64,000 nucleotides of DNA from Aphrocallistes beatrix (Eukaryota > Porifera > Hexactinellida > Sceptrulophora > Aphrocallistidae). The stretch spans positions 3,857,934-3,921,933 of the forward strand of contig OY725494.1 of assembly GCA_963281255.1 (NCBI GenBank), read 5' to 3'. The position numbers and the translations under genes are program-made. The notes under the pieces are model-generated. The model worked only from the letters and a program-made list of their open reading frames with translations, had not been told where the DNA came from and did not search any database. Below, one piece after another: positions 1-64,000 of this stretch (its first letter is position 1; each line of letters starts with the position of its first letter).

Positions 1-1
1 T

Positions 2-2101
2 ACCGCATTACGCTGGGGTATGACGATATCCCCTCTCTCATCTCCATCTAGTCCCTCTGTCCTGATTCCTTATCCAGATTGTTCATCTCCAATTGAATTT
101 AAAAAATTTGATGAACATATAAAAATGCATCTGAAAACTGAGGATGAAAAGAAGGTCCAATCCCCATCTCAAGAAAAACCTCACAATTCTTTCTTTCGTG
201 AACCGGCCAGTGAATCGAAACGATTTATCCATGATGTTAAAATGTCATTCAATAATAGTGAGTATCAGTGTCATGTATGCAGTAAAGTATTGGCTAGTGG
301 TAAGAAGGCTGTTAGGTCGCACATATTATCTCATACTTTACACACATGTCCGATTTGTAAAGTTGACAACATCAATGAACAAACTATCCATGCACACCTC
401 AGATTCTGCATAAGGCACTGTATCATACTTGATGCACAGGGAACACTCATCGTACAATGTCCACAATGTAACCGCACTGAGAAGGATCAGAATAAAGCTA
501 TACATCACATCCATCATGCCCATAACACTAAATCAATAAAATGTCAAGGATGCCAAACTACTTTGAGATGCTATGAAGTTACCGGCCACCCAGTTGAATG
601 TTTGGGAAGAAATAGTACTAATCTATCAGCGGAACAACAACGTATTCTCACTACTGACAAAATTAACTGCCTCATATGTCACGATAAAGTTAAGAAAGCT
701 AATTTTTCGATTCATACAAAACAACATGCCATATATAGATGTCCATTATGTGGAATAATCGTACCCAAAAAAGGATCTCTTGGTTCCCATATTACTTCTT
801 GTATTTTTTCTTTTCAGGTAAACATTCCCAAACAGTGTAATTTCTGTGATAGTCAATGCAAAGGAAAAGATCTCATAAAGCATTACGCAAAGAAACATTC
901 ACTTCTCTGTGTCTTGTGCAACACCGTAATGCAGGAAGACATGTTTGTTTTGCATTCACTGTTGTGCACTGCAACACATTTAAATTGGAAACCATCTGAT
1001 ATCAATTATTCTTATGAGAACAGATTCCCGCATACACAATTTGACTACAAGCCTACTCCCTGTTCATCTGACCGTACCACTATTATTTCTACTAAAGAAT
1101 TCCAATGCAAAATCTGTAATCAGACAATGAATGACAGTGTTAGTGTCGTCAGGTCACACCTCCACTCTCACGTCTTGCACGAATGCCCTATTTGTCATAC
1201 TCAGAATATAGATGAGTCTCAGTTCGATTCACACATCAAAGCGTGTCTGAGATACCAGCCTAACCCTTTACAGTGTCCTTTGTGTTATCAAAGTTTTCGG
1301 ATTCCAGATGGTGTTTCTCAGCATATACACGGAAGACACTTCTCTACATTGGTTTTATGTAAAGGCTGTCAAAAGTTTCTTACTTGCATCAGTTTGAAGA
1401 ATCATCCAATTGGATGCTTAAAGCAAGTTAACATGATATTAACGGATAGCCAGCGACTTCATATACACCCAACCAAAATGAAATGTGTTGTCTGTTATGA
1501 TAAAATACCTCCGCATAGGTTAGGTGCACATTTCACTGCTCATTTCCTCTACACTTGTTTATTTTGTGGATCTTTGTCCCCATTCAGGGACGAAATACTC
1601 AATGATGTTAATGTTTGTACATCTGGATGGCTAGGGACTCAGTTGAACCCAATCGTGTTTAACTGTCCATTCTGTAATGTCAACGTTAATGGTGCATCAT
1701 TTCGCACTCACATACAAGATGAACACATCCATCTCTGTCCTCTTTGCAATACTGTAATAGCAAATAAATTGTTAACTCATCACGGCTTAATGTGTACTGT
1801 GAATAACCTCGATCGAGTGTCATCATCTGCACAGGATAATCATCAGTTGACAGAACCTCCCCTCGATCCCATGGACACGATACCTCCCCTTGCAGATAGC
1901 ACAGAAGTTAGTGATCAGCACACTTGTTTGTATCCAGTCAACACTGACTCTCCTGTTTCAGATTTTCTTTGTCCTTTCTGTGATACGAAGCATTCTAGTA
2001 GTGTCGATTTAATCAGTTCGCATCTCTTGTCTTGTGTGAATATTCCTTCAGATCTTCACATTGTTGCTCTACCCAATCTGGTTGGATTTAGACTTAACTG
2101 A
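2..2101 (+). CDS. C2H2/C2HC zinc-finger array protein ZfA (5' end off the window)
   Basis: Intronless frame of about 700 codons, open to the left edge. The paralogue at 2798 has the same Ala-Thr-Ala-Leu-Arg-Trp-Gly stretch preceded by 35 more codons, so the real start is probably just outside the window, not the ATG at 20. It encodes many short-spaced fingers in which Cys-x2-Cys is followed 10-14 residues later by His-x3-5-His or His-x3-5-Cys, with only 3-6 residues to the next Cys pair. Residues about 85-330 and 360-610 are two copies of the same eight-finger block. The last 60 residues are nearly identical to the end of the 2798 gene. Nucleic-acid binding is a reasonable family inference; no partner is evident. 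Compared with the 2798 gene it lacks about 95 codons near the N-terminus, joined at a TCCTT microhomology. Confidence 0.8.
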   Translation, partial: TALRWGMTISPLSSPSSPSVLIPYPDCSSPIEFKKFDEHIKMHLKTEDEKKVQSPSQEKPHNSFFREPASESKRFIHDVKMSFNNSEYQCHVCSKVLASGKKAVRSHILSHTLHTCPICKVDNINEQTIHAHLRFCIRHCIILDAQGTLIVQCPQCNRTEKDQNKAIHHIHHAHNTKSIKCQGCQTTLRCYEVTGHPVECLGRNSTNLSAEQQRILTTDKINCLICHDKVKKANFSIHTKQHAIYRCPLCGIIVPKKGSLGSHITSCIFSFQVNIPKQCNFCDSQCKGKDLIKHYAKKHSLLCVLCNTVMQEDMFVLHSLLCTATHLNWKPSDINYSYENRFPHTQFDYKPTPCSSDRTTIISTKEFQCKICNQTMNDSVSVVRSHLHSHVLHECPICHTQNIDESQFDSHIKACLRYQPNPLQCPLCYQSFRIPDGVSQHIHGRHFSTLVLCKGCQKFLTCISLKNHPIGCLKQVNMILTDSQRLHIHPTKMKCVVCYDKIPPHRLGAHFTAHFLYTCLFCGSLSPFRDEILNDVNVCTSGWLGTQLNPIVFNCPFCNVNVNGASFRTHIQDEHIHLCPLCNTVIANKLLTHHGLMCTVNNLDRVSSSAQDNHQLTEPPLDPMDTIPPLADSTEVSDQHTCLYPVNTDSPVSDFLCPFCDTKHSSSVDLISSHLLSCVNIPSDLHIVALPNLVGFRLN

Positions 2102-2693
2102 TTTTGTAAAAACAATTTTACTTATTGTGAATAGTTCTTAGTATTTCTTATTTTATACCTTTTCCCTAAGTGGAATCCACTACAGTCAAATAGAATATAA
2201 TTTCCCTCTAAGCTTTTATTGTACTGTCTTTCTTTCTTCCCTTTCGATAATATTTTTTTGTTTACATGTCTTTGCCATCACTATTTTATGGGGAGAGTAA
2301 TGAGTGTAGTTTGATTATATTAGCTCTTAATCCATGATCTTAATTTGCAATAAGACAACCAATTATCAGGAATTCTGTGGAATATTTGGTTTATGTGAGA
2401 ACCAATCAATTATCAGCTGAGCTTTTAAAATGCGATTCACACGATTCTATCTCATATAAATGATTGAATCAGCTAGCTAGTACTCCCGAAAATCCATAGT
2501 TTAATATGAATTGCTATCTTTGTTGCATAATTAACCATTGATTGGAAAGAGTTGCTCGCCTATCAGAATTCGGTCTATGCTTCAATTATTATTATCAATA
2601 GGTTAAGTATTCTTTTATATAAATAATTCACTAGAGTTTTGTAGTCACAACTACTACATATGCTCTTGCATGCATACACTATATATATACACT

Positions 2694-2730
<37 letters not shown>

Positions 2731-2797
2731 TATAAATATGAGGTATTGTATTTAATTCTACTATCTCAGTAACTTATTTTTCATTAATAAAATTAGA
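2102..2797. other. Intergenic: dispersed repeat and TA microsatellite
   Basis: No coding frame is seen. About 2389-2475 is a repeat that recurs at about 47255-47340, starting with GGTTTATGTGAGAACCAATC in both. A TA-rich microsatellite lies at about 2684-2735, shortly before the next gene. Confidence 0.6.
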
Positions 2798-4081
2798 ATG
2801 GCAATGTTTCTAGACCGTATATATAATGAACTAATAAAGTGTCCTACGTGTGGCATTTATGTAAATTCAGAGGAAATGGATACTCACCTCGTTTCTCATG
2901 CTACCGCATTACGCTGGGGTATGACGATATCCCCTCTCTCATCTCCATCTAGTCCCTCTGTCCTGATTCCTTCTGACCCCATCCCACAGCCACATTGTCC
3001 AATCTGTAACAAGAATCTAAAAGCAAAGAAAAAGAACTCACAAAAGATCCAATTGGTATCACATATTAAGATTCACATCCAGGTTAACTGCATTTTATGT
3101 TCATCAAAAATCAGATTAGATAACATCGGAGAGCATTTCACTGCGTGCATTGTTTCTCATAATGCTTCAGTCAGTTGTCCTATTTGTAATCACGTGTTTC
3201 AAACAGTTAAAGCCGCTAAGAAGCATCTTGAACAGCATATCTCTGATTTCTTTTGTCCTTATCCAGATTGTTCATCTCCTATTGAACTTAAAAAATTTGA
3301 TGAACATATAAGAATGCATCTGAGAACTGAGGATGAAAAGAAGGTCCAATCTCCATCTCAAGAAAAACCTGACAATTCTGAAGACATAGAACACAGTCAG
3401 TCACTCTGCTGTCCAATTTGTAGCATTCTTATTGTTCATGATGTGTTTTTGGATTTTCCTCGTAATAAGAGGAAGTTCGTTAATCACATGAAGCGACACA
3501 TTGAAGTTCTCTGCTCTTTATGCTCTGCAACGATTAGATTTAATTACTTTGGCACGCATACGAATGCTTGCAGATTCTCAAATGGAGCAGCTTCCGTTTG
3601 TCCCATTTGTAATAGTCCACTCACAGAAAGAAAACCTAGCAAACATTTCAGAGAACACGTTCCACACTTTTGTTGTCCCTTTCCTCATTGCTCAATGTTT
3701 CTGAAGTATGACATGGTTAAGAGTCACATTGAAACGCATTTTAACAAAATTATTATTCCAAATCCTTCTACAACTAATACGTATGCTCCTCAATCTGAAG
3801 TTCCTACTCAATGTCGTGGACCTACCACTGCTATTATTTCTACTATGCATTTTCAATGTAATCTCTGTGGCCAGGCGATGAGTGAGGATTCTGATCAGCA
3901 CATTTGTTTGTATCCAGTTAACACTGACTCTCCTGTTTCAGATTTTCTTTGTCCTTTCTGTGATACGAAGCATTCTGGTAATATCGATTTAATCAGTTCG
4001 CATCTCCTGTCTTGTGTGAATATACCTTCAGATCTTCAAATTATTGCTCTACCCAATCTGGTTGGATTTAGACTTAACTGA
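2798..4081 (+). CDS. C2H2/C2HC zinc-finger array protein ZfB
   Basis: Single-exon gene of 427 residues starting at the ATG at 2798, which is preceded by AT-rich sequence and gives a zinc finger straight away (CPTCGIYV, residues 15-34). About nine fingers follow, mostly C-x2-C-x(11-14)-H-x(3-5)-H/C with very short linkers. Some are paired with a 'CP(Y/F)P.C' finger that has four residues between the cysteines. The central block (residues about 195-330) is also found, shortened, in the gene at 7407. The C-terminal 60 residues are shared with the gene at 2 almost base for base, which suggests recent duplication or gene conversion. Function is not known; zinc-dependent nucleic-acid or protein binding is inferred from the finger spacing. 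Confidence 0.85.
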   Translation: MAMFLDRIYNELIKCPTCGIYVNSEEMDTHLVSHATALRWGMTISPLSSPSSPSVLIPSDPIPQPHCPICNKNLKAKKKNSQKIQLVSHIKIHIQVNCILCSSKIRLDNIGEHFTACIVSHNASVSCPICNHVFQTVKAAKKHLEQHISDFFCPYPDCSSPIELKKFDEHIRMHLRTEDEKKVQSPSQEKPDNSEDIEHSQSLCCPICSILIVHDVFLDFPRNKRKFVNHMKRHIEVLCSLCSATIRFNYFGTHTNACRFSNGAASVCPICNSPLTERKPSKHFREHVPHFCCPFPHCSMFLKYDMVKSHIETHFNKIIIPNPSTTNTYAPQSEVPTQCRGPTTAIISTMHFQCNLCGQAMSEDSDQHICLYPVNTDSPVSDFLCPFCDTKHSGNIDLISSHLLSCVNIPSDLQIIALPNLVGFRLN

Positions 4082-4653
4082 TGCTTTCTCCTGATACTTT
4101 TCATTATTTCTATCTAATAACATCTACGTATGTATTTTCCTTAATTCTACTCTAACTAATGTTGTAATTTGCAATGTGGCATAAAATGCACAATGATCAA
4201 TATTGTCTATATTATCTGAGTAATAGGTATGGTAAAAATGAATATTTTGAGATATAAATTCCGCGTTTGTCACAAAACTTGGAATAATTCCGGATAAAAA
4301 AGGATCCCTAATGATTTTAAACCTTCGTTTAATTATTTGGCGCTCTTTATCTTGGTTCGGTTTCGAATAGTTAACAGAAATTATTCAATTAGAACCACAA
4401 TCGAATTACAGGACTGAGTAATTGTATTATTATTTGAGACGACTGATTCATGTCAGCCAACGGTCAGATTTTATTTTACACTGCCATACGACGTTATGCA
4501 AACTCTTTTATTTTGTAAATTTTTATTTTACCGATTATACTCGCATAGTGGCCTAATTTGAAAATATTATTCCTCCTTTTGCTTCATTCCTTTGGGTTTT
4601 TTGTGTTACTACACTATTCTGTACTTCTACTACTAGCTGTTGCAGTTGTATAA
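4082..4653. other. Intergenic, nothing recognised
   Basis: AT-rich spacer between two tandem zinc-finger genes. No open frame, hairpin or repeat of note was seen. It presumably contains the 3' UTR of the upstream gene and the promoter of the gene at 4654. Confidence 0.5.
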
Positions 4654-6219
4654 ATGGATAGGGATCATGTTTCGGTAAATCTGTTCCAAACATCAGATAC
4701 TTCTTCAACGGGCTCCTCTCTTTATCAGGAAGACTCTTATCCTCCATATCTTCCTCTTATTGGCAAGACATTGGCAAGTAATGAGATGCCTCATAGTAGT
4801 AATGGAAGGTTTTATTCTGCATATCCAACGAATTCTTTGCACTTATCAACACCTGATATTCTGGATCAAGTTTCCTCTACTGTCCCTCCTCTGCATTACC
4901 CTACAACGCTCCCTGACATGTATCTTCCTTCTAGTTTTACATCTCACAATCATTTTCAGAACTTTGATCATATGAATTATATGGCCCCATCATTCAATCC
5001 CTATTTAATACCATCCTCAGCTCGTCCTTCAAGTTCCCATTTTAATCCGAAAGATCATTCCTTTTACTGCGCGATTTGTAAGGATCATCATCCATTGCGT
5101 TTAAATAAAGCAATTGCAACAATAGTGGAACATCTGGAGACACACGTATCCATTCTTTGTCCAGTCTGTAACAAGTCCTTCAGCATGTTGAAGCTTAATA
5201 ATCACATACTTCATTGTAGGCCTGCGACTGATGCTGGAAAAATATGTCCTGTTTGCAAGATAATTCTCCCTAAAAAATGGAGAAAGCACCTACTTCGTCA
5301 TATTCCAAATTTTAAATGCCCTTTCCCTGATTGTTTTAAGAATCTATCGTATAAACACAGATGCAGGCATTTTGAAGCTCATGTTCATGAAGTAGAGTCT
5401 AACAAATATGAACTAATCTCAAATATTAAAGAAATTATATATCGAAAACCTAGATCCAGACCAAAGAATCGCAAAACTAAAAGAGTACCGCGTCTTGACC
5501 AATCTACTCACGCTACAAGTGAAACGCAATTTACAGGCAAAAAAACGTACCCAGCTCAACACTGTAACATCCATATAGGTCTGACTAACATCTCAAACGT
5601 AGATTCCACACGACCGATTGGACCAAGGATGCCTCCAAATCTTCACACGATGAGAAATGATGTTCCAGAAAGTTCGACCGTTGATGAACCTCCGAGTCCT
5701 GACGTGGGAGGCTGGGAGAAACATACCAAGGGCATTGGGTCCAAGCTGATGGGTAGGATGGGCTATGTTCCTGGTCAAGGGTTAGGCCCTCGTGGTGAAG
5801 GGATTCTGGACCCTCTTGAAGCGGTGGTACTCCCGAAAAGAGCGAACTTAGATAGAGTTATGTGTATGAGGCAAGCTGGGACTTTGTTCGGTAAATCTAA
5901 GCGAGTGGTTACACCAAACGCAAAACGAATCGAAGAAAAGGATATTGATAGAAGAATAATGGATAAGACGAAACAACTTAAAGAATTGATTGGCACTATT
6001 GAAATGCATGAAAATTATCTTGCAACATTACAGAGTATTATCGTTGAAACTAACAACAGCATTGAAAATCCCTCACAAGCAAGAAATCCTGGATTCGACC
6101 TGAATGAAACGATTGAAGTCAGTGACGACGAAGTGGCAGTATTCATTGGGCCGCGATACAATCCTCTTCAAGGCATGAGTGAATGCATCACCATCTCGAG
6201 TGATGATGAGATGTTATAA
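4654..6219 (+). CDS. Zinc-finger protein with ZGPAT-type G-patch
   Basis: Single-exon, 521 residues. Residues 1-125 are Ser/Pro/Tyr-rich and probably disordered. Residues about 135-250 hold four or five C2H2/C2HC fingers nearly identical to those of the gene at 7407. Residues about 353-400 form a G-patch ([19 protein letters not shown]) followed by a 'PLEAVVLPK' segment. That combination is typical of ZGPAT, a transcription/splicing factor that normally has a CCCH finger and Tudor domain in front of its G-patch. A predicted coiled coil (about 430-470) and two acidic hydrophobic motifs ([15 protein letters not shown]) that look like SUMO-interacting motifs end the protein. G-patch proteins usually activate DEAH-box RNA helicases, so RNA-processing or chromatin work is likely. 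The finger-plus-ZGPAT-tail arrangement looks like a fusion; it could also be a very divergent ZGPAT orthologue. Confidence 0.8.
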
Positions 6220-7406
6220 TCAAAGAAATTGAGCGCTAATTGTACAAAGATATGATGATTATATTTGCGATTCTTCTTCGAATAATGCTTGATTTTAATT
6301 CACTGATTCACATCTGCTTAGAGTGAATAATAGTGTATAATTGCTTTATTATTAGAACTTTGTAATTTGGATACTGACATCTTATTAAAACGCTGAATTT
6401 TGTCCGTACGCGGGCTACTGCGAAATCTAACAGTCTGATTTTTACTATTTACTAAATTTCATGCGTAGCTACATAATGCCTACAAGAGACTAACTGTTAT
6501 TAATTCTTCAAATCAATAGCTTGTATGAATGTCTCATTTATTATCGTTTATAGCAATAAATAATATGTGTATATTTTCACACCTGTATAGTGTAGATTTC
6601 GAATATTATATTTTAGATCTGTATGGTAAATTATTTGTTTACTTTTGTTTATAATTAGATACATATAGTAAACAAATCTCGAAATATGCTAGAAACTAGC
6701 TTTCAACTGTTGACATGGGCTTTTAGAGGTGTGGATTCCAAATATTGCATGGTCGAATCTATCGATTCTGAACTTGTTGATATCTCCAGCGACTCAGCGA
6801 ACACAAACTGTTCGCTAGCCACGCTATGCAAGTGCGCGAATCTCTTTGAATGATTAACCCTAATGATTTGATGAATACTTTACTGTTTCTGCTGTGTTGT
6901 GCCGTATCTAGATCTGGATCTGGTGCAGGCGGAAATCAGACAATTGTCTGCTTCTGCTGCAGTTGGGGATGGCTGGCATTCGACCAACTATATCACAGAG
7001 GATGCCTTGTCCGCATTTGGCATTAGTTGGGCAATTGAGGTTGCCCTGCTTCGAGTAGACTTTGCTAAATCTTCGATTGTTCCTGTATAGACTTCGCAGT
7101 TCTGCTGTGGGGCAGAAAGATTTCCTGCTTCAAATCAAGTACTTAATAGGAATCCTGCGAAATGATGAAAATTTAACTTGAATCAAATTCCTATATAGAG
7201 AAGTCATATAGAGGCCTTATAAGTCATGTAACGAGCTATACAGGTGTCCCTGAATAGCTCGTTACGTGACTTCTTCCACCATCCACAATCATTTAATAGG
7301 ACTACACTAGATTATATATATTCACTCAATAAAAAAATTACTGCCCAAATACGTGTAAATTATATTTGAATTTATAAGTGAACTGTTTTATTTCTGCTGA
7401 AATATT
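6220..7406. other. Intergenic with satellite monomer and perfect-looking hairpin
   Basis: About 6570-6745 holds one monomer of the repeat that is tandemly arrayed at 47985-48540 (TTTGTTTACTTTTGTTTA and GACATGGGCTTTTAGAGG mark it). A 63-codon open stretch at 6899-7090 has no ATG start and no recognisable product. A strong hairpin lies at 7221-7272. Confidence 0.5.
7221..7272. repeat. 19-bp stem, 14-nt loop hairpin
   Basis: The left arm AAGTCATGTAACGAGCTAT (7221-7239) is the reverse complement of 7254-7272 except for one base. The loop is 14 nt. It lies between two zinc-finger genes. It could be a short inverted-repeat transposon remnant or a transcribed hairpin; nothing distinguishes these here. 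Confidence 0.7.
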
Positions 7407-8527
7407 ATGGCTTGTCTTAAGACGGATTTATTTGAACAACATGTGGGAGGTTTCACTAGTGGTGAACTTGAGGATACTATAGAGCTAGAAAGTAATATTG
7501 TTTTAGATTCTTCACTAATTAAAAATAGCTCGAAAATAAAATCTACTTAAAATATTCCACATTCGATGAACTGCCTTCAGATATCACGAAACGCCTACTT
7601 TGCCCAATTTGTGATGATACTCTGATAAATACGAATATATTTTGGAAATTATCTCGAAATAAGAAGAAATTTGTTAATCACATGAGTACGCACATGAAAG
7701 CTTGCAGGATTTTGTCTGGGGTAGATTCTATATGCCCGATATGTAATGTATCACTCCAAAGTTTACACCAGAACGGACACCTCAGGAGGTATATTCCACA
7801 TTTTAGTTGCCCCTATCCCCAATGCTCCATTTTGAAAACCTTTGGAGCGATTAAGATACATATGCAGTATCATTTTGATGAATTAATTGAATCGTTCCTT
7901 TTATCTAACCTGAGAATACGGAATGTTCCTGTACCACCTCTTTCAACTGATGCAAAGGCTGTACATAGTTCTATAATACCATTATCATGTGTTATTTATA
8001 AGGCAATGCATCCAGGTATCATTGACTCTCCTATTTCAGATTATCTTTGTCCCCTATGTCATATAAAGCATTCAGGCAATTCTTTTTACTGTCCGATATG
8101 CAAGAATCATCATGCTCTAATGTGTTTAAATAAAGCGATTGAAACAATAATCGAACATCTGGAGACACACGTATCCATTCTATGTCCAGTCTGTAACAAG
8201 TCCTTCAGCATGTTGAAACTTAAAACTCACATGCTTCTTTGTAGACCTGCAACTGATGCTAGAAACATTTGTCCAGTTTGCAAGAAAATTGTCCGTAAAA
8301 AATGGAGAAAGCACCTAATTCGTCATGTTCAAAGTTTGGAATGCCCTTTTCCACATTGTCTTAAGAATCTATCATATAAACACAGATACAATCATTTTGA
8401 AGCTCATGTTCATGAAGTAGAGTCTAACAAATATGAACTAATCTCAATTACTAGAGACACACCTAGATATAAAAAAGCTACTAGATCAAAGAATCGCAAA
8501 GCGAAAAGGATACCTTATTTTGACTAA
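7407..8527 (+). pseudogene. Chimeric zinc-finger paralogue, probably broken
   Basis: The ATG at 7407 opens a 47-codon frame that stops at about 7550. The zinc-finger frame is a different one, open from about 7529 to 8527, with a first internal ATG at 7682. No convincing short intron joins the two frames. The first half (CPICDDTLI... to about residue 75 from 7682) matches the middle of the gene at 2798 but lacks about 20 residues containing one finger. The second half, from SFYCPIC onward, matches the fingers of the gene at 4654 almost residue for residue and ends before any G-patch. The switch follows the shared 'HSGN' of the A/B-type C-terminal module. It is therefore a recombinant of two neighbours. 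It may still make a 281-residue protein from 7682, so 'pseudogene' is a judgement, not a certainty. Confidence 0.55.
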
Positions 8528-9272
8528 AGCCTCTGACACTACAGCTGAAAAATAAATTATTGCCTATTATTTACTACCTAGACAGTCCTATTATGAACAG
8601 CTCGACAAATCTGGATACTGACATCTCTTTGAAATATTAACCTCGAATAATTTGATTCTGATGTGTACTGGGATTTATTTATTTGCCTTGCCCAATGTAA
8701 ATATAAATGTTCTACTACAAACCAAAGATTGGCACTAATTAACTCCCTACCTACGGTATCTGTCGTGTTTAGTTTGCATTTATCGCGAATTTGAATATGC
8801 ATATTTAGGTAGTCATGGAAATTTAGGATATTTCTCTGAGCTTGATTTGGTCGAGTGTGTTCATGGAAACCATGGAATTAATTAAACAATGCTAATATTG
8901 CACCTCGAGATCTCCTGAAATTATCGTTTATGATATTTCACCCACACAGCTTGAGTGAGAGTATTAATTAATTACTTATTATTTCTCATTTCGATTCTGA
9001 GTTGTTGTTCTTTTATTTGATCATCACATAATCGGATTTCTTAGTGTCATTTCCCTGTTGCTGTATCGTGCTTCTCTGTTCTAGGTAGAAGGTGCATGTT
9101 AGTCTTTGTCTATAAAGCCTATCAGAAATGTTACAGACACTAACTGAGAGAAATCATTGACACCCGCGCACTCGCTATATTCTTCTATGGGGTTTATATA
9201 CACTGCAATACGCATAGTTTTACATTATAGATTTTGCTTTTTATCTGTAACAAGATTGCACTATTGTACTTT
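8528..9272. other. Intergenic, nothing recognised
   Basis: AT-rich spacer. No gene, repeat family member or strong hairpin was recognised. It should include the promoter of the gene starting at 9273. Confidence 0.4.
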
Positions 9273-10349
9273 ATGGCGGACAGATATCAGGAGGGCAACC
9301 GGATTCTCTCTTCCTGTCCTCTCTGCGGTGTAGGCGTCTGTAAACTAGACAAACATTTGAATGAACTATGCTTGGCTCGTCCACTACCAGGACAAATAAT
9401 TGAGAAGGGAGTATGCCCTCACTGTCTGACTGATGTAGGAGTGGATGGCCTCAACACACATCTGATGTCTGTTTGTCAGACGTTGACAGTGCAATGTCCA
9501 TTCTGCAATGAAAGACACAGACAAATTCAACAACACCTGAATCGTCGTCACAAAAATGAACGAAATAACCCAGGTTTTACTTCTGTAAGAAAAGTTCCCA
9601 ATCCATACAAGGTTCTGAATGGGAACCTGCAAGATATTGCTGTCGACTCGATACCAGTTAGTGAAACTAAAATTAAGATTACATCCCCAGTGAAGCAGAT
9701 ATTTCCCGAAACGAATAAGGAGTCTGTAAAAGATGAGGAACGTAGTAGTGATACGGATACGCTAACACGACCACCACATGAATCCACTTTGGATACAGAT
9801 ATGCCAGATTGTTCTTATGATTTTGGTGATGAGAAAACGAAAATGATTGATCAACCTGAAAATTTCCAGGTACCAAAGAACAACTCCAGAAATCTGATAA
9901 GATGTCAACTCTGTGGTAACAGGGTGTTATTAACTAAGTTTAACCATCATGCGAATAACAAGTGCTTAGCGAGACCTCTTCCTGGCCAGTCTCTAGAACC
10001 AGGTTACTGTCCACACTGTGTTAAGCGCATAAGGGTTGATGAGATGTCAGGTCATCTGATGTATGAGTGTGCTAAGCTCACGGTGAGATGTCCGTTCTGC
10101 TATCTTCGATTTAGACAAATACGCCAACACCTCAATGGTAAACACAAGAACAAATGTCATCTTCCCGAATTTCTGAATATCACTAAGATTCCCAATCCCT
10201 TTAAGCTTCTCCGCGGCGACTGTCTGAATGTTCCTGAACCTTCTCACCCCCTTCCTGAAGTGGGCAAGCAAGTGTTTTACGAAGATAGTTCTGACAGTGG
10301 AACAGAACTGGACTATGAATCTTTCTTAATAAGACCGCCTAAAACCTAA
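9273..10349 (+). CDS. Zinc-finger protein with an internally duplicated three-finger unit
   Basis: Single-exon, 358 residues. The start is taken at ATG 9273 (MADRYQEG); the frame is open further upstream but without an ATG. Residues about 15-105 and 210-300 are two copies of one unit: C-x2-C...H-x4-C, then the conserved linker CLARPLPGQ, a second C2HC finger (CPHC...), a third C2H2 finger (CPFC...RQI.QHLN.KH), and a tail ending in IPNP(F/Y)K.L.G. An acidic, Ser/Thr-rich spacer joins them and a similar acidic tail closes the protein. It belongs with the surrounding finger genes by finger spacing and intronless structure, but its sequence forms a separate subfamily. Nucleic-acid binding is inferred only. 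Confidence 0.85.
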   Translation: MADRYQEGNRILSSCPLCGVGVCKLDKHLNELCLARPLPGQIIEKGVCPHCLTDVGVDGLNTHLMSVCQTLTVQCPFCNERHRQIQQHLNRRHKNERNNPGFTSVRKVPNPYKVLNGNLQDIAVDSIPVSETKIKITSPVKQIFPETNKESVKDEERSSDTDTLTRPPHESTLDTDMPDCSYDFGDEKTKMIDQPENFQVPKNNSRNLIRCQLCGNRVLLTKFNHHANNKCLARPLPGQSLEPGYCPHCVKRIRVDEMSGHLMYECAKLTVRCPFCYLRFRQIRQHLNGKHKNKCHLPEFLNITKIPNPFKLLRGDCLNVPEPSHPLPEVGKQVFYEDSSDSGTELDYESFLIRPPKT

Positions 10350-10512
10350 ATTTGAAGACAGTTACTGAAAATTTTCTAAAATCCGTACCGAAATAGCATT
10401 TAGTACTGACATGATATCTGATCACTGTTTCGTATCAATCTTACGATTTAGTTCATTTCCAATCATCATGCTTAACTACTACTTGTGCGATCTATTTACT
10501 TCTGTTTGATTG

Positions 10513-10562
<50 letters not shown>

Positions 10563-10831
10563 GTATATAAATGCATTCATTTAACAGTAAAATTTAATAG
10601 TTTCTAATTCTATATAAATAACGAAGATACTGCCCTTTACGAAGGAATATTAAAAAACATTGTCTTTACATCTTGCTACTCTATTTTGGTCCCGATAAAG
10701 TTATTCATGTCGCACCTTTTGATATAGTATTTGTTTGCCAATTTCAGAACAATCTACATACATCCTACATGTATGTGTAGTTATATTATTCCCGATTAGT
10801 AAATCTGAACATTTGTATTGTACTTAGCTTG
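10350..10831. other. Intergenic with (AT)n microsatellite
   Basis: The notable feature is a long AT dinucleotide run at about 10515-10562. No gene was recognised. Confidence 0.6.
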
Positions 10832-11989
10832 ATGTCATCCTTCTCCCTTACCCTATCAGCCCCCGACTCTCCTGTAATTGAGCGAGGCCACCCACGCATA
10901 TCATGTCTTGAATCTCCTCCGCCTCTTGATCATTTTTACGCTGATTCAAACTCCCAAACGAATTCCCTATCATCTGAGCATGAGGATGCAGGCTTTCTAT
11001 TCGATCCTGAGCTCCATTGTGAGAAAAACGAACATTTCACTGATGAACTAGGCAACCCACTCCCTGTTCATTTGAATTCTCCTTTGATTGAGAGGAATGT
11101 ACCTCAGAGCGCTACGTCTAGACAAGCCATTGCTGACATGAAGGGCGGAAAAAACCTTGTTCGAGTCATTAGTGCTTTGTATTCCGATTCTTTCGGATCT
11201 GACTCAAGTTCAAGTGAAGATGATCATGGTTCCAATTTTGAAGGTTACACGCCTCTCATTTCTGATGTTGAACTAATTGAGGTTAAGTATAATACCAAAC
11301 GATCTCCTATCATCCTCAGTTCTCCAAGTAACGCTTCTTCTCCATGCCGAGAGGCTGTTACAGTCCATCCTGACCTCTCTATCAGCTTTGACTGCATATC
11401 CCCCTATTCTACGGGTCAGTTTAGTTCTGGAGAAGAAGTTCCCAATGAACCGATCAGTTATTGTACTAGCAGGAACAGTTCTTACTTAAATTCAAATACT
11501 GATTTACAAACTGCCGTAGCTAATACAAACACAAGATCAATGCTAAATTCTCCCAATAGAGGAGCTGATGTTTATTCTGGCTGTTTGATGGAGGATTTAG
11601 ATTCTATCTCAAACGACGACTTTCCAATACGAACTCCTTCTCCACCATTTTCCTCCGAGATTGTTCCCCAAGAGTTTAAAGAAATTTCTTTTAAATCCAG
11701 CTCTGATTCCAATCCCACACCCTCTCCTAAACAGCAGAATCTATCCTACCTGAATAGTCTCTTCCATTTCCTCAACAAGAAGAATCCTTACTCAGGATTA
11801 GAACATGCCTCGACTATTCTTAATGGTGACAAGACTGCCTCACTGAACACTAAATCACAAAATAAATTCGCGAATACAAAGTATCCTACCTATGAAGATA
11901 TCACTCCTGTTGTTACACCACAACGCCATAAGAAAGCTCCCGGAAGTTACGAGGTTTCTCCCGCTCGGTCTGTTCTTGATATTCTCTAA
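10832..11989 (+). CDS. Ser-rich, probably disordered protein of the cluster, no zinc fingers
   Basis: Single-exon, 385 residues from ATG 10832. The whole sequence is rich in Ser, Pro, Asp and Asn, with no finger, membrane segment or signal peptide. Two short motifs near the start (PDSPVIE and a following Cys) resemble the opening of the next gene (PDSPIMEK before its first finger), which suggests common ancestry with loss of the fingers. Clusters such as SDSFGSDSSSSEDDHGS look like casein-kinase-type acidic serine stretches. Function is unknown. Clean codon structure over 386 codons argues for a real gene. Confidence 0.7.
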   Translation: MSSFSLTLSAPDSPVIERGHPRISCLESPPPLDHFYADSNSQTNSLSSEHEDAGFLFDPELHCEKNEHFTDELGNPLPVHLNSPLIERNVPQSATSRQAIADMKGGKNLVRVISALYSDSFGSDSSSSEDDHGSNFEGYTPLISDVELIEVKYNTKRSPIILSSPSNASSPCREAVTVHPDLSISFDCISPYSTGQFSSGEEVPNEPISYCTSRNSSYLNSNTDLQTAVANTNTRSMLNSPNRGADVYSGCLMEDLDSISNDDFPIRTPSPPFSSEIVPQEFKEISFKSSSDSNPTPSPKQQNLSYLNSLFHFLNKKNPYSGLEHASTILNGDKTASLNTKSQNKFANTKYPTYEDITPVVTPQRHKKAPGSYEVSPARSVLDIL

Positions 11990-12490
11990 CTCTCACTCTA
12001 ACTCAAGATTGAGAATAGTTTGATTTCGAATGTACGATTATTTAGATTTATAGTCTTGCGCGTATATAACTTAATCATATCATTAGCTTTGTTAACTAGA
12101 TTAAGTTGAATATCAGATAAATCTTTATTTTTAATTACAGAGATCTGACCGATTGTTTCTCTTTTTCTTGCGGCGTATTTTCCGGAATTTTAAGGTTTAA
12201 GTAGACGAACTCAAGTAGAATATTATAAAATTACTTTTAAAACTTAATCTAGTATAATATTAGTAATTTTTTTATATTTGGGACTTTCGAATACAAATAT
12301 TTGCCAAACCAAGGAAACTCGATTGAACTAGTACGTATTTTGCATCATTAATTTCTATCAAATTCCGAATTGGTTTATATGCCATTATTTATTTTCACTT
12401 CTTAGACTTAGCGCGTATTATCTCTCTTATTAATTGTGTTTATTCAATTTATGCTTGTAATGGATTAGTATTATATTTTTGAATCTGAAC
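11990..12490. other. Intergenic, nothing recognised
   Basis: AT-rich spacer between the disordered-protein gene and the RS-rich zinc-finger gene; no repeat or RNA gene was seen. Confidence 0.4.
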
Positions 12491-15478
12491 ATGGCAGGGT
12501 CAATCCCTATTCTCTTCGAGCCTGATAGTCCAATAATGGAAAAAAGCTGCCCTTTCTGCTGCAAATATTTCCATTTATCAGAAATTGAGACACATCTTAC
12601 ACAATGTGAATACAGTCCTACGAACAAGTTAGAACTCTCACAACTAAATCCTGTTTCTTCTTTAAAACAGGATCCCTCAGTATGGACAAGCGTAAGATCA
12701 GATGAAGAAGATGACATGACTGATGAAATGCCATTATCTGAATTTGAAAATGTAGAAGACAGTACACATGAAAGGGTAGTTCCAGTTGTTTACGACTTCA
12801 GTACATTTGATGGTTACTTTGATGCTGATAACAACTTATCTTCTCCGATTGTCCATTTGTGTCCTGAATCAGTTCTTGATGACGTCATGCGAGCTGATCC
12901 CGTAGCTACCCTGTCACTTAATACCGGCAATTTTATTGAAAGCAAAAATACTGATGCATCGTCGCCAGCTGATACTCAAAAGCAAATGGGCAAGGTTCAA
13001 GTGTCCCCAGATGCTACCCCAAGCTCACCACCTCTTCAAACCGCTCAAACACAGGAATCTAAAGAGGCTGATTCTCTTTCCAATTCCAAATGTACGGAAT
13101 CCAAAAGGAGCATCTCAATCAGGAACAAAGATCTTTCAGGCATTTCTAGTACTCTGTTGAGCCTCACCAATAGTCCTCCGTCTAACTCGCGTTCTAATGA
13201 GAAAGAAAAGTTTTCAATTAACAGCTCTTCTCACGGCGGGAAAAGATCTCGCGGAAGCAAAACTGTACCTTGCGTAGAAAACCCAGTGAAGGATGACCGT
13301 TATAGTAGCGGTTCTAGTCGCTCTAGATCCTGGTCTACTTCCCGCACGCGTACTAGGTCTCGTTCAAATTCCCGCGCTAGATATAGTCCCAGGTCTCGAA
13401 GTCTGTCTCGTTCCAGATCTCGTGAAACCTATTCATCGAGATCTTCTACGAGGTCTCGATCTAGATCCCGTTCAAGATATCGCTCAAGTTCTCGTACCAA
13501 ATATCATCCCAGATCTCGTAGATATTACAGAAGAAATTATTCAAAGTCTCGCACTAGCTCTTGTACTAGCTCTTGTACTAGCTCTCGTACTAGCTCTCGT
13601 ACTAGCTCTTGTACTAGCTCTCGTACTAGCTCTCGTACTAGCTCTTGCTCAAGCTCTTGTCCAAGATGTTACTCGAGATCTCGAGATAGTCATTACCCCC
13701 GATCCTACCGTAGGTCCTCTACTGATTCTTATACAAGCCTTGATACAAGCTGTTCTTCTAGATCACATCGTACGTCTCGTCGTAAAACGAACTCAAAATA
13801 TCGAAAAAGATATCCAAAAAATCAGGATAAATATCACCGCAGATCCTACAGTAGTTCTCCTACTAATTCTCGTACAAGGCTTAGCACCAGGTCTAGATCT
13901 CGTAATATACCGTATGACAATAAATCTTATTATGCTAACCCATTTAGTAAGTCTCGCGATGCCAGATCTCGAAGCAAATCTCCTTCACCCAACTTACCAT
14001 ATAAAAATATACCTTATACTTCAAAAGGACCCAACTCTAAAACTTGGCCTAATCCAGGAAAGGTCGACAAATCTGGTTTTTATCGACATGTCTACAATCA
14101 TTGTGATCGAAACAAATTCAGTAAATATTATGAGGCCCAATTGTGGAATCAGTCCAATCCACACGAGCTTAACACTTTACGCTCAGACACAATTCTTCCA
14201 TTACATCCGCAAAATGCTGCGGCCAAACATTTAGCTCCGCAATTAGAATATTGTTCTTATTCCCAATTAAAATATGACACAAGTGGGCAGTTACAGTTCA
14301 AAGGATTGTCCACTTTTAAGAAATCAACCAATGATAGTCCGAAACCTCGTTCTCTGTATCCAAATAACTACGTCCAGTATCCTTTCCCTTATCAGCCATA
14401 CGTTCCTAGCTCACAATCTGAAACTAATTGCCAGAGAACAGATTCAGGTATGCCTGCAAACCAATCTTCTGCAGCAGTAGTTAAAGAGATCTCTGATTCT
14501 GAAAGATTATGGCTAGCTTACCAACAGAGATATCTCTCAACTTGCATGAATGCAAAAATGGAGAAAATGGTTCAATTTCATCCCCCCAATCAGAAAATTC
14601 CTGATTTCAGGGAGTCGATCCTCCCTCCTCCTCAATTACTTCAGTCTAGCAAGAATCCCAGTTTGGATATAAATTCTAGAGAAACTTCGAATGCCACAGA
14701 AAATTCAGACTCAATACGACCTAATACAGTTGACCCTCTTCTAGAGTGTGAATCTTTAGAAGATAGGAAACCCATAATAACACCTAAATTATCTCCTACC
14801 CGTACCCCTCTTACTGCTCCAATGAATTTATCCACAGAAATTAAAATGCGGCAACCCAATTTACCACCTATGCCCACCCTCCCAGTGGAAAATCCAGCCA
14901 TTGAGTCAAATAAACCTCAAAGCCTATCAAAAATCAGAAGGACACCTCAGAAAGTTGTCGGAAAGATGGGTTTAAATTTCCAATCAAAAAAGTGCAAAAC
15001 TGTCTCTTTCGGTATTGCTAATTCCATCATCAGGACGCCACCTGTGTATCAGCCAATAGAAGGCAAATTTGTGTGCCAAATCTGTAATCTCCATGTTTCC
15101 ATCATCAGGTACAGTAAGCATTTCATGTCGCACATGAACGTAGAGTGCATCCTGTGTAGTACTAAATCTATGTCACCGTTTGCTCTGATGCCTCATCTAA
15201 TATCTGTCCATTATCCCAGGGATTCCGTACTGAAATCGTGCCCGGTTTGTGGAGACACTCACAAGAACTCTATTGCTAGCACTTCCAGACTAAACCGACA
15301 TATGCTTACGATTCATTACAACCTTTCTTGCCCCCTCTGCTCCTGTACACTGGGATTGTTTAACTTTAACATGCATGTTGATAGGTGTGCAAAGAAAATT
15401 GAAGAAAAACATCATCCATTCCTCAAGCATCGAAATCGATCAGACCAACTTCTATCCAATCTAAATATTAAAAACTGA
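12491..15478 (+). CDS. RS-rich zinc-finger protein
   Basis: Single-exon, 995 residues. ATG 12491 gives MAGSIPILFEPDSP; the frame upstream has no ATG. One C2HC finger sits at residues 17-37 (CPFCCKYF...C). Residues about 260-500 are an Arg/Ser-rich region with long RS/SR runs of the kind found in splicing factors, including a 12-bp tandem repeat coding Thr-Ser-Ser-Arg/Cys at about 13550-13650. A Tyr/Pro/Asn-rich middle follows, then four C2H2/C2HC fingers at about 865-975. RS regions normally direct proteins to nuclear speckles and are phosphorylated by SR kinases, so a role in RNA processing is plausible. It is not an orthologue of any SR protein I recognise, because no RRM is present. Confidence 0.85.
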   Translation: MAGSIPILFEPDSPIMEKSCPFCCKYFHLSEIETHLTQCEYSPTNKLELSQLNPVSSLKQDPSVWTSVRSDEEDDMTDEMPLSEFENVEDSTHERVVPVVYDFSTFDGYFDADNNLSSPIVHLCPESVLDDVMRADPVATLSLNTGNFIESKNTDASSPADTQKQMGKVQVSPDATPSSPPLQTAQTQESKEADSLSNSKCTESKRSISIRNKDLSGISSTLLSLTNSPPSNSRSNEKEKFSINSSSHGGKRSRGSKTVPCVENPVKDDRYSSGSSRSRSWSTSRTRTRSRSNSRARYSPRSRSLSRSRSRETYSSRSSTRSRSRSRSRYRSSSRTKYHPRSRRYYRRNYSKSRTSSCTSSCTSSRTSSRTSSCTSSRTSSRTSSCSSSCPRCYSRSRDSHYPRSYRRSSTDSYTSLDTSCSSRSHRTSRRKTNSKYRKRYPKNQDKYHRRSYSSSPTNSRTRLSTRSRSRNIPYDNKSYYANPFSKSRDARSRSKSPSPNLPYKNIPYTSKGPNSKTWPNPGKVDKSGFYRHVYNHCDRNKFSKYYEAQLWNQSNPHELNTLRSDTILPLHPQNAAAKHLAPQLEYCSYSQLKYDTSGQLQFKGLSTFKKSTNDSPKPRSLYPNNYVQYPFPYQPYVPSSQSETNCQRTDSGMPANQSSAAVVKEISDSERLWLAYQQRYLSTCMNAKMEKMVQFHPPNQKIPDFRESILPPPQLLQSSKNPSLDINSRETSNATENSDSIRPNTVDPLLECESLEDRKPIITPKLSPTRTPLTAPMNLSTEIKMRQPNLPPMPTLPVENPAIESNKPQSLSKIRRTPQKVVGKMGLNFQSKKCKTVSFGIANSIIRTPPVYQPIEGKFVCQICNLHVSIIRYSKHFMSHMNVECILCSTKSMSPFALMPHLISVHYPRDSVLKSCPVCGDTHKNSIASTSRLNRHMLTIHYNLSCPLCSCTLGLFNFNMHVDRCAKKIEEKHHPFLKHRNRSDQLLSNLNIKN
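13550..13655 (+). repeat. 12-bp coding minisatellite (ACTAGCTCTYGT)n
   Basis: Nine or so tandem copies of ACTAGCTC(T)(C/T)GT inside the RS region of the gene at 12491. The unit codes Thr-Ser-Ser followed by Arg (CGT) or Cys (TGT). The only recurrent difference is C to T in the CpG of the Arg codon. Confidence 0.85.
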
Positions 15479-15832
15479 AGCCATATAATATTGTATATTA
15501 TAAATTGAGTAATATTATTATAGTTTCCTTTTGTTAAATAAAGAGTTGTGTGAGATCATAGTAGAATTTGTTTTTATATTACAGAATCCCTATACAGAAC
15601 CATGCAGAAACGATGTAATACAAAATACGCGTCAATTCTTCAATTAATGAATTAGGCGCTAACTCGATCCAGTCACACAATAATTCTTACTAAACCTTGA
15701 CGATTGAATCCTGGATACATTTATTTATACCTTTCACATTTTCAATTTCCAATTTCTTTTTTTTAATCGTACTGAATTCTCGATATTTTGTGAAATATCA
15801 TTGTATCTCTAACATCTCTTTTTATTCTTCTA
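15479..15832. other. Intergenic, nothing recognised
   Basis: AT-rich spacer of 354 bp between two zinc-finger genes. AATAAA at about 15537 could be the polyadenylation signal of the upstream gene. Confidence 0.45.
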
Positions 15833-17605
15833 ATGCAACCACCATGTCCAGATCCTACTCTTTCTTCTAACATTCCAGTCAAGGCTGTTTCACAGAACAA
15901 CGACGAAAGCAAGAAGATAAAAATTGAATATTCTGACTCAGATTCTAGTGATTATGAATCTGAGTTAGAATTTTTAGGTAATAATGGATCAGACAATGTA
16001 AAGTCACCGCTAATATTTAATTTTTGTGACACAGAACAGGATGAAGTGTCTCATACAGAAAACGATCCACCAGATGTTTCTGTGGACACTGCGATCATGT
16101 CACCTCAAGGTTCAGATGCTTGTTCATATGAATCTCCAGATGCTGTCAGTATAAGTTCTTTAGATGGATTTTCAAGTTGTGAAAAAAAGGAAGAAAACAA
16201 GTTGGAGATAAATGTAAAAATTGAGAGCGAGAATGAGAATGAAAATGAGAATGAGAATGAGGAGATAGAACCCACTAAAAATGAATTTGAATTGAAGGAA
16301 GAGAGTAAAGAGCGTAATTTGCAGGAACCGAATGCTTCTTCATTGAATCCTTCTGAGCTTCCATTGTTTGTTACATCATTCGATTACAATCACAAATCAA
16401 TCAAGTTTGATGGTGTGGGTGATGTCAACGATCGAAATTCAGAATGTTGCGAAAGATCCCCGCGTAAATCTAAAATATCCTCAGGATCGACTTCCCATTC
16501 TAAGAGACGTAGCCGCAGAGCGAATCATTCCCCCAGGTCAAGAAGACACCGTTCACATTCCAGAACTAAATCTACCAGATACTCCAGACATAGAAGCAGG
16601 CACTCGCCACGTGCGAAAATCCATTCTTACTTGAGACAATACAAAACCCGTTACTTTTGGAATTATCCCTACACAAGCTTTATCCCAGGCACATTTTACA
16701 GACCATATCAATTGGGATATGCAAGAAACGAAGATAATATGCACCCACCAAAGGCTACAAAGGCCAACGAGTTAGAAGAAGGCCCAGTTACAAGCAACTC
16801 CGAAAAAAAATGTGTCAAAACTGAAGGAGTGGAGGGATCTGTTAAATCTCCTGATAGCACATTAACTAATACTAGTACCCCATCATCCAAAATGATAGTA
16901 GACGCTTACAAATGCCCCGAATGTCCTTACACTGCCACTCTCAAAGGAGTGATTACCCATTACGGCTACAGGCACTTCACTATCCAATGCCCGAGCTGTG
17001 ATACCTATGTGGAAGAGCCGTTCTTTCTGCATCACTGCAAACACTGCCGCACCTCCAAACCCAAGCTTAAATGTCCCAACTGTCCACTGAGCTGCACTGG
17101 CGCCTCTCTCCTCTCTCTTGCTATGCACATCATGTGCACACACCCGACTAAGAAGTGCGTAGCCTGTGAAGACGAATTCATCCCGCATAAGTTCTTAGAA
17201 CATGCCAAGGTTTGCTTTTTCGGTCCGAAACACAGGTATGTCTGTCCCTTTTGTGAATGCTCGATTGCAGCTACCAAACTCACAGAGCACGTGGTTAGCC
17301 ATCCCATCAGTGAGTGCCCTCTCTGCTTTTCAGATATTTGTTACCATGATGCAGAAGAACACATGAAATCTTGCTATTTAGAGAAGGTAAATGACAGCGA
17401 AGAATCGTTCTCTGGCTCTGTTTTCAACTGTCCTTTATGCCAGCACAGGTTATCTTTTGAGAACATGTCCCATCATATCGCGTTGAAACACCTCACCCTA
17501 AACTGTGTTTTCTGTTATGTAGCCATGTCTCATGAGCAGATGCGTGAGCATGTGCTGCTCTGTTGCCAACAGCATCAGAACAGTAGCGATAACACCAAGG
17601 AGTGA
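15833..17605 (+). CDS. Acidic, RS-containing zinc-finger protein
   Basis: Single-exon, 590 residues from ATG 15833. Residues 1-150 are acidic and Ser-rich, with a run of Glu-Asn coded by GAGAAT-like hexamers at about 16227-16265. Residues about 205-265 are rich in Arg, Ser and His, like the RS region of the gene before it. From about residue 360 there are at least eight fingers: CPECPYTATLKGVITHYGYRH and then further C-x2-C...H-x3-5-H/C units with short linkers. The third quarter of the coding sequence is visibly more GC-rich than the flanking genes. Domain order (acidic, RS, fingers) repeats that of the 12491 gene. Nuclear RNA- or DNA-binding is inferred. Confidence 0.85.
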   Translation: MQPPCPDPTLSSNIPVKAVSQNNDESKKIKIEYSDSDSSDYESELEFLGNNGSDNVKSPLIFNFCDTEQDEVSHTENDPPDVSVDTAIMSPQGSDACSYESPDAVSISSLDGFSSCEKKEENKLEINVKIESENENENENENEEIEPTKNEFELKEESKERNLQEPNASSLNPSELPLFVTSFDYNHKSIKFDGVGDVNDRNSECCERSPRKSKISSGSTSHSKRRSRRANHSPRSRRHRSHSRTKSTRYSRHRSRHSPRAKIHSYLRQYKTRYFWNYPYTSFIPGTFYRPYQLGYARNEDNMHPPKATKANELEEGPVTSNSEKKCVKTEGVEGSVKSPDSTLTNTSTPSSKMIVDAYKCPECPYTATLKGVITHYGYRHFTIQCPSCDTYVEEPFFLHHCKHCRTSKPKLKCPNCPLSCTGASLLSLAMHIMCTHPTKKCVACEDEFIPHKFLEHAKVCFFGPKHRYVCPFCECSIAATKLTEHVVSHPISECPLCFSDICYHDAEEHMKSCYLEKVNDSEESFSGSVFNCPLCQHRLSFENMSHHIALKHLTLNCVFCYVAMSHEQMREHVLLCCQQHQNSSDNTKE

Positions 17606-17910
17606 GATACGGGCAGTCTGCCTCTATCTAACTTTGCGAAGAGATGTATAGTTTCAAAATTGAGTTTCTTGTTAGTCGAATAGAACAATGTTGATTAATT
17701 TAGATCATGATTAATTTATTATTTATGATTTTGATTCTTGGCTATAAATAATATCTCTTTCATTCTGTCCGTAAATATATGTTTTGCAATATGTTCGTTC
17801 CCAACTATCGCCACACCTTATTATACAATGATTGAATGAAATCCATTAGTAGAACTATACACTCGATCTAACCATTCACTAACAAAATGCGATGTACTAA
17901 AAAATACAAA
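17606..17910. other. Short convergent spacer
   Basis: About 300 bp between the 3' ends of two convergent finger genes. No other feature was recognised. Confidence 0.4.
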
Positions 17911-19182
17911 CTAAATATTGAGACTGTAGCCTACAAGGTCACCAGTATTGACGAAGCGAAAGTTTGGATTATTATCCAATTCAATGTCTCTAAAGCTATC
18001 CAATATATCTTCGTAATTGTCCTGCGTGGTAAGGGACAGCCAATTATCATCGACTCTCTCTAACTCATCTAAGTTATTGCAATCTACGGACTCACTCTGA
18101 AGGAGTGAGTTGTGGTCGGTTGTGGTTGCTTCACTCTCTTCTGTCTTGTGAGGTAACGTGTTGAGTGTAGAGAGTTGATCCTCTTGTGTAAATCCTTCCA
18201 CGACGTCGCTAGAAATTTGTGTTACTTTAGCTGTTACTGGAACTGGCGGTAACTGTGAATTTGTTTGAAACGGAGGGAATTCATTTGATTCAAGACGATT
18301 AACTTCCTTCAATGTTTGTTTCTTGCTATCTTCTATTGAATTAATAATAAGTTTGTTTGTTTTGGATGTTTTGTTTGCTATACCCATATGCGCTTGTACT
18401 CCACTATTTAACTTAACGGAGTTAGTGGTTGTGGCAGGTCTAGCTGGATTAGAAGCAGGAACGCTGTTACCCTCATTAGAACGAGATCCCAAGGGATACT
18501 GCTTCTTAGAGGCATAATCACTCATTCGGTTGGCATTCGGGTGAATCAATTGAATATGATCCTGCAATTTGTTTGATAATTTGAAAGTGATGTCCGTGCA
18601 ATGAAGGCATCTCTCCATTTCATGTTTATTCTCTACATGTGTAATTACATATTCTACTTCTGCGAATCTCTTTTTGCACTTTGGTACCGGACAGCTATAA
18701 CCTGCATCGGAATGCCTCTGAGAAACTACTGATAAAGGAGTAGAAAAAATGATTGTCTCCTCTTGCTTATTCGAACTTTGCGGCCTACCGTCTGATAAAT
18801 CTGTGTTAGTTGTATTGGTGCTTGTCGAATCTGAGACATCGCTGACCACACTTGAGGTAGGCGGTGACCGCATGTCTCTTCCCCATCTGTGTACGTTGGT
18901 TCGTGCGTTCTCCTGACTGTCACTCCACCAATCTTGACTATCAATGCTTTGAGTGTCAGAAAAAGAATGTTCAGATGTGTATCCTCTGTGTCCCAGGAAA
19001 TATTCGTATTCTCGGCTGTAATATGGATAATATGGTTCATATTCACATCGTTGAAAACTTTTGTAAGGTCTGAGAGGTGTTATTTTTCGATGCACCCTTC
19101 TGATATGAGAATCCAAATGATCCCTCCTCACTTTCACATTATCAATGCATTCCGGGCAACGAACGAGCATATTAGAACTCAT
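17911..19182 (-). CDS. C2H2 zinc-finger protein, only member of the cluster on the minus strand
   Basis: Single-exon, 423 residues from the ATG at 19182. One finger at residues 9-31 (CPEC...HIRRVH) is followed by a Tyr/Arg-rich stretch with several YYPYYS-like residues, a Ser/Thr-rich linker, and two classical fingers at about 165-220 (CPVPKCKKRF...H...H and CLHCTDITF...H...H). The C-terminal half is polar and probably disordered. The fingers are closer to ordinary C2H2 than those of the other genes. Function is not recognised. Confidence 0.8.
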   Translation of the reverse strand: MSSNMLVRCPECIDNVKVRRDHLDSHIRRVHRKITPLRPYKSFQRCEYEPYYPYYSREYEYFLGHRGYTSEHSFSDTQSIDSQDWWSDSQENARTNVHRWGRDMRSPPTSSVVSDVSDSTSTNTTNTDLSDGRPQSSNKQEETIIFSTPLSVVSQRHSDAGYSCPVPKCKKRFAEVEYVITHVENKHEMERCLHCTDITFKLSNKLQDHIQLIHPNANRMSDYASKKQYPLGSRSNEGNSVPASNPARPATTTNSVKLNSGVQAHMGIANKTSKTNKLIINSIEDSKKQTLKEVNRLESNEFPPFQTNSQLPPVPVTAKVTQISSDVVEGFTQEDQLSTLNTLPHKTEESEATTTDHNSLLQSESVDCNNLDELERVDDNWLSLTTQDNYEDILDSFRDIELDNNPNFRFVNTGDLVGYSLNI

Positions 19183-19745
19183 AACAACTGGAGTGATTGT
19201 ACAATCCTAACTGGACTAACTAATTAGGACTGGAAAGCCATGTACTACAGCGTTCACACATAAGCCTATTTTGTATGATGGCAATTCTTATTATGAATGT
19301 ACACGTAGAATATCATATCATGAGTATATTGTGTCGAGCAAGTAAGTAGTAATTCTATTCTTTAATTTATGCCTGAAAAAATATAATACATACATCTTAG
19401 TAGTACGTAGTTAGAAAACCTATAGATGCACACTAACTGTATGGTTATGTTCTGTGACCGAGACTGCAGTTGTGTAATGGATTACCTTGCCACTACTTGT
19501 GTTGTAAATATTTCATTATATCCCGGGTCCAAGAACTGTAAGCCTTGCCCTGGTCTTGCTTTTCATGAATCACAACGTATCTACCTAATTGGAAAATAAA
19601 CTCGCTAGGTTATACGAACTTCCAATTTTCTCAACAATCATACCCAAACGAATAATGTAGTATAAGTATCTGTTTGAGTTGCCATAGTGATACGTGGAAT
19701 TATAATTTTCTCAATGCTAATATTTCACACTCACCATAATCCTAG
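19183..19745. other. Spacer where TRAPPC9 upstream exons are expected but not found
   Basis: The + strand was read in three frames for exons of the TRAPPC9 N-terminal half. None with plausible splice sites was identified. No repeat was recognised either. Confidence 0.4.
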
Positions 19746-22700
19746 GTTACTGTTATGAATTGTTCGAGATTGAGCACAGAGTACTGTTCCCGAGCCACAA
19801 GTCCTTCCTCGAAGTAGATGTCCTCCCCTACCTACCAATGCTGAGCACCACCATTAACTTCCCAACTGAGCTTCTTGATGGAGAAAAGTAAGCTACTATT
19901 TCATGCTGTTTCTCTTCATCTAATTAACTGCTCTGGAGTATTTGAGAATGGTTAGGTCATAGTTTCTCACAACCTTAAAAGTAGTTGTCAGGTTTAATTA
20001 ATAGACCACTTGAGAAGTTCTGAACTAGCTTAGTAGATCAGCAGTATTACTTTCTCAGATTGGAAGATTATCAAATCACAATAGAAGCGCATGAAGGGAT
20101 CACCTCGTTTTTGGAGGTTAACTTCGTATGGGCAGCTGGTGAGTTGATTTACTATGTAGATGCTTGGGATAATTATGATCGTAACATCACCGCTGACTGT
20201 GTTTAGGCTATTTCGCTAATTATCTAGAGCTACTTAACTTTAAAGTTTGCGGAGGGAACATTTATATGTAGCTAGTAGATACAACACAATAAATACTTTC
20301 ATAACAAACTTCAATTATTTTCCAATTACTTGTAGAATCATTAGCCACAGAAGCAGATTTTTTTAAATGGAGCGAGCAATTGTAAGGGAATCGGGAGGGC
20401 TTGCACTCCCTCAATGCTTTTGACATTCGGAATTCTTTACACATTTTTGCAAAATAAAGAAAAGAGGAAACTAATTATGTTATTAAATACGTTGCGATAA
20501 TGAAAGCATGCAATTATTTCGCAAAGGAGGAATATCGGAAGGCATACTGGGCGGACAGTCAGTTATAACTTGAATAAAATGTAATTTGTTGCTATGCTAG
20601 GAACTAAAGATTATCTTCGCGTATTGTTCGACAAGAGCGTGATCAGCAGATTGGTTCCTCTCACTCCAGACACGTCGCGAGCGATCCCCGTCACTCTCCA
20701 AGTGTCTCTACCCAGTAGAGACCGACTGATCCAATCTGGTTATGATCCCCTCCCAGTACACAACAGGACCATGTCCAACATATCCAATGAATCTGCTTCC
20801 AGCCTCCTAACCGGACACAACCAGATCCCCTGCACCCCTCTCTCAGATGCTGATAGGTCAAGTATCAAGAGTCAGAAGTTATCTTCTAAGAATTCGTATC
20901 AGCGAAACACCACTGTGAATAGCCCAATGATTGGAGAGGGTAAGAAATTTAATTCGGCTAATTTAGCAAGTCAGGTCATGTTCTGGATTTCTATTGTAGA
21001 GAAAAGTGTGGTTAGCAAAAGCCTTAAACGCTTCAGCAGAGGGAGATCAGATTCTCTCACTCGAGCTGTTGCAAAACCAATTCAGCCAAGAACCCCGGAA
21101 CTCTCCACCCTGGAAAAGAATAAGAGAACTCGGAGCACAACTAATATTAAAAAAAGTTCTCAAAAGGGGACCCCTACCTCTGCTTCCATTACGAATCTTC
21201 TTGATGAAGCGACGGATGTATCAGCGTCTAGAGAATCTCTTGATTCGCTTGGCAGAGATGGACAGCTGGGCTATGTGGTGAGATATTCGACGTCTATGAA
21301 CAGATTTATCTTGCTTATTTGAACAAGGGCGTAGCCAATGTGGTGCAAGGTGGTGCAACGCACACCTATTATAATTAGCATTTGGCTATTGCATTGCAAC
21401 ATATCACCACAAATCACCACAGACAAGATTGGCTACGTCTCTGCATACGGTAGATAGTAAAACAGATTTCGAGGGTACAAGTTTTTAAAATATTTTGTCA
21501 ACCAGACAAAATTTAGTATCATTAGACATATTGACTGGTCAAACTTTTTTCTTAAACTTTTATTAACCTGGTCAGCTACAGAATATATCCAATTGGACAT
21601 AATAATACTTTTCATTGAAATGATATTACTATTAGACCATTTCTTTATACCTTTTTTCAGAAATTGATTATTCTTAAATTTGGGGCTTGATGTTGTTTCG
21701 TTCAAGCAAGTTTGGAGATGGGAGATTTCAAATGAGACAAGTTTGTAAACTAAATAGATTAGTTCACTGAATAATGGCCACAGAACTTATGATATAATCC
21801 ACATATGTATATAACTCAGCCATTAATTACTACGCAAAAATTACTATGAACAAGGTTAAGGATGCAGTTAATAATAACTAATTAGGCTTTCGTCCCCCAA
21901 GACTCTCATTTACAACTTCCCCAGCTCCTGTTTCACTGCGCTGTATTGATAGCAAGTTAGATTTCACCCTTTTCGGGGAGTCAAAATATTTTAATACGAT
22001 AGGGGAAGCCACGAGAAAAAAATCCAAGGAAATGCAACTTGTACGGATAAAGAAATGCAATCTTGTACGGACAAAGATTAATTAAAACCCTACTTTGCCG
22101 AGGAATGTTGAATTGAAATTGAAAGTTAATTCATTTTCAATTGAAATTGAAAATGAAAGTGGGGTCATTTCTATTTATACCTTTGACCCCACGTCAAATT
22201 AGGGCACGCGTAGGTGCGCAAAACATTGTTATTCAAAAATAGCAAATAATTAAAATAAAATGTTTGTTTGTCCATAATTAATCGGAAAGACCAAACTAGT
22301 AATAAGCTGAAAATTTGTACTAATTTTACACGTCGACAACGATCTATTGGATTTTAAGCCAATTATGCGGGATTCTGATCTCACAACGGAAATTGGTCAA
22401 TATCTTACCCATTCTTGAGTACCAAATTTAGTCAATAGTTATGTTTAATCGTTCTACTAATTTTCTTTTTTTTGTGAAAATTTTAGTTTTGAATAAATAT
22501 GTGTGTTGTCAGCTCCGCCAGGATTACTCTTAAAATGTGGGCGCATATTATCCAGATGCGAGGAGTGGAGCTGAAACAAGTTCCTCCTGGCACAATGTCG
22601 GTGTTAGTGAGAACTATAATTTATTTGCATTTTATTTTAAAATTATTCCCCAGCCTGTCAAGATTTTTCTTTTAAAATTACCAATTAAAGCATACGTACG

Positions 22701-25494
22701 TAGTGAATGCTTGCTCACCGATTGAGATATTATCCATCATTTCCTCTAGAATTCGAGTAAACAGCATGCCGCGAGGCGTAACTCTATCTCAATTCAAGAC
22801 GACTTTCTGGATGTAGCATCTCCGCTTCTAACTCCTTCCCAAGGCATGGGGATGCACAAGTCTGTTTCTCAACTCTCATTCAACACGATCTTCCAATCCA
22901 AGTTCTCGTCTTTCCCGGAAAGGCCTAAAACCCGTTGTGTGAAGGGAGAAATTCAGATCAAGTATAGTGGAGAACTTTCCTACTGCAGAGGCTACTATAG
23001 AGATTGCATCGAAAAGATTGGGTTCCAAATTAAACCTTCTCTTGTATTCGGTTTCTTTGATATAATCCCATTCCCGAGGTGAATTCCACTTGATACAGTT
23101 CTACCATATAGTTCCATTATGATCTAGCAATAATGAAACTTATTCATTTATAGCAACACCAGAATGTGTTCATTCTGTTTCAGTGTCTTCAATATGTCCA
23201 AGGAAGTAATTAAACTGACGTGCTCCATCAGCCAAAGTTAGTTTATTTATATCAGGTTCTATCGAATTCCATGATTTAAATTATGTATATTCAAATATAG
23301 CTCTGAATATTAAACGATATCTCCCCTGTCACATTTGATATACTATGTATAATATTGTGTTTATATATATGAAACATGATTGAAGAGTGTAAGGAATAGA
23401 AAGTCGAAGTAGATTTATAATGTGAGCCCTCCTTCATTCTAGAGAGCGTATTGGATGACTTGGAAAGCAAAAGAGAAGTAACGCTGTTACCTACAAGTTG
23501 TAAAAGGTTGGAAATATACAACTAATTAATTAAGTGTACTTGTTCCATCATGGATTTAAATCTACATGATTCAATTTAATTAACTCTAGGTTACAGATTG
23601 ATATTTGGAAATTTCACCTTGTGAAGCCTGATGATTATTCGAATTGGGAGGTAAGCGTAGTATGAGTAAATTGAAAAGTAAAAAAATATTGAAAAATGAG
23701 TTAGTGTAGAATTGCGGTCGCAACGGCCTGAATGTTCGGACCCAGTTCGAACCGTCCTCGACTTCAGGCTGGAAACAACTGGCATGGACAATGTTGGGAA
23801 AATATTATAGGAAAACAGGATACATTTTTACATCTTCATTCTTAATTTCAATACCTGTCACTTATACGGGAAGGCCAGTAGTTTGCTAGTGATCATTTAT
23901 CCAATTCAGAATATCGTTAAACTATGTTTAGTTAGCTTGACCTGACTTGGAGATTTAATTGAGCGAATCAACTTAGAGTAGACCCAACTCTCTCTCTAGA
24001 ATGGATATATTATATTCACTCCGCAGACAACCAAATGTTATTATCGGTAAATAGTGCTGATAAACATTTTGGAACAATTTCAACTCTCATTTGAGTTAGT
24101 TCAGATATGAATAATTTACAAGCTTTACCATAGCTCATGGTGGAATCCGACTGGGACCCGTATCTCATGTTCATATGGTTATGCGGCAGCTGTAGCAGAC
24201 CTGCTTGCACTTTCAGAATTAATACTGATTACTTGATCCTAAATCTGTCTTTATATGTACATACATTGTATAGCAACAAGAATGTGTCGAATATGCGCAA
24301 TTAATTGCAGAAATGATTCAATTGAAATGGACGCTGGTTAGTGGTTGGTTATCAAACTTTATACTTGTAGAGTTGTTGATTAACTATCCATCCTTTTTTT
24401 ATTGTTTTAACCGCAATCTTAGCTCTCTACAGAACATGATGAGAGGTGTGGAGAAACTTCCTTGCACGGGTTTGAACTTACACGCAACATGCTTATCAAT
24501 CTCAAAAGTGAACCCATTTGCTATGGTAATCAGCTTAGCTAGTGCTCTGCTGTAACGCCTTCAAGCTTGTCAACTAAACTATATAGTTTATCCAACCACT
24601 TTTTTCTGGACACTTTTGAAATAGCATACAAGCTTAAATCTGAACTGAAAGCTTTAGATTCCTTTCTAGTTTGCTGACCATACTTAGCCTAAAAATAACA
24701 TTTCTCTTGAAGTTTGTTTAATTCTTTATCCTAATCATTTTTTACTACAAGGAAATGTATTCTATTTCAATTTACATGTACGTAGATCTCCAAGTCAATG
24801 ACTGTATCATTCTCCCTGATGATGAGAATAAGTTCTTGACTGGACATCCATCCCAGATATCCATCATCCTATCCAATTACACCAGTAAGTTGTTCAGGCG
24901 ATTAATCAATGCACTCAGAATTTTAAAAAAACAAACTGGAATTCTTCTTAATTTTCATAGACATCGACATTGGCCCAATTTCTGTAACTCTAAAGATTTG
25001 CGAAGACAATCTAGAGTCAGTCGATTCAGAATCAACAGGAAAGGCTACGGTATGGCCTACATCAAGCTGGACAATTGATTTGGTAAAGAGCACAAGTTCC
25101 ATTGTTACTCTACTAATGTAAGGAGTTTACTACATTTGTAATCTAGCTACCACAGCAAAGCCGTCAGAGTATCATGTGCAAAGTACTCTTCTTCTACCAT
25201 GGCACTTACAAACTCCGAGTTATCTGCACACGATCAGACAAGTCTGAGAATCAAACTCTTGCAGCAGCACAGAGTCAGCCTTCCCCGACACATAGACACC
25301 AGGTGCAAGAGCTCTCGTACAAAATGTTTACTGATATGAATCAGCTATACTTCAGCCAATACTCACGCAAGAAGCCCCTGGTAAGTCCGACAATATCCAT
25401 CCCCTTATCAGATGCCTGGTCACCCGCCAACTTCTGGCTCTACAGCCCCTACTACACTTTCAACATCTACCATAAAAATTTCATGGTTGTTTAG
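19746..25494 (+). CDS. TRAPPC9: TRAPPC9 (Trs120/NIBP), C-terminal half
   Basis: Subunit of the TRAPPII complex, a Rab exchange-factor complex acting in Golgi and endosomal traffic. Exons read by eye: 19746-19887, 20059-20138, 20601-20939, 21000-21277, 22750-23078, 23163-23236, 23443-23506, 23590-23650, a small unresolved exon, 24311-24336, 24423-24525, 24786-24884, 24961-25082 and 25147-25494. Phases agree at all joins except where the missing exon lies. Family landmarks appear in order: a GY...F...EV.P.LP segment, then YSG....GYYR...PSLVF, a C..R..IQ.D.F segment and a C-terminal FFYHG.YKL segment. A Ser-rich insert (about 20700-21270) is not typical. About 690 residues are covered, against about 1,150 for animal TRAPPC9. 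The N-terminal half is absent, and the first exon starts in phase 1 after an acceptor, so upstream exons must exist elsewhere. Confidence 0.8.
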
Positions 25495-26382
25495 AAGATA
25501 ATATTTATGTAAACAGATTTTTATTCGCATACGAAATGGGTGTAACTTCTTTTTGGATTTTTTTAATCTATCTTTAGTGCACTTTCAGTTCTGTTTTCCC
25601 ATATATGGTTAATTTGATGTTTCTTTACTTTTATTCTTAACATTTTACGAATACTAAAAGTGAAATAATAAAATGGATGATAATTTTGTTTTGAGCTAGT
25701 TTAAGATCTAGCCAAATTAGTTCCAGGGCGTTTACGTCTTGATATTAGTAAACTGATACTTCCAATTCTTCTTGATAACACGCTACTTCAGGGTATTACC
25801 TACAAATAATGTTAGACGTTGAATTTAACGTTATTAATACTAGCATCTGGTGAAATGGAGTAAATGAATAGTTCGGTGCGGATCAGCACTTTTACATTAG
25901 ACTGTTATTTTATTAGTATCTCCTTACGTCAGCGAGTCGCTACTGACAGACTGCAGCAAAATCTTCCTACAATCTCTTATACCTTAAACTTGTAATCTAC
26001 ATGTAGAACTTTGTGAATACCACAACATTTGTCATTTTAAATACGTACATATTTAAAAGTATTCTATTACTTGAGATCTGTGGACATTATCTACATGTTA
26101 AATCATTAGAGTACATCACTTTACTATGAAGTATTTAATTTCATTAATCCGTCATGTCTAATCGAAGGTGAAATCATTGATCTCTACTTCGTGATGATGC
26201 CACGACTATTAGAAGTAATATTATCAAAAATGTTCAACATAAACAAAGAACTATTGAAAGAAATTCTAATAATTAGTGCTACAATATTGATCTTGAATGG
26301 AACTTGAAAACTGGGTAGACTCCAGTTAGTAAACACAACGCAAATAAGGCACTAACACACTAAATTCTAGATATCTGTCGCA
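25495..26382. other. Convergent intergenic spacer
   Basis: Lies between the 3' ends of TRAPPC9 (+) and GTF2H4 (-). No gene, hairpin or repeat was recognised. An AATAAA at about 25666 may be a polyadenylation signal for TRAPPC9. Confidence 0.45.
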
Positions 26383-27756
26383 CTAGTTCTTCTTACTCTT
26401 CCTCCAGTACCTCCGCACATCGTCATGGCCATCTTTAGCAACCACCATCGTCTTACTGGAGCTGCTCGCCCAGATAAGCACGCCCATTGAATCAGCATAG
26501 TTCTTCAACTTTTCGAAATCTTGTGGTGTATCAAAGTGATTATAGAGCACGCCCTCGTTAGCTTGTAATCGATCTCTTTCCTTTTCCCAGAGGAGAATCT
26601 GGTGCTCCACCGTTGCTGGTAGAATCGGACTTTTCTTGAGCATGGTTGGGTGTGCATTCGCCCTGAGAAAACTAATAATCTGCCTCGACGTAATACTATT
26701 AACCAGCGCCTCGTGTACGGACTGTCGTGTGATTGCTGCTATGACCATATTTGGGAACCTGTATAATATTTGTGTGAAGAGACTTAGAATGTTGGTGGAG
26801 AGGTGTGAGTTGGTGTAAGCTGTGATTCGAAAATTCGTCTCAATCAGCAGATAGCCCTTACTCCTGCTCTGAGGATTTTCATCTTTAGCCCCTGATATCA
26901 AGTCGATCGCCATACGAGTAGGGTAAAATCTCTTTGACTTGCGTGTCCTCTGACAAACCAATCCGAATTCTCTGAGATGCTGCAAGAACATTAACTGAGT
27001 GTCACTCATGTTTTCAGTCGAGTAGTCATTACCAATGGTAGATAAACTCAACTGAAGTGTGAAAGTTAAACACTCAACTATGTCCATGTTTCTCTGTTCA
27101 CATGTCCGTAGGTACTGAAGAATGAAGAACCATATCTGTCTTGATTCATTCATCAGCAAAAATTGAAATCCTCTTGGTGTAATGGTTGGGAGGTGATGCT
27201 CTCTGGCCAGATGCATAAGCCCTGATTGAACTAGGATATCTATTAAATCAGTATTGACTTCCGTCTCCATCTTTTCGGGGCTGACCATGAAACTGAGTAT
27301 TGTCTTCCATCGCTTGTTAGCATACTCTTCTAGCTCTTCTACACTTTTGCTGTGCTTGTCCTGACTCAGTTGCTCTTTCTTTGGCAGTTGCAGGAATTGT
27401 CCCGCTAGAGTTAGCTTCAGATTGGCGTTGAATTGTTCATTTATTTTTATTCCATCTTCAGTGCTGCCTTGAATTTCTAATTTATTCATGATTCTCAGGT
27501 TGATCAGGCGGTTAATGGCTGTTTTAGCAGCCTTTGCCTTATCCGGTTTGACCCAAGATACAATCAGCCCCAAAGGTAGAGCCTGTTCAATGTAAGCCAT
27601 CCGCATGATGAAGTTCTTTCCTAACTCCGGAACCTCTCTGAATATCATTAAGCAGCTGGCTGCGTTGGCGTAGATTCTCTCAAGGAGAACCTTGGGTAAG
27701 GTTAGGAGATAGGTGTGCAAATCTGTTACTTCTAACTGGTATTTTAGATCTGACAT
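26383..27756 (-). CDS. GTF2H4: TFIIH subunit 4 (p52/Tfb2)
   Basis: Core TFIIH subunit that anchors and stimulates the XPB translocase in transcription initiation and nucleotide excision repair; nuclear. A single 457-codon exon from ATG 27756 matches the usual length of about 460. The N-terminal helical Tfb2 region is clear (YLLTLPKVLLERIY; ALPLGLIVSWV). The C-terminal segment LPATVEHQILLWEKERDRL...EGVLYNHF...VVAKDGHDDVRRYW is the p8/TTDA-binding domain. No intron is present, unlike the multi-exon genes around it. Orthology is confident from sequence along the whole length. Confidence 0.95.
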   Translation of the reverse strand: MSDLKYQLEVTDLHTYLLTLPKVLLERIYANAASCLMIFREVPELGKNFIMRMAYIEQALPLGLIVSWVKPDKAKAAKTAINRLINLRIMNKLEIQGSTEDGIKINEQFNANLKLTLAGQFLQLPKKEQLSQDKHSKSVEELEEYANKRWKTILSFMVSPEKMETEVNTDLIDILVQSGLMHLAREHHLPTITPRGFQFLLMNESRQIWFFILQYLRTCEQRNMDIVECLTFTLQLSLSTIGNDYSTENMSDTQLMFLQHLREFGLVCQRTRKSKRFYPTRMAIDLISGAKDENPQSRSKGYLLIETNFRITAYTNSHLSTNILSLFTQILYRFPNMVIAAITRQSVHEALVNSITSRQIISFLRANAHPTMLKKSPILPATVEHQILLWEKERDRLQANEGVLYNHFDTPQDFEKLKNYADSMGVLIWASSSSKTMVVAKDGHDDVRRYWRKSKKN

Positions 27757-28809
27757 ACTTTCAGAGTATATTTAAGTTCATTTCTTTAATCAAAATTTAG
27801 CTAGTGAATTGAAAGTGTGTAGCATAAACTTTTACTCACTTGTTATATTTGGTATTTCCAACCTTTACGAATATGGATATTCGAAAGAAGTGTGGTAATT
27901 AGGTACTTCAGTGATACACATCAATATTAATGAAGTTGTAAATAATATAATGACACTGACTCTATGAATCCTTGACTAATTATCAATTACGGCTAAGATA
28001 TCTAAACTTTCCTAAATATCCGGATATCCGATTAATTACCATCCTGATACCGGGTAGATGTAGTAACTTTGCTATCCGGATTCCAAACACTACTTCCAAT
28101 TTAATATCAATTGCATGCCATTTAGGCTTGAGTTTTATAATTATCATTTACATATTTTTTAATACCTCGTTAATACGAACATAGATAATACGAAACTCCG
28201 GATAAGCAGCTATGGAGGAAACAACATGTAAATCACTCCGGTTAATACGAACAAATTTCGACCATTCCCTGATGTTCGTATTAACGCGGTTCTACTGCTG
28301 TGATGTTACTTTAGATATGTATTTTATGATTTGTTATTTAGTGTTTGAATTTTGATTCTTTTAGCATTTTTCCAAGACTGAATTTGCTAAATTCTTCTTA
28401 AACTAAGTTGATAAATTACTTTTTACCGAATAAATTATTCAAACCTTCTGTGCATTTTAAGTTTCTTAAAAATTCAACCGAATCAAGATTAGTGGTCACA
28501 TTTCAGTGGGTTTACTCCTCCTTCATAATCACTTACAAACCAGCATTCTCATTGACAGTTTCACACATGACTATATTGGCACTCATGCATCTACCAGGTA
28601 CTTTTTGCTTATGATTCGTCATCGAAGGAAAACCCCATTCAGTATCTCGATGTTCAAATTGAAACTGCCTTATACACACTTTCTAAGATTGAGGCTTTTA
28701 AATGAAAATAGACATCTTCAGTACAAAAGTACACTGATATGTGATAGTAAGTTAGATTGGCTCGCCATCCATTCTGAAAATGGATGACATTTGGATTTTG
28801 TAACAAACA
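27757..28809. other. Intergenic with a transposon end
   Basis: About 28165-28297 carries repeated 'TTAATACGAAC' motifs and ends in GTTCGTATTAACGCGGTTCTACTG when read on +, the form of a pogo/Tigger-type terminal repeat. The matching other end was not found, so this is probably a decayed copy. The rest is unassigned. Confidence 0.35.
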
Positions 28810-28817
28810 TATAAATA
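28810..28817 (+). promoter_or_regulatory. TATA box of bZIP-like gene 1
   Basis: TATAAATA 61 nt before the ATG at 28871. The same spacing is found before the other two family members. Confidence 0.6.
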
Positions 28818-28870
28818 CAAAATAGAGAACAGAACAACAACAGAGAAATAAACAATATAAAATAATCAAA

Positions 28871-29329
28871 ATGAATTTTGAATGCGAAAATTTTTGTGTA
28901 GAGTCAGAGTTTGATACCTGGGTTCTGCAAAATTTTTTTTCTTCAGAACAATCTTCTGATGAATCTGAGAACAGCTCTGATATGTCGCAAATTTTAAAGG
29001 AAAATTGTTTAGTATTGAAGAAAAATGACTGGAATAAAGTAATCGATCAGAAGAAAATTCTAGAAATTAATTATCAAGACCTCTTAGACATTCTTAAGCA
29101 TAATAACCTCTCTCGAAAAGAGATTCAGCAAGTAAAGGATTGCAGGAAAAAGGCGCAAAGAGCTAAGAGTTCACTAAAATGTCATGCTAACAAGCGAAAG
29201 TTAGAACTACAACAAGAACAAGATGTCAAATGTTTAAGTCAACTTAAGCAACAACTCCAAATTGAGAAGATGAAACTAACAGAAGAAATCAAATTCTACC
29301 AGCACGAGTTCCAGCAGATGTCCAATTAA
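28871..29329 (+). CDS. Divergent bZIP-like protein 1 (MAF/CNC layout)
   Basis: Single-exon, 152 residues. Residues 1-40 are acidic and hydrophobic and may be a transactivation segment. Residues about 42-90 (ILKEN...NDW.KVI..KKILEI...DLL) resemble the extended homology region that precedes MAF basic regions. Then come RKKAQRAKSSLKCHANKRKLE and a leucine/glutamine-rich coiled coil to the end. Aligned without gaps to MAF or CNC proteins, the invariant Asn is Arg and the invariant Arg is His. Sequence-specific DNA contact by the usual route therefore seems unlikely; it may bind a different site or act as a dimerising inhibitor. Two paralogues lie at 32556 and 33434. Confidence 0.7.
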   Translation: MNFECENFCVESEFDTWVLQNFFSSEQSSDESENSSDMSQILKENCLVLKKNDWNKVIDQKKILEINYQDLLDILKHNNLSRKEIQQVKDCRKKAQRAKSSLKCHANKRKLELQQEQDVKCLSQLKQQLQIEKMKLTEEIKFYQHEFQQMSN

Positions 29330-29794
29330 TTCTCCAATTTATGTATATTACACTATTTTCCATTGACTGTCATAAAGCAGCGTAGCACCGCAGGCCTCAT
29401 GCACACATTATTAACTGCTAATACAAACATATCATTAAACTATACGCGCATTCAAGATTCGTTCTAGCTAAATCAACTATCGCGAAAATATTCTACAAAA
29501 GTAACTAAGAAAGTGAGTCTATTCATCACAGACTTATGCCATTAAACTGTAAAAATACACATGTCACTATCACAGGGGATGGGAGTAGGATTTTTCAACT
29601 AGTCCTTCACACCCACATCCGCGGTGGTTATGAATCTCACATTCGTCCCATGGTTCCCATCCCTACGATAGATTGAATATTATCTTTCCAAGTGAATAAT
29701 CAGATGTTAACTTTATTTCTTTAATGATTATATTGTCAAACTCTTACATTTATCGAATTACACTTGGGCAGAGCATCAAGTCGAAATTTTATTA

Positions 29795-30206
29795 TTGCAA
29801 GCGCGCTCCCTTTCTTGCGCTGCGCGGCTGGTGGACACAAAGTGTCCGCTAGAGGCATCCTTTGGGCGCCTAGACTCACATTGATTAATTATAAAGTAGA
29901 TAACATCTCTAAATACTTGTACGTCTGACTTACTGTTATTATCGAATCACTCAAAAAATCACTAAATTTGTCAATTTTTCACTTTTTGATGCATAATGAT
30001 GACATCCTTCTATCACCTAAAATGGCTGAGTTATAGTCGAAAAACTGAAATTTCTAAATATAAAAAAGGTGACAATGACGTCATAATTCCATGATGAGTC
30101 GTCATTTTCGTTTGAACTCAGAACTTAGTAGAGCCATAGCCAAAAGACTCCCACATGCCAAAAATCAGCTTTCTGCACCTCGCCGTTTCTTCAATCAATT
30201 CGTTAT
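29795..30206. repeat. Dispersed repeat X, copy 1
   Basis: Begins with a GC-rich palindrome-like block (GCAAGCGCGCTCC, then GCGCTGCGCGGCTGG) in otherwise AT-rich DNA. It ends in ...TTCTTCAATCAATTCGTTA. The body contains ATGGCTGAGTTATAGTCGAA, shared with copy 2 at 31259 and the partial copy at 34760. Confidence 0.7.
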
Positions 30207-30209
30207 ATA

Positions 30210-30686
30210 CACTGCCTGGACAAAAGTATTCGTACACCCCATAATTCCCCATACAAATAGTTATAATACTGATTTATTTAGCGAGTCAAGGTATTTAATT
30301 GGTAAGAGATACACTTAATTTGACTTCAAATTCGAATTCTCCACATTCAAATTACCCACTTTATAAGTTTTCAACTTAATTACTCTTCTTCAAGATTAAG
30401 TATTTTCAGCATTTGCTTTCCTATGCCACATGTCGCGAGTGATCACCATTGTATATGATGGCATTGGTGGTATGAGGTGGCACAGTTTGAAAAATTTTAA
30501 CCTTGTGAGAGTGTAAACAAGTTGAAAGATTAAAAAGTGAGTAATTCGAATATGGAGAATTCGAATTTGAAGTTAAATTAAGCGTATCTCTTACCAATTA
30601 AATACCTTGACTCGCTAAATAAATCAGTATTATAACTATTTGTATGGGGAATTATGGGATGTACGAATACTTTTGTTCAGGCAGTG
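30210..30686. mobile_element. Inverted-repeat element, Tc1/mariner-like MITE
   Basis: Ends are CACTGCCTGGACAAAAGTAT and its reverse complement with one or two changes, and the inverted arms continue for about 150 bp each side. TA flanks both ends (30208-30209 and 30687-30688). No transposase frame lies inside, so it is non-autonomous. Confidence 0.8.
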
Positions 30687-30688
30687 TA

Positions 30689-30876
30689 CAGTCGACTCCG
30701 CTTAATAGGGCCACATCGGTCAGAGGACATTTTGCCCCGATTAAGCGGAGGACCCTATTAACCGAAAATATTTTGTATTAGCTTCTATATGTGAGAGTTA
30801 TTCCGGTCCTGCCAAAAGTGGCCCGATTAAGCGGCTGACCCAATTAAACAGTGGCCCTATTAAGCGGAGTCGACTG
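30689..30876. mobile_element. MITE-A copy 1, TIR CAGTCGACTCCGCTTAAT
   Basis: 188 bp with terminal inverted repeats and flanking TA. It abuts the element at 30210-30686, sharing the TA at 30687-30688. Two further copies lie at 39807-39994 and 53307-53459. The TA target and TIR style resemble pogo/Tigger-type elements. Confidence 0.85.
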
Positions 30877-31258
30877 TATATACCTCCATCCTACCGCCCT
30901 CCATCCAGAATGGAAACCTCAATGGAGCTACAAGTAGCCAACATCATAAGAAAAACTCACCCACAAATCCTTGTTCACCACGACCATCCCAATAAATTCT
31001 ACGACGAACTGCGTACGGCAGTGGCTCCCCTACCCCCCATACCAACTGAGGAAGATGACCCTTAACTCATTTACTTCGCAAATAATATATGTATACCTTT
31101 ATTAGGGCCTCAATCTATTTATACCCACCCATTTATCTTGTACTGAGGACGAGCATATAGCTCAGAAAGCCTCTAATGTCTGTGCTTTACAACTATTACT
31201 ACTATCAACCACGAATCTTATCTTCTTATATATATATATATATATATACGTATATATA

Positions 31259-31730
31259 TACAAGCGCGCTTCGCTTGCTAGCGCTGCGCGGCTGGCGAAC
31301 ACTTTGTGTCCGCCGGAGGCGCCCTTTGGGCGTCTGGGGTCACATTGATTAATTAAAAGGGAGATAGCATCTCTAAATACGCCTGTCCTGCTTTTATAAT
31401 CGATATCGCACGAAAAATCACCAAATTTGTCAATTTTTAAAATTTTGATACGTAATAATGACGTCATAACAGAGTAATGATGGTTCATATGTGCGATATA
31501 TTAATATGCACATTCTATTAAAATTTCAGTCTTCTATCACTTAAAATGGCTGAGTTATGGTCGAAAAACTGAAATTTCTAATTATAAAAAAGTGACAATG
31601 ACGTCATAATTCCATGATGAGTCGACATTTTTGTCTGAGCTCAGAACTTACTGGAGCCATAGCCAAAAGACTCCCACATGACAAAAATCAACTTTCTGGG
31701 CCTGACAGTTTCTTCAATCAATTCGTTACA
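31259..31730. repeat. Dispersed repeat X, copy 2
   Basis: Starts CAAGCGCGCTTCGCTTGCTA and shares its internal sequence and 3' end with copy 1 at 29795. It is about 60 bp longer, with an added segment around 31460-31520. Confidence 0.7.
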
Positions 31731-32495
31731 GATATATATATGTATATACACACACCACAAACATTAATCGAGTTTTAATAGTAAGGAGATATATATATAT
31801 ACGTATATATAAATAATTTGACTATAGGTAACTATTCACTAAAATACTACAGTCTACACTTTATTTGCTCTTAGATAACAGCTTCACAGTTATGGAGCAA
31901 TTTACAATTTAGCAAATTGATTCATAACAGTTAAATTGTTATATTTCATAAATAATAATAATTCTTTTTGATGTTCGCGAAGAAAAAAATCGTATTTTAA
32001 AATATGGATAAATTATAGAGTACGTATGTGACGCAGCATTTGCCCGGCTCAGGTATGCATTTGAATGCTGGGTTTCTTTTTTTGAGAAATTGTAAATTTG
32101 CTATCCACACTAGGTTAAGAAATAATGGCATTATATAAGGTTGCGATACAGAAAATTATGACAGGCGTGAGGTGAAACAAGTTTTCAACCAACAGTTGGC
32201 TAATATTTCATCAAAAGTAAAAGTAAGAAGTAAATGAAGATAATAATGTGTCTAACGAAGGTACAAAATAATAATTATAATTATAATTATAATGAAACTA
32301 CTTAGCTTGTCAACCTAACACGAAAACGCGATTGGAGCGAGGACTCAACACTTTTAGTTGACTACGTAAATTACGTAGGAATACAAATAAATCCATACAC
32401 GTTTAATTTATATTGTGGACAAATCTTAATAATAAAATTATACAACGTAATGGCGGACATCTCCTCAATATATGTAGACATCGAGATCTACGCAG

Positions 32496-32503
32496 TATAT
32501 AAA
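32496..32503 (+). promoter_or_regulatory. TATA box of bZIP-like gene 2
   Basis: TATATAAA 60 nt before the ATG at 32556; the match in spacing to its paralogue supports both the box and the chosen start. Confidence 0.6.
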
Positions 32504-32555
32504 TGGAAAAATGTAGTAAAATTGAGTTAGTGAGCCATTCCTGTGTCTAAATTGA

Positions 32556-32909
32556 ATGGCTAAAATCGATATTTGCATGATACTGAAGGACAACTGTTCA
32601 GTCGTGAGATCAGGTGATTGGCTAAAACGGATAGACAAAACTAAACTAATAAACGTCAGTTTGTGTCATTTCTATCAAATATGCGGTGATTCCAACCTCA
32701 AGAAGGACGAGATAATACACTTAAAGAACTTGCGTCGTAGAGCGCAGAAATGCAGGAGCTCACTCAAATCTCAAGCGAAGGTGAAAAAGAAGGAAACGCG
32801 TTTAGAAAAGAAGGTTGAACTCTTATGTGTTGAGAAGAACAAACTCCAGCAGGAACTATTTAGCTTGTGTCAGGAAGTTCACTATTACCAGAGTTTTCTC
32901 CCGCAATGA
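32556..32909 (+). CDS. Divergent bZIP-like protein 2 (MAF/CNC layout)
   Basis: Single-exon, 117 residues. It is shorter at the N-terminus than its paralogues, starting almost directly with ILKDNCSVVRSGDWLKRI. The pre-basic region (KLINVS...FYQICGDSNLKKDEIIHLK) parallels the MAF extended homology region. The basic stretch is RRRAQKCRSSLKSQAKVKKK, followed by leucines at four successive heptads (residues about 88, 95, 102 and 109). In the MAF/CNC register, the invariant Asn is Lys and the invariant Arg is Gln. Basic charge and the zipper are retained. It is closest to the minus-strand gene at 33434, with which it shares long identical runs. Confidence 0.72.
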   Translation: MAKIDICMILKDNCSVVRSGDWLKRIDKTKLINVSLCHFYQICGDSNLKKDEIIHLKNLRRRAQKCRSSLKSQAKVKKKETRLEKKVELLCVEKNKLQQELFSLCQEVHYYQSFLPQ

Positions 32910-33433
32910 AAAGTTGTTATACTAAAGTTAGCCATAGAATTTGCTTAATTATCGTGGAGCCCAAGGAAACGCCATTGGTAGATTTTACATAAAATATTAC
33001 TTAAGTTTGTATTCTCAGTGCCGCCTCTTCTGCAAGGATTTATAATTATTAATGCTGTGTTACAATTTGCTTATTAATAACGAGTCGCCGGAATAAGACC
33101 TAATTTGAAGTAGGAATAAGACCTAAAACGTGCGAAGTAGGAATAAGACCTAAATTCGCCGCCCCTACGTATAAGGAAATAAATACCCTTATGGCGTGGA
33201 CGGGATTTTTTATTTGTTTGCATCGATAAATGAAGGATTGTCTGGCAGGAAATTAAAATGATATATGGTGTGTTGAATCTTAGGCTTTTTATAACATACG
33301 GAACAAAACGTGCAAGAAAAGTAGTACAACCTAACAAAAAGATAGTGCAGCAGCAGCAGCGAATGCAGTATTCTGGAATGTGTGTGCCAGGTTCGCAATA
33401 TGCATTGTATGAACAGTGTATCTGTCCATAGAG
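32910..33433. other. Spacer with a short tandem repeat
   Basis: Three near-copies of GTAGGAATAAGACCTAA occur at about 33085-33160. A CAG run (about 33348-33360) is also present. No gene was recognised. Confidence 0.5.
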
Positions 33434-33886
33434 TTATGAGAGAGAAGAACTTTGGAGACTTTGGTAGTACATAATCTCTTGATACAAGTTACATTGTTCT
33501 TTTTGCAGGTCGTTCTTCTCAGCAAACAACAGTTCAACCTTCTTTTCTAAGCTCATTTCTGTCATTCTCATCTTCGCTTGAGATTTAAGTGAGCTCTTGC
33601 ATTTCTGGGCTTTGCGGCGCATGTCCTTTAAATAATTTATTTCCTCCATATTGAGATTGGAGTTAAGGCATATTTGATAGAATTGACTTAAACTGATACT
33701 GATTAGTTTATCTTTGCTTATCAGTTTTTGCCAATCATTCGAGCTTAAGACTGATAGATTATCCTTCAGTATCAAACGGATATTACAAGATTCATCTTTT
33801 TCGATCCTTGAGTCCAAAGGGATTTGAATGTCACTAAGCCATGGGTCGACTGAATCTATTATTGCGATATTTTCAGGATTTGACAT
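33434..33886 (-). CDS. Divergent bZIP-like protein 3 (MAF/CNC layout)
   Basis: Single-exon, 150 residues from the ATG at 33886. An acidic N-terminus (SVDPWLSDIQIPLD) precedes ILKDNLSVLSSNDWQKLI and the extended-homology-like FYQICLNSNLNMEEINYLK. The basic stretch is RRKAQKCKSSLKSQAK, then a zipper with heptad leucines (LEKKVELLFAEKNDLQ). As in its neighbour at 32556, the invariant bZIP Asn is Lys and the Arg is Gln. The two genes are tail to tail about 0.5 kb apart, so a local inverted duplication is likely. Confidence 0.72.
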   Translation of the reverse strand: MSNPENIAIIDSVDPWLSDIQIPLDSRIEKDESCNIRLILKDNLSVLSSNDWQKLISKDKLISISLSQFYQICLNSNLNMEEINYLKDMRRKAQKCKSSLKSQAKMRMTEMSLEKKVELLFAEKNDLQKEQCNLYQEIMYYQSLQSSSLS

Positions 33887-33940
33887 CTTATATTTAAGAT
33901 CTTTTTCAGTTTCTTATTTGAATTTAGATTTTTCGTACCC

Positions 33941-33953
33941 TATATATATATAT
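33941..33953 (-). promoter_or_regulatory. TATA box of bZIP-like gene 3
   Basis: Run of TATATATATATA read on the minus strand, about 57-65 nt before the ATG at 33886, matching the position of the boxes in the two paralogues. A simple repeat cannot be excluded. Confidence 0.45.
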
Positions 33954-34759
33954 GACCTTGAAGTGTCCACGTGATATGTATTAAGTGATGCTCCGAGATA
34001 TTATACTCTATTTAATATGACAGTACTGTCTAGTTCGCAAAAATGAAGTTCTGATCTAGGTCCGTTAACAGTTTCCCTATAGCATGTTGAAAACATACGA
34101 GATACAACAAATTCAAAAATCAAATTGAAATTGTACCATTCGTCAATTTCAAAAAAAATGCCTGCAAATAGTGCAGCACCAGTAACTAATGATTATTAGG
34201 GGGAAATTAAAATTTATTATGTTTTGGGATTAATAATATTCGAGTTTTCTGAAATTTGAATTTTACATAGTGGACTACTACATAGTACCTTTGAGGTCTC
34301 ATTTCTATCGTAAAATATTATTGGTCTGTCAATAGAGTGATAATTCCAATGTAAGCAAGATATGGAATGTTTTTACCAACGAAGCACTTCCTAAAATACT
34401 AGGCTTTAATATCAGTCCCGAATATAATTGATATTAGCATCTTTACAATATTTCTATACACAGAAATAAAATTAGCAAACGGTTAATAAATTTAATAGGA
34501 AACCAGGATAAAGACTAGACGAACAGTTTAATTACATTTTATTAAGATAATTGATCTAAATTAAAAGTATGTACAATTAAATTGTATTTGAATGGTAGCA
34601 GAATGAAATTAATTTAAAAAAACTCCGGTCTCATTATGAGGTGTCATGTACCCTTCCCAGGGGACTCTCTAGGAGGTATGTGAAAACCGAAAGAAAATGT
34701 TTCCTGATTAAGAATCGCTGGCTTAGATCGTGATCACCTGTGTTCATTCAAAACCATAT

Positions 34760-35095
34760 TAGCCATTTATTTATCCGATTTTTGATGAGTAATGATGACA
34801 TGTTTATTCAACGATGACTCATTTGTCTTCGGTTTGTGACGATGTCATCTTGTAGGGATGTTATCATTCACTTGTGATTCAAATTTCAATCTTATCATCA
34901 AATATAACGGAAGAGTTGTGGTCGAAAAAGTGTAATTATAATATTAAAAAAAGGTGCCAATAACGTCACAATTTCGTGATAAGTTGGTAATTTTGGCTGT
35001 AACTCGAACTTGTTCGAGTCGCAGCTAATATTTGGTACATTCTGTGTCAAAAATTATTTTTCTTAGTATTTTCCTCAATCAATTCACGACTTTAG
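34760..35095. repeat. Dispersed repeat X, diverged partial copy
   Basis: Shares AAAAAAGGTG, GTCACAATT(TC)CGTGAT and the ATTTTCCTCAATCAATTC end with the copies at 29795 and 31259, but lacks the GC-rich block. Confidence 0.5.
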
Positions 35096-36798
35096 ACCCG
35101 GAAATAATGCAAGTTTTCTAAAATATTTCCATCTAACACCTCGACTAAAAGGTGATATCAAATAGTTTCAAGTCCGATATACTATATGCCCACTTAAATT
35201 TCGTGTTTTGGTAATACAATAATTATATTAATTTGAATTAATATGATAGGTTAGTTCAACTGGTTCTGATAATAATACGTCATTCCGCTCTCAAATCCTA
35301 ATCTAGTCTACTATACATATATGCTCTGCGTCATAATATGCTCCAAAGACGGACGTACGTCTCTTTATTTTTTGACGAAGATTATCTAATTAAATGCAGG
35401 TTCACTGGTTCACACTAATTATTGGAATTAATATACTAACTTGGCATAAAAGATTGAGGAGCATTGCTACATTCTACTAGAAAAAGATTACCTGGTATAA
35501 GAGCAAATATTTTTTGGAGATAAGATATACGATAAAATGTACAGGGTCAACAAATAAGTTCTGTTACAAGCTTGATTAGTTATGAAATTTCTTTTACTCA
35601 AGCAAAATTATTATGGTGTTTAGAAATTGTAATTCGAATATTTTCAATGATCTTATAGGATGTTCAGATCAGTGCATTTTGAGGACCAGTTGGATCAGAT
35701 TTTTTGTGATGTGAAAAAAGTGCTATTTGGGGTTATTTTGTAAAATGTACCTAATTTGAATTTTGAATGGATAACCTTTCCTCATTTTTGATAATGAATT
35801 CAGTGGATTTGTGAAATATTTATTAAATGAAGAAGGAAAATCGTGTCAACACAAACAAATTAGATAATGTTAAAATCCAGTATTATTATCGGAATACCCA
35901 TAGATTTCCCAGCTGAACAAGATAATTTCGAGGAATTTCAAATTAGTACCACATATAATGAATAGTATACTCATTTCGCAGTAAAGATGATTGCTAAATC
36001 TTAGTATTGCAGGCAAACTAATATTTTCCCTCTAACTTCTGCGGAGGCTAATTGAGACTGGATGAGCGAATTATGTTGTGAGAATTTAATTATGTATCCT
36101 TCGCCAAAAGATAACCAATTTTGAACATAACGCATGAATAATATATTTCTGGTTTTGCTATCACAAATCCGAAGCATTAACATCGTTAAGAGATAGTGAA
36201 GCAGTGTATCAAAAGATCACAAGGATACCCCGCAATAATTAATTAGTTAACCAACTAGCTATGCTGTATGGCGTCCTCGATTACTCAACAAATAATGGCT
36301 TTAAGCCTGATAATTGATTTTCAGTCTCGAATTGTCCCTTCGATTGTATGCATGTATACTGTCACTACTGCTTAGTTTACAATCCATCTGTTGTTTTATA
36401 AAATCAGATTTCATTGGTCAGCACAATTTGTCACCTATCTCAGTAGGTGTGACAATTTCGCCTTAGATCTTCGAACTCTTTTGTACGAGTCACTCATACA
36501 GCTGTACAAGTACTATTGGTCTGTCGACCGACATTAATCACAAAGTTTCGTTATAGTGCAGATGTCTGATAGGATCATAAGGATGCCCGCAATAATTAAT
36601 TAATTAACCAATTGACTGTAGGAATGCTCCGTGGCGTCCAGGTATCTATATACAAGAATCAACACTTGTACAAATTGGTAGAAAGTACAGCAGTTTTTAC
36701 CAGTACTATCTAGTAGTACTTTCAGTGTCAATTGGATAACCATATAAATACTACTGATTCAGTGATGGTGTGGGATGCAAATCTATCTTTATTTATCT

Positions 36799-36892
36799 CA
36801 AAACTAAGAACTAGCCTCACATTTAAGAGTGATTCACTTAACCCTTGCAAAACTAAGAACTAGCCTCACATTTAAGAGTGATTCACTTAAAA
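36799..36892. repeat. 48-bp tandem duplication
   Basis: CAAAACTAAGAACTAGCCTC and the following bases occur at 36799 and again at 36847, giving a two-copy tandem repeat of exact 48-bp period. Confidence 0.85.
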
Positions 36893-37718
36893 TGATTGAG
36901 ACCATTTTTGGTCCATTAAAGTCAAGGATTATGTCTAACAATTTTCAAATCCAGCTTACGGTCATGAAACCTAATAGAAGCAATTCGTGTATTGAAATTA
37001 ACCATAATAACCTGGGTTGACTGGTTCTCACTGAACTGTTAATTCTAAATTGTTTACGCGCCTAGGAATGTTTGGTTTATGAATTCATTGTCTTATCTTA
37101 ATCAGTTTAAGTGAACATAATTAGTAAGAAATTTTGCTTTATATTTGGTAGTGAGGTCATGTACGTATATGCAGAATATTAACATAAATAGAATTGACCG
37201 TAAGACTAATTCAGGTCATTAATCGACGCTTACCTGGGGTTTTCTATTTATAATCGCTTCCTCATAGAAATGGCTTAACAGATTCCTGGTAAAATCAAGG
37301 ATAACTTATAATTGACGCATTGGCACGTACACCAACCAAATACCGTCAGCGTCAAAATCGGAATTCTTTATCTACCACAGTTGTCTTTTCTGTGTTTGTA
37401 CTAACGAGCGTAGACTCAATACTTAAGTTGACTAATTCATGAATTATCAATGAATTACTCACAATTTGAAACTAAAATAATGAAAAAAATATATTTTATA
37501 TTTCGCTTAGGGACTGAGCAATGTTAGAGGTATATAACATGAGCAACCTTTTAACCACTTTTGGGCATAGAATTTGCACTAATGTTTGAGATTTTGAATT
37601 ATTCATTAATTGAATAATTCATAATTCTTCGTCATATTTCAATGAATTAGTAAACTTGGCTCAATACAGATAATTAGTCTATTGTGGGTCTGACTCATAG
37701 ACTACTTAATAATAAGTA

Positions 37719-38004
37719 GTCTGACTAAATGGTGGAATCTCCTGATTGAGTAAACTAGCTACTCGGTTGATACGAATCAAGTTTCATATCCACAGTAACC
37801 TTGCTAGGTCAGGACAGCAAATCTTCCTGTGTGTCTTAGTGATTGAATGTGGTCCTGAACCCTGAAAGGGGTCTGCTGTTCCTGAGCTATAATCACTTAG
37901 TAAGACACTTGAATCCTGACTAGGATCCCTTGTCCAATAAGTCAGATTTCACCAGTTGCATCTTTCAACTATAGTAACCACTAGATTCGACCATTCAGTC
38001 AGAC
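37719..38004. mobile_element. Foldback MITE, TIR GTCTGACTRAATGGTSGAATCT
   Basis: The two ends are reverse complements of each other over about 25 bp, and internal arms also pair (TGTGTCTTAGTGATT with AATCACTTAGTAAGACAC). A perfect 10-bp palindrome arm (AGACTACTTA) lies just outside the left end. Length 286 bp with no coding capacity. Confidence 0.65.
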
Positions 38005-38731
38005 CAGTTCACTATCCATAGATATTAAACTAACTCGGTTTACACAGCAGCCTGAAATATTTTCTACTAAGGGATAATATCCGATCCGATACAGATTTTT
38101 GTAAATTGTAACATTGGCAAAGGGAAACAATAAAACTTTAGCATCCCTTGGGGATAGGGTTACCAGAGATTCCTATGGATCAACCTGGACAATTTTTAGT
38201 ATGCCTCATAGTACGTATACATATTGCCTATTAGATCTATGGTCCAATGTATACCCCTTTCAATAGCCTGGGGTCCATTCTATTTTTAGTAAACCCCCCC
38301 CCGTATTTTCATGGTTTTCCCGCCCAAAATGACTTAACCGGAAATGAGTTAGCAAAATTCATAGTCTATCGCTGGGATAATTATATAATATATATAATAT
38401 ATATATATATATAATAACATAGGTTCAGAGGCAAAAAGATCATGATTTTAAACTCTTTGTGAAGGCGAGGTTGTAATGTACGCACAAAATCTGCACCATA
38501 TCAACCATTAATTTATGCTTACTCATTGTTTTGCGTATATTTATGGAAAATTAGATGTCATTTTAAATCTAATAATATATTCTAAACACATGAATGACAC
38601 AAAAAGAAAAGTTTATAATAATACTAAAATACAAGAGCCAAGAAAATATAATTATAAAATAAATATGTACAAGTCAAAAATGCATTTGTTTGTTTGATGT
38701 TTTGAAATGCAATACACTAATGTGATAAGCA

Positions 38732-39313
38732 TTACCTCACTAGTTCACAGCCCCGTGAATCTGTTCTCAAGTTTAGAGAAAAAAATACAAGATCTGCGAT
38801 CCACCAGCTAGCCAGAGTGAAGGTAGCGATAAGGAGCACTAACGCAAGAACAAGATTCAAGATTAATCCGAAAACTTTGCATTTATCTCCGCAATCGCAG
38901 CTTGTAAAGCAGTAGAAACAGCAGATTATACAGGGTAGGGTGAGAATGAGACAGAAGAGAGCTAATTGAGGGATGGCTAGCTCAAGGCGGTTAATGTAGA
39001 AGTTAGCTGCACCTGTTCCACCAACCATTATGCTCATCAAGAGGACAGGGAGCCATCTAACAGCATTGTCTGTACACTGACCTAGCTTGTAGGAATAACA
39101 CTGGTTTAGAGTGCAATTCCCAGAAGTGGAATTCAGTTCGAAACAGTCGTTACAAATACAATTTCCGTTGTTACATTGCACTGCATTACTACTGCTTGGC
39201 ACCGTGGTACCAGGAGGAACACAGTCTGAGACCTCGCTACAAGATGCTGTTGCGTAATTGGCGGAAATTAGCGTAAGCATTGCAATACACGTAATTCTAA
39301 ATAGAAAAGCCAT
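38732..39313 (-). CDS. TM2-domain-like membrane protein
   Basis: Single-exon, 193 residues from the ATG at 39313. A signal peptide (about residues 1-23) leads into a Cys-rich luminal segment with about 11 cysteines and N-glycosylation motifs (NST, NCT). The rest is hydrophobic: VGGTGAANFY matches the GG.G...FY turn of TM2 domains, followed by two long membrane segments and the closing WWIADL motif typical of the family. Between them lies a Cys cluster (CCFYCFTSCDCGDKC). TM2D proteins are Notch/amyloid-linked membrane proteins in animals, but this one is divergent: the usual DRFY is ANFY. It could be a lineage-specific relative. Confidence 0.7.
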   Translation of the reverse strand: MAFLFRITCIAMLTLISANYATASCSEVSDCVPPGTTVPSSSNAVQCNNGNCICNDCFELNSTSGNCTLNQCYSYKLGQCTDNAVRWLPVLLMSIMVGGTGAANFYINRLELAIPQLALFCLILTLPCIICCFYCFTSCDCGDKCKVFGLILNLVLALVLLIATFTLASWWIADLVFFSLNLRTDSRGCELVR

Positions 39314-39580
39314 TGATCTCCGTAATCAGATATTAGACAAATGAGCTGAGGCAAACTGATAGGGCCACTTCGACTCTGTGTTAAGGTTGTATATTATATT
39401 GTCAAGCTATGGAAATGAAAGCAATCCTAAAGTACCAAAAAACTGAGAGATCATAAATACAAGTTGTTAGTTTTGATCTTAAATTTAATAAATAAATAAT
39501 TCAAAGATTTATGTTCATGAAAGAGATATTATTCAAATTGTATTTTTTCCAATTTCCTACATCCAGCCTTAATGATCTGA
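39314..39580. other. Spacer with half of a direct repeat
   Basis: About 39445-39570 recurs in the same orientation at about 40675-40815 (AGTTTTGATCTTAAATTTAA in both). The two copies bracket the left arm of the GNAT inverted duplication. Confidence 0.6.
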
Positions 39581-40375
39581 TAATTTGATGATGCGATGTG
39601 CCACGGGAAGACCATAATATATGCAAGTGAATACTCAAACTTGGTGAAAACAAAAGTATACAATTATTGCAGATTCATGCAGGCACTTTTGTCCCTGTGA
39701 ACAGAACTGAAGACATTCAATGCATTATCCATTTGAAATAGCCTATTAATTGAGTGGATTCTGCACTTAGAGCAGATAGTTGGAATGAAGGGTGAATTAT
39801 CAAGTACAGTCGACTCCGCTTAATAGGGTCACTGTTTAATCGGGTCAACCGCTTAATCGGGCCACTTTTGGCAGGACCGGAATAGCACTCATACATAGAA
39901 GCTAATATAAAATATTTTCGGTTAATGGGGTTCTCCGCTTAATCGGGGCAAAATGTCCTCTGACCGATGTGACCCTATTAAGCGGAGTCGACTGTATTTA
40001 GTTTCAGAGACTTCTACTTCTAATCCAACCACGCAAGAGTTAGAGATAAGTACGCGTGACAGCACCTTTCCCTCATCCACAAGTAAAAATAATCTGAGAG
40101 CATCTAATTCGCTAGACATTCCATCACCTAGTTTGATAACATCGCTAGTTGATCTCCTGGCTTGGGAAGCTAACGAATAGCAAGGAAAACAAATCACCAC
40201 TTTTCTCTGGTGTGCTGTTTAGCCTTATCCTGATATTAGGGAGCCATGGCTGGTCCATTTCGGTAGACAGACATGGAGAACCTCTTCGAATATTTCGGGG
40301 GATACAGGTGGACAAAATATTCGGAAGTTCACTTCAGATTCAATATTTTCAGCCATTCATAGATAGATAATATAT
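39581..40375 (-). pseudogene. Inverted, internally deleted copy of the GNAT gene
   Basis: Read on the minus strand, it starts like the GNAT gene at 41374 (MAENIESEV at about 40367) and soon shifts frame. It jumps from the SGDLF codons straight to LLFVSFPSQE, losing the acetyltransferase core and the intron. It continues through SDVIKLGDGMSSELDALRLF...VEVSETKY. The reading frame is then interrupted by MITE-A copy 2 (39807-39994), after which the homology to the 3' flank resumes to about 39585. No intact product is possible. Confidence 0.85.
39807..39994. mobile_element. MITE-A copy 2
   Basis: 188 bp bounded by CAGTCGACTCCGCTTAATAG and its complement, with TA on both sides. It is inserted in the GNAT pseudogene, so it is younger than the duplication. 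Confidence 0.85.
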
Positions 40376-41373
40376 TTCAATACAGTAAACCTCTATAATT
40401 ATAGAGGGTAATGGGAATGGGAGATAGTTTTAGACCTAACAATGCTCAAATCATTAAAATAAACCATTCTAAAATTCTTGTGCCCAATTTCGGAAGAAAG
40501 AACTATGTTATGATCATCAGATGAAGATTCATGAAGAAATCTTTCTATTTTTAACCCCAAGTCCAAGTAGGGTTATAATAAGGCACATGACTCTGGACTT
40601 TAATTAATGATATGGGTTATGTGCTCGGGACTTTAAGCACATGTCTCTGGATTTTTTAATAATATGAAAACTGTAGAAAGATCATAAATACAAGTAGTCA
40701 GTTTTGATCTTAAATTTAATGAATAAATTATTCAAATAATTTAAGATTTATGTTCATGAAAGAGATCATTCAAAAAATTGTATTTTATCCTAATTTTCTA
40801 CATCCAGCATTAAATCAGTCAAAATATTAGCTAAAATCCTTCGGAAACTAGCAAAAAAGATCTCGAATATTAATCTCTAGATTTGAGATTAGAAAGAAGA
40901 AGAACAAGGGATATAAGTAGACAGTACGAATAATATCACTAATATCGATGAGGTATTTTAAACTTTTCGGAGCATTTGACTCGGGATTCGGCTAATTTCT
41001 GGAACCGAACTGTATGGAGCAGTAGCGTACCATCCAGAGTATCTCAGTACCTAAATTAAAAATAGATAGTTATGACCATCTTCAATCAACTAATTCTAAA
41101 GTATATCTGTTTATTTTCATCAATCATCCAGGAAACCTGGGGCTTTGTTTTAAAAATAGAAAGGTTTCTTCAAGAATCTTCATTTGGATGATCATAGCAT
41201 AGTTCTAGGAATTTCTTCCGAAATTGAGCATAAAAATTTTAGAATTCCCTACTTATAGGTACAAGTTTATTTTAATGATTTGAGCATTGTTAGGTTTAAA
41301 ACTATCTCCCACTCCCATTACCCCTATAATTATAGAGGTTTCCTGTATTGAGAGATACATTATCTATCTATGA
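40376..41373. other. Centre of the GNAT inverted duplication
   Basis: 40376-40565 and 41145-41373 are inverted copies of each other and represent the 5' flank and promoter region of the GNAT gene. Roughly 40570-41140 is a non-palindromic spacer, containing one copy of the direct repeat at 40675-40815. Confidence 0.7.
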
Positions 41374-42255
41374 ATGGCTGAAAATATTGAATCTGAAGTG
41401 AGCTTCCAAATATTACGTCCACCTGTATCCCCCGAAATATGCGAAGAGGTTCTCTCATGTCTGTCTACCGAAATGGATCAGCCATGGCTCCCTGATATCA
41501 GGACAAGGTTAAACAGCGCACCAGAGAAAAGTGGTGATTTGTTTGTGGTCGGTCAAGAGTCGACAGGGCGTGTTGTATCGAATGTGTGGATTGGGTGGAA
41601 CGGAGAACAGGCGGAAGGGAAGCGAGTGGGACTGCTGGGACATGTGGTTACCCTTAATTCCCACCGACGCAAAGGCCTAGCAACTAAGGTAGGTTAGGAA
41701 TTGATGAATATATTAAAATCACAAAATTGAATTTTAGTCAATTTATAGTTGACAGAATTGGCGATTTCTGAGTTTTACGCACTTGGAGGTCTCTGTCTCT
41801 TGCTTGGCGTCTCTAACCCATCAGCCTATCGCATCTACCTCCGAGCTGGATTCAAACATGTCAAGAAAGGAGAAGATGAGTACGAATATATAATGCTTCA
41901 TTCCAAGCATTCAATCGAGTCTTCACTGTTTCTAAGCGAGTATTTCGGCAGCCCGGAGGGCTTCGTGACGTCAGAGGTAGTAACAAGACATCATGTAGGT
42001 GATATTGCCTTGCTATTCGTTAGCTTCCCAAGCCAGGAGATCAACTGTAGCGATGTTATCAAACTAGGTGATGGAATGTCTAGCGAATTAGATGCTCTCA
42101 AACTATTTCTACTTGTGGATGAAGGAAAGGTGCTATCACGCGTACTTATCTCTAACTCTCGCGTGGTTGGATTAGAAGTAGAAGTCTCTGAAACTAAATA
42201 CTTGATAATTCACCCTTCATTCCAACTATCTGCTCTAAGTGCAGAATCCACTTAA
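41374..42255 (+). CDS. GNAT-family N-acetyltransferase
   Basis: Two exons, 41374-41688 and 41749-42255, separated by a 60-nt GT-AG intron; 273 residues. The acetyl-CoA-binding motif A is clear across the splice junction: LGHVVTLNSHRRKGLATKL (R-x-x-G-x-A loop), followed by LLLGVSNPSAYRIYLRAGF, the usual motif B with Asn and Tyr. The acceptor substrate cannot be told. Residues about 165-273 have no family that I recognise, but contain VIKLGDGMSSELDAL. A damaged inverted copy lies 1 kb upstream. Confidence 0.8.
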
Positions 42256-42508
42256 TTAATAGGCTATTTCATACGTATATGATTTTATGACCTTCCCGTG
42301 GCACATCGCATCATCAAATTGTCCTGTCATTGATTTACTATTACATTTAGTTTCCATATTTAAACGATTTTTAGTGTTCAATCACAAAGTGTTTGCATAA
42401 CCGAGGATATAAATACCGCAACTAATTAGTTTCTTCCTTGTTTTTTTTTCGTATTAGCTGAGCTCGAAATTTTCTCTTCCATTTAGTGTGCATTGGTGGG
42501 TTTAGAAC

Positions 42509-45500
42509 ATGAAGTTGTCAAGTGAGATGGAAGTTGGAAAGTTCTTGTTTCTTTTGCTGTTTTTTCATGTTCGATTCTTCACTTACGGACAGAGTACTTC
42601 CCATTTGTTTAGACCCACTTCTACTTTAAGATCGGGTGTGGTTGGAATTTCCAGCTTACCTCTACCCCCCCATCTCCAATCTACCCCCTCTTCTACTTCT
42701 ATCCGCACTACGATCCCAGTCATCGCGACAAGCTCTCCGATTGCTATCACTCCCTCCTCCCCGGCAACCTCGTCATCTTATCTCCCTCTCCCCACTTCCA
42801 CACCTACGATACCCCCTCCGACCATATCACTGAATATCAGTGTGCAAATACCGAAGTATGTATTTGAAAGAGAAGAAGTGACATTCACATGTTCGGTAGA
42901 GCCGAGTAAGAACGTGACATTCAGCTGGCACAGCAGTGACATGATCGTTCTAGCGAACACCTCCAACTTCACTACAATTCTGCCTGGCTACTTCGCCAGT
43001 TCCTCACTGCTCTACTGCTGCCAAGTCAGCAATTTTTGGTTTCAGGTTTCGGACACTGTGTGTGACATGGCACCGGTGATTCTAAGCATTAGCTCTGTCA
43101 CGATCCTTTCCACAGAACAGACAGGGGGCACGCCTACATTATTACGGTGTGTCGCGTTCTCTAGTGACACCTCTATGAATCTGAATATCAGCTACTTTTG
43201 GGAGTACATGGGGAATTCTGGAGATGTAGAGCTGATTCAATCTGTTAGTTAATGTGAAGGTTTACTACGTGGATCTCAATACTAATCTTCTTTCCATTCT
43301 GTTACAGGACAGCAGGTACAGTTTGAGTTCAGATAACAGAAATTTCACCATCACGTCTCGTTCCATTACTTTGTCGGGTCGGTACTACTGTTCGGCCTAT
43401 TTCACCGGTCACGTCCAAACAACTCGCAATCTCTCCGAGATTGTACAGCAGTTTTCCTTCCCTGTTCTCCAGCTTTCAACCATGCAGCCTTGTAGCACGG
43501 ACTACCAACTGAGAGTTGAGGTCGGGGCTAGGCTAGAAGTGGAGTGCAGTGGGACAGGCTACGAGATCCCTGATCTCTCCTGGCTAGTTGACGGAGTGAG
43601 CCCCGCCAGTGCAAATGTTGTATCCGGTCCCCGGACCAACCCGTGTAAGTTTAGGCAAACTGTGTTTCAATATCTTTAAACTCAACCATTACAATTGTCT
43701 CTAGCTACGCCTAACGGATACGTGACTGAAGTAGGGCATACATCCATATCGATTTCCATCGACAAAGTTGAGGCTCCTATCCACACACTGGAATGCGTGG
43801 GAACAAACAATTTATTTAGAAGTGTGACATGTTCTGTGAATGTGTTTGTGGTGTCTGCCCCCTGCGTACCCCAGAGTTTGCGAGTGAGTCGGTTAGGAGA
43901 GAGCTGGGCGGCAGTAGAATGGTCCAACGGGAGGACATGCTTGTTTGGGGAACAAGATGTGGATGTGTTTACCCTGAAGCTGAGAGAGCCAAGCGGCCTA
44001 CTTCTCGCTACTTTTGTCTTCTCTGTTACCTCCCAGAGCTCGCAATACAGCTATAACATCACCGAACTAGCTTCTGATTCATTCTACGAGGTTAGAGCTA
44101 ATTGAGGAGAAGTCAATTACACAATATTGTGTTATGTCTATCACGAACAGAAATACGCTGTATTAATCATGCATAAGAATGCCATTCATATTCGTAGGTA
44201 GATGTCTCAGGAGGGAATGCACAGGGAACTAGCAGCTCCAGCGATGTAATCATACTGCACACTCTCGCGCCTTCTGACACTAACATCATTATGTTCCCAT
44301 TCGGTGCCCTTCCTGGAGACTCTCTCGTGCCACACGGTACCTATGCCCAATCCCTGCCCATCAACCTACCGCATCCGGTGCCGATAGGGAACCGACTCTC
44401 CTCTACGCTCTACCTCTCCCCACTCGGCGTCCTCTCCTTTGACCGTCCTTTCCACTACTGGGATGTCCAGCAGTTAGGAGTAGGGTCTATTCTACAAGGT
44501 AAGAATTAGGTTTGAATATAATACGCATAATATTCAATTTTATTGAAATTGGAAGTTACTATGATGTACCAACTATAATGAACAATGGATTTAGGTGCTA
44601 ATATTCTAATTGCTTGCATGTAGTGTACAGCAATGCATAGCTCTACATAACCATTGCTTTCTTGTATGTTCTGAATTCCAGATGTCTCTATCTTGGCTCC
44701 CTTCTGGTCGGACATAGACTACTCGTCTCAAGGCAGTCTCTTCTACAACCTCTACTCTAACTCCACCCCCGCTCACTCCCAAATCCTGTCCAACGCCACA
44801 CAGCTAACCACACAGTACGCTAACGCTCCCAGCGATTTCAGAGCTGCCACTCTCTTAGTGGCCACCTGGTCACGCGTACTGCCGTATTCTGGCGCTCAAA
44901 ACCAGCTATTGCAGGAGAACTCCTTCCAGCTGGGACTGGCGGCGGACCACTCTTCCTCCTACGTCTTGTTCGGGTACAAGCGAGATGACGTGAGCTGGTC
45001 TGCTACGGAGCAGGTGAGCTCAGCTCTGATTGGATTCTCTGCTGCCTCTCTCCTCTCAGAGACGCACCCTCTCTCCCTCACCCCCGACGCTCACGAGATA
45101 GATTCCAGCGGTGGGTATACATTGCATCGGATTCAGTCACTGCAATCTTATCTCTAACCAGAATGAATGTTTCACATAGGTGGAAGAAATCTGACTGTTA
45201 TCGGCTACAACATCAGCTATTCCGCTGACGAGATAGACGCAGCTCAATCAGAGTGTGACTCTTGGTCAAGGCACACCTCTACCCTCCAGGTGTACGCCCC
45301 ATCATGTCCTTGCACTCTCCTGCAGGCTAGACTTGATGCCAGATTCTCTCTTGATCGAGTTACGCCTGACATCCCAGAATATACAGAATGTTACATCTCC
45401 TTATTCAGACTTATTGGGCCTAACCAGAGGTAAGTGTATACTAAAGCTACAACTAAACACATACACATACATGACTGTTATTCTGTTGGCTCCATTAGAT

Positions 45501-48500
45501 GCTGCTATACAACGCGGCTACAGACAGTTATTACAGGCGGTATATTCCGCGGAAGTGCGCTACAGACTAATCCTGCCACGTCAGCGGTTCCCTATCTGTC
45601 AGGAGAGTACAGAGGGTACAGGAGCTGTTGCATCCAATCTGATTCCTGCGAGAAGTACTTTGCAGTTAGGATCAGTGACAACTGCACTCTCTACCAAGCC
45701 CCTGGGTTCGCTTGGGGGTTTGGACTCTCTCACTTGATCACACCAGATGAGAATGAGCTCGTATTCAACGGACTAGGTATGGATTGTAGGTAAAGGAGAA
45801 TCATCTATATTTCCATGCTAGATCTGAGTTGTTAGTTAGTGTCTTGAATACATTGTTACAGGAGAGTACGTGCTGTTGGAGGGGACTCTCCCATGTCCGA
45901 TACAGCTACAAGCTCGCACGGAACAGTACCCGGGGACCAATGCGACATTCTTCTCAGCTCTCGCCTTCTCGGAATCTAACTGCAGCTCTCTGCTGTTCTT
46001 CAGTCTGAGCTCTGATCGGACTCAACTCAAGGTTTACTTCAACGGCAATGACGTCACGGCTAGCGTTAGAGCACACGATATATTGGAACAGTGTGTCGTG
46101 CTATCCAATAGGATGGATGTAAGTACAATATTAGTGTACCTCCCTAGAGTATGGACTATGCACGAGTGTAATATGGTTTATGATTTACTATAGGCGATAC
46201 TGGTACGTTTCCAATCTGGATTCTCTCTCGCCGCTTGGGCAGAGAACAGAGTCCTCAACTTCAACCTGTCCCTCCCCCGCAACACCTGCTACCTGCGGAC
46301 GGCCGGGCTGCTGGGGCGGTGGGACGGAGAGGAGAATGGTCTGCTGCTACGCAACGGTACACTGCTGTCTCGTAACGCGAGTGATGAGATCAAGGAGTCG
46401 TTCTTCCAGTCGTGGAGGCTACGGGAAGATGAGAGCTTGATGCGGTATGGTGCTGCTAACTATTCAGCATACAAGTGAGTGCCAGAAACGATTCTAACCC
46501 ACTATAATATCCTACTCAATCTACACAATGCACTAAACAGCCTTTTCGTCTAGTCCCACTGAATATGAAGTGTCGCTATTCGCGAGTGATCTGTTCGCTA
46601 GCGGCATTCCTCAGGAAGTAGATGAGCAATGCAGCAGCAAGAGAGTTTGTCTCTTCGATCAGCTGGTGACAGGAAGCGCAGTCCTCGCCAACTCAAGCAG
46701 AGACCTTGCTATAGCTAGTTTTACAGCATTGCAAGAAATAAGTGAGTATCCATCACTACCAATGTGAACTTGTGGTGTGTAGTGAATTACTGATGTTTCC
46801 CATTTTAGTAATAATGGCTACTTCAAAAGTTTTGAAATATGAAGATTTCTTTTATTGTGTTGGTGCCAGAGGGCTGGGGCCTTATTCACTAACAAAACTT
46901 AAGATTTACTTAACTTTTGAATCTTCAAAATTAGAAGATAGTATTTTTAAAGAATTCAAATAGATTGCATCTTATATATTAAAACTCTAGGATTTGTTTG
47001 TTTGTCCGAATTGATTGAAGAATTGGCAAGTCGTAGAGATACGAAAATTGGCATGTAGGTGTCAAATGATGAATCTAGGATTAAGTTCGAAGATCTAAGC
47101 GAAATGTTCGCACCTCGCTGAGATAGGTGACAAAATGTGCTGACCAATCAAATTCGATTATTTTATAATGCAAATACATTGAAATAAAATGGTAGTGACT
47201 TATGCATACAATCAAAAGGACTATTTGTGATTGAAATTCATTGGTTTATGTGAGAACCAATCAATTATCAGCCTTTTATAATGCCATTCACACGATTCTA
47301 TTTCATATAAATGATTGAATAATTTGATTGTTAACAACAATTATTCTGCTACAGTTCTGATTTCATAAATGTAACCGTAGACAAATGACAATCCAGCGTA
47401 CTTAGTATAAAACAGGAAAGCGACGTATTGTTTCTCTAATATCCGCAAGCGCCCACTGGGGAAATCTGCAGACACGTAGTGTCTGCAAGCCGCGCAGCGC
47501 GCTTGAATAATTATATAATAATTATATAATAATTATATAATAATTTTAAAATAATTAATTATATAATTATTATATAATTATTATAAAATAATCTTATATA
47601 TTAAAATGCTAGGATTTGTTTGTTTGTTTGTTTGTGTCCGAATTGATTGAAGAATTAGCAAGTCGTAGAGATATGAAAATTGGCATGCAGGTGTCAAATG
47701 ATGAATCTAGGATTAAGTTCGAAAATCTAAGCGAAATTTTCACACCTCTGCAAACAAAATGGAAGACAAAATTTCACACCTTTTCAATACAAAATAAATG
47801 ACTACACTATCACAATAGAAACCATTGTACGACACTACAATAGATCGTCATTGTTATTAATATTTCAAAGCCACAACTTATGTTTGATATCTTAAATATA
47901 TTATAGTATTTGGCAATAAAAAAGATTATCTGCATATTTTCACACCTTTATATACATATTTTCACAACATTTGATGAATTTTGAAAATAATGCTAGAGAC
48001 TAGCTTCCAACGGGTGACATGGGGTTTTTAGGGGTGTAGATTTCGAATATCATATTTTCAGATCTATATGATAAATTATTTGTTTACTTTTGTTTACATT
48101 AGATACATAAAGTAAACAAATCTCAAAAATATGCTATAAACTTGCTTTCAACGGTTGACATGGGGTTTTCAGGGGTGTAGATTTCGAATATCATATTTTC
48201 GAGTAAATTTGATGATCAATTTGTTTACTTTTGTTTACAATAGATACATAAAGTAAACAAATCTCAAAAATATGCTAGAAACTAGCTTCCAATGGTTGAC
48301 ATGGGGTTTTCAGGGGTGTAGATTTCGAATATCATATTTTCGAGTAAATTTGATGATCAATTTGTTTACTTTTGTTTACAATAGATACATAAAGTAAACA
48401 AATTACAAAAATAGGCTATATACTAGCTTCCAACGGTTGACATGTAGTTTTTAGGGGTGTAGATTTCGAATATTATATTTTCGGATCCATATGAGAAATT

Positions 48501-51500
48501 TTTCGTTGACATTTGTTTAAAATATTTATGTAAAGGAAAAAATCCCAAAATATGTTAGATTGAGTAACTCCAGGCACCCGCAGGGCGACTCTGCGGACAC
48601 GCAGTGTCCGCAAGCCGCGCAGCGCAAGCAAGCGAAGCGTGCTTGTTTTATATATTAAAATGCTAGGATTTTTTTTTGTTTTTTTTGTTTGTTTGTCCGA
48701 ATTGATTGAAGAATTGGCAAGTCGTAGAGATACGAAAATTGGCATGTAGGTGTCAAATGATGAATCTAGGATTAGGTTCGAAGATCTAAGCGAAATGTTC
48801 ACACCTCGCCGAGATAGGTGACAAAGGTGACAGCGCAAGCAAGCGAAGCGCGCTTGTACTCTATTAATTTTAAGTGGTACAATTGAAATGCTTGACAAAT
48901 TTTGACTCATTTGTTAAACTTTTCAGAAAGTTACGTAATATTTTAAGTTAAGTATGACGTCATAATACTTAAGTATGACATCACGAATATTTCGAGAGTG
49001 ACTTGGAATATTTCCAGTATTTAGGTAGTTTATATTTCTATTGGTATCATTGAACATCTATTTACCCAAATCGTAATGCAACTCTTCAAAATTTCCACTA
49101 TATAAAGTTATATAAAGTTAAGCAAATCTTAAGTTTTCTTAGTGAATAAGGCCTGTTGCGTAGATCTCCCTAGAGTAGGATCAGCATGCCCCCTTACAAA
49201 AATTCCTAGAAAAATCCCTGTTGATTACGTCTGGTGTTTATTTGTGTAGATGCGCTCCCTCCCATTCTATCTGGTTCCCCCAGACTGATAATCCACTCAG
49301 GGGATCAGTTCTCCTATTCCCTCTCTCCCAACAACCCATCTCCACACTCCCTCATGCTCTCCTCCTTCTCTCCTCTCAGAAACACCCCCCTCACCTTCTC
49401 AGAAGACGCCTATCTCTTCCAAGGCTTGCTGAGTCAGGATATCGGAGAGTTTGCCATTACGCTATCTGCTCGTGACGTCACGACTGGACTAACCAGGGAT
49501 TATTCTCCTACCATCTTCTACTGCCTCTGCCACCCGCTAGAATGCTCACTATCTCCTGCTATGCAGGAGGAGTCAGGATTGAGGTTCTATAATCTGAGCT
49601 GCGGGTGTGAGAAGGGGTTCAATATCACACAAGGACACATTTGCATCTCAAGTGAGTGCGTACATAAGAAATGTCAGCTATCAGAAAAATATATAGAATT
49701 AGAGCATTTATGATGAAAATATTATGATTGGATGCTTATTAGGTCCTGAGTGTGTGATTGAGTTGGACATGTACTTCGTGTTCGATGGGATTGTCAGTAT
49801 GGGACAGTCGTTGGATGAAGAATTGAGCTTTGTTGCGAGCATGATGGAGAGATTCATCTACCCCCCGAACACAGTTGAGAACAGAGTCGGTTACCTGGTG
49901 TTCTCTACGAGTATTGACAAATATCAAACTCTCTCTACAGACATCAGCTCAGTGATTTCAAGCTTAAACTCGATTCCTTTTTCCGCCGGATTAGCCAACC
50001 TCTCACTGCCTCTAGACTACATGCTGGAACAGGTTTACACGAGTAGAGTTCTCACAGAGTCGCTCATCGTCTACGTGACAGATGAGCTGGGGAGTAATGA
50101 CCTTGTGGATGTTCTGATGCGACTTAGCGAGCAGCTGGGCAGGGAAAGAGGTGTGAGAATCTTGGTTATAGGGTTTGGAAATAGTCTTGATGCTTCAAAG
50201 TTACGCGCTATAGCTACTGAACCAGATGACAAGAACTATCTGGCCTTCAGTTCCCTCTCACAGGCACAGCTTAATCTCACAGACATCACACAGGCTATTT
50301 GCCAAATAGGTTTGTTTGGGATTATAGAAACATCTTCCATTTTAAGCGAATCATTTTACTCAGTTGCTATCAATTTATTTTTAATCCTAGCATATTCTCG
50401 GTAGTTACTCTTCCTACTACTCCCTTCACTACCCACACGCCGTCTCCGTCTACGGGATCTACTCCAAGAGGACCTGTAACCGCGGGCAGTACCCCGACAG
50501 CTCCAACCCTCCCTCCCTCACCACCTCCCACACTCTGCCTGGTGACTCTAAAGTTCAGTCTCTCCTACTCAACGCTGCTCTCTCTCACGCAGAATGACAT
50601 CCCCGGGTTCCTAGCTTCCATCGTCCGCGGACTGGACAGCAAGGTGCCTGTTGGGACCATTTCTATCGCGGGAGGAACGATTGGGGTCAGCTTCAGGGTT
50701 GACAAGAATGAAGTGGATCCTGCTGAGGTTAAATCAAAACTGAATTCTCAACTCGGTATCTTGTCTCCGTATCTGGCTGATGTTATCGTGACAGGTAGGT
50801 GCATTCCGTCCAGAGTCAATTTTAATACCATCCTCTACGAGTGTGATCAACCCCTATAGACTACTCCTCCCTTGGAGTTCTTGTTCCCGGGCTAGCCGTC
50901 TACCTCTTCTCCTACGTCATTCCAGTCCTGACCTTCTCTCTCACCACCTTCCTGCTGTACATCCACTTTCAGTGCAGAGTGTTCCAGAGAGGAAAGCTGC
51001 CTCGCGTGAAGGAGGTGAAGGCTGGGGAGAGTGAGACGGAGGACAGTTCTGAATTGAGGGATGAGGTAGCTTCTGTGCTGGAGGGTGAGAGGAGAGTTCG
51101 GATTACGAGACCCGGTACCATCATACCTTCCAACAGGTTAACAGCAACCTTACAACATCCATTTTTAAAAATTTTAACTATAACTGACATCAGATCAAGT
51201 GGTTAAGTTATTGTCATTACCTCGCAGCATTGCAGTTGAGATTGGTGCGGACAGAGCTGGCAGTGAGTCCATGAGCTACTATGGAATGTCAAGTGTCAGT
51301 GAGATTCCACTTTTCAAACCCAAAGCCCGCATCATGTCGCGCCCCCTCTCCCCTGATCAGATCAGTGACCTGCTCGCTGAGTCCCCTCCCTACACCATAC
51401 ACCTCGAGTTTGATGCTCTCCCCATGAACAGCGTATCAGGTGAGGAATAGAAGAAATACTTTCTAGGTGTTTGCAAGCTGAGTTGAAGGAGACTGGATAT

Positions 51501-52902
51501 TTTGATCAGAAAACATGTAGAATTTTGATCTGAAAACCAATGTAGAACTTTGATCAGGAATGTGGAATTTCAATACTAATTAAAATGCAAATTCAACATT
51601 TCTGATCAAAGTTTTACATTGGTTTTCTGATCAAAATTCTACATATTTTCTGATCAAAATATGCAGTCTCGTTGAAGGTATGCGATCTCCTAGTGGATGA
51701 AACACCTCCTGGAACCGAGTCTAAAAACCGCTACCCCAACGTGTTGGCTCCCCCGCACAGCCGAGTTCCTCTCTTCCTGAAATACAACCAGCCCACCTCC
51801 GACTACATCAACGCTAACTTCATCCGAGGCTACAACATGATGAGTCGCGCTTATATCGCCACTCAGGGACCTCTGTACAATACCATGGATGACTTCTGGA
51901 GGATGATTTGGTAATTCGCTAATCCCTACTATTAATACTTAACGGATACTGTACTAATTATTTGAATCGGTTTCTAGCCAGATCTATTACGAAATTCCGT
52001 AAAATACGCGTGACCGCTAAATCTTAAAAATATTCTACTTAAAAATCGCCGGCATTCTATTAAGACGCAATGGTTGCGAATACTCGTATCAAGTTCGCGC
52101 TTTTTAACTGGAAACTCGCATATAATATCGTGTCACATATCTCCATGCAGGGAACAGCGATGCGAAGTGATTGTGATGCTGACGGAGTTGGTGGAGCGAG
52201 GAAGACATAAATGCATCCACTACTGGCCAGACATGGAGCTCTCTCCCTCCTCTCTTTCAGGAGACTTGGAGATAACTCCCATAGATAAGGACTACAAGTC
52301 TGCCTACATATTGTCAAGATTCAAACTCAAACTCAGAAAAGATTCTGAAGTGAGGATCCGAAAGTTTTTAGATCTTGTAACTTGTGGTAGAGATTTAATC
52401 CTTTGTCGTTTCTCCTGAATTGAATTATTCGCGATGGCTACTCTTTTTTTAGAATAAAGAAGTTCGAGAGGTGGTCCACTTCTGGTTCAAACAGTGGCCT
52501 GACTACGGAATCCCAGAGACCGGAATCCCCATGATCACACTTCTCCTAGACTCCAGGACCCATGCCAGGAACAGCCAGAGTCCCGTCCTCATGCACTGCT
52601 CCTCAGGTTCACAGTTACTGTCTTTAACCACAAGAGTCGCTATTCTCAGTTCAGATATTTCTAACTCTGATTTGTCTCAATTCTGATTAGGCGCAGGTCG
52701 TACTGGGGTATTTATAGCTCTGGATATCGGCATGCATGAGCTGGAGAAAAAAGGAAGGGCAGACGTCCTCAAGATCATATCTCTGATGCGCCAGGATAGG
52801 GGCGGGATGGTGCAGACCAAGGATCAGTACCTCCTCGTATACAAGACACTGCTGGCTTATTCTGACTTCTTGAAGAAGGCACAGCAACCGGATGCTGACT
52901 AG
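42509..52902 (+). CDS. Receptor-type protein tyrosine phosphatase with Ig-FN3-NIDO-AMOP-VWD-VWA ectodomain
   Basis: 19 exons, all phases consistent: 42509-43243, 43308-43644, 43705-44090, 44198-44498, 44682-45110, 45180-45429, 45499-45776, 45862-46118, 46194-46474, 46554-46741, 49250-49651, 49743-50309, 50405-50794, 50860-51114, 51194-51439, 51667-51910, 52151-52349, 52453-52606, 52691-52902. Product about 2,036 residues. Order: signal peptide (1-27); Ser/Thr/Pro mucin-like (30-110); Ig-like modules (about 112-430); FN3 (432-520); NIDO (530-725, [11 protein letters not shown]); AMOP (740-860, paired Cys, CPC and CCY); VWD (875-1085, [14 protein letters not shown]); Cys-containing module; cadherin-like (1150-1280); VWA (1285-1470); Pro/Thr linker; SEA-like (1515-1600); TM (about 1606-1638); one PTP domain (1775-2025) with [23 protein letters not shown] and HCSSGAGRTG, catalytic Cys about 1964. 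Predicted to dephosphorylate phosphotyrosine under control of an adhesive, mucin-like ectodomain. The exon 14 donor is the least certain join. Confidence 0.85.
46975..47165 (+). mobile_element. Helitron-like fragment 1
   Basis: Starts TCTTATATATTAAAACTCTA and continues with GGATTTGTTTGTTTGTCCGA, GAATTGGCAAGTCGTAGAGA and a segment through GGTGACAAAATGTGCTGACC. The same block recurs at 47588 and 48652, and on the minus strand near 62935 and 36490. The 5' TC start and the GC-rich hairpin seen at the far end of other copies suggest a non-autonomous Helitron; no Rep/helicase frame is present. Confidence 0.4.
47588..47790 (+). mobile_element. Helitron-like fragment 2
   Basis: Same start (TCTTATATATTAAAATGCTA) and body as the fragment at 46975, ending near CACACCTCTGCAAACAAAAT. 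Confidence 0.4.
47985..48540. repeat. Satellite-like array, about four monomers of roughly 125 bp
   Basis: Each monomer carries GTTGACATGGGGTTTTCAGG, GTGTAGATTTCGAATAT and an inverted TTTGTTTACTTTTGTTTA / AAGTAAACAAAT pair. Single diverged monomers lie at about 6570-6745 and, inverted, at about 62320-62590. Confidence 0.8.
48652..48860 (+). mobile_element. Helitron-like fragment 3 with GC-rich hairpin ends
   Basis: The block of 46975 recurs, flanked on both sides by GCGCAAGCAAGCGAAGC(G)CGCTTG. This palindrome-containing end is the feature most like a Helitron 3' hairpin. Confidence 0.45.
51489..51670. repeat. Long intronic hairpin, about 75-bp arms
   Basis: Left arm GAGACTGGATATTTTGATCAG onward is reverse-complementary to the sequence ending CAAAATATGCAGTCTC, with few mismatches over about 75 bp and a loop near 51560-51590. 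The right arm includes the 3' splice site of the intron (acceptor AG at 51665-51666), so the exon-16 acceptor lies in the stem. Confidence 0.8.
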
Positions 52903-53035
52903 CGATTTTATTCTTTTTTATTTGACGAATTTCATTATTTTTACTTATTTATTAAACTAGATTTTCTGTTGATATTTACCAATAATAATATCCCCTGTGT
53001 GAGGAAGGAATTGTTTCGATCGATTCGAATTAGCT

Positions 53036-56000
53036 ATGTCTGTGTACTTTGATTTCGAGATCAACCCATCCACTCACCAGCAGATATGTTCGCATGAACT
53101 GACTGCATGGCATAACACATTCGCTCTCCTCGCTGTCTCCTCTAAGTCCGAGTCCATACAGCCGGGGGGACTCGTGAGTTCTGGCGTTGTGAACCTGTTT
53201 CTAGACGAGGGGGAACTCATTGAAGATGCTACAATGCAGAAGTCCTGTATGGCCTCGCTGCTGAAGTGGCATCCTGTCCTCAAGGTAACATGGGGAACAT
53301 GACATACAGTCGACTCCGCTTAATAGGGGCACATCGGTCAGAGGACATTTTGGCCCGATTAAGCGGAGAACCCTATAACCGAAAATTTTTATATTAGCTT
53401 CTATGTGTGAGAGCTATTCCGGTCCTGCCAAAAGTGGCCCGATTAAGCGGAGTCGACTGTATACCATAACGAGGTGCGCGAATGGATCCATTTTGACTGT
53501 TTAGGTAATAGCGGTCGGCTGGGAGAGCGGCGAGTTGATACTGTTTAATGAACCCGAGCATGCTTTCTCTGAGAACCCAGCTCTGCACAAGGCAGCCCTC
53601 ACTGCACTCGAGTAAGTCAGCTGTGCATATGTGTAATCCTATTATACGCCTTACTCTAACTCCTGCTCCTAGGTGGTCGTCGGGAGGTAGCAGGTTGGTG
53701 AGTGGAGATCAGAATGGAATGTTGTGTGTGTGGAATGTTACACAGCACGGACATATTATTAACACCCCCATCAGAGTATTCGAGAGAAACTCTCCTATCA
53801 CCCATTGTCTCATCAATTCCCCCAATTTTACTCCTGAAACGAATTCAGGTAGTTTTTAGTAATTAACTGTTCTTACTGCATTTTTTGGTATGTTGAGAAA
53901 ATAAACATTGCATTCTCTTCCTTTTAGACATCGACTTTAACCTCATGAGTGCAGGACAGAGTAAGGTAGGTGATCTGGATGCGATCTAGTGCATTAGCAA
54001 GGTTAATCTTTCCATGGTAGATGTCGGGAGGAGAGCAGATAGAGTTGTATCTGGTCTGTAGAGACGGGAGTGTTTCGTTCGCTGAAGAGCTTGGAGAAGC
54101 CTGTGTGCAGCTAGTTAAGGAGAAGGAGGCGATCATACGAGTGTTCCTCTCTGATAACCAATCAGAACTCATCGTTATCTCCCAAAGTCTCTTCCTCACC
54201 ATCTACGATATCATGGAAGGTAGAGTTTTTAGTTGGATGTATTGCTGGGTGTATAATCCTGGATATCTCAAGGTCCTTCTCTCTCCGAGGCGAGCAGTGT
54301 GAAACTGAGCGGACGTCCAGACATGGCTAGGTTCGAAGGTCTAGGAATGGGTCTGCTGGCCATGACGTGTGCAGATGTGGGGGTGCGTATCTGGGATCTG
54401 GTACAGAGCAGTAACTACATGTTAGAGCTGAACGCCTTTAACCTGCCCTCTGATGAGGTGGCTACCTGTGTCGCTTACAACCCAATCAAGTCTCTACTCG
54501 CCGTCGGGACAAACAACAAGCACATTGCCATCTGGAAATACGCATTCTCTAATATAGAGTCTGAAGGTGAATACCATTTTACACATATACTACGTACATC
54601 CATGCGTATGCGTTGATGTCAATTATTGTTCCTCCTTCCTAATCAGTCATTAAGAGCATTTTATCATTAGTCATATGGAAATCCATAATGATTAATTAAA
54701 CCAACACACAATTTGGTTACAAGTTTAGTGATCATCTCAATTATATGTAAATTTGTAATATTTTAGCTCTTGATGAAATAATTCATTGATAGGATAATCT
54801 AAATTTAGATCTACCTTATTTCTGTACTTTAAGTTTTAGTCATTGATTAGATCGAGAAACTGATTAACGTAATTCTTACATCAGCTTACATTCAGCTTAA
54901 ATCTGTACTCATATTTACTTAAGTATATTCAGTACTACCCTTTGAATGTTCATGTAGTCATTATTTTGAGCTACAATTTTTTTATTGAGGTCATTTTTAT
55001 TCTTTTTAGTGTAAATTAATAATATACAGACATAATTTTTGCCTATACAGTGGAATTTGCTTATTGGCAACTCGGGTTTTGCTCACAAAAATGATAGCTA
55101 ATAAAGGAGCACCCAAAGTAGTACAAAATCTACACTTGGGACTTGAAAAGTGGGTTGCTAATAGTTGCTAATTAATGATGCGAACTCCACTGTATGTGAT
55201 ATAAACTAAGATAAGTGGTGATAAATTGTATGTGATATAAACTAAGAGAATTAGTGATGAAATATATGTGATTCACTCTTTTAGCTAAATTATTATTTTA
55301 GAGAAATTTTGTTTAAACCAAATTAGATATTTGACGAAATCTATAAAACTGTCTCTTAATCAAAGTCTGACCTGACTTCATTCTAAAGAACTATTTTGTG
55401 ATACGTCGTACAATTCTATTTATTATAGATTAATAACGTGTAAATGTTCTGAACTAGCTACGATTATCAGAATAATTTTAATTTATGCATTAGTGTAAGC
55501 TTACTTAAATCGTAATGAATAATGTGTGGTTGAAAGTACTGTTTTAATATTCTGCATTCAAGATCCTTTTAAGTATTTTGATGAGACAAGACCTCTTCTG
55601 ATATAAATACTGTCTCGCAGGGCCATGAAATATCTACAGTTATTTTACAATATTTACCACATATAACAATGGCGGAGAAGAATCCTGACTTTACGAAAGA
55701 AGAAAATAAACAGCTTAAACCGAGATCTACTTCTGTTTTCGATTTAGAACCTCTCATGCAGAAGCAAAATAATTTTCTTACGAGGAGAGCTCGTTCTATG
55801 ACGATAGGAAGAGGAGAAGAGCAATTCTCCCTGACGGATGAGATAAACTCAATTCGTTCTTACATCAAATGCAAATTCCAACACCTGAAAGGAAAAATCA
55901 ACCATTTAGAAGATAAAATGATGGATTCTCTTGATAATATAGAACGTAAATATTCTGAGAAACAGAAGCAGAGGGTGGTCGCACTCAGCAAGATCAGCCA

Positions 56001-59000
56001 TCTCAAGGATCAGATAGATGATCTCCTGAAGGAAAACAGTCTTCAAGTCCGCATCAACGCTACAATCGATGAAAAGTACATGCCAGCCACGAATAAGTCA
56101 GAAGTGTGCATCTCTCTACACTGGCCAGATAACATTGATGCTTCATTCCATCAGATCGAAAACGCGCTTAAAATCACGGAACATGACGCTAAGTCTATGA
56201 ATCCCCCCTCTAACGAGAGTTTGATCAAACTTCCTTCAGTCCACTCCTTCGGGAGGTTGGGACAGGGCCTGGGGGAAATGGTATCACCCCGTAGTATCAC
56301 TATGAGCGAAGATGGCAATGTGTACTGCAGCGATTGGGAGAATAACACCATCTTGAGTTTCACTCAGTTCGGAGAGTACATCCATGCAATCAAAGATGTC
56401 AAACACCCATACAGCGTGTATGCACACAATGATAGACTGTTTGTAACTGAGTCTAACAATTCCTTTCTCAAAGTAGGGAAAGTGGGCAACCACGCGTGCA
56501 TAAAAGCTTTTGATCTCAACGGAAATCTGCTCAAAAAGATGGGGAAATGGGGGACATCTCCTGGTAACTTCAAAACTCCGTCTGGCATTACCGCATGCGA
56601 AATGGAGGACAGGAGAGATGAAGTGTTTGTGTGTGACACCGACAATAACCGTCTACAAATACTGAGTGTAAATCTAGAGTTCATCAAGGTGTTCGTACCT
56701 GGCAAAGTGAAGCAACCAGACGACGTGAAGGTACAGGGGGGCCATGTTTACATCCTGGACAAGAGCGATCCGTGTTTACATATCTTCACATTCCTAGAGG
56801 AGCCCATCGCTCACATAATTTCGCGTGGTCCTGGTAGAGACATAGAGTCAAGTTTCTTCTTCACTCTCGACAAGTCCGGAAGTATCATCATAGGGGATCA
56901 CGAACGCCACTGTCTGAGAGTATTCACTCCTAGTGGAAAGCTGGCACGGAGCATTGGGAAGCCAGATGTGAAATCTGGAGATTTCTGCTACCCTCTGGGC
57001 ATCGCGCACAATCAAGATGAAGTGTTGGCCGTGGTGTCCCTCAGACAGACAGGATGTATCCGACTCTTCAATCTAAACCTTAATGTTTTCTCTTTTTAGC
57101 TCTGCTAAAATGAACCCTCATATACTACTAAGTATGTCTATATTTGCTGTTCGTAATTATTCAACTTATATTATTGAACATCATCAATCTGATTATCTGA
57201 CACTCTCGTTATTATTGGCAAATACGCACGCTTACATCTTAATAATACTATGTAATGTATCGGGCGGAGCAAGATATATTGGCAGTTGTTTAGCTGCTCA
57301 TTCCATTTAGAGTCATGGGAACCGATCACTACTATCCAGTTGAGTGGGTGCATCAGCGAGGTCAATTTCTGCCGTAAGAGAGACATTATCTCGGCTAACA
57401 ACTCCGCTTCTGTCTACATCTTGAAGCAGCACGTGATGAGCACGCACTACAATCAGGACATGGCTGCGGTGCAGCTCTCAGCACACGAGCTCTCCATCTC
57501 CAGCCATGTCACAGGTGTGAATGAATATTGTAGTTAATTTAAGAATTATGAATTAACTTCTTTGTATTTAGAAGTTATTTCATTTCGTAGTTCAACACAA
57601 ATGTAAGGAATTGAAAGTACATTACTTTAAATGTATCGCTCAATCTGTAGACACACGTCTAAGCATGAGATCAGACGTCCAGATAAAAGGCGCCTTTGTT
57701 ACTCGCGAGCATGTGGCAGTGTGGAACGGAGAGAAAGTGATGGTATCCGAAATAATTCATGGCAAGTCTCATATCAGGCCAGCTGGTAGCTTCTCATCAA
57801 AGTCTAGGAACATAATGCTGCACGACCAGAGTGCGTTCATCCTGTCACGGGATGTGATACAGGTGTGCAGTGCAGGCTTCTCAGTTTACTAACTCATTGA
57901 GGAAGTAGCTAAGCATGGGACTGTATCTAAATGGAAAAATGTCAGTGGACAGACTGATAGTGCAGCTCCATTAAGTGACTAGTAGGGCATTTGCATAATC
58001 TACATTGGGGCTATATTTCGAAAAACTAAATGCAGGCACTAATAAATTGTGCCACCGTGAAATATGTAAATCAAATTCAGTCATCTCTTAGCCCACTAGA
58101 ATATAGCTAAGTATCAAATGAATTTGCGTGATAGGTAACAACGTTACAAGGTACTGTGAAGCAGAATCTGAAAGTGCCAGAGGGAGAGGGGGAGTACACC
58201 ACTATGTTTGTAACGGGTGGGTTCCTACTTGGAACCACGAGCAAGTGCTGCCTCCGAGTGTGGAACATTTCTCGGAGAGAAGCTAAGCTGATACACACGA
58301 AGAAGTTGTTGGAATATTACCCTTCCATCGACCAGATACACTCCGTCAAGTGCAATGCTAACTGCAGTAAGATCAGTGTTACTATGCTCACAAAGGTCAT
58401 TATACTTCTTATATGGATAAGTTATATCTAATTAAAATACTGAAATTTGTACAGTTATTATGATAAAATGCTTGTTATGATGCATTAATTTTTCGTGATT
58501 TAGGAAGGCTACCCTGACAGCAAGGTGTTGATTTGGAATGTAGAGATAGACAAACTTGTGTTTATTGATTTCTCAAACGGACTTATTCAATCTCCTAAGT
58601 CTGGGACAAGTGTGGAATCTCGAGAGAGAAATTTGTCAGAGTCCAGCAATGATCAAAAACATTCTACAAATAAGGATCAGGTTGCTACAAGACTTATTTT
58701 GTTTGAAACTCATAGAGTGCAAAATTGTTCATAGTAGGAGTAGTCCTGTATATATTAATTTAATCTTTTAACAGATTGAATATCTCTCCAATCTGAGAGA
58801 TCTCGCTCCGATATCTCATTTCTGGGACGCCAAGGACACACGACTGTTGATCTGTGAAAGTCACACCCTCAGTAATCTCGCGAAAAAAGTCAAATCCAAA
58901 TTGAGGAGAGCTGGCAATTTTGGTAAAACCAATACCAAACTTCTCATATCCATGTTTGTAGCATCAGACAGCAGTATTCTCATTCACGACATCAGCCCTC

Positions 59001-62000
59001 TCCAAGCCAATGACCTAGGTACTGCCACTCCAACACCTCCGCTAACTCGCTAAGATCGGTTGTTTTATTGGCGCCATATTTAGGGTTGATAGGCTGCGAT
59101 CTTCCTAACTACATTCTGACCCAGAAGCTGGGAGGCAAGGAAGCGGAGGAAGCAGATGGACCTACTGACAGACATCTCTCAAGGAGACCACTCAAGGATT
59201 TCGTTGGAATGGAGGTATGTGCGAAAACACCTCCACACATCATGCGTTGATATTTGCTTTCAACTTCCATCTCTAATTTATGCTATGTGGCTAGGAGAAT
59301 GACCAGGAATCCATCAAAGCAATGTCAGACTACAGTTTCCACTCAACCATTGGAGATATGGACGCAGCCTTCAAATCCATCAAACTTATCAAGAGTGAAG
59401 CTGTGTGGGAGAACATGGCTAAGATGTGTGTGAAGAGCAGGCGGCTGGACGTGGCAGCTGTCTGTCTGGGGAACATGAAACACGTGCGGGGGGCACGCGC
59501 CCTCCGGGAAGCTAAGAAGGAACCAGAGGTAGTAGCAGGGTACACCTGTTTTAGAGATTTAAGCATGAATCATTGGGTGCTTTGCTATAGGTTGAGGCTA
59601 GAGTCGCGATGCTAGCTCTCCAGCTGAACATGTATGAGGAGGCAGAGGAGTTGTACCAATCCTGTGGTCGCTATGACCTGCTGAACAAGTTCTACCAGGC
59701 GACTGGGCAGTGGGAGAAGGCGATTCAAGTGGGAGAGAGTCAGGATAGGTTCGTTGAGTATTCCTCAATTGGAATGATGCGATGAGATTTACAATGTTGT
59801 CTTATTACCATAGAATGCATCTGAAGAGAACTCACTACAAACACGCCCAGTTCCTAGAATCGATTGGAGATACGAATGGTGCCATTTCTGAGTATGAAAA
59901 ATCCGAGACTCACCAGAACGAAGTGCCAAGGATGCTGTTCGAAGATCAGGACAGACTGGCTGATTACATTCTCAACTCGAAGGACAGGACCCTGAGGAAG
60001 TGGTGGGCGGAATATTTTGAGAGTTTAGGTAACCAATGCCAGGAATGACTCAATATGTATCAAGAGATCTTAATTCATATTGTATTTATTTAGGAGAAAT
60101 GGATAGTGCGATTCAATTCTACGAAGCAGCGCAAGACCACATGTCCATGGTGCGCATGTACTGCTATTTCGGACAGTTTGACAAGGCCAGAGCTTATGCA
60201 GAGAGGTGTGGGGACAGAGCTGCTTGCTACCATCTGGCTTCGCAAATGTTCGAACCGAAAGACGCACAACTCGCAATGCACTTCTACACGAAAGCTAAGA
60301 GCTACAGGAATGCTATCTCCATCGCGAAGGACTCAGGAATGGAGACAGACCTCATGACCCTAGCCTTGCTTGCTCGGCCAGTGGATATGCTAGGGGTAGC
60401 TAGGTGCGTGGAGGTGTGAAATTCCGTGAAATCTGCAGACAATTGTACGTCTATCAATTAGTCTGCTTTAGGTACTTCGAGTCCAGAGGGCAGCACGAGA
60501 AAGCTGCTATTCTCTTCCACAAGGGAGGCAACCTCGCGCACGCAATCGAACTGTGCTTCAAAACCCAGCAATTTGAAGTTCTCAAACAGATGGTGGAAGA
60601 TCTGGACCAGAAATCCAATCCCGCCCTAGTCAATAGATGTGCTGACTTCTTCATAGAATTTGGACAGTGAGTATCTTACACATAAAAAGTTTTCTAGCAT
60701 GTCTATTTGGAATATTACTTTCGCGATGTTCTAACAAATATTCTGTTCGTGATGTTGATTTTTTAAATAAAAAAACCAAACATTACAATTAAAAGAGATG
60801 CGTCCGGCGAGAAATATATTCAAACAACTCAATTTCGATATTCACCTCAATATCAGTTGATTTTAAGATTATTTGATGAATGCATCCAATTAATCAATCA
60901 AAATTGGGTTCATTATCCAGCACAAATGAGTTATAACTAAACCCTGCATCGGCTACCATTATATACGTACTCACATTAAGGCAATTAAAGATAAACTTCT
61001 CCCTGCAGATGTGACAAGGCAGTGCAACTGCTGTTGATGGGAGGGAGACACTTCGAAGCGCTGGAGTTATGTCTGACTCAGAATGTCTACATCACAGAAG
61101 AGCTAGCCGAGAGAATGACTTTAACCAAAGAGGAAGGCGAACCTCCAGAAGTTGCAGCGAAGAGAAATAAAATTCTAGAAAGTATCGCGGACAGTTGCGT
61201 ACGTCAGCAGTCCTACCACCTGGCAGCTAAGAAGTACACTCAAGCAGGACAGAAGACGAAGGCCATGAAAGCTCTGTTAAAGTCTGGAGATATGGACAAG
61301 ATAATTTTCTTTACGAATGTCAGCCGTCAGAAGGATATCTATGTGATGGCAGCCAACTACCTCCAATCTCTGAACTGGAAGAAGGATGTGAGCATAATGA
61401 AGCACATCATTGTATTCTACACCAAAGGAAAGTCCTTTGAGAGTTTGGCTATGTTCTACGAGCATTGTGCGCAGGTAACACTGAATGGCATTAGAATATT
61501 ATATTTGGGATTATGTTATCATGTTGCATTGCACTAGGTTGAAATTGATGAATACCAGAATTACTCGAAGGCAGTTGGAGCGTTGAGCGAAGCACTGAAG
61601 TACATATCCAAGGCTAAGAATATCGGACCCAAGGAGCAAGAAGGGAGAGTTGGCATGTACGAAGAGAGGATCCGTCTGATAGAGAGCTTCATCCAAGCCA
61701 GGTCTCTGTTTCAGAGTGATGAAGAGTCAGCTGTCAATGCTTGTAAAGCTCTCCTGGAAGATCCCAAGATTGATGTAGCAGTCAAGATCGGAGATATCTA
61801 CAGCTTTTTAGTAGAGTATTACGTAGCAAAAGGTGAGCTAGAGTTAGACTCAAACAAAACGGACAATTCTGCGTTTAACATTCCACAACCGTCCATAGGA
61901 GAACATCAGCAAGCGTACACACTCATGGACGAACTGAAGTGTAGAGACTCTTCTATCAATCTGAGTCACTACATAAAGAAGACCACACTAGAGAGTATAG

Positions 62001-62104
62001 ATAAAGCTCTGGGAATGTCGACAGAGGACGCTGGAATATCTCAGCAGAGGAGTCAAGGTGATGACGAAGACATCCTAGAAGACCTCCAGATGGAATCTCC
62101 ATAG
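53036..62104 (+). CDS. IFT140: Intraflagellar transport protein 140
   Basis: IFT-A core subunit for retrograde transport and membrane-protein entry in cilia. 19 exons in consistent phase: 53036-53284, 53505-53611, 53673-53848, 53928-53965, 54021-54219, 54273-54566, 57311-57514, 57651-57862, 58135-58395, 58504-58680, 58775-59018, 59084-59214, 59295-59528, 59591-59748, 59814-60028, 60094-60403, 60472-60666, 61009-61474, 61538-62104. Product about 1,478 residues, against about 1,460 in vertebrates. Two WD40 propellers occupy about 1-700 ([28 protein letters not shown]). [11 protein letters not shown] and [20 protein letters not shown] open the TPR half (about 780-1440), which has [29 protein letters not shown] and an acidic C-terminus. 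Orthology is certain. Intron 1 carries MITE-A copy 3; intron 6 (2.7 kb) holds a nested gene and another MITE. Confidence 0.97.
53307..53459. mobile_element. MITE-A copy 3, in IFT140 intron 1
   Basis: 153 bp, ends CAGTCGACTCCGCTTAATAG / AGCGGAGTCGACTG with TA on both sides. It is a shorter version of copies 1 and 2, with part of the right half deleted. Confidence 0.85.
55048..55192. mobile_element. MITE-B, TIR CAGTGGARTTYGC, in IFT140 intron 6
   Basis: 145 bp with imperfect terminal inverted repeats (CAGTGGAATTTGC and GCGAACTCCACTG) and TA flanks. No coding capacity. Only one copy is seen in the window. Confidence 0.7.
55602..55609 (+). promoter_or_regulatory. TATA box of the nested NHL-repeat gene
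   Basis: TATAAATA 67 nt before the ATG at 55669, implying that the nested gene has its own promoter. Confidence 0.5.
55669..57099 (+). CDS. Coiled-coil/NHL-repeat protein nested in an IFT140 intron
   Basis: Single-exon, 476 residues. The N-terminal 50 residues are polar. Residues about 55-130 form a predicted coiled coil ([19 protein letters not shown]). From about 195 to the end there are NHL-type beta-propeller repeats, e.g. [36 protein letters not shown] and [20 protein letters not shown]. The layout is that of the C-terminal part of TRIM2/TRIM3/TRIM71-like proteins, but no RING or B-box is present, so ubiquitin-ligase activity is unlikely. NHL propellers bind RNA or proteins. It lies on the same strand as IFT140 inside its 2.7-kb intron and has no introns, which is compatible with a retrocopy that acquired a promoter. 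Confidence 0.85.
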   Translation: MAEKNPDFTKEENKQLKPRSTSVFDLEPLMQKQNNFLTRRARSMTIGRGEEQFSLTDEINSIRSYIKCKFQHLKGKINHLEDKMMDSLDNIERKYSEKQKQRVVALSKISHLKDQIDDLLKENSLQVRINATIDEKYMPATNKSEVCISLHWPDNIDASFHQIENALKITEHDAKSMNPPSNESLIKLPSVHSFGRLGQGLGEMVSPRSITMSEDGNVYCSDWENNTILSFTQFGEYIHAIKDVKHPYSVYAHNDRLFVTESNNSFLKVGKVGNHACIKAFDLNGNLLKKMGKWGTSPGNFKTPSGITACEMEDRRDEVFVCDTDNNRLQILSVNLEFIKVFVPGKVKQPDDVKVQGGHVYILDKSDPCLHIFTFLEEPIAHIISRGPGRDIESSFFFTLDKSGSIIIGDHERHCLRVFTPSGKLARSIGKPDVKSGDFCYPLGIAHNQDEVLAVVSLRQTGCIRLFNLNLNVFSF

Positions 62105-63038
62105 CTTGTCATGCCCTGTGTTATTATGTTACTCGACTATTTGATCATGCATTATATTGTAATCAAGTCAGTGTGGAGTAATAGTCTTGTAATGCTGATA
62201 CTATCATCTTTTCGTTATTCATCTTTCATCCTCTTCTCAACTTGAAATTAATTCGTTTGCATCAGTAGAATTATATAATATACAAGCACACTTCGCGCAC
62301 TTGCGTAATGCTGGAATTTGTTTACTTTATGTAGCTATTATAAACAAAAATAAACAAAATATTTGTTATATAGATTCAAAATACCATATTCGGATATATA
62401 CCCCTAAAACTCTATAGTATCAACTGTTGAAAGCTAATCTCTAGTCTATTTTCGAAATTGTTTACTTTATTTAACTTTGTGAACATAAACAAAGAAAATA
62501 TTTATTATATACTTTCGAAAATACTATATTCGAAATATACACCCCTAAAATCCTATATCAACTGTTGAAAGCTAGTCTATCATATTTTTCAAAATTCGTC
62601 AAACGGTGTGAAAATATGTATATAGTGGTGTGGAAATATACACATGATCTTTTTTCTTTATTGCTATACACTACGTATAATAAAATTGACCTATGTATCT
62701 AAGTTATTGCTTGAATGTATTAATAACAACGTCAGTTTATTGTGGTGTACAATGATTTTTATTGTGAGAGTGAAGCCAATATATATATTGTAAAGAAAAG
62801 GTGTGAAAAATAGTATTCCATTTTTTGCAGGTGTGAAAATTTCGCCTATTAGATCTTCGAACTTAATCGTAGAATCATCTTTGATTCGAACAAACAAATC
62901 CTTGCGTTTTAATATACGAGATATAATGACGGATACATATCAGTCTTTATTAATTTAGTCAAGGTTCATATGATATGATGTCACTATCTATTGATGTAGA
63001 ATCATTGTAGATGATGGATGATGGGTAAACCTAATATG
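62105..63038. other. Convergent spacer with inverted satellite and Helitron-like pieces
   Basis: About 62320-62590 holds two inverted monomers of the 47985 satellite, and about 62815-62935 an inverted Helitron-like fragment (ends near TTTAATATACGAGA). A CAAGCACACTTCGC block at about 62282 is a decayed GC-rich hairpin end. No gene was recognised. Confidence 0.6.
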
Positions 63039-64000
63039 TTATTGAACAATCCTTGTCTTGATGGCCGCTCCCACACTAGCCAGATACTCTTCCAGTGAGT
63101 GTTGCTTGATGTAGACAAGTCCGGACGCATCACGGAACTGTGCATTCGTATGTGCCTCAATAAGTGAAGCTCCGAGGAGAGTTTTGATATCTTCCAGCTG
63201 CTGCTCTTGCAGCAGAATGCACTTCTCTGTGAAAGGCCCGTCGTGTTCAGGATCTGGGAACTCTGCTCTCGCTTGGCTCTGGAAGCAGCGCATGAACAGC
63301 TCGTGGTTCTCCACCATGTCAGTACGTCTGGCCGGCATGATGAGGTTGGCCTCGGCTGGAGAGAACTTGAACCAAACGTTTCGGTAGCACCAAATAGTCG
63401 GGTTGTACCCCTCCTCCAGCCAACCAGCTGTGTACAAGCGCAGCCCTTCAGTGAACGCCTGCAGGTTTTTAAAGTGAGTGTCAGGCCCAGAGCCTTCAGG
63501 GTCGAACGTAACGGTCAAGATTTCTGGCCGGATTGCATCGATGCGATCTCCGAATGCTAGCATGTCTGCCTCGGTAGGCTGTGGGTTGAATAGATCGCCC
63601 TTGTAGAAAGATAGCCTCAAATGCTGAACATTCTCTAGTGGCACTCCCCTTATATGCCACATGCGTTCTGCCTCGAACTCACGAATAGTGCCTTTGAAAA
63701 GTTGAATGTCTTCACTGTCTTTAGACCCGGGCGGGGCGTTTTGTAGGTAGTCGGTTACTGATTGTACCTGTAGCCATATCTCCTCTGAAGATTTCAAGTT
63801 GTACACTGTCTTTAGCGAAAAAAGCATCAACTGTTTCTCAATCCGATTCATCTCTTCCGAATGCTTCCCATTGAATGCATCCTTGAAAGCATCCATGAGA
63901 AGATACTTCGTGTCTGAGAGAATCTTGTCCGCAGCTTTCTCAATGAAGTTGACATCGACTCCATCTATCAGTGACAGCACATAGTCGTTGCTCACCGCTG
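63039..64000 (-). CDS. Glucosamine-6-phosphate deaminase-like protein, C-terminal PIG-L-type part (5' end off the window)
   Basis: Frame open to the right edge; the codon at 63995 is GTG, not a start, so the gene continues outside or a splice acceptor lies at the very edge. About 320 residues are visible. EAERMWHIRGVPLENVQHLRLSFYKG, IDAIRPEILTVTFDPEGSGPDTHFK.LQA and NPTIWCYRNVWFKF.PAEANL are hallmarks of the second half of large NagB-like proteins. These are known mainly from bacteria, and in them a glucosamine-6-phosphate deaminase-like domain is joined to a PIG-L/LmbE-like domain. If the family holds, the NagB half would be to the right of 64000. Exact reaction unknown; amino-sugar metabolism is inferred. 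No intron is seen in this part. It may be an old bacterial acquisition. Confidence 0.65.
   Translation of the reverse strand, partial: AVSNDYVLSLIDGVDVNFIEKAADKILSDTKYLLMDAFKDAFNGKHSEEMNRIEKQLMLFSLKTVYNLKSSEEIWLQVQSVTDYLQNAPPGSKDSEDIQLFKGTIREFEAERMWHIRGVPLENVQHLRLSFYKGDLFNPQPTEADMLAFGDRIDAIRPEILTVTFDPEGSGPDTHFKNLQAFTEGLRLYTAGWLEEGYNPTIWCYRNVWFKFSPAEANLIMPARRTDMVENHELFMRCFQSQARAEFPDPEHDGPFTEKCILLQEQQLEDIKTLLGASLIEAHTNAQFRDASGLVYIKQHSLEEYLASVGAAIKTRIVQ

Follow-up and report, generated by a model that had tools for sequence, protein, structure and literature searches.

A predicted receptor tyrosine phosphatase gene family with MUC4-like ectodomains in the sponge Aphrocallistes beatrix

The window analysed, a stretch of 64,000 nucleotides from A. 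beatrix, carries on its forward strand a gene that we rebuilt as 19 exons. The model was made from the three forward frames, with the GT-AG sites picked by hand; it has 18 introns and runs in a single frame from the ATG at 42509 to the TAG at 52902 without an internal stop. The start of exon 13 at 50405 is a choice of the model, and the acceptor at 50391 would break the frame. Read in its two remaining frames, the joined coding sequence has 101 and 107 stops, compared with a mean of 86 and a minimum of 65 in 200 shuffles, which ruled out a chance open frame. The G+C content is 51% in the coding sequence versus 33% in the introns. An earlier note on this DNA had described a 19-exon gene with agreeing phases, and the single frame of 2032 amino acids with GT-AG joins throughout bears this out. 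Judged by eye, the next gene apparently begins only at 53035. The features of the window gene are given below; A and B are two paralogues on the same contig.

42509-52902, + strand: whole window gene, rebuilt exon model, 19 exons, 2032 aa
42509-42592, + strand: probable signal peptide, hydrophobic N-terminus (aa 1-28; translation read by eye, without a predictor)
42593-42838, + strand: Ser/Thr/Pro-rich stretch (aa 29-110; 40% S+T, 18% P; composition)
42815-43856, + strand: Ig-like repeats, three Ig_3 stretches, exons 1-3 (Pfam Ig_3 4e-10; limits of repeats 2 and 3 by eye)
43869-44251, + strand: FN3 domain (aa 413-504; Pfam fn3 1.3e-5, 25.7 bits, cut-off 25)
44405-45100, + strand: NIDO domain (aa 556-726; Pfam 3.9e-23)
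45245-45595, + strand: AMOP domain (aa 752-845; Pfam 1.4e-4, under the cut-off, backed by homology to genome relatives and paralogues)
45716-46358, + strand: VWD domain (aa 886-1046; Pfam 0.022, under the cut-off here; 3.5e-9 in B)
45722-45733, + strand: GLSH (aa 888-891) at the position of GDPH in A and B (sequence comparison)
46609-46704, + strand: MUC4-type C8-3 domain (aa 1104-1135; Pfam 5.2e-5, under the cut-off; 26.1 bits in B, cut-off 25)
46742-49249, + strand: intron 10, 2508 bp, rich in repeats; equivalent position within one exon in A and B
49250-49651, + strand: exon 11, possible cadherin-like remnant and Cys-rich end (alignment only; profile matches insignificant)
49743-50309, + strand: exon 12, one phase 1-1 exon that codes for the VWA domain (aa 1290-1456; Pfam 1.1e-13)
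50405-50535, + strand: second Pro/Thr/Ser-rich stretch (aa 1471-1514; 41% S+T, 30% P; composition)
50536-50794, + strand: membrane-proximal domain, SEA-like by eye (alignment; no match in profile searches)
50871-50948, + strand: transmembrane (TM) segment (about aa 1605-1630; hydropathy maximum)
51720-52854, + strand: lone PTP catalytic domain (aa 1782-2017), exons 16-19 (Pfam 6.4e-73)
52495-52503, + strand: WPD general-acid loop (WPDYG; motif check)
52594-52707, + strand: P-loop HCSSGAGRTG, divided over exons 18 and 19 (motif check)

The order of domains is thus a Ser/Thr/Pro stretch, Ig, FN3, NIDO, AMOP, VWD, MUC4-type C8-3, VWA, TM and PTP. The Pfam cut-offs were passed by PTP, NIDO, VWA, Ig_3 and fn3, and failed by AMOP (22.4 bits, cut-off 25), VWD (15.5, cut-off 22.9) and C8-3_MUC4 (22.9, cut-off 25). 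We take the AMOP-VWD-C8-3 block to be real despite these low scores, because it aligned at length with further genes of this genome that carry AMOP/VWD, at 25-32% identity and with E values as low as 6e-32, and was 35-39% identical to the paralogues. With this homology added to the AMOP and VWD scores, which are under the cut-off alone, NIDO, AMOP and VWD occur in that order in one chain. No solved structure matched the NIDO-AMOP-VWD block at E≤1. The ectodomain proposed in the earlier note therefore stood for Ig, FN3, NIDO and VWA by Pfam and for AMOP and VWD by homology, but its cadherin-like domain was not confirmed: Pfam gave no cadherin match at E≤1, and a protocadherin match reached only an insignificant E of 0.06. 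The mucin-like character was upheld in part; there are two short Ser/Thr/Pro stretches, of 82 and 44 aa, and a long tandem-repeat region of this composition is absent from the window gene. At E≤1, Pfam gave no EGF match in the window gene and no sushi (CCP) match in the window gene or B. The SEA profile was silent at E≤1 in exon 13 and in B, and at E≤10 genome-wide; in this last search the control was silent in every control genome as well, so that it is no evidence of absence. The VWA exon has a homologous single exon at C8:3479442-3480011. An integrin-type metal site (MIDAS) has the motif DxSxS...T...D; by eye, the site in the window VWA is damaged, since it reads DGIVS and lacks the matching Thr, with the D kept, and the homologue reads DGSGS.

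A receptor-type classical PTP crosses the membrane once and has a Y_phosphatase domain behind its TM, and the hydropathy maximum (at aa 1605-1625), the Pfam match and the motif check agree with the one TM and the one PTP domain with intact HCSSGAGRTG reported earlier. The window PTP retains all four catalytic motifs checked, KNRY, WPD, HCX5R and the Q-loop (QTxDQY), and is apparently competent. It is 52-54% identical to the PTPs of A and B, and at most 42% identical to other PTPs of the genome (single whole-domain matches; 59 of 148 candidates scored). Against the PDB it scored 197-201 bits with PTPN7, PTPRR and PTPRK, and 189-190 bits with the D1 domains of LAR/PTPRS. LAR/PTPRS was dropped as the nearest subtype: its chain rank summed two domains, and the single-domain scores favour PTPN7, PTPRR and PTPRK. 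Because these scores favour no one subtype, the subtype was left unassigned.

A and B form a tandem pair ∼282 kb upstream of the window gene, on the same contig and strand, and these three copies of the family were found in the genome. A codes for 3964 aa and B for 1886 aa, each with 18 exons and one open frame. The search for their splice sites had the phases of the window gene as a condition, and hence the agreement of phases is not independent evidence. The order from NIDO to PTP is common to the three genes, with EGF repeats in A and B where the window gene has VWA. The position of intron 10, the sole large intron of the window gene, falls within a single exon in both. In B, Pfam detected NIDO (1.4e-23), VWD (3.5e-9), C8-3_MUC4 (26.1 bits), EGF_CA (four stretches) and PTP (6e-70), and no AMOP at E≤1. 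The Pfam scan of A covered one stretch of 1353 residues near the N-terminus (in L047), and the remainder was judged from identity to B and from the NIDO and PTP matches at the A locus.

A and B are 91% identical (1643 of 1809 aligned residues), and their comparison shows a gene-conversion-like pattern. The dN/dS between them was 0.41 overall, 0.25 in the PTP (the lowest block), 0.70 in NIDO, and 0.96, from only 9 changes, in the cadherin-like/EGF block. A contains 40 near-identical tandem Ser/Thr/Pro-rich repeats of 46 aa (∼1880 residues), on which its predicted product is a mucin in the full sense; by eye, no long repeats of this kind were seen in B. Both have the GDPH cleavage motif, for which the window copy has GLSH. 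In their PTPs, KNRF and WPE replace KNRY and WPD, and because of these changes A and B may be weaker enzymes than the window copy. Of the extracellular domains in common, the Ig repeats belong to the most divergent, with 21-27% identity between the window gene and A/B. The AMOP-VWD stretches were taken from tblastn in the alignment found and placed in an unrooted tree of 21 rows, which included the two other NIDO genes; in it, the window gene, A and B clustered with a local support of 0.97. L015 (no match), L009 (too short) and six loci identical to others were left out of this tree, one gene appears in it both as L041 and as C12_1111k, and for C12_339k two pieces were joined, with VWD partly missing. 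No relative was confirmed in viral contigs (12 pattern matches) or in bacterial and archaeal genomes (31), other animals being outside the scope. A Wnt search gave 0 matches, with a control likewise silent everywhere.

Could exon prediction have fused two neighbouring same-strand genes, one for a MUC4/Mesh-like adhesion protein and one for a separate PTP? The model is predicted from sequence and contains one intron of 2508 bp, and the searched span has AATAAA or ATTAAA motifs within intron 10 as well as in three other spots. However, A and B hold the shared parts in identical order with open frames; the window gene stays in frame through exons 13-15, across the TM and the juxtamembrane region; and, by eye, no hydrophobic start was seen in exons 11-14 and the following gene appears to begin no earlier than 53035. 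We consider a fusion of this kind very improbable and rejected it on the evidence of the paralogues: a two-transcript artefact is unlikely because the large intron maps inside one exon of A and B, and the ectodomain-PTP join is unlikely to be an annotation accident because two related genes show the same join. The window gene is very probably a single gene that joins the ectodomain to the PTP. The earlier reading is upheld in part, as regards a NIDO-AMOP-VWD and VWA ectodomain, TM and PTP in one polypeptide.

It is rather unlikely that the family is chiefly a structural or scaffold mucin, with a PTP that catalyses little and serves to bind phosphotyrosine or to regulate, like many RPTP D2 domains. 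WPE and KNRF in A and B are in keeping with such a role, and the D2 domains of LAR and PTPRS likewise read WPE, with KNRL at the other motif; but KNRY, WPD, HCSSGAGRTG and the QTxDQY loop are all present in the window copy, the PTP block has the lowest A-B dN/dS, and certain natural WPE phosphatases remain active. More improbable still is an immune-type or self-recognition receptor with incidental mucin features. The strong divergence of the Ig repeats and the tandem arrangement of A and B, with its conversion-like pattern, would suit a recognition role, yet just three copies were found, the NIDO-AMOP-VWD core is conserved, and the 40 repeats of A suit a mucin better than a recognition domain.

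The explanation that we favour, and regard as probable, is a fused gene family of mucin-type receptor phosphatases. By its sequence, the window gene model codes for a type I membrane receptor in which a single TM links a MUC4-like ectodomain to a single cytoplasmic PTP; the three genes probably stem from one fusion, later duplicated. GDPH and EGF repeats were probably present in the ancestor; in the window copy a VWA exon would have taken the place of the EGF block and GDPH would have been lost. This copy is probably a derived member, because GLSH stands in for GDPH and the metal site of its VWA is damaged; for the same reasons it should not be equated with MUC4, SUSD2 or an integrin I-domain in its behaviour.

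The mechanism itself we propose tentatively, at somewhat less than even chances. The proteins would reside in the sugar coat of the cell as mucin-type receptor phosphatases, with a catalytic domain active by default on membrane-proximal phosphotyrosine, and the bulky ectodomain would set, via ligands and size, where the enzyme is permitted, an idea put forward for CD45. Cleavage at GDPH in A and B would detach the mucin portion from the anchored phosphatase portion, and these proteins (WPE, KNRF) may be weak phosphatases or phosphotyrosine binders; the uncleaved window copy would be the main active enzyme. Adhesion of the mucin or septate-junction type might be turned into dephosphorylation, as the earlier note had suggested. 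Should A and B be poor catalysts, the fusion may have had an ancestral role other than dephosphorylation. A broader and more doubtful proposal is that an early animal lineage built a PTP into a mucin, so that the glycocalyx gates phosphotyrosine signalling, through mucin length, GDPH cleavage and shedding, without a partner receptor. After duplication, an uncleavable copy with full catalysis and cleavable weak or pseudo-phosphatase copies, one with a long mucin, would act as a decoy/effector pair on one surface.

Receptor phosphatases typically have Ig/FN3-type, MAM or carbonic-anhydrase ectodomains, whereas NIDO-AMOP-VWD is the core of MUC4, SUSD2 and Mesh, which have no enzymatic tail. Vertebrate MUC4 signals via partners such as ERBB2, and Mesh carries NIDO and a sushi domain. 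We know of no enzyme in SUSD2 or Mesh, and to our knowledge NIDO-AMOP-VWD is absent from CD45 and LAR. The statement that no receptor with the present combination has been described held in the literature searched, where none joining NIDO and AMOP to a (receptor) tyrosine phosphatase was found; where AMOP and tyrosine phosphatase were named together, the passages available placed them in separate genes.

The likeness to MUC4 is greatest in A, which has NIDO-AMOP-VWD-EGF-TM, a Ser/Thr/Pro repeat N-terminus and GDPH (its AMOP and EGF assigned via alignment to B and the window gene), and extends to the C8-3_MUC4 match in B. In contrast to MUC4, the family has a PTP tail and added Ig and FN3, and the window copy has VWA and lacks GDPH, EGF and long repeats. 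The cytoplasmic tail of MUC4 is short, according to the excerpted text of PMC4671926. SUSD2 and Mesh are likewise membrane proteins with AMOP and VWD; in the excerpted text of PMC6696261, SUSD2 has a sushi domain and is cut at GDPH, and GDPH cleavage of MUC4 is credited to other work. The sushi domain expected in SUSD2 and Mesh was not found in the window gene or B. Mucin4-like proteins of the cnidarian Actinia tenebrosa combine NIDO-AMOP-VWD with further domains on the N-terminal side, FN3 among them, and in some cases with SEA close to the C-terminus, but have no phosphatase, a word absent from the main text of PMC9080433. CD45 (PTPRC), like other receptor PTPs, shares with the family one TM followed by a cytoplasmic PTP; in the passages available from PMC6170634 it carries FN3 domains and, at its N-terminus, a mucin-like region of 41-202 residues, and is kept out of close contacts. 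It differs in the length of that region (∼1880 residues in A) and from the single PTP domain of the present family. What appears to be new is a MUC4-type ectodomain wired, at least once, directly to a phosphotyrosine enzyme. With a mucin in A ∼9 times that of CD45RABC (∼1880 versus 202 residues), the family would offer a natural test of size-based, CD45-like regulation. Catalytic motifs, GDPH site and mucin length vary separately among its three related genes.

Exons were joined at hand-chosen GT-AG sites after the three forward frames had been read, and the joined model extends from window position 42509 to 52902, with 19 exons, 2032 amino acids and zero internal stops. At exon 13 the acceptor at 50391 was rejected because the frame is lost there; 50405 gives an open frame. 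In frame, the joined coding sequence has a single stop, its last codon, versus 101 and 107 in the other two frames, and shuffled coding sequences had a mean of 86 stops (200 shuffles). With this open model and these stop counts, the earlier claim of a 19-exon gene in one agreeing frame holds. The G+C content is 51% in the coding sequence versus 33% in the introns, 17 of which measure 60-240 bp; intron 10 alone has 2508 bp. A neighbouring gene, presumably IFT140-like, appears to begin at 53035.

The tyrosine phosphatase (PTP), NIDO, VWA, Ig and fn3 domains of the window gene scored above the Pfam cut-offs, and AMOP, VWD and the MUC4-type domain C8-3_MUC4 below them. The AMOP-VWD-C8-3 block is 25-32% identical over ∼360-520 residues to other genes of the same genome, and because of this homology these three domains are considered real. 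The 100.5-Mb assembly (28 contigs) was then the search space for ectodomain and PTP queries, which coincide at two further places of the same contig (C8), upstream of the window gene:

C8:3591197-3608351, + strand, paralogue A, 3964 amino acids, 18 exons in a single open frame
C8:3609253-3618134, + strand, paralogue B, 1886 amino acids, 18 exons in a single open frame

On this contig the window covers 3857934-3921933, and the end of B lies ∼282 kb ahead of the start of the window gene. Splice sites in A and B were sought with the phases of the window gene as guide, so that phase agreement is partly built in; the order of the parts, the open frames and the presence of GT-AG sites are independent of that guide. 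The profile matches, the homology within the genome and the paralogues together bear out the receptor PTP with a NIDO-AMOP-VWD and VWA ectodomain that the earlier note had claimed: the combination is real and unusual, yet made of known kinds, and its support is better, and its reach broader, than had been known.

That no such receptor has been described also stands for the literature searched, which lay mostly outside subscription papers: NIDO and AMOP with a (receptor) tyrosine phosphatase gave no match there, and AMOP and tyrosine phosphatase were co-mentioned, in the text available, only as separate genes in a list. No such receptor appeared among the sponge, RPTP and choanoflagellate matches listed, judged by title and abstract start, or in the accessible parts of PMC7959691, a review on PTPs and cell adhesion, and PMC8260672, a survey of cnidarian receptors. 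MUC4-like proteins carrying FN3 and SEA are known from cnidarians, but the word phosphatase is absent from the available text of the paper on them (PMC9080433).

The window exon pairs 10 + 11 and 18 + 19 are each matched by a single, undivided exon in A and in B. Intron 10 (window 46742-49249) is repeat-rich by eye, with several near-identical copies of a ∼120-bp unit and an AT-rich palindrome-like stretch, and looks like a repeat insertion where A and B have no intron. Between C8-3 and the transmembrane segment (TM), A and B carry EGF repeats and the window gene a VWA; in B, Pfam found four EGF_CA stretches, and the EGF repeats of A were read from 91% A-B identity. The N-terminus of A has a hydrophobic start followed by 40 repeats of 46 amino acids, an array of 1880 amino acids with 30% S+T, 15% P and 95% identity to the consensus (39 units compared). 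Overall, A and B have a dN/dS of 0.41; by block, it is 0.25 for the PTP, 0.70 for NIDO and 0.96 for the cadherin-like/EGF part, the last resting on 9 changes. Their dS is very uneven, at 0.009 for the cadherin-like/EGF block, 0.07-0.15 for most others and 1.12 for the TM-juxtamembrane block, as if old tandem copies had undergone gene conversion in patches.

The window PTP retains KNRY, WPD, HCSSGAGRTG and the Q-loop, whereas in A and B the motifs are KNRF and WPE; the D2 domains of LAR and PTPRS have KNRL and WPE. Changes of the KNRL/WPE type weaken D2 domains. Among solved PTPs, PTPRS and LAR chains top the ranking against the window PTP because the scores of two domains are summed. Taken singly, their domains score 188.5 and 189.9 bits for D1 and 173.1 and 170.7 bits for D2; the single-domain chains PTPN7, PTPRR and PTPRK, at 197-201 bits, exceed each of these, and PTPRS/LAR was set aside as nearest subtype, with no single one favoured.

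The seven NIDO matches were read as five genes, two of them on contig C12 and the other three being the window gene, A and B. Both C12 genes are NIDO-AMOP-VWD-EGF, and PTP queries had no match at E≤0.1 in the surrounding 19.5 kb and 8.5 kb. A and B cluster with the window gene at a support of 0.97 (unrooted tree, 21 rows), and the three are most simply explained by a single fusion that was later duplicated. EGF and GDPH are probably ancestral, since four of the five NIDO genes have EGF (found by Pfam in B and in one gene on C12, by similarity in A and the other) and all but the window gene have GDPH. The window VWA is one phase 1-1 exon (exon 12). A VWA homologue at C8:3479442, within C8:3479250-3480250, is also a single exon, phase 1-1 by eye, 36% identical to exon 12 and with an intact DGSGS motif; the window VWA may derive from it or be its sister. 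These features fit the insertion of a VWA exon of this kind whose metal site decayed afterwards.

Other parts of the genome were noted in passing. C15:65915-276551 and C2:51758-86825 are densely filled with uninterrupted open frames, mostly of 600-1000 amino acids and many with two PTP domains each, which look like the result of a large expansion of tandem PTP genes that apparently lack introns. One 7538-amino acid open frame at C15:518445-538496 (minus strand), in which AMOP (9 matches) and VWD blocks recur, is possibly a giant adhesion protein. Long single-exon open frames follow one another at window 2756-17605; by eye they are rich in Cys/His zinc-finger-like motifs, in some cases with SR-rich parts, and look like a local tandem family. 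The genome search gave one strong (2.4e-26) and two marginal matches to the fibrillar-collagen C-propeptide, only two to the nuclear-receptor zinc finger, and none to Wnt, for which the control was uninformative. Together with the short introns, these results point to a likely animal origin, probably from a sponge. The Wnt null and the two nuclear-receptor matches would fit a glass sponge, the former because no Wnt genes are reported for Oopsacas in the available part of PMC10280926.

According to the accessible text of PMC6696261, SUSD2 is cut at GDPH, the break falling between D and P; cleavage persists with GEPH, is slightly reduced with GDAH and strongly reduced with GAPH, SUSD2 with GDPH deleted is trapped in the ER, and the MUC4 precursor, as cited there, is degraded if uncut. 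The window gene has GLSH in place of GDPH. Because both D and P are altered, this copy is expected to stay uncut, and would then have to travel without cleavage. The best analogy for the mechanism of the family is CD45: according to the available part of PMC6170634, this mucin-tipped phosphatase, whose mucin region measures 41-202 residues, is kept out of close contacts by its size. By this analogy, the enzyme would be active by default, and the ectodomain would determine its placement.
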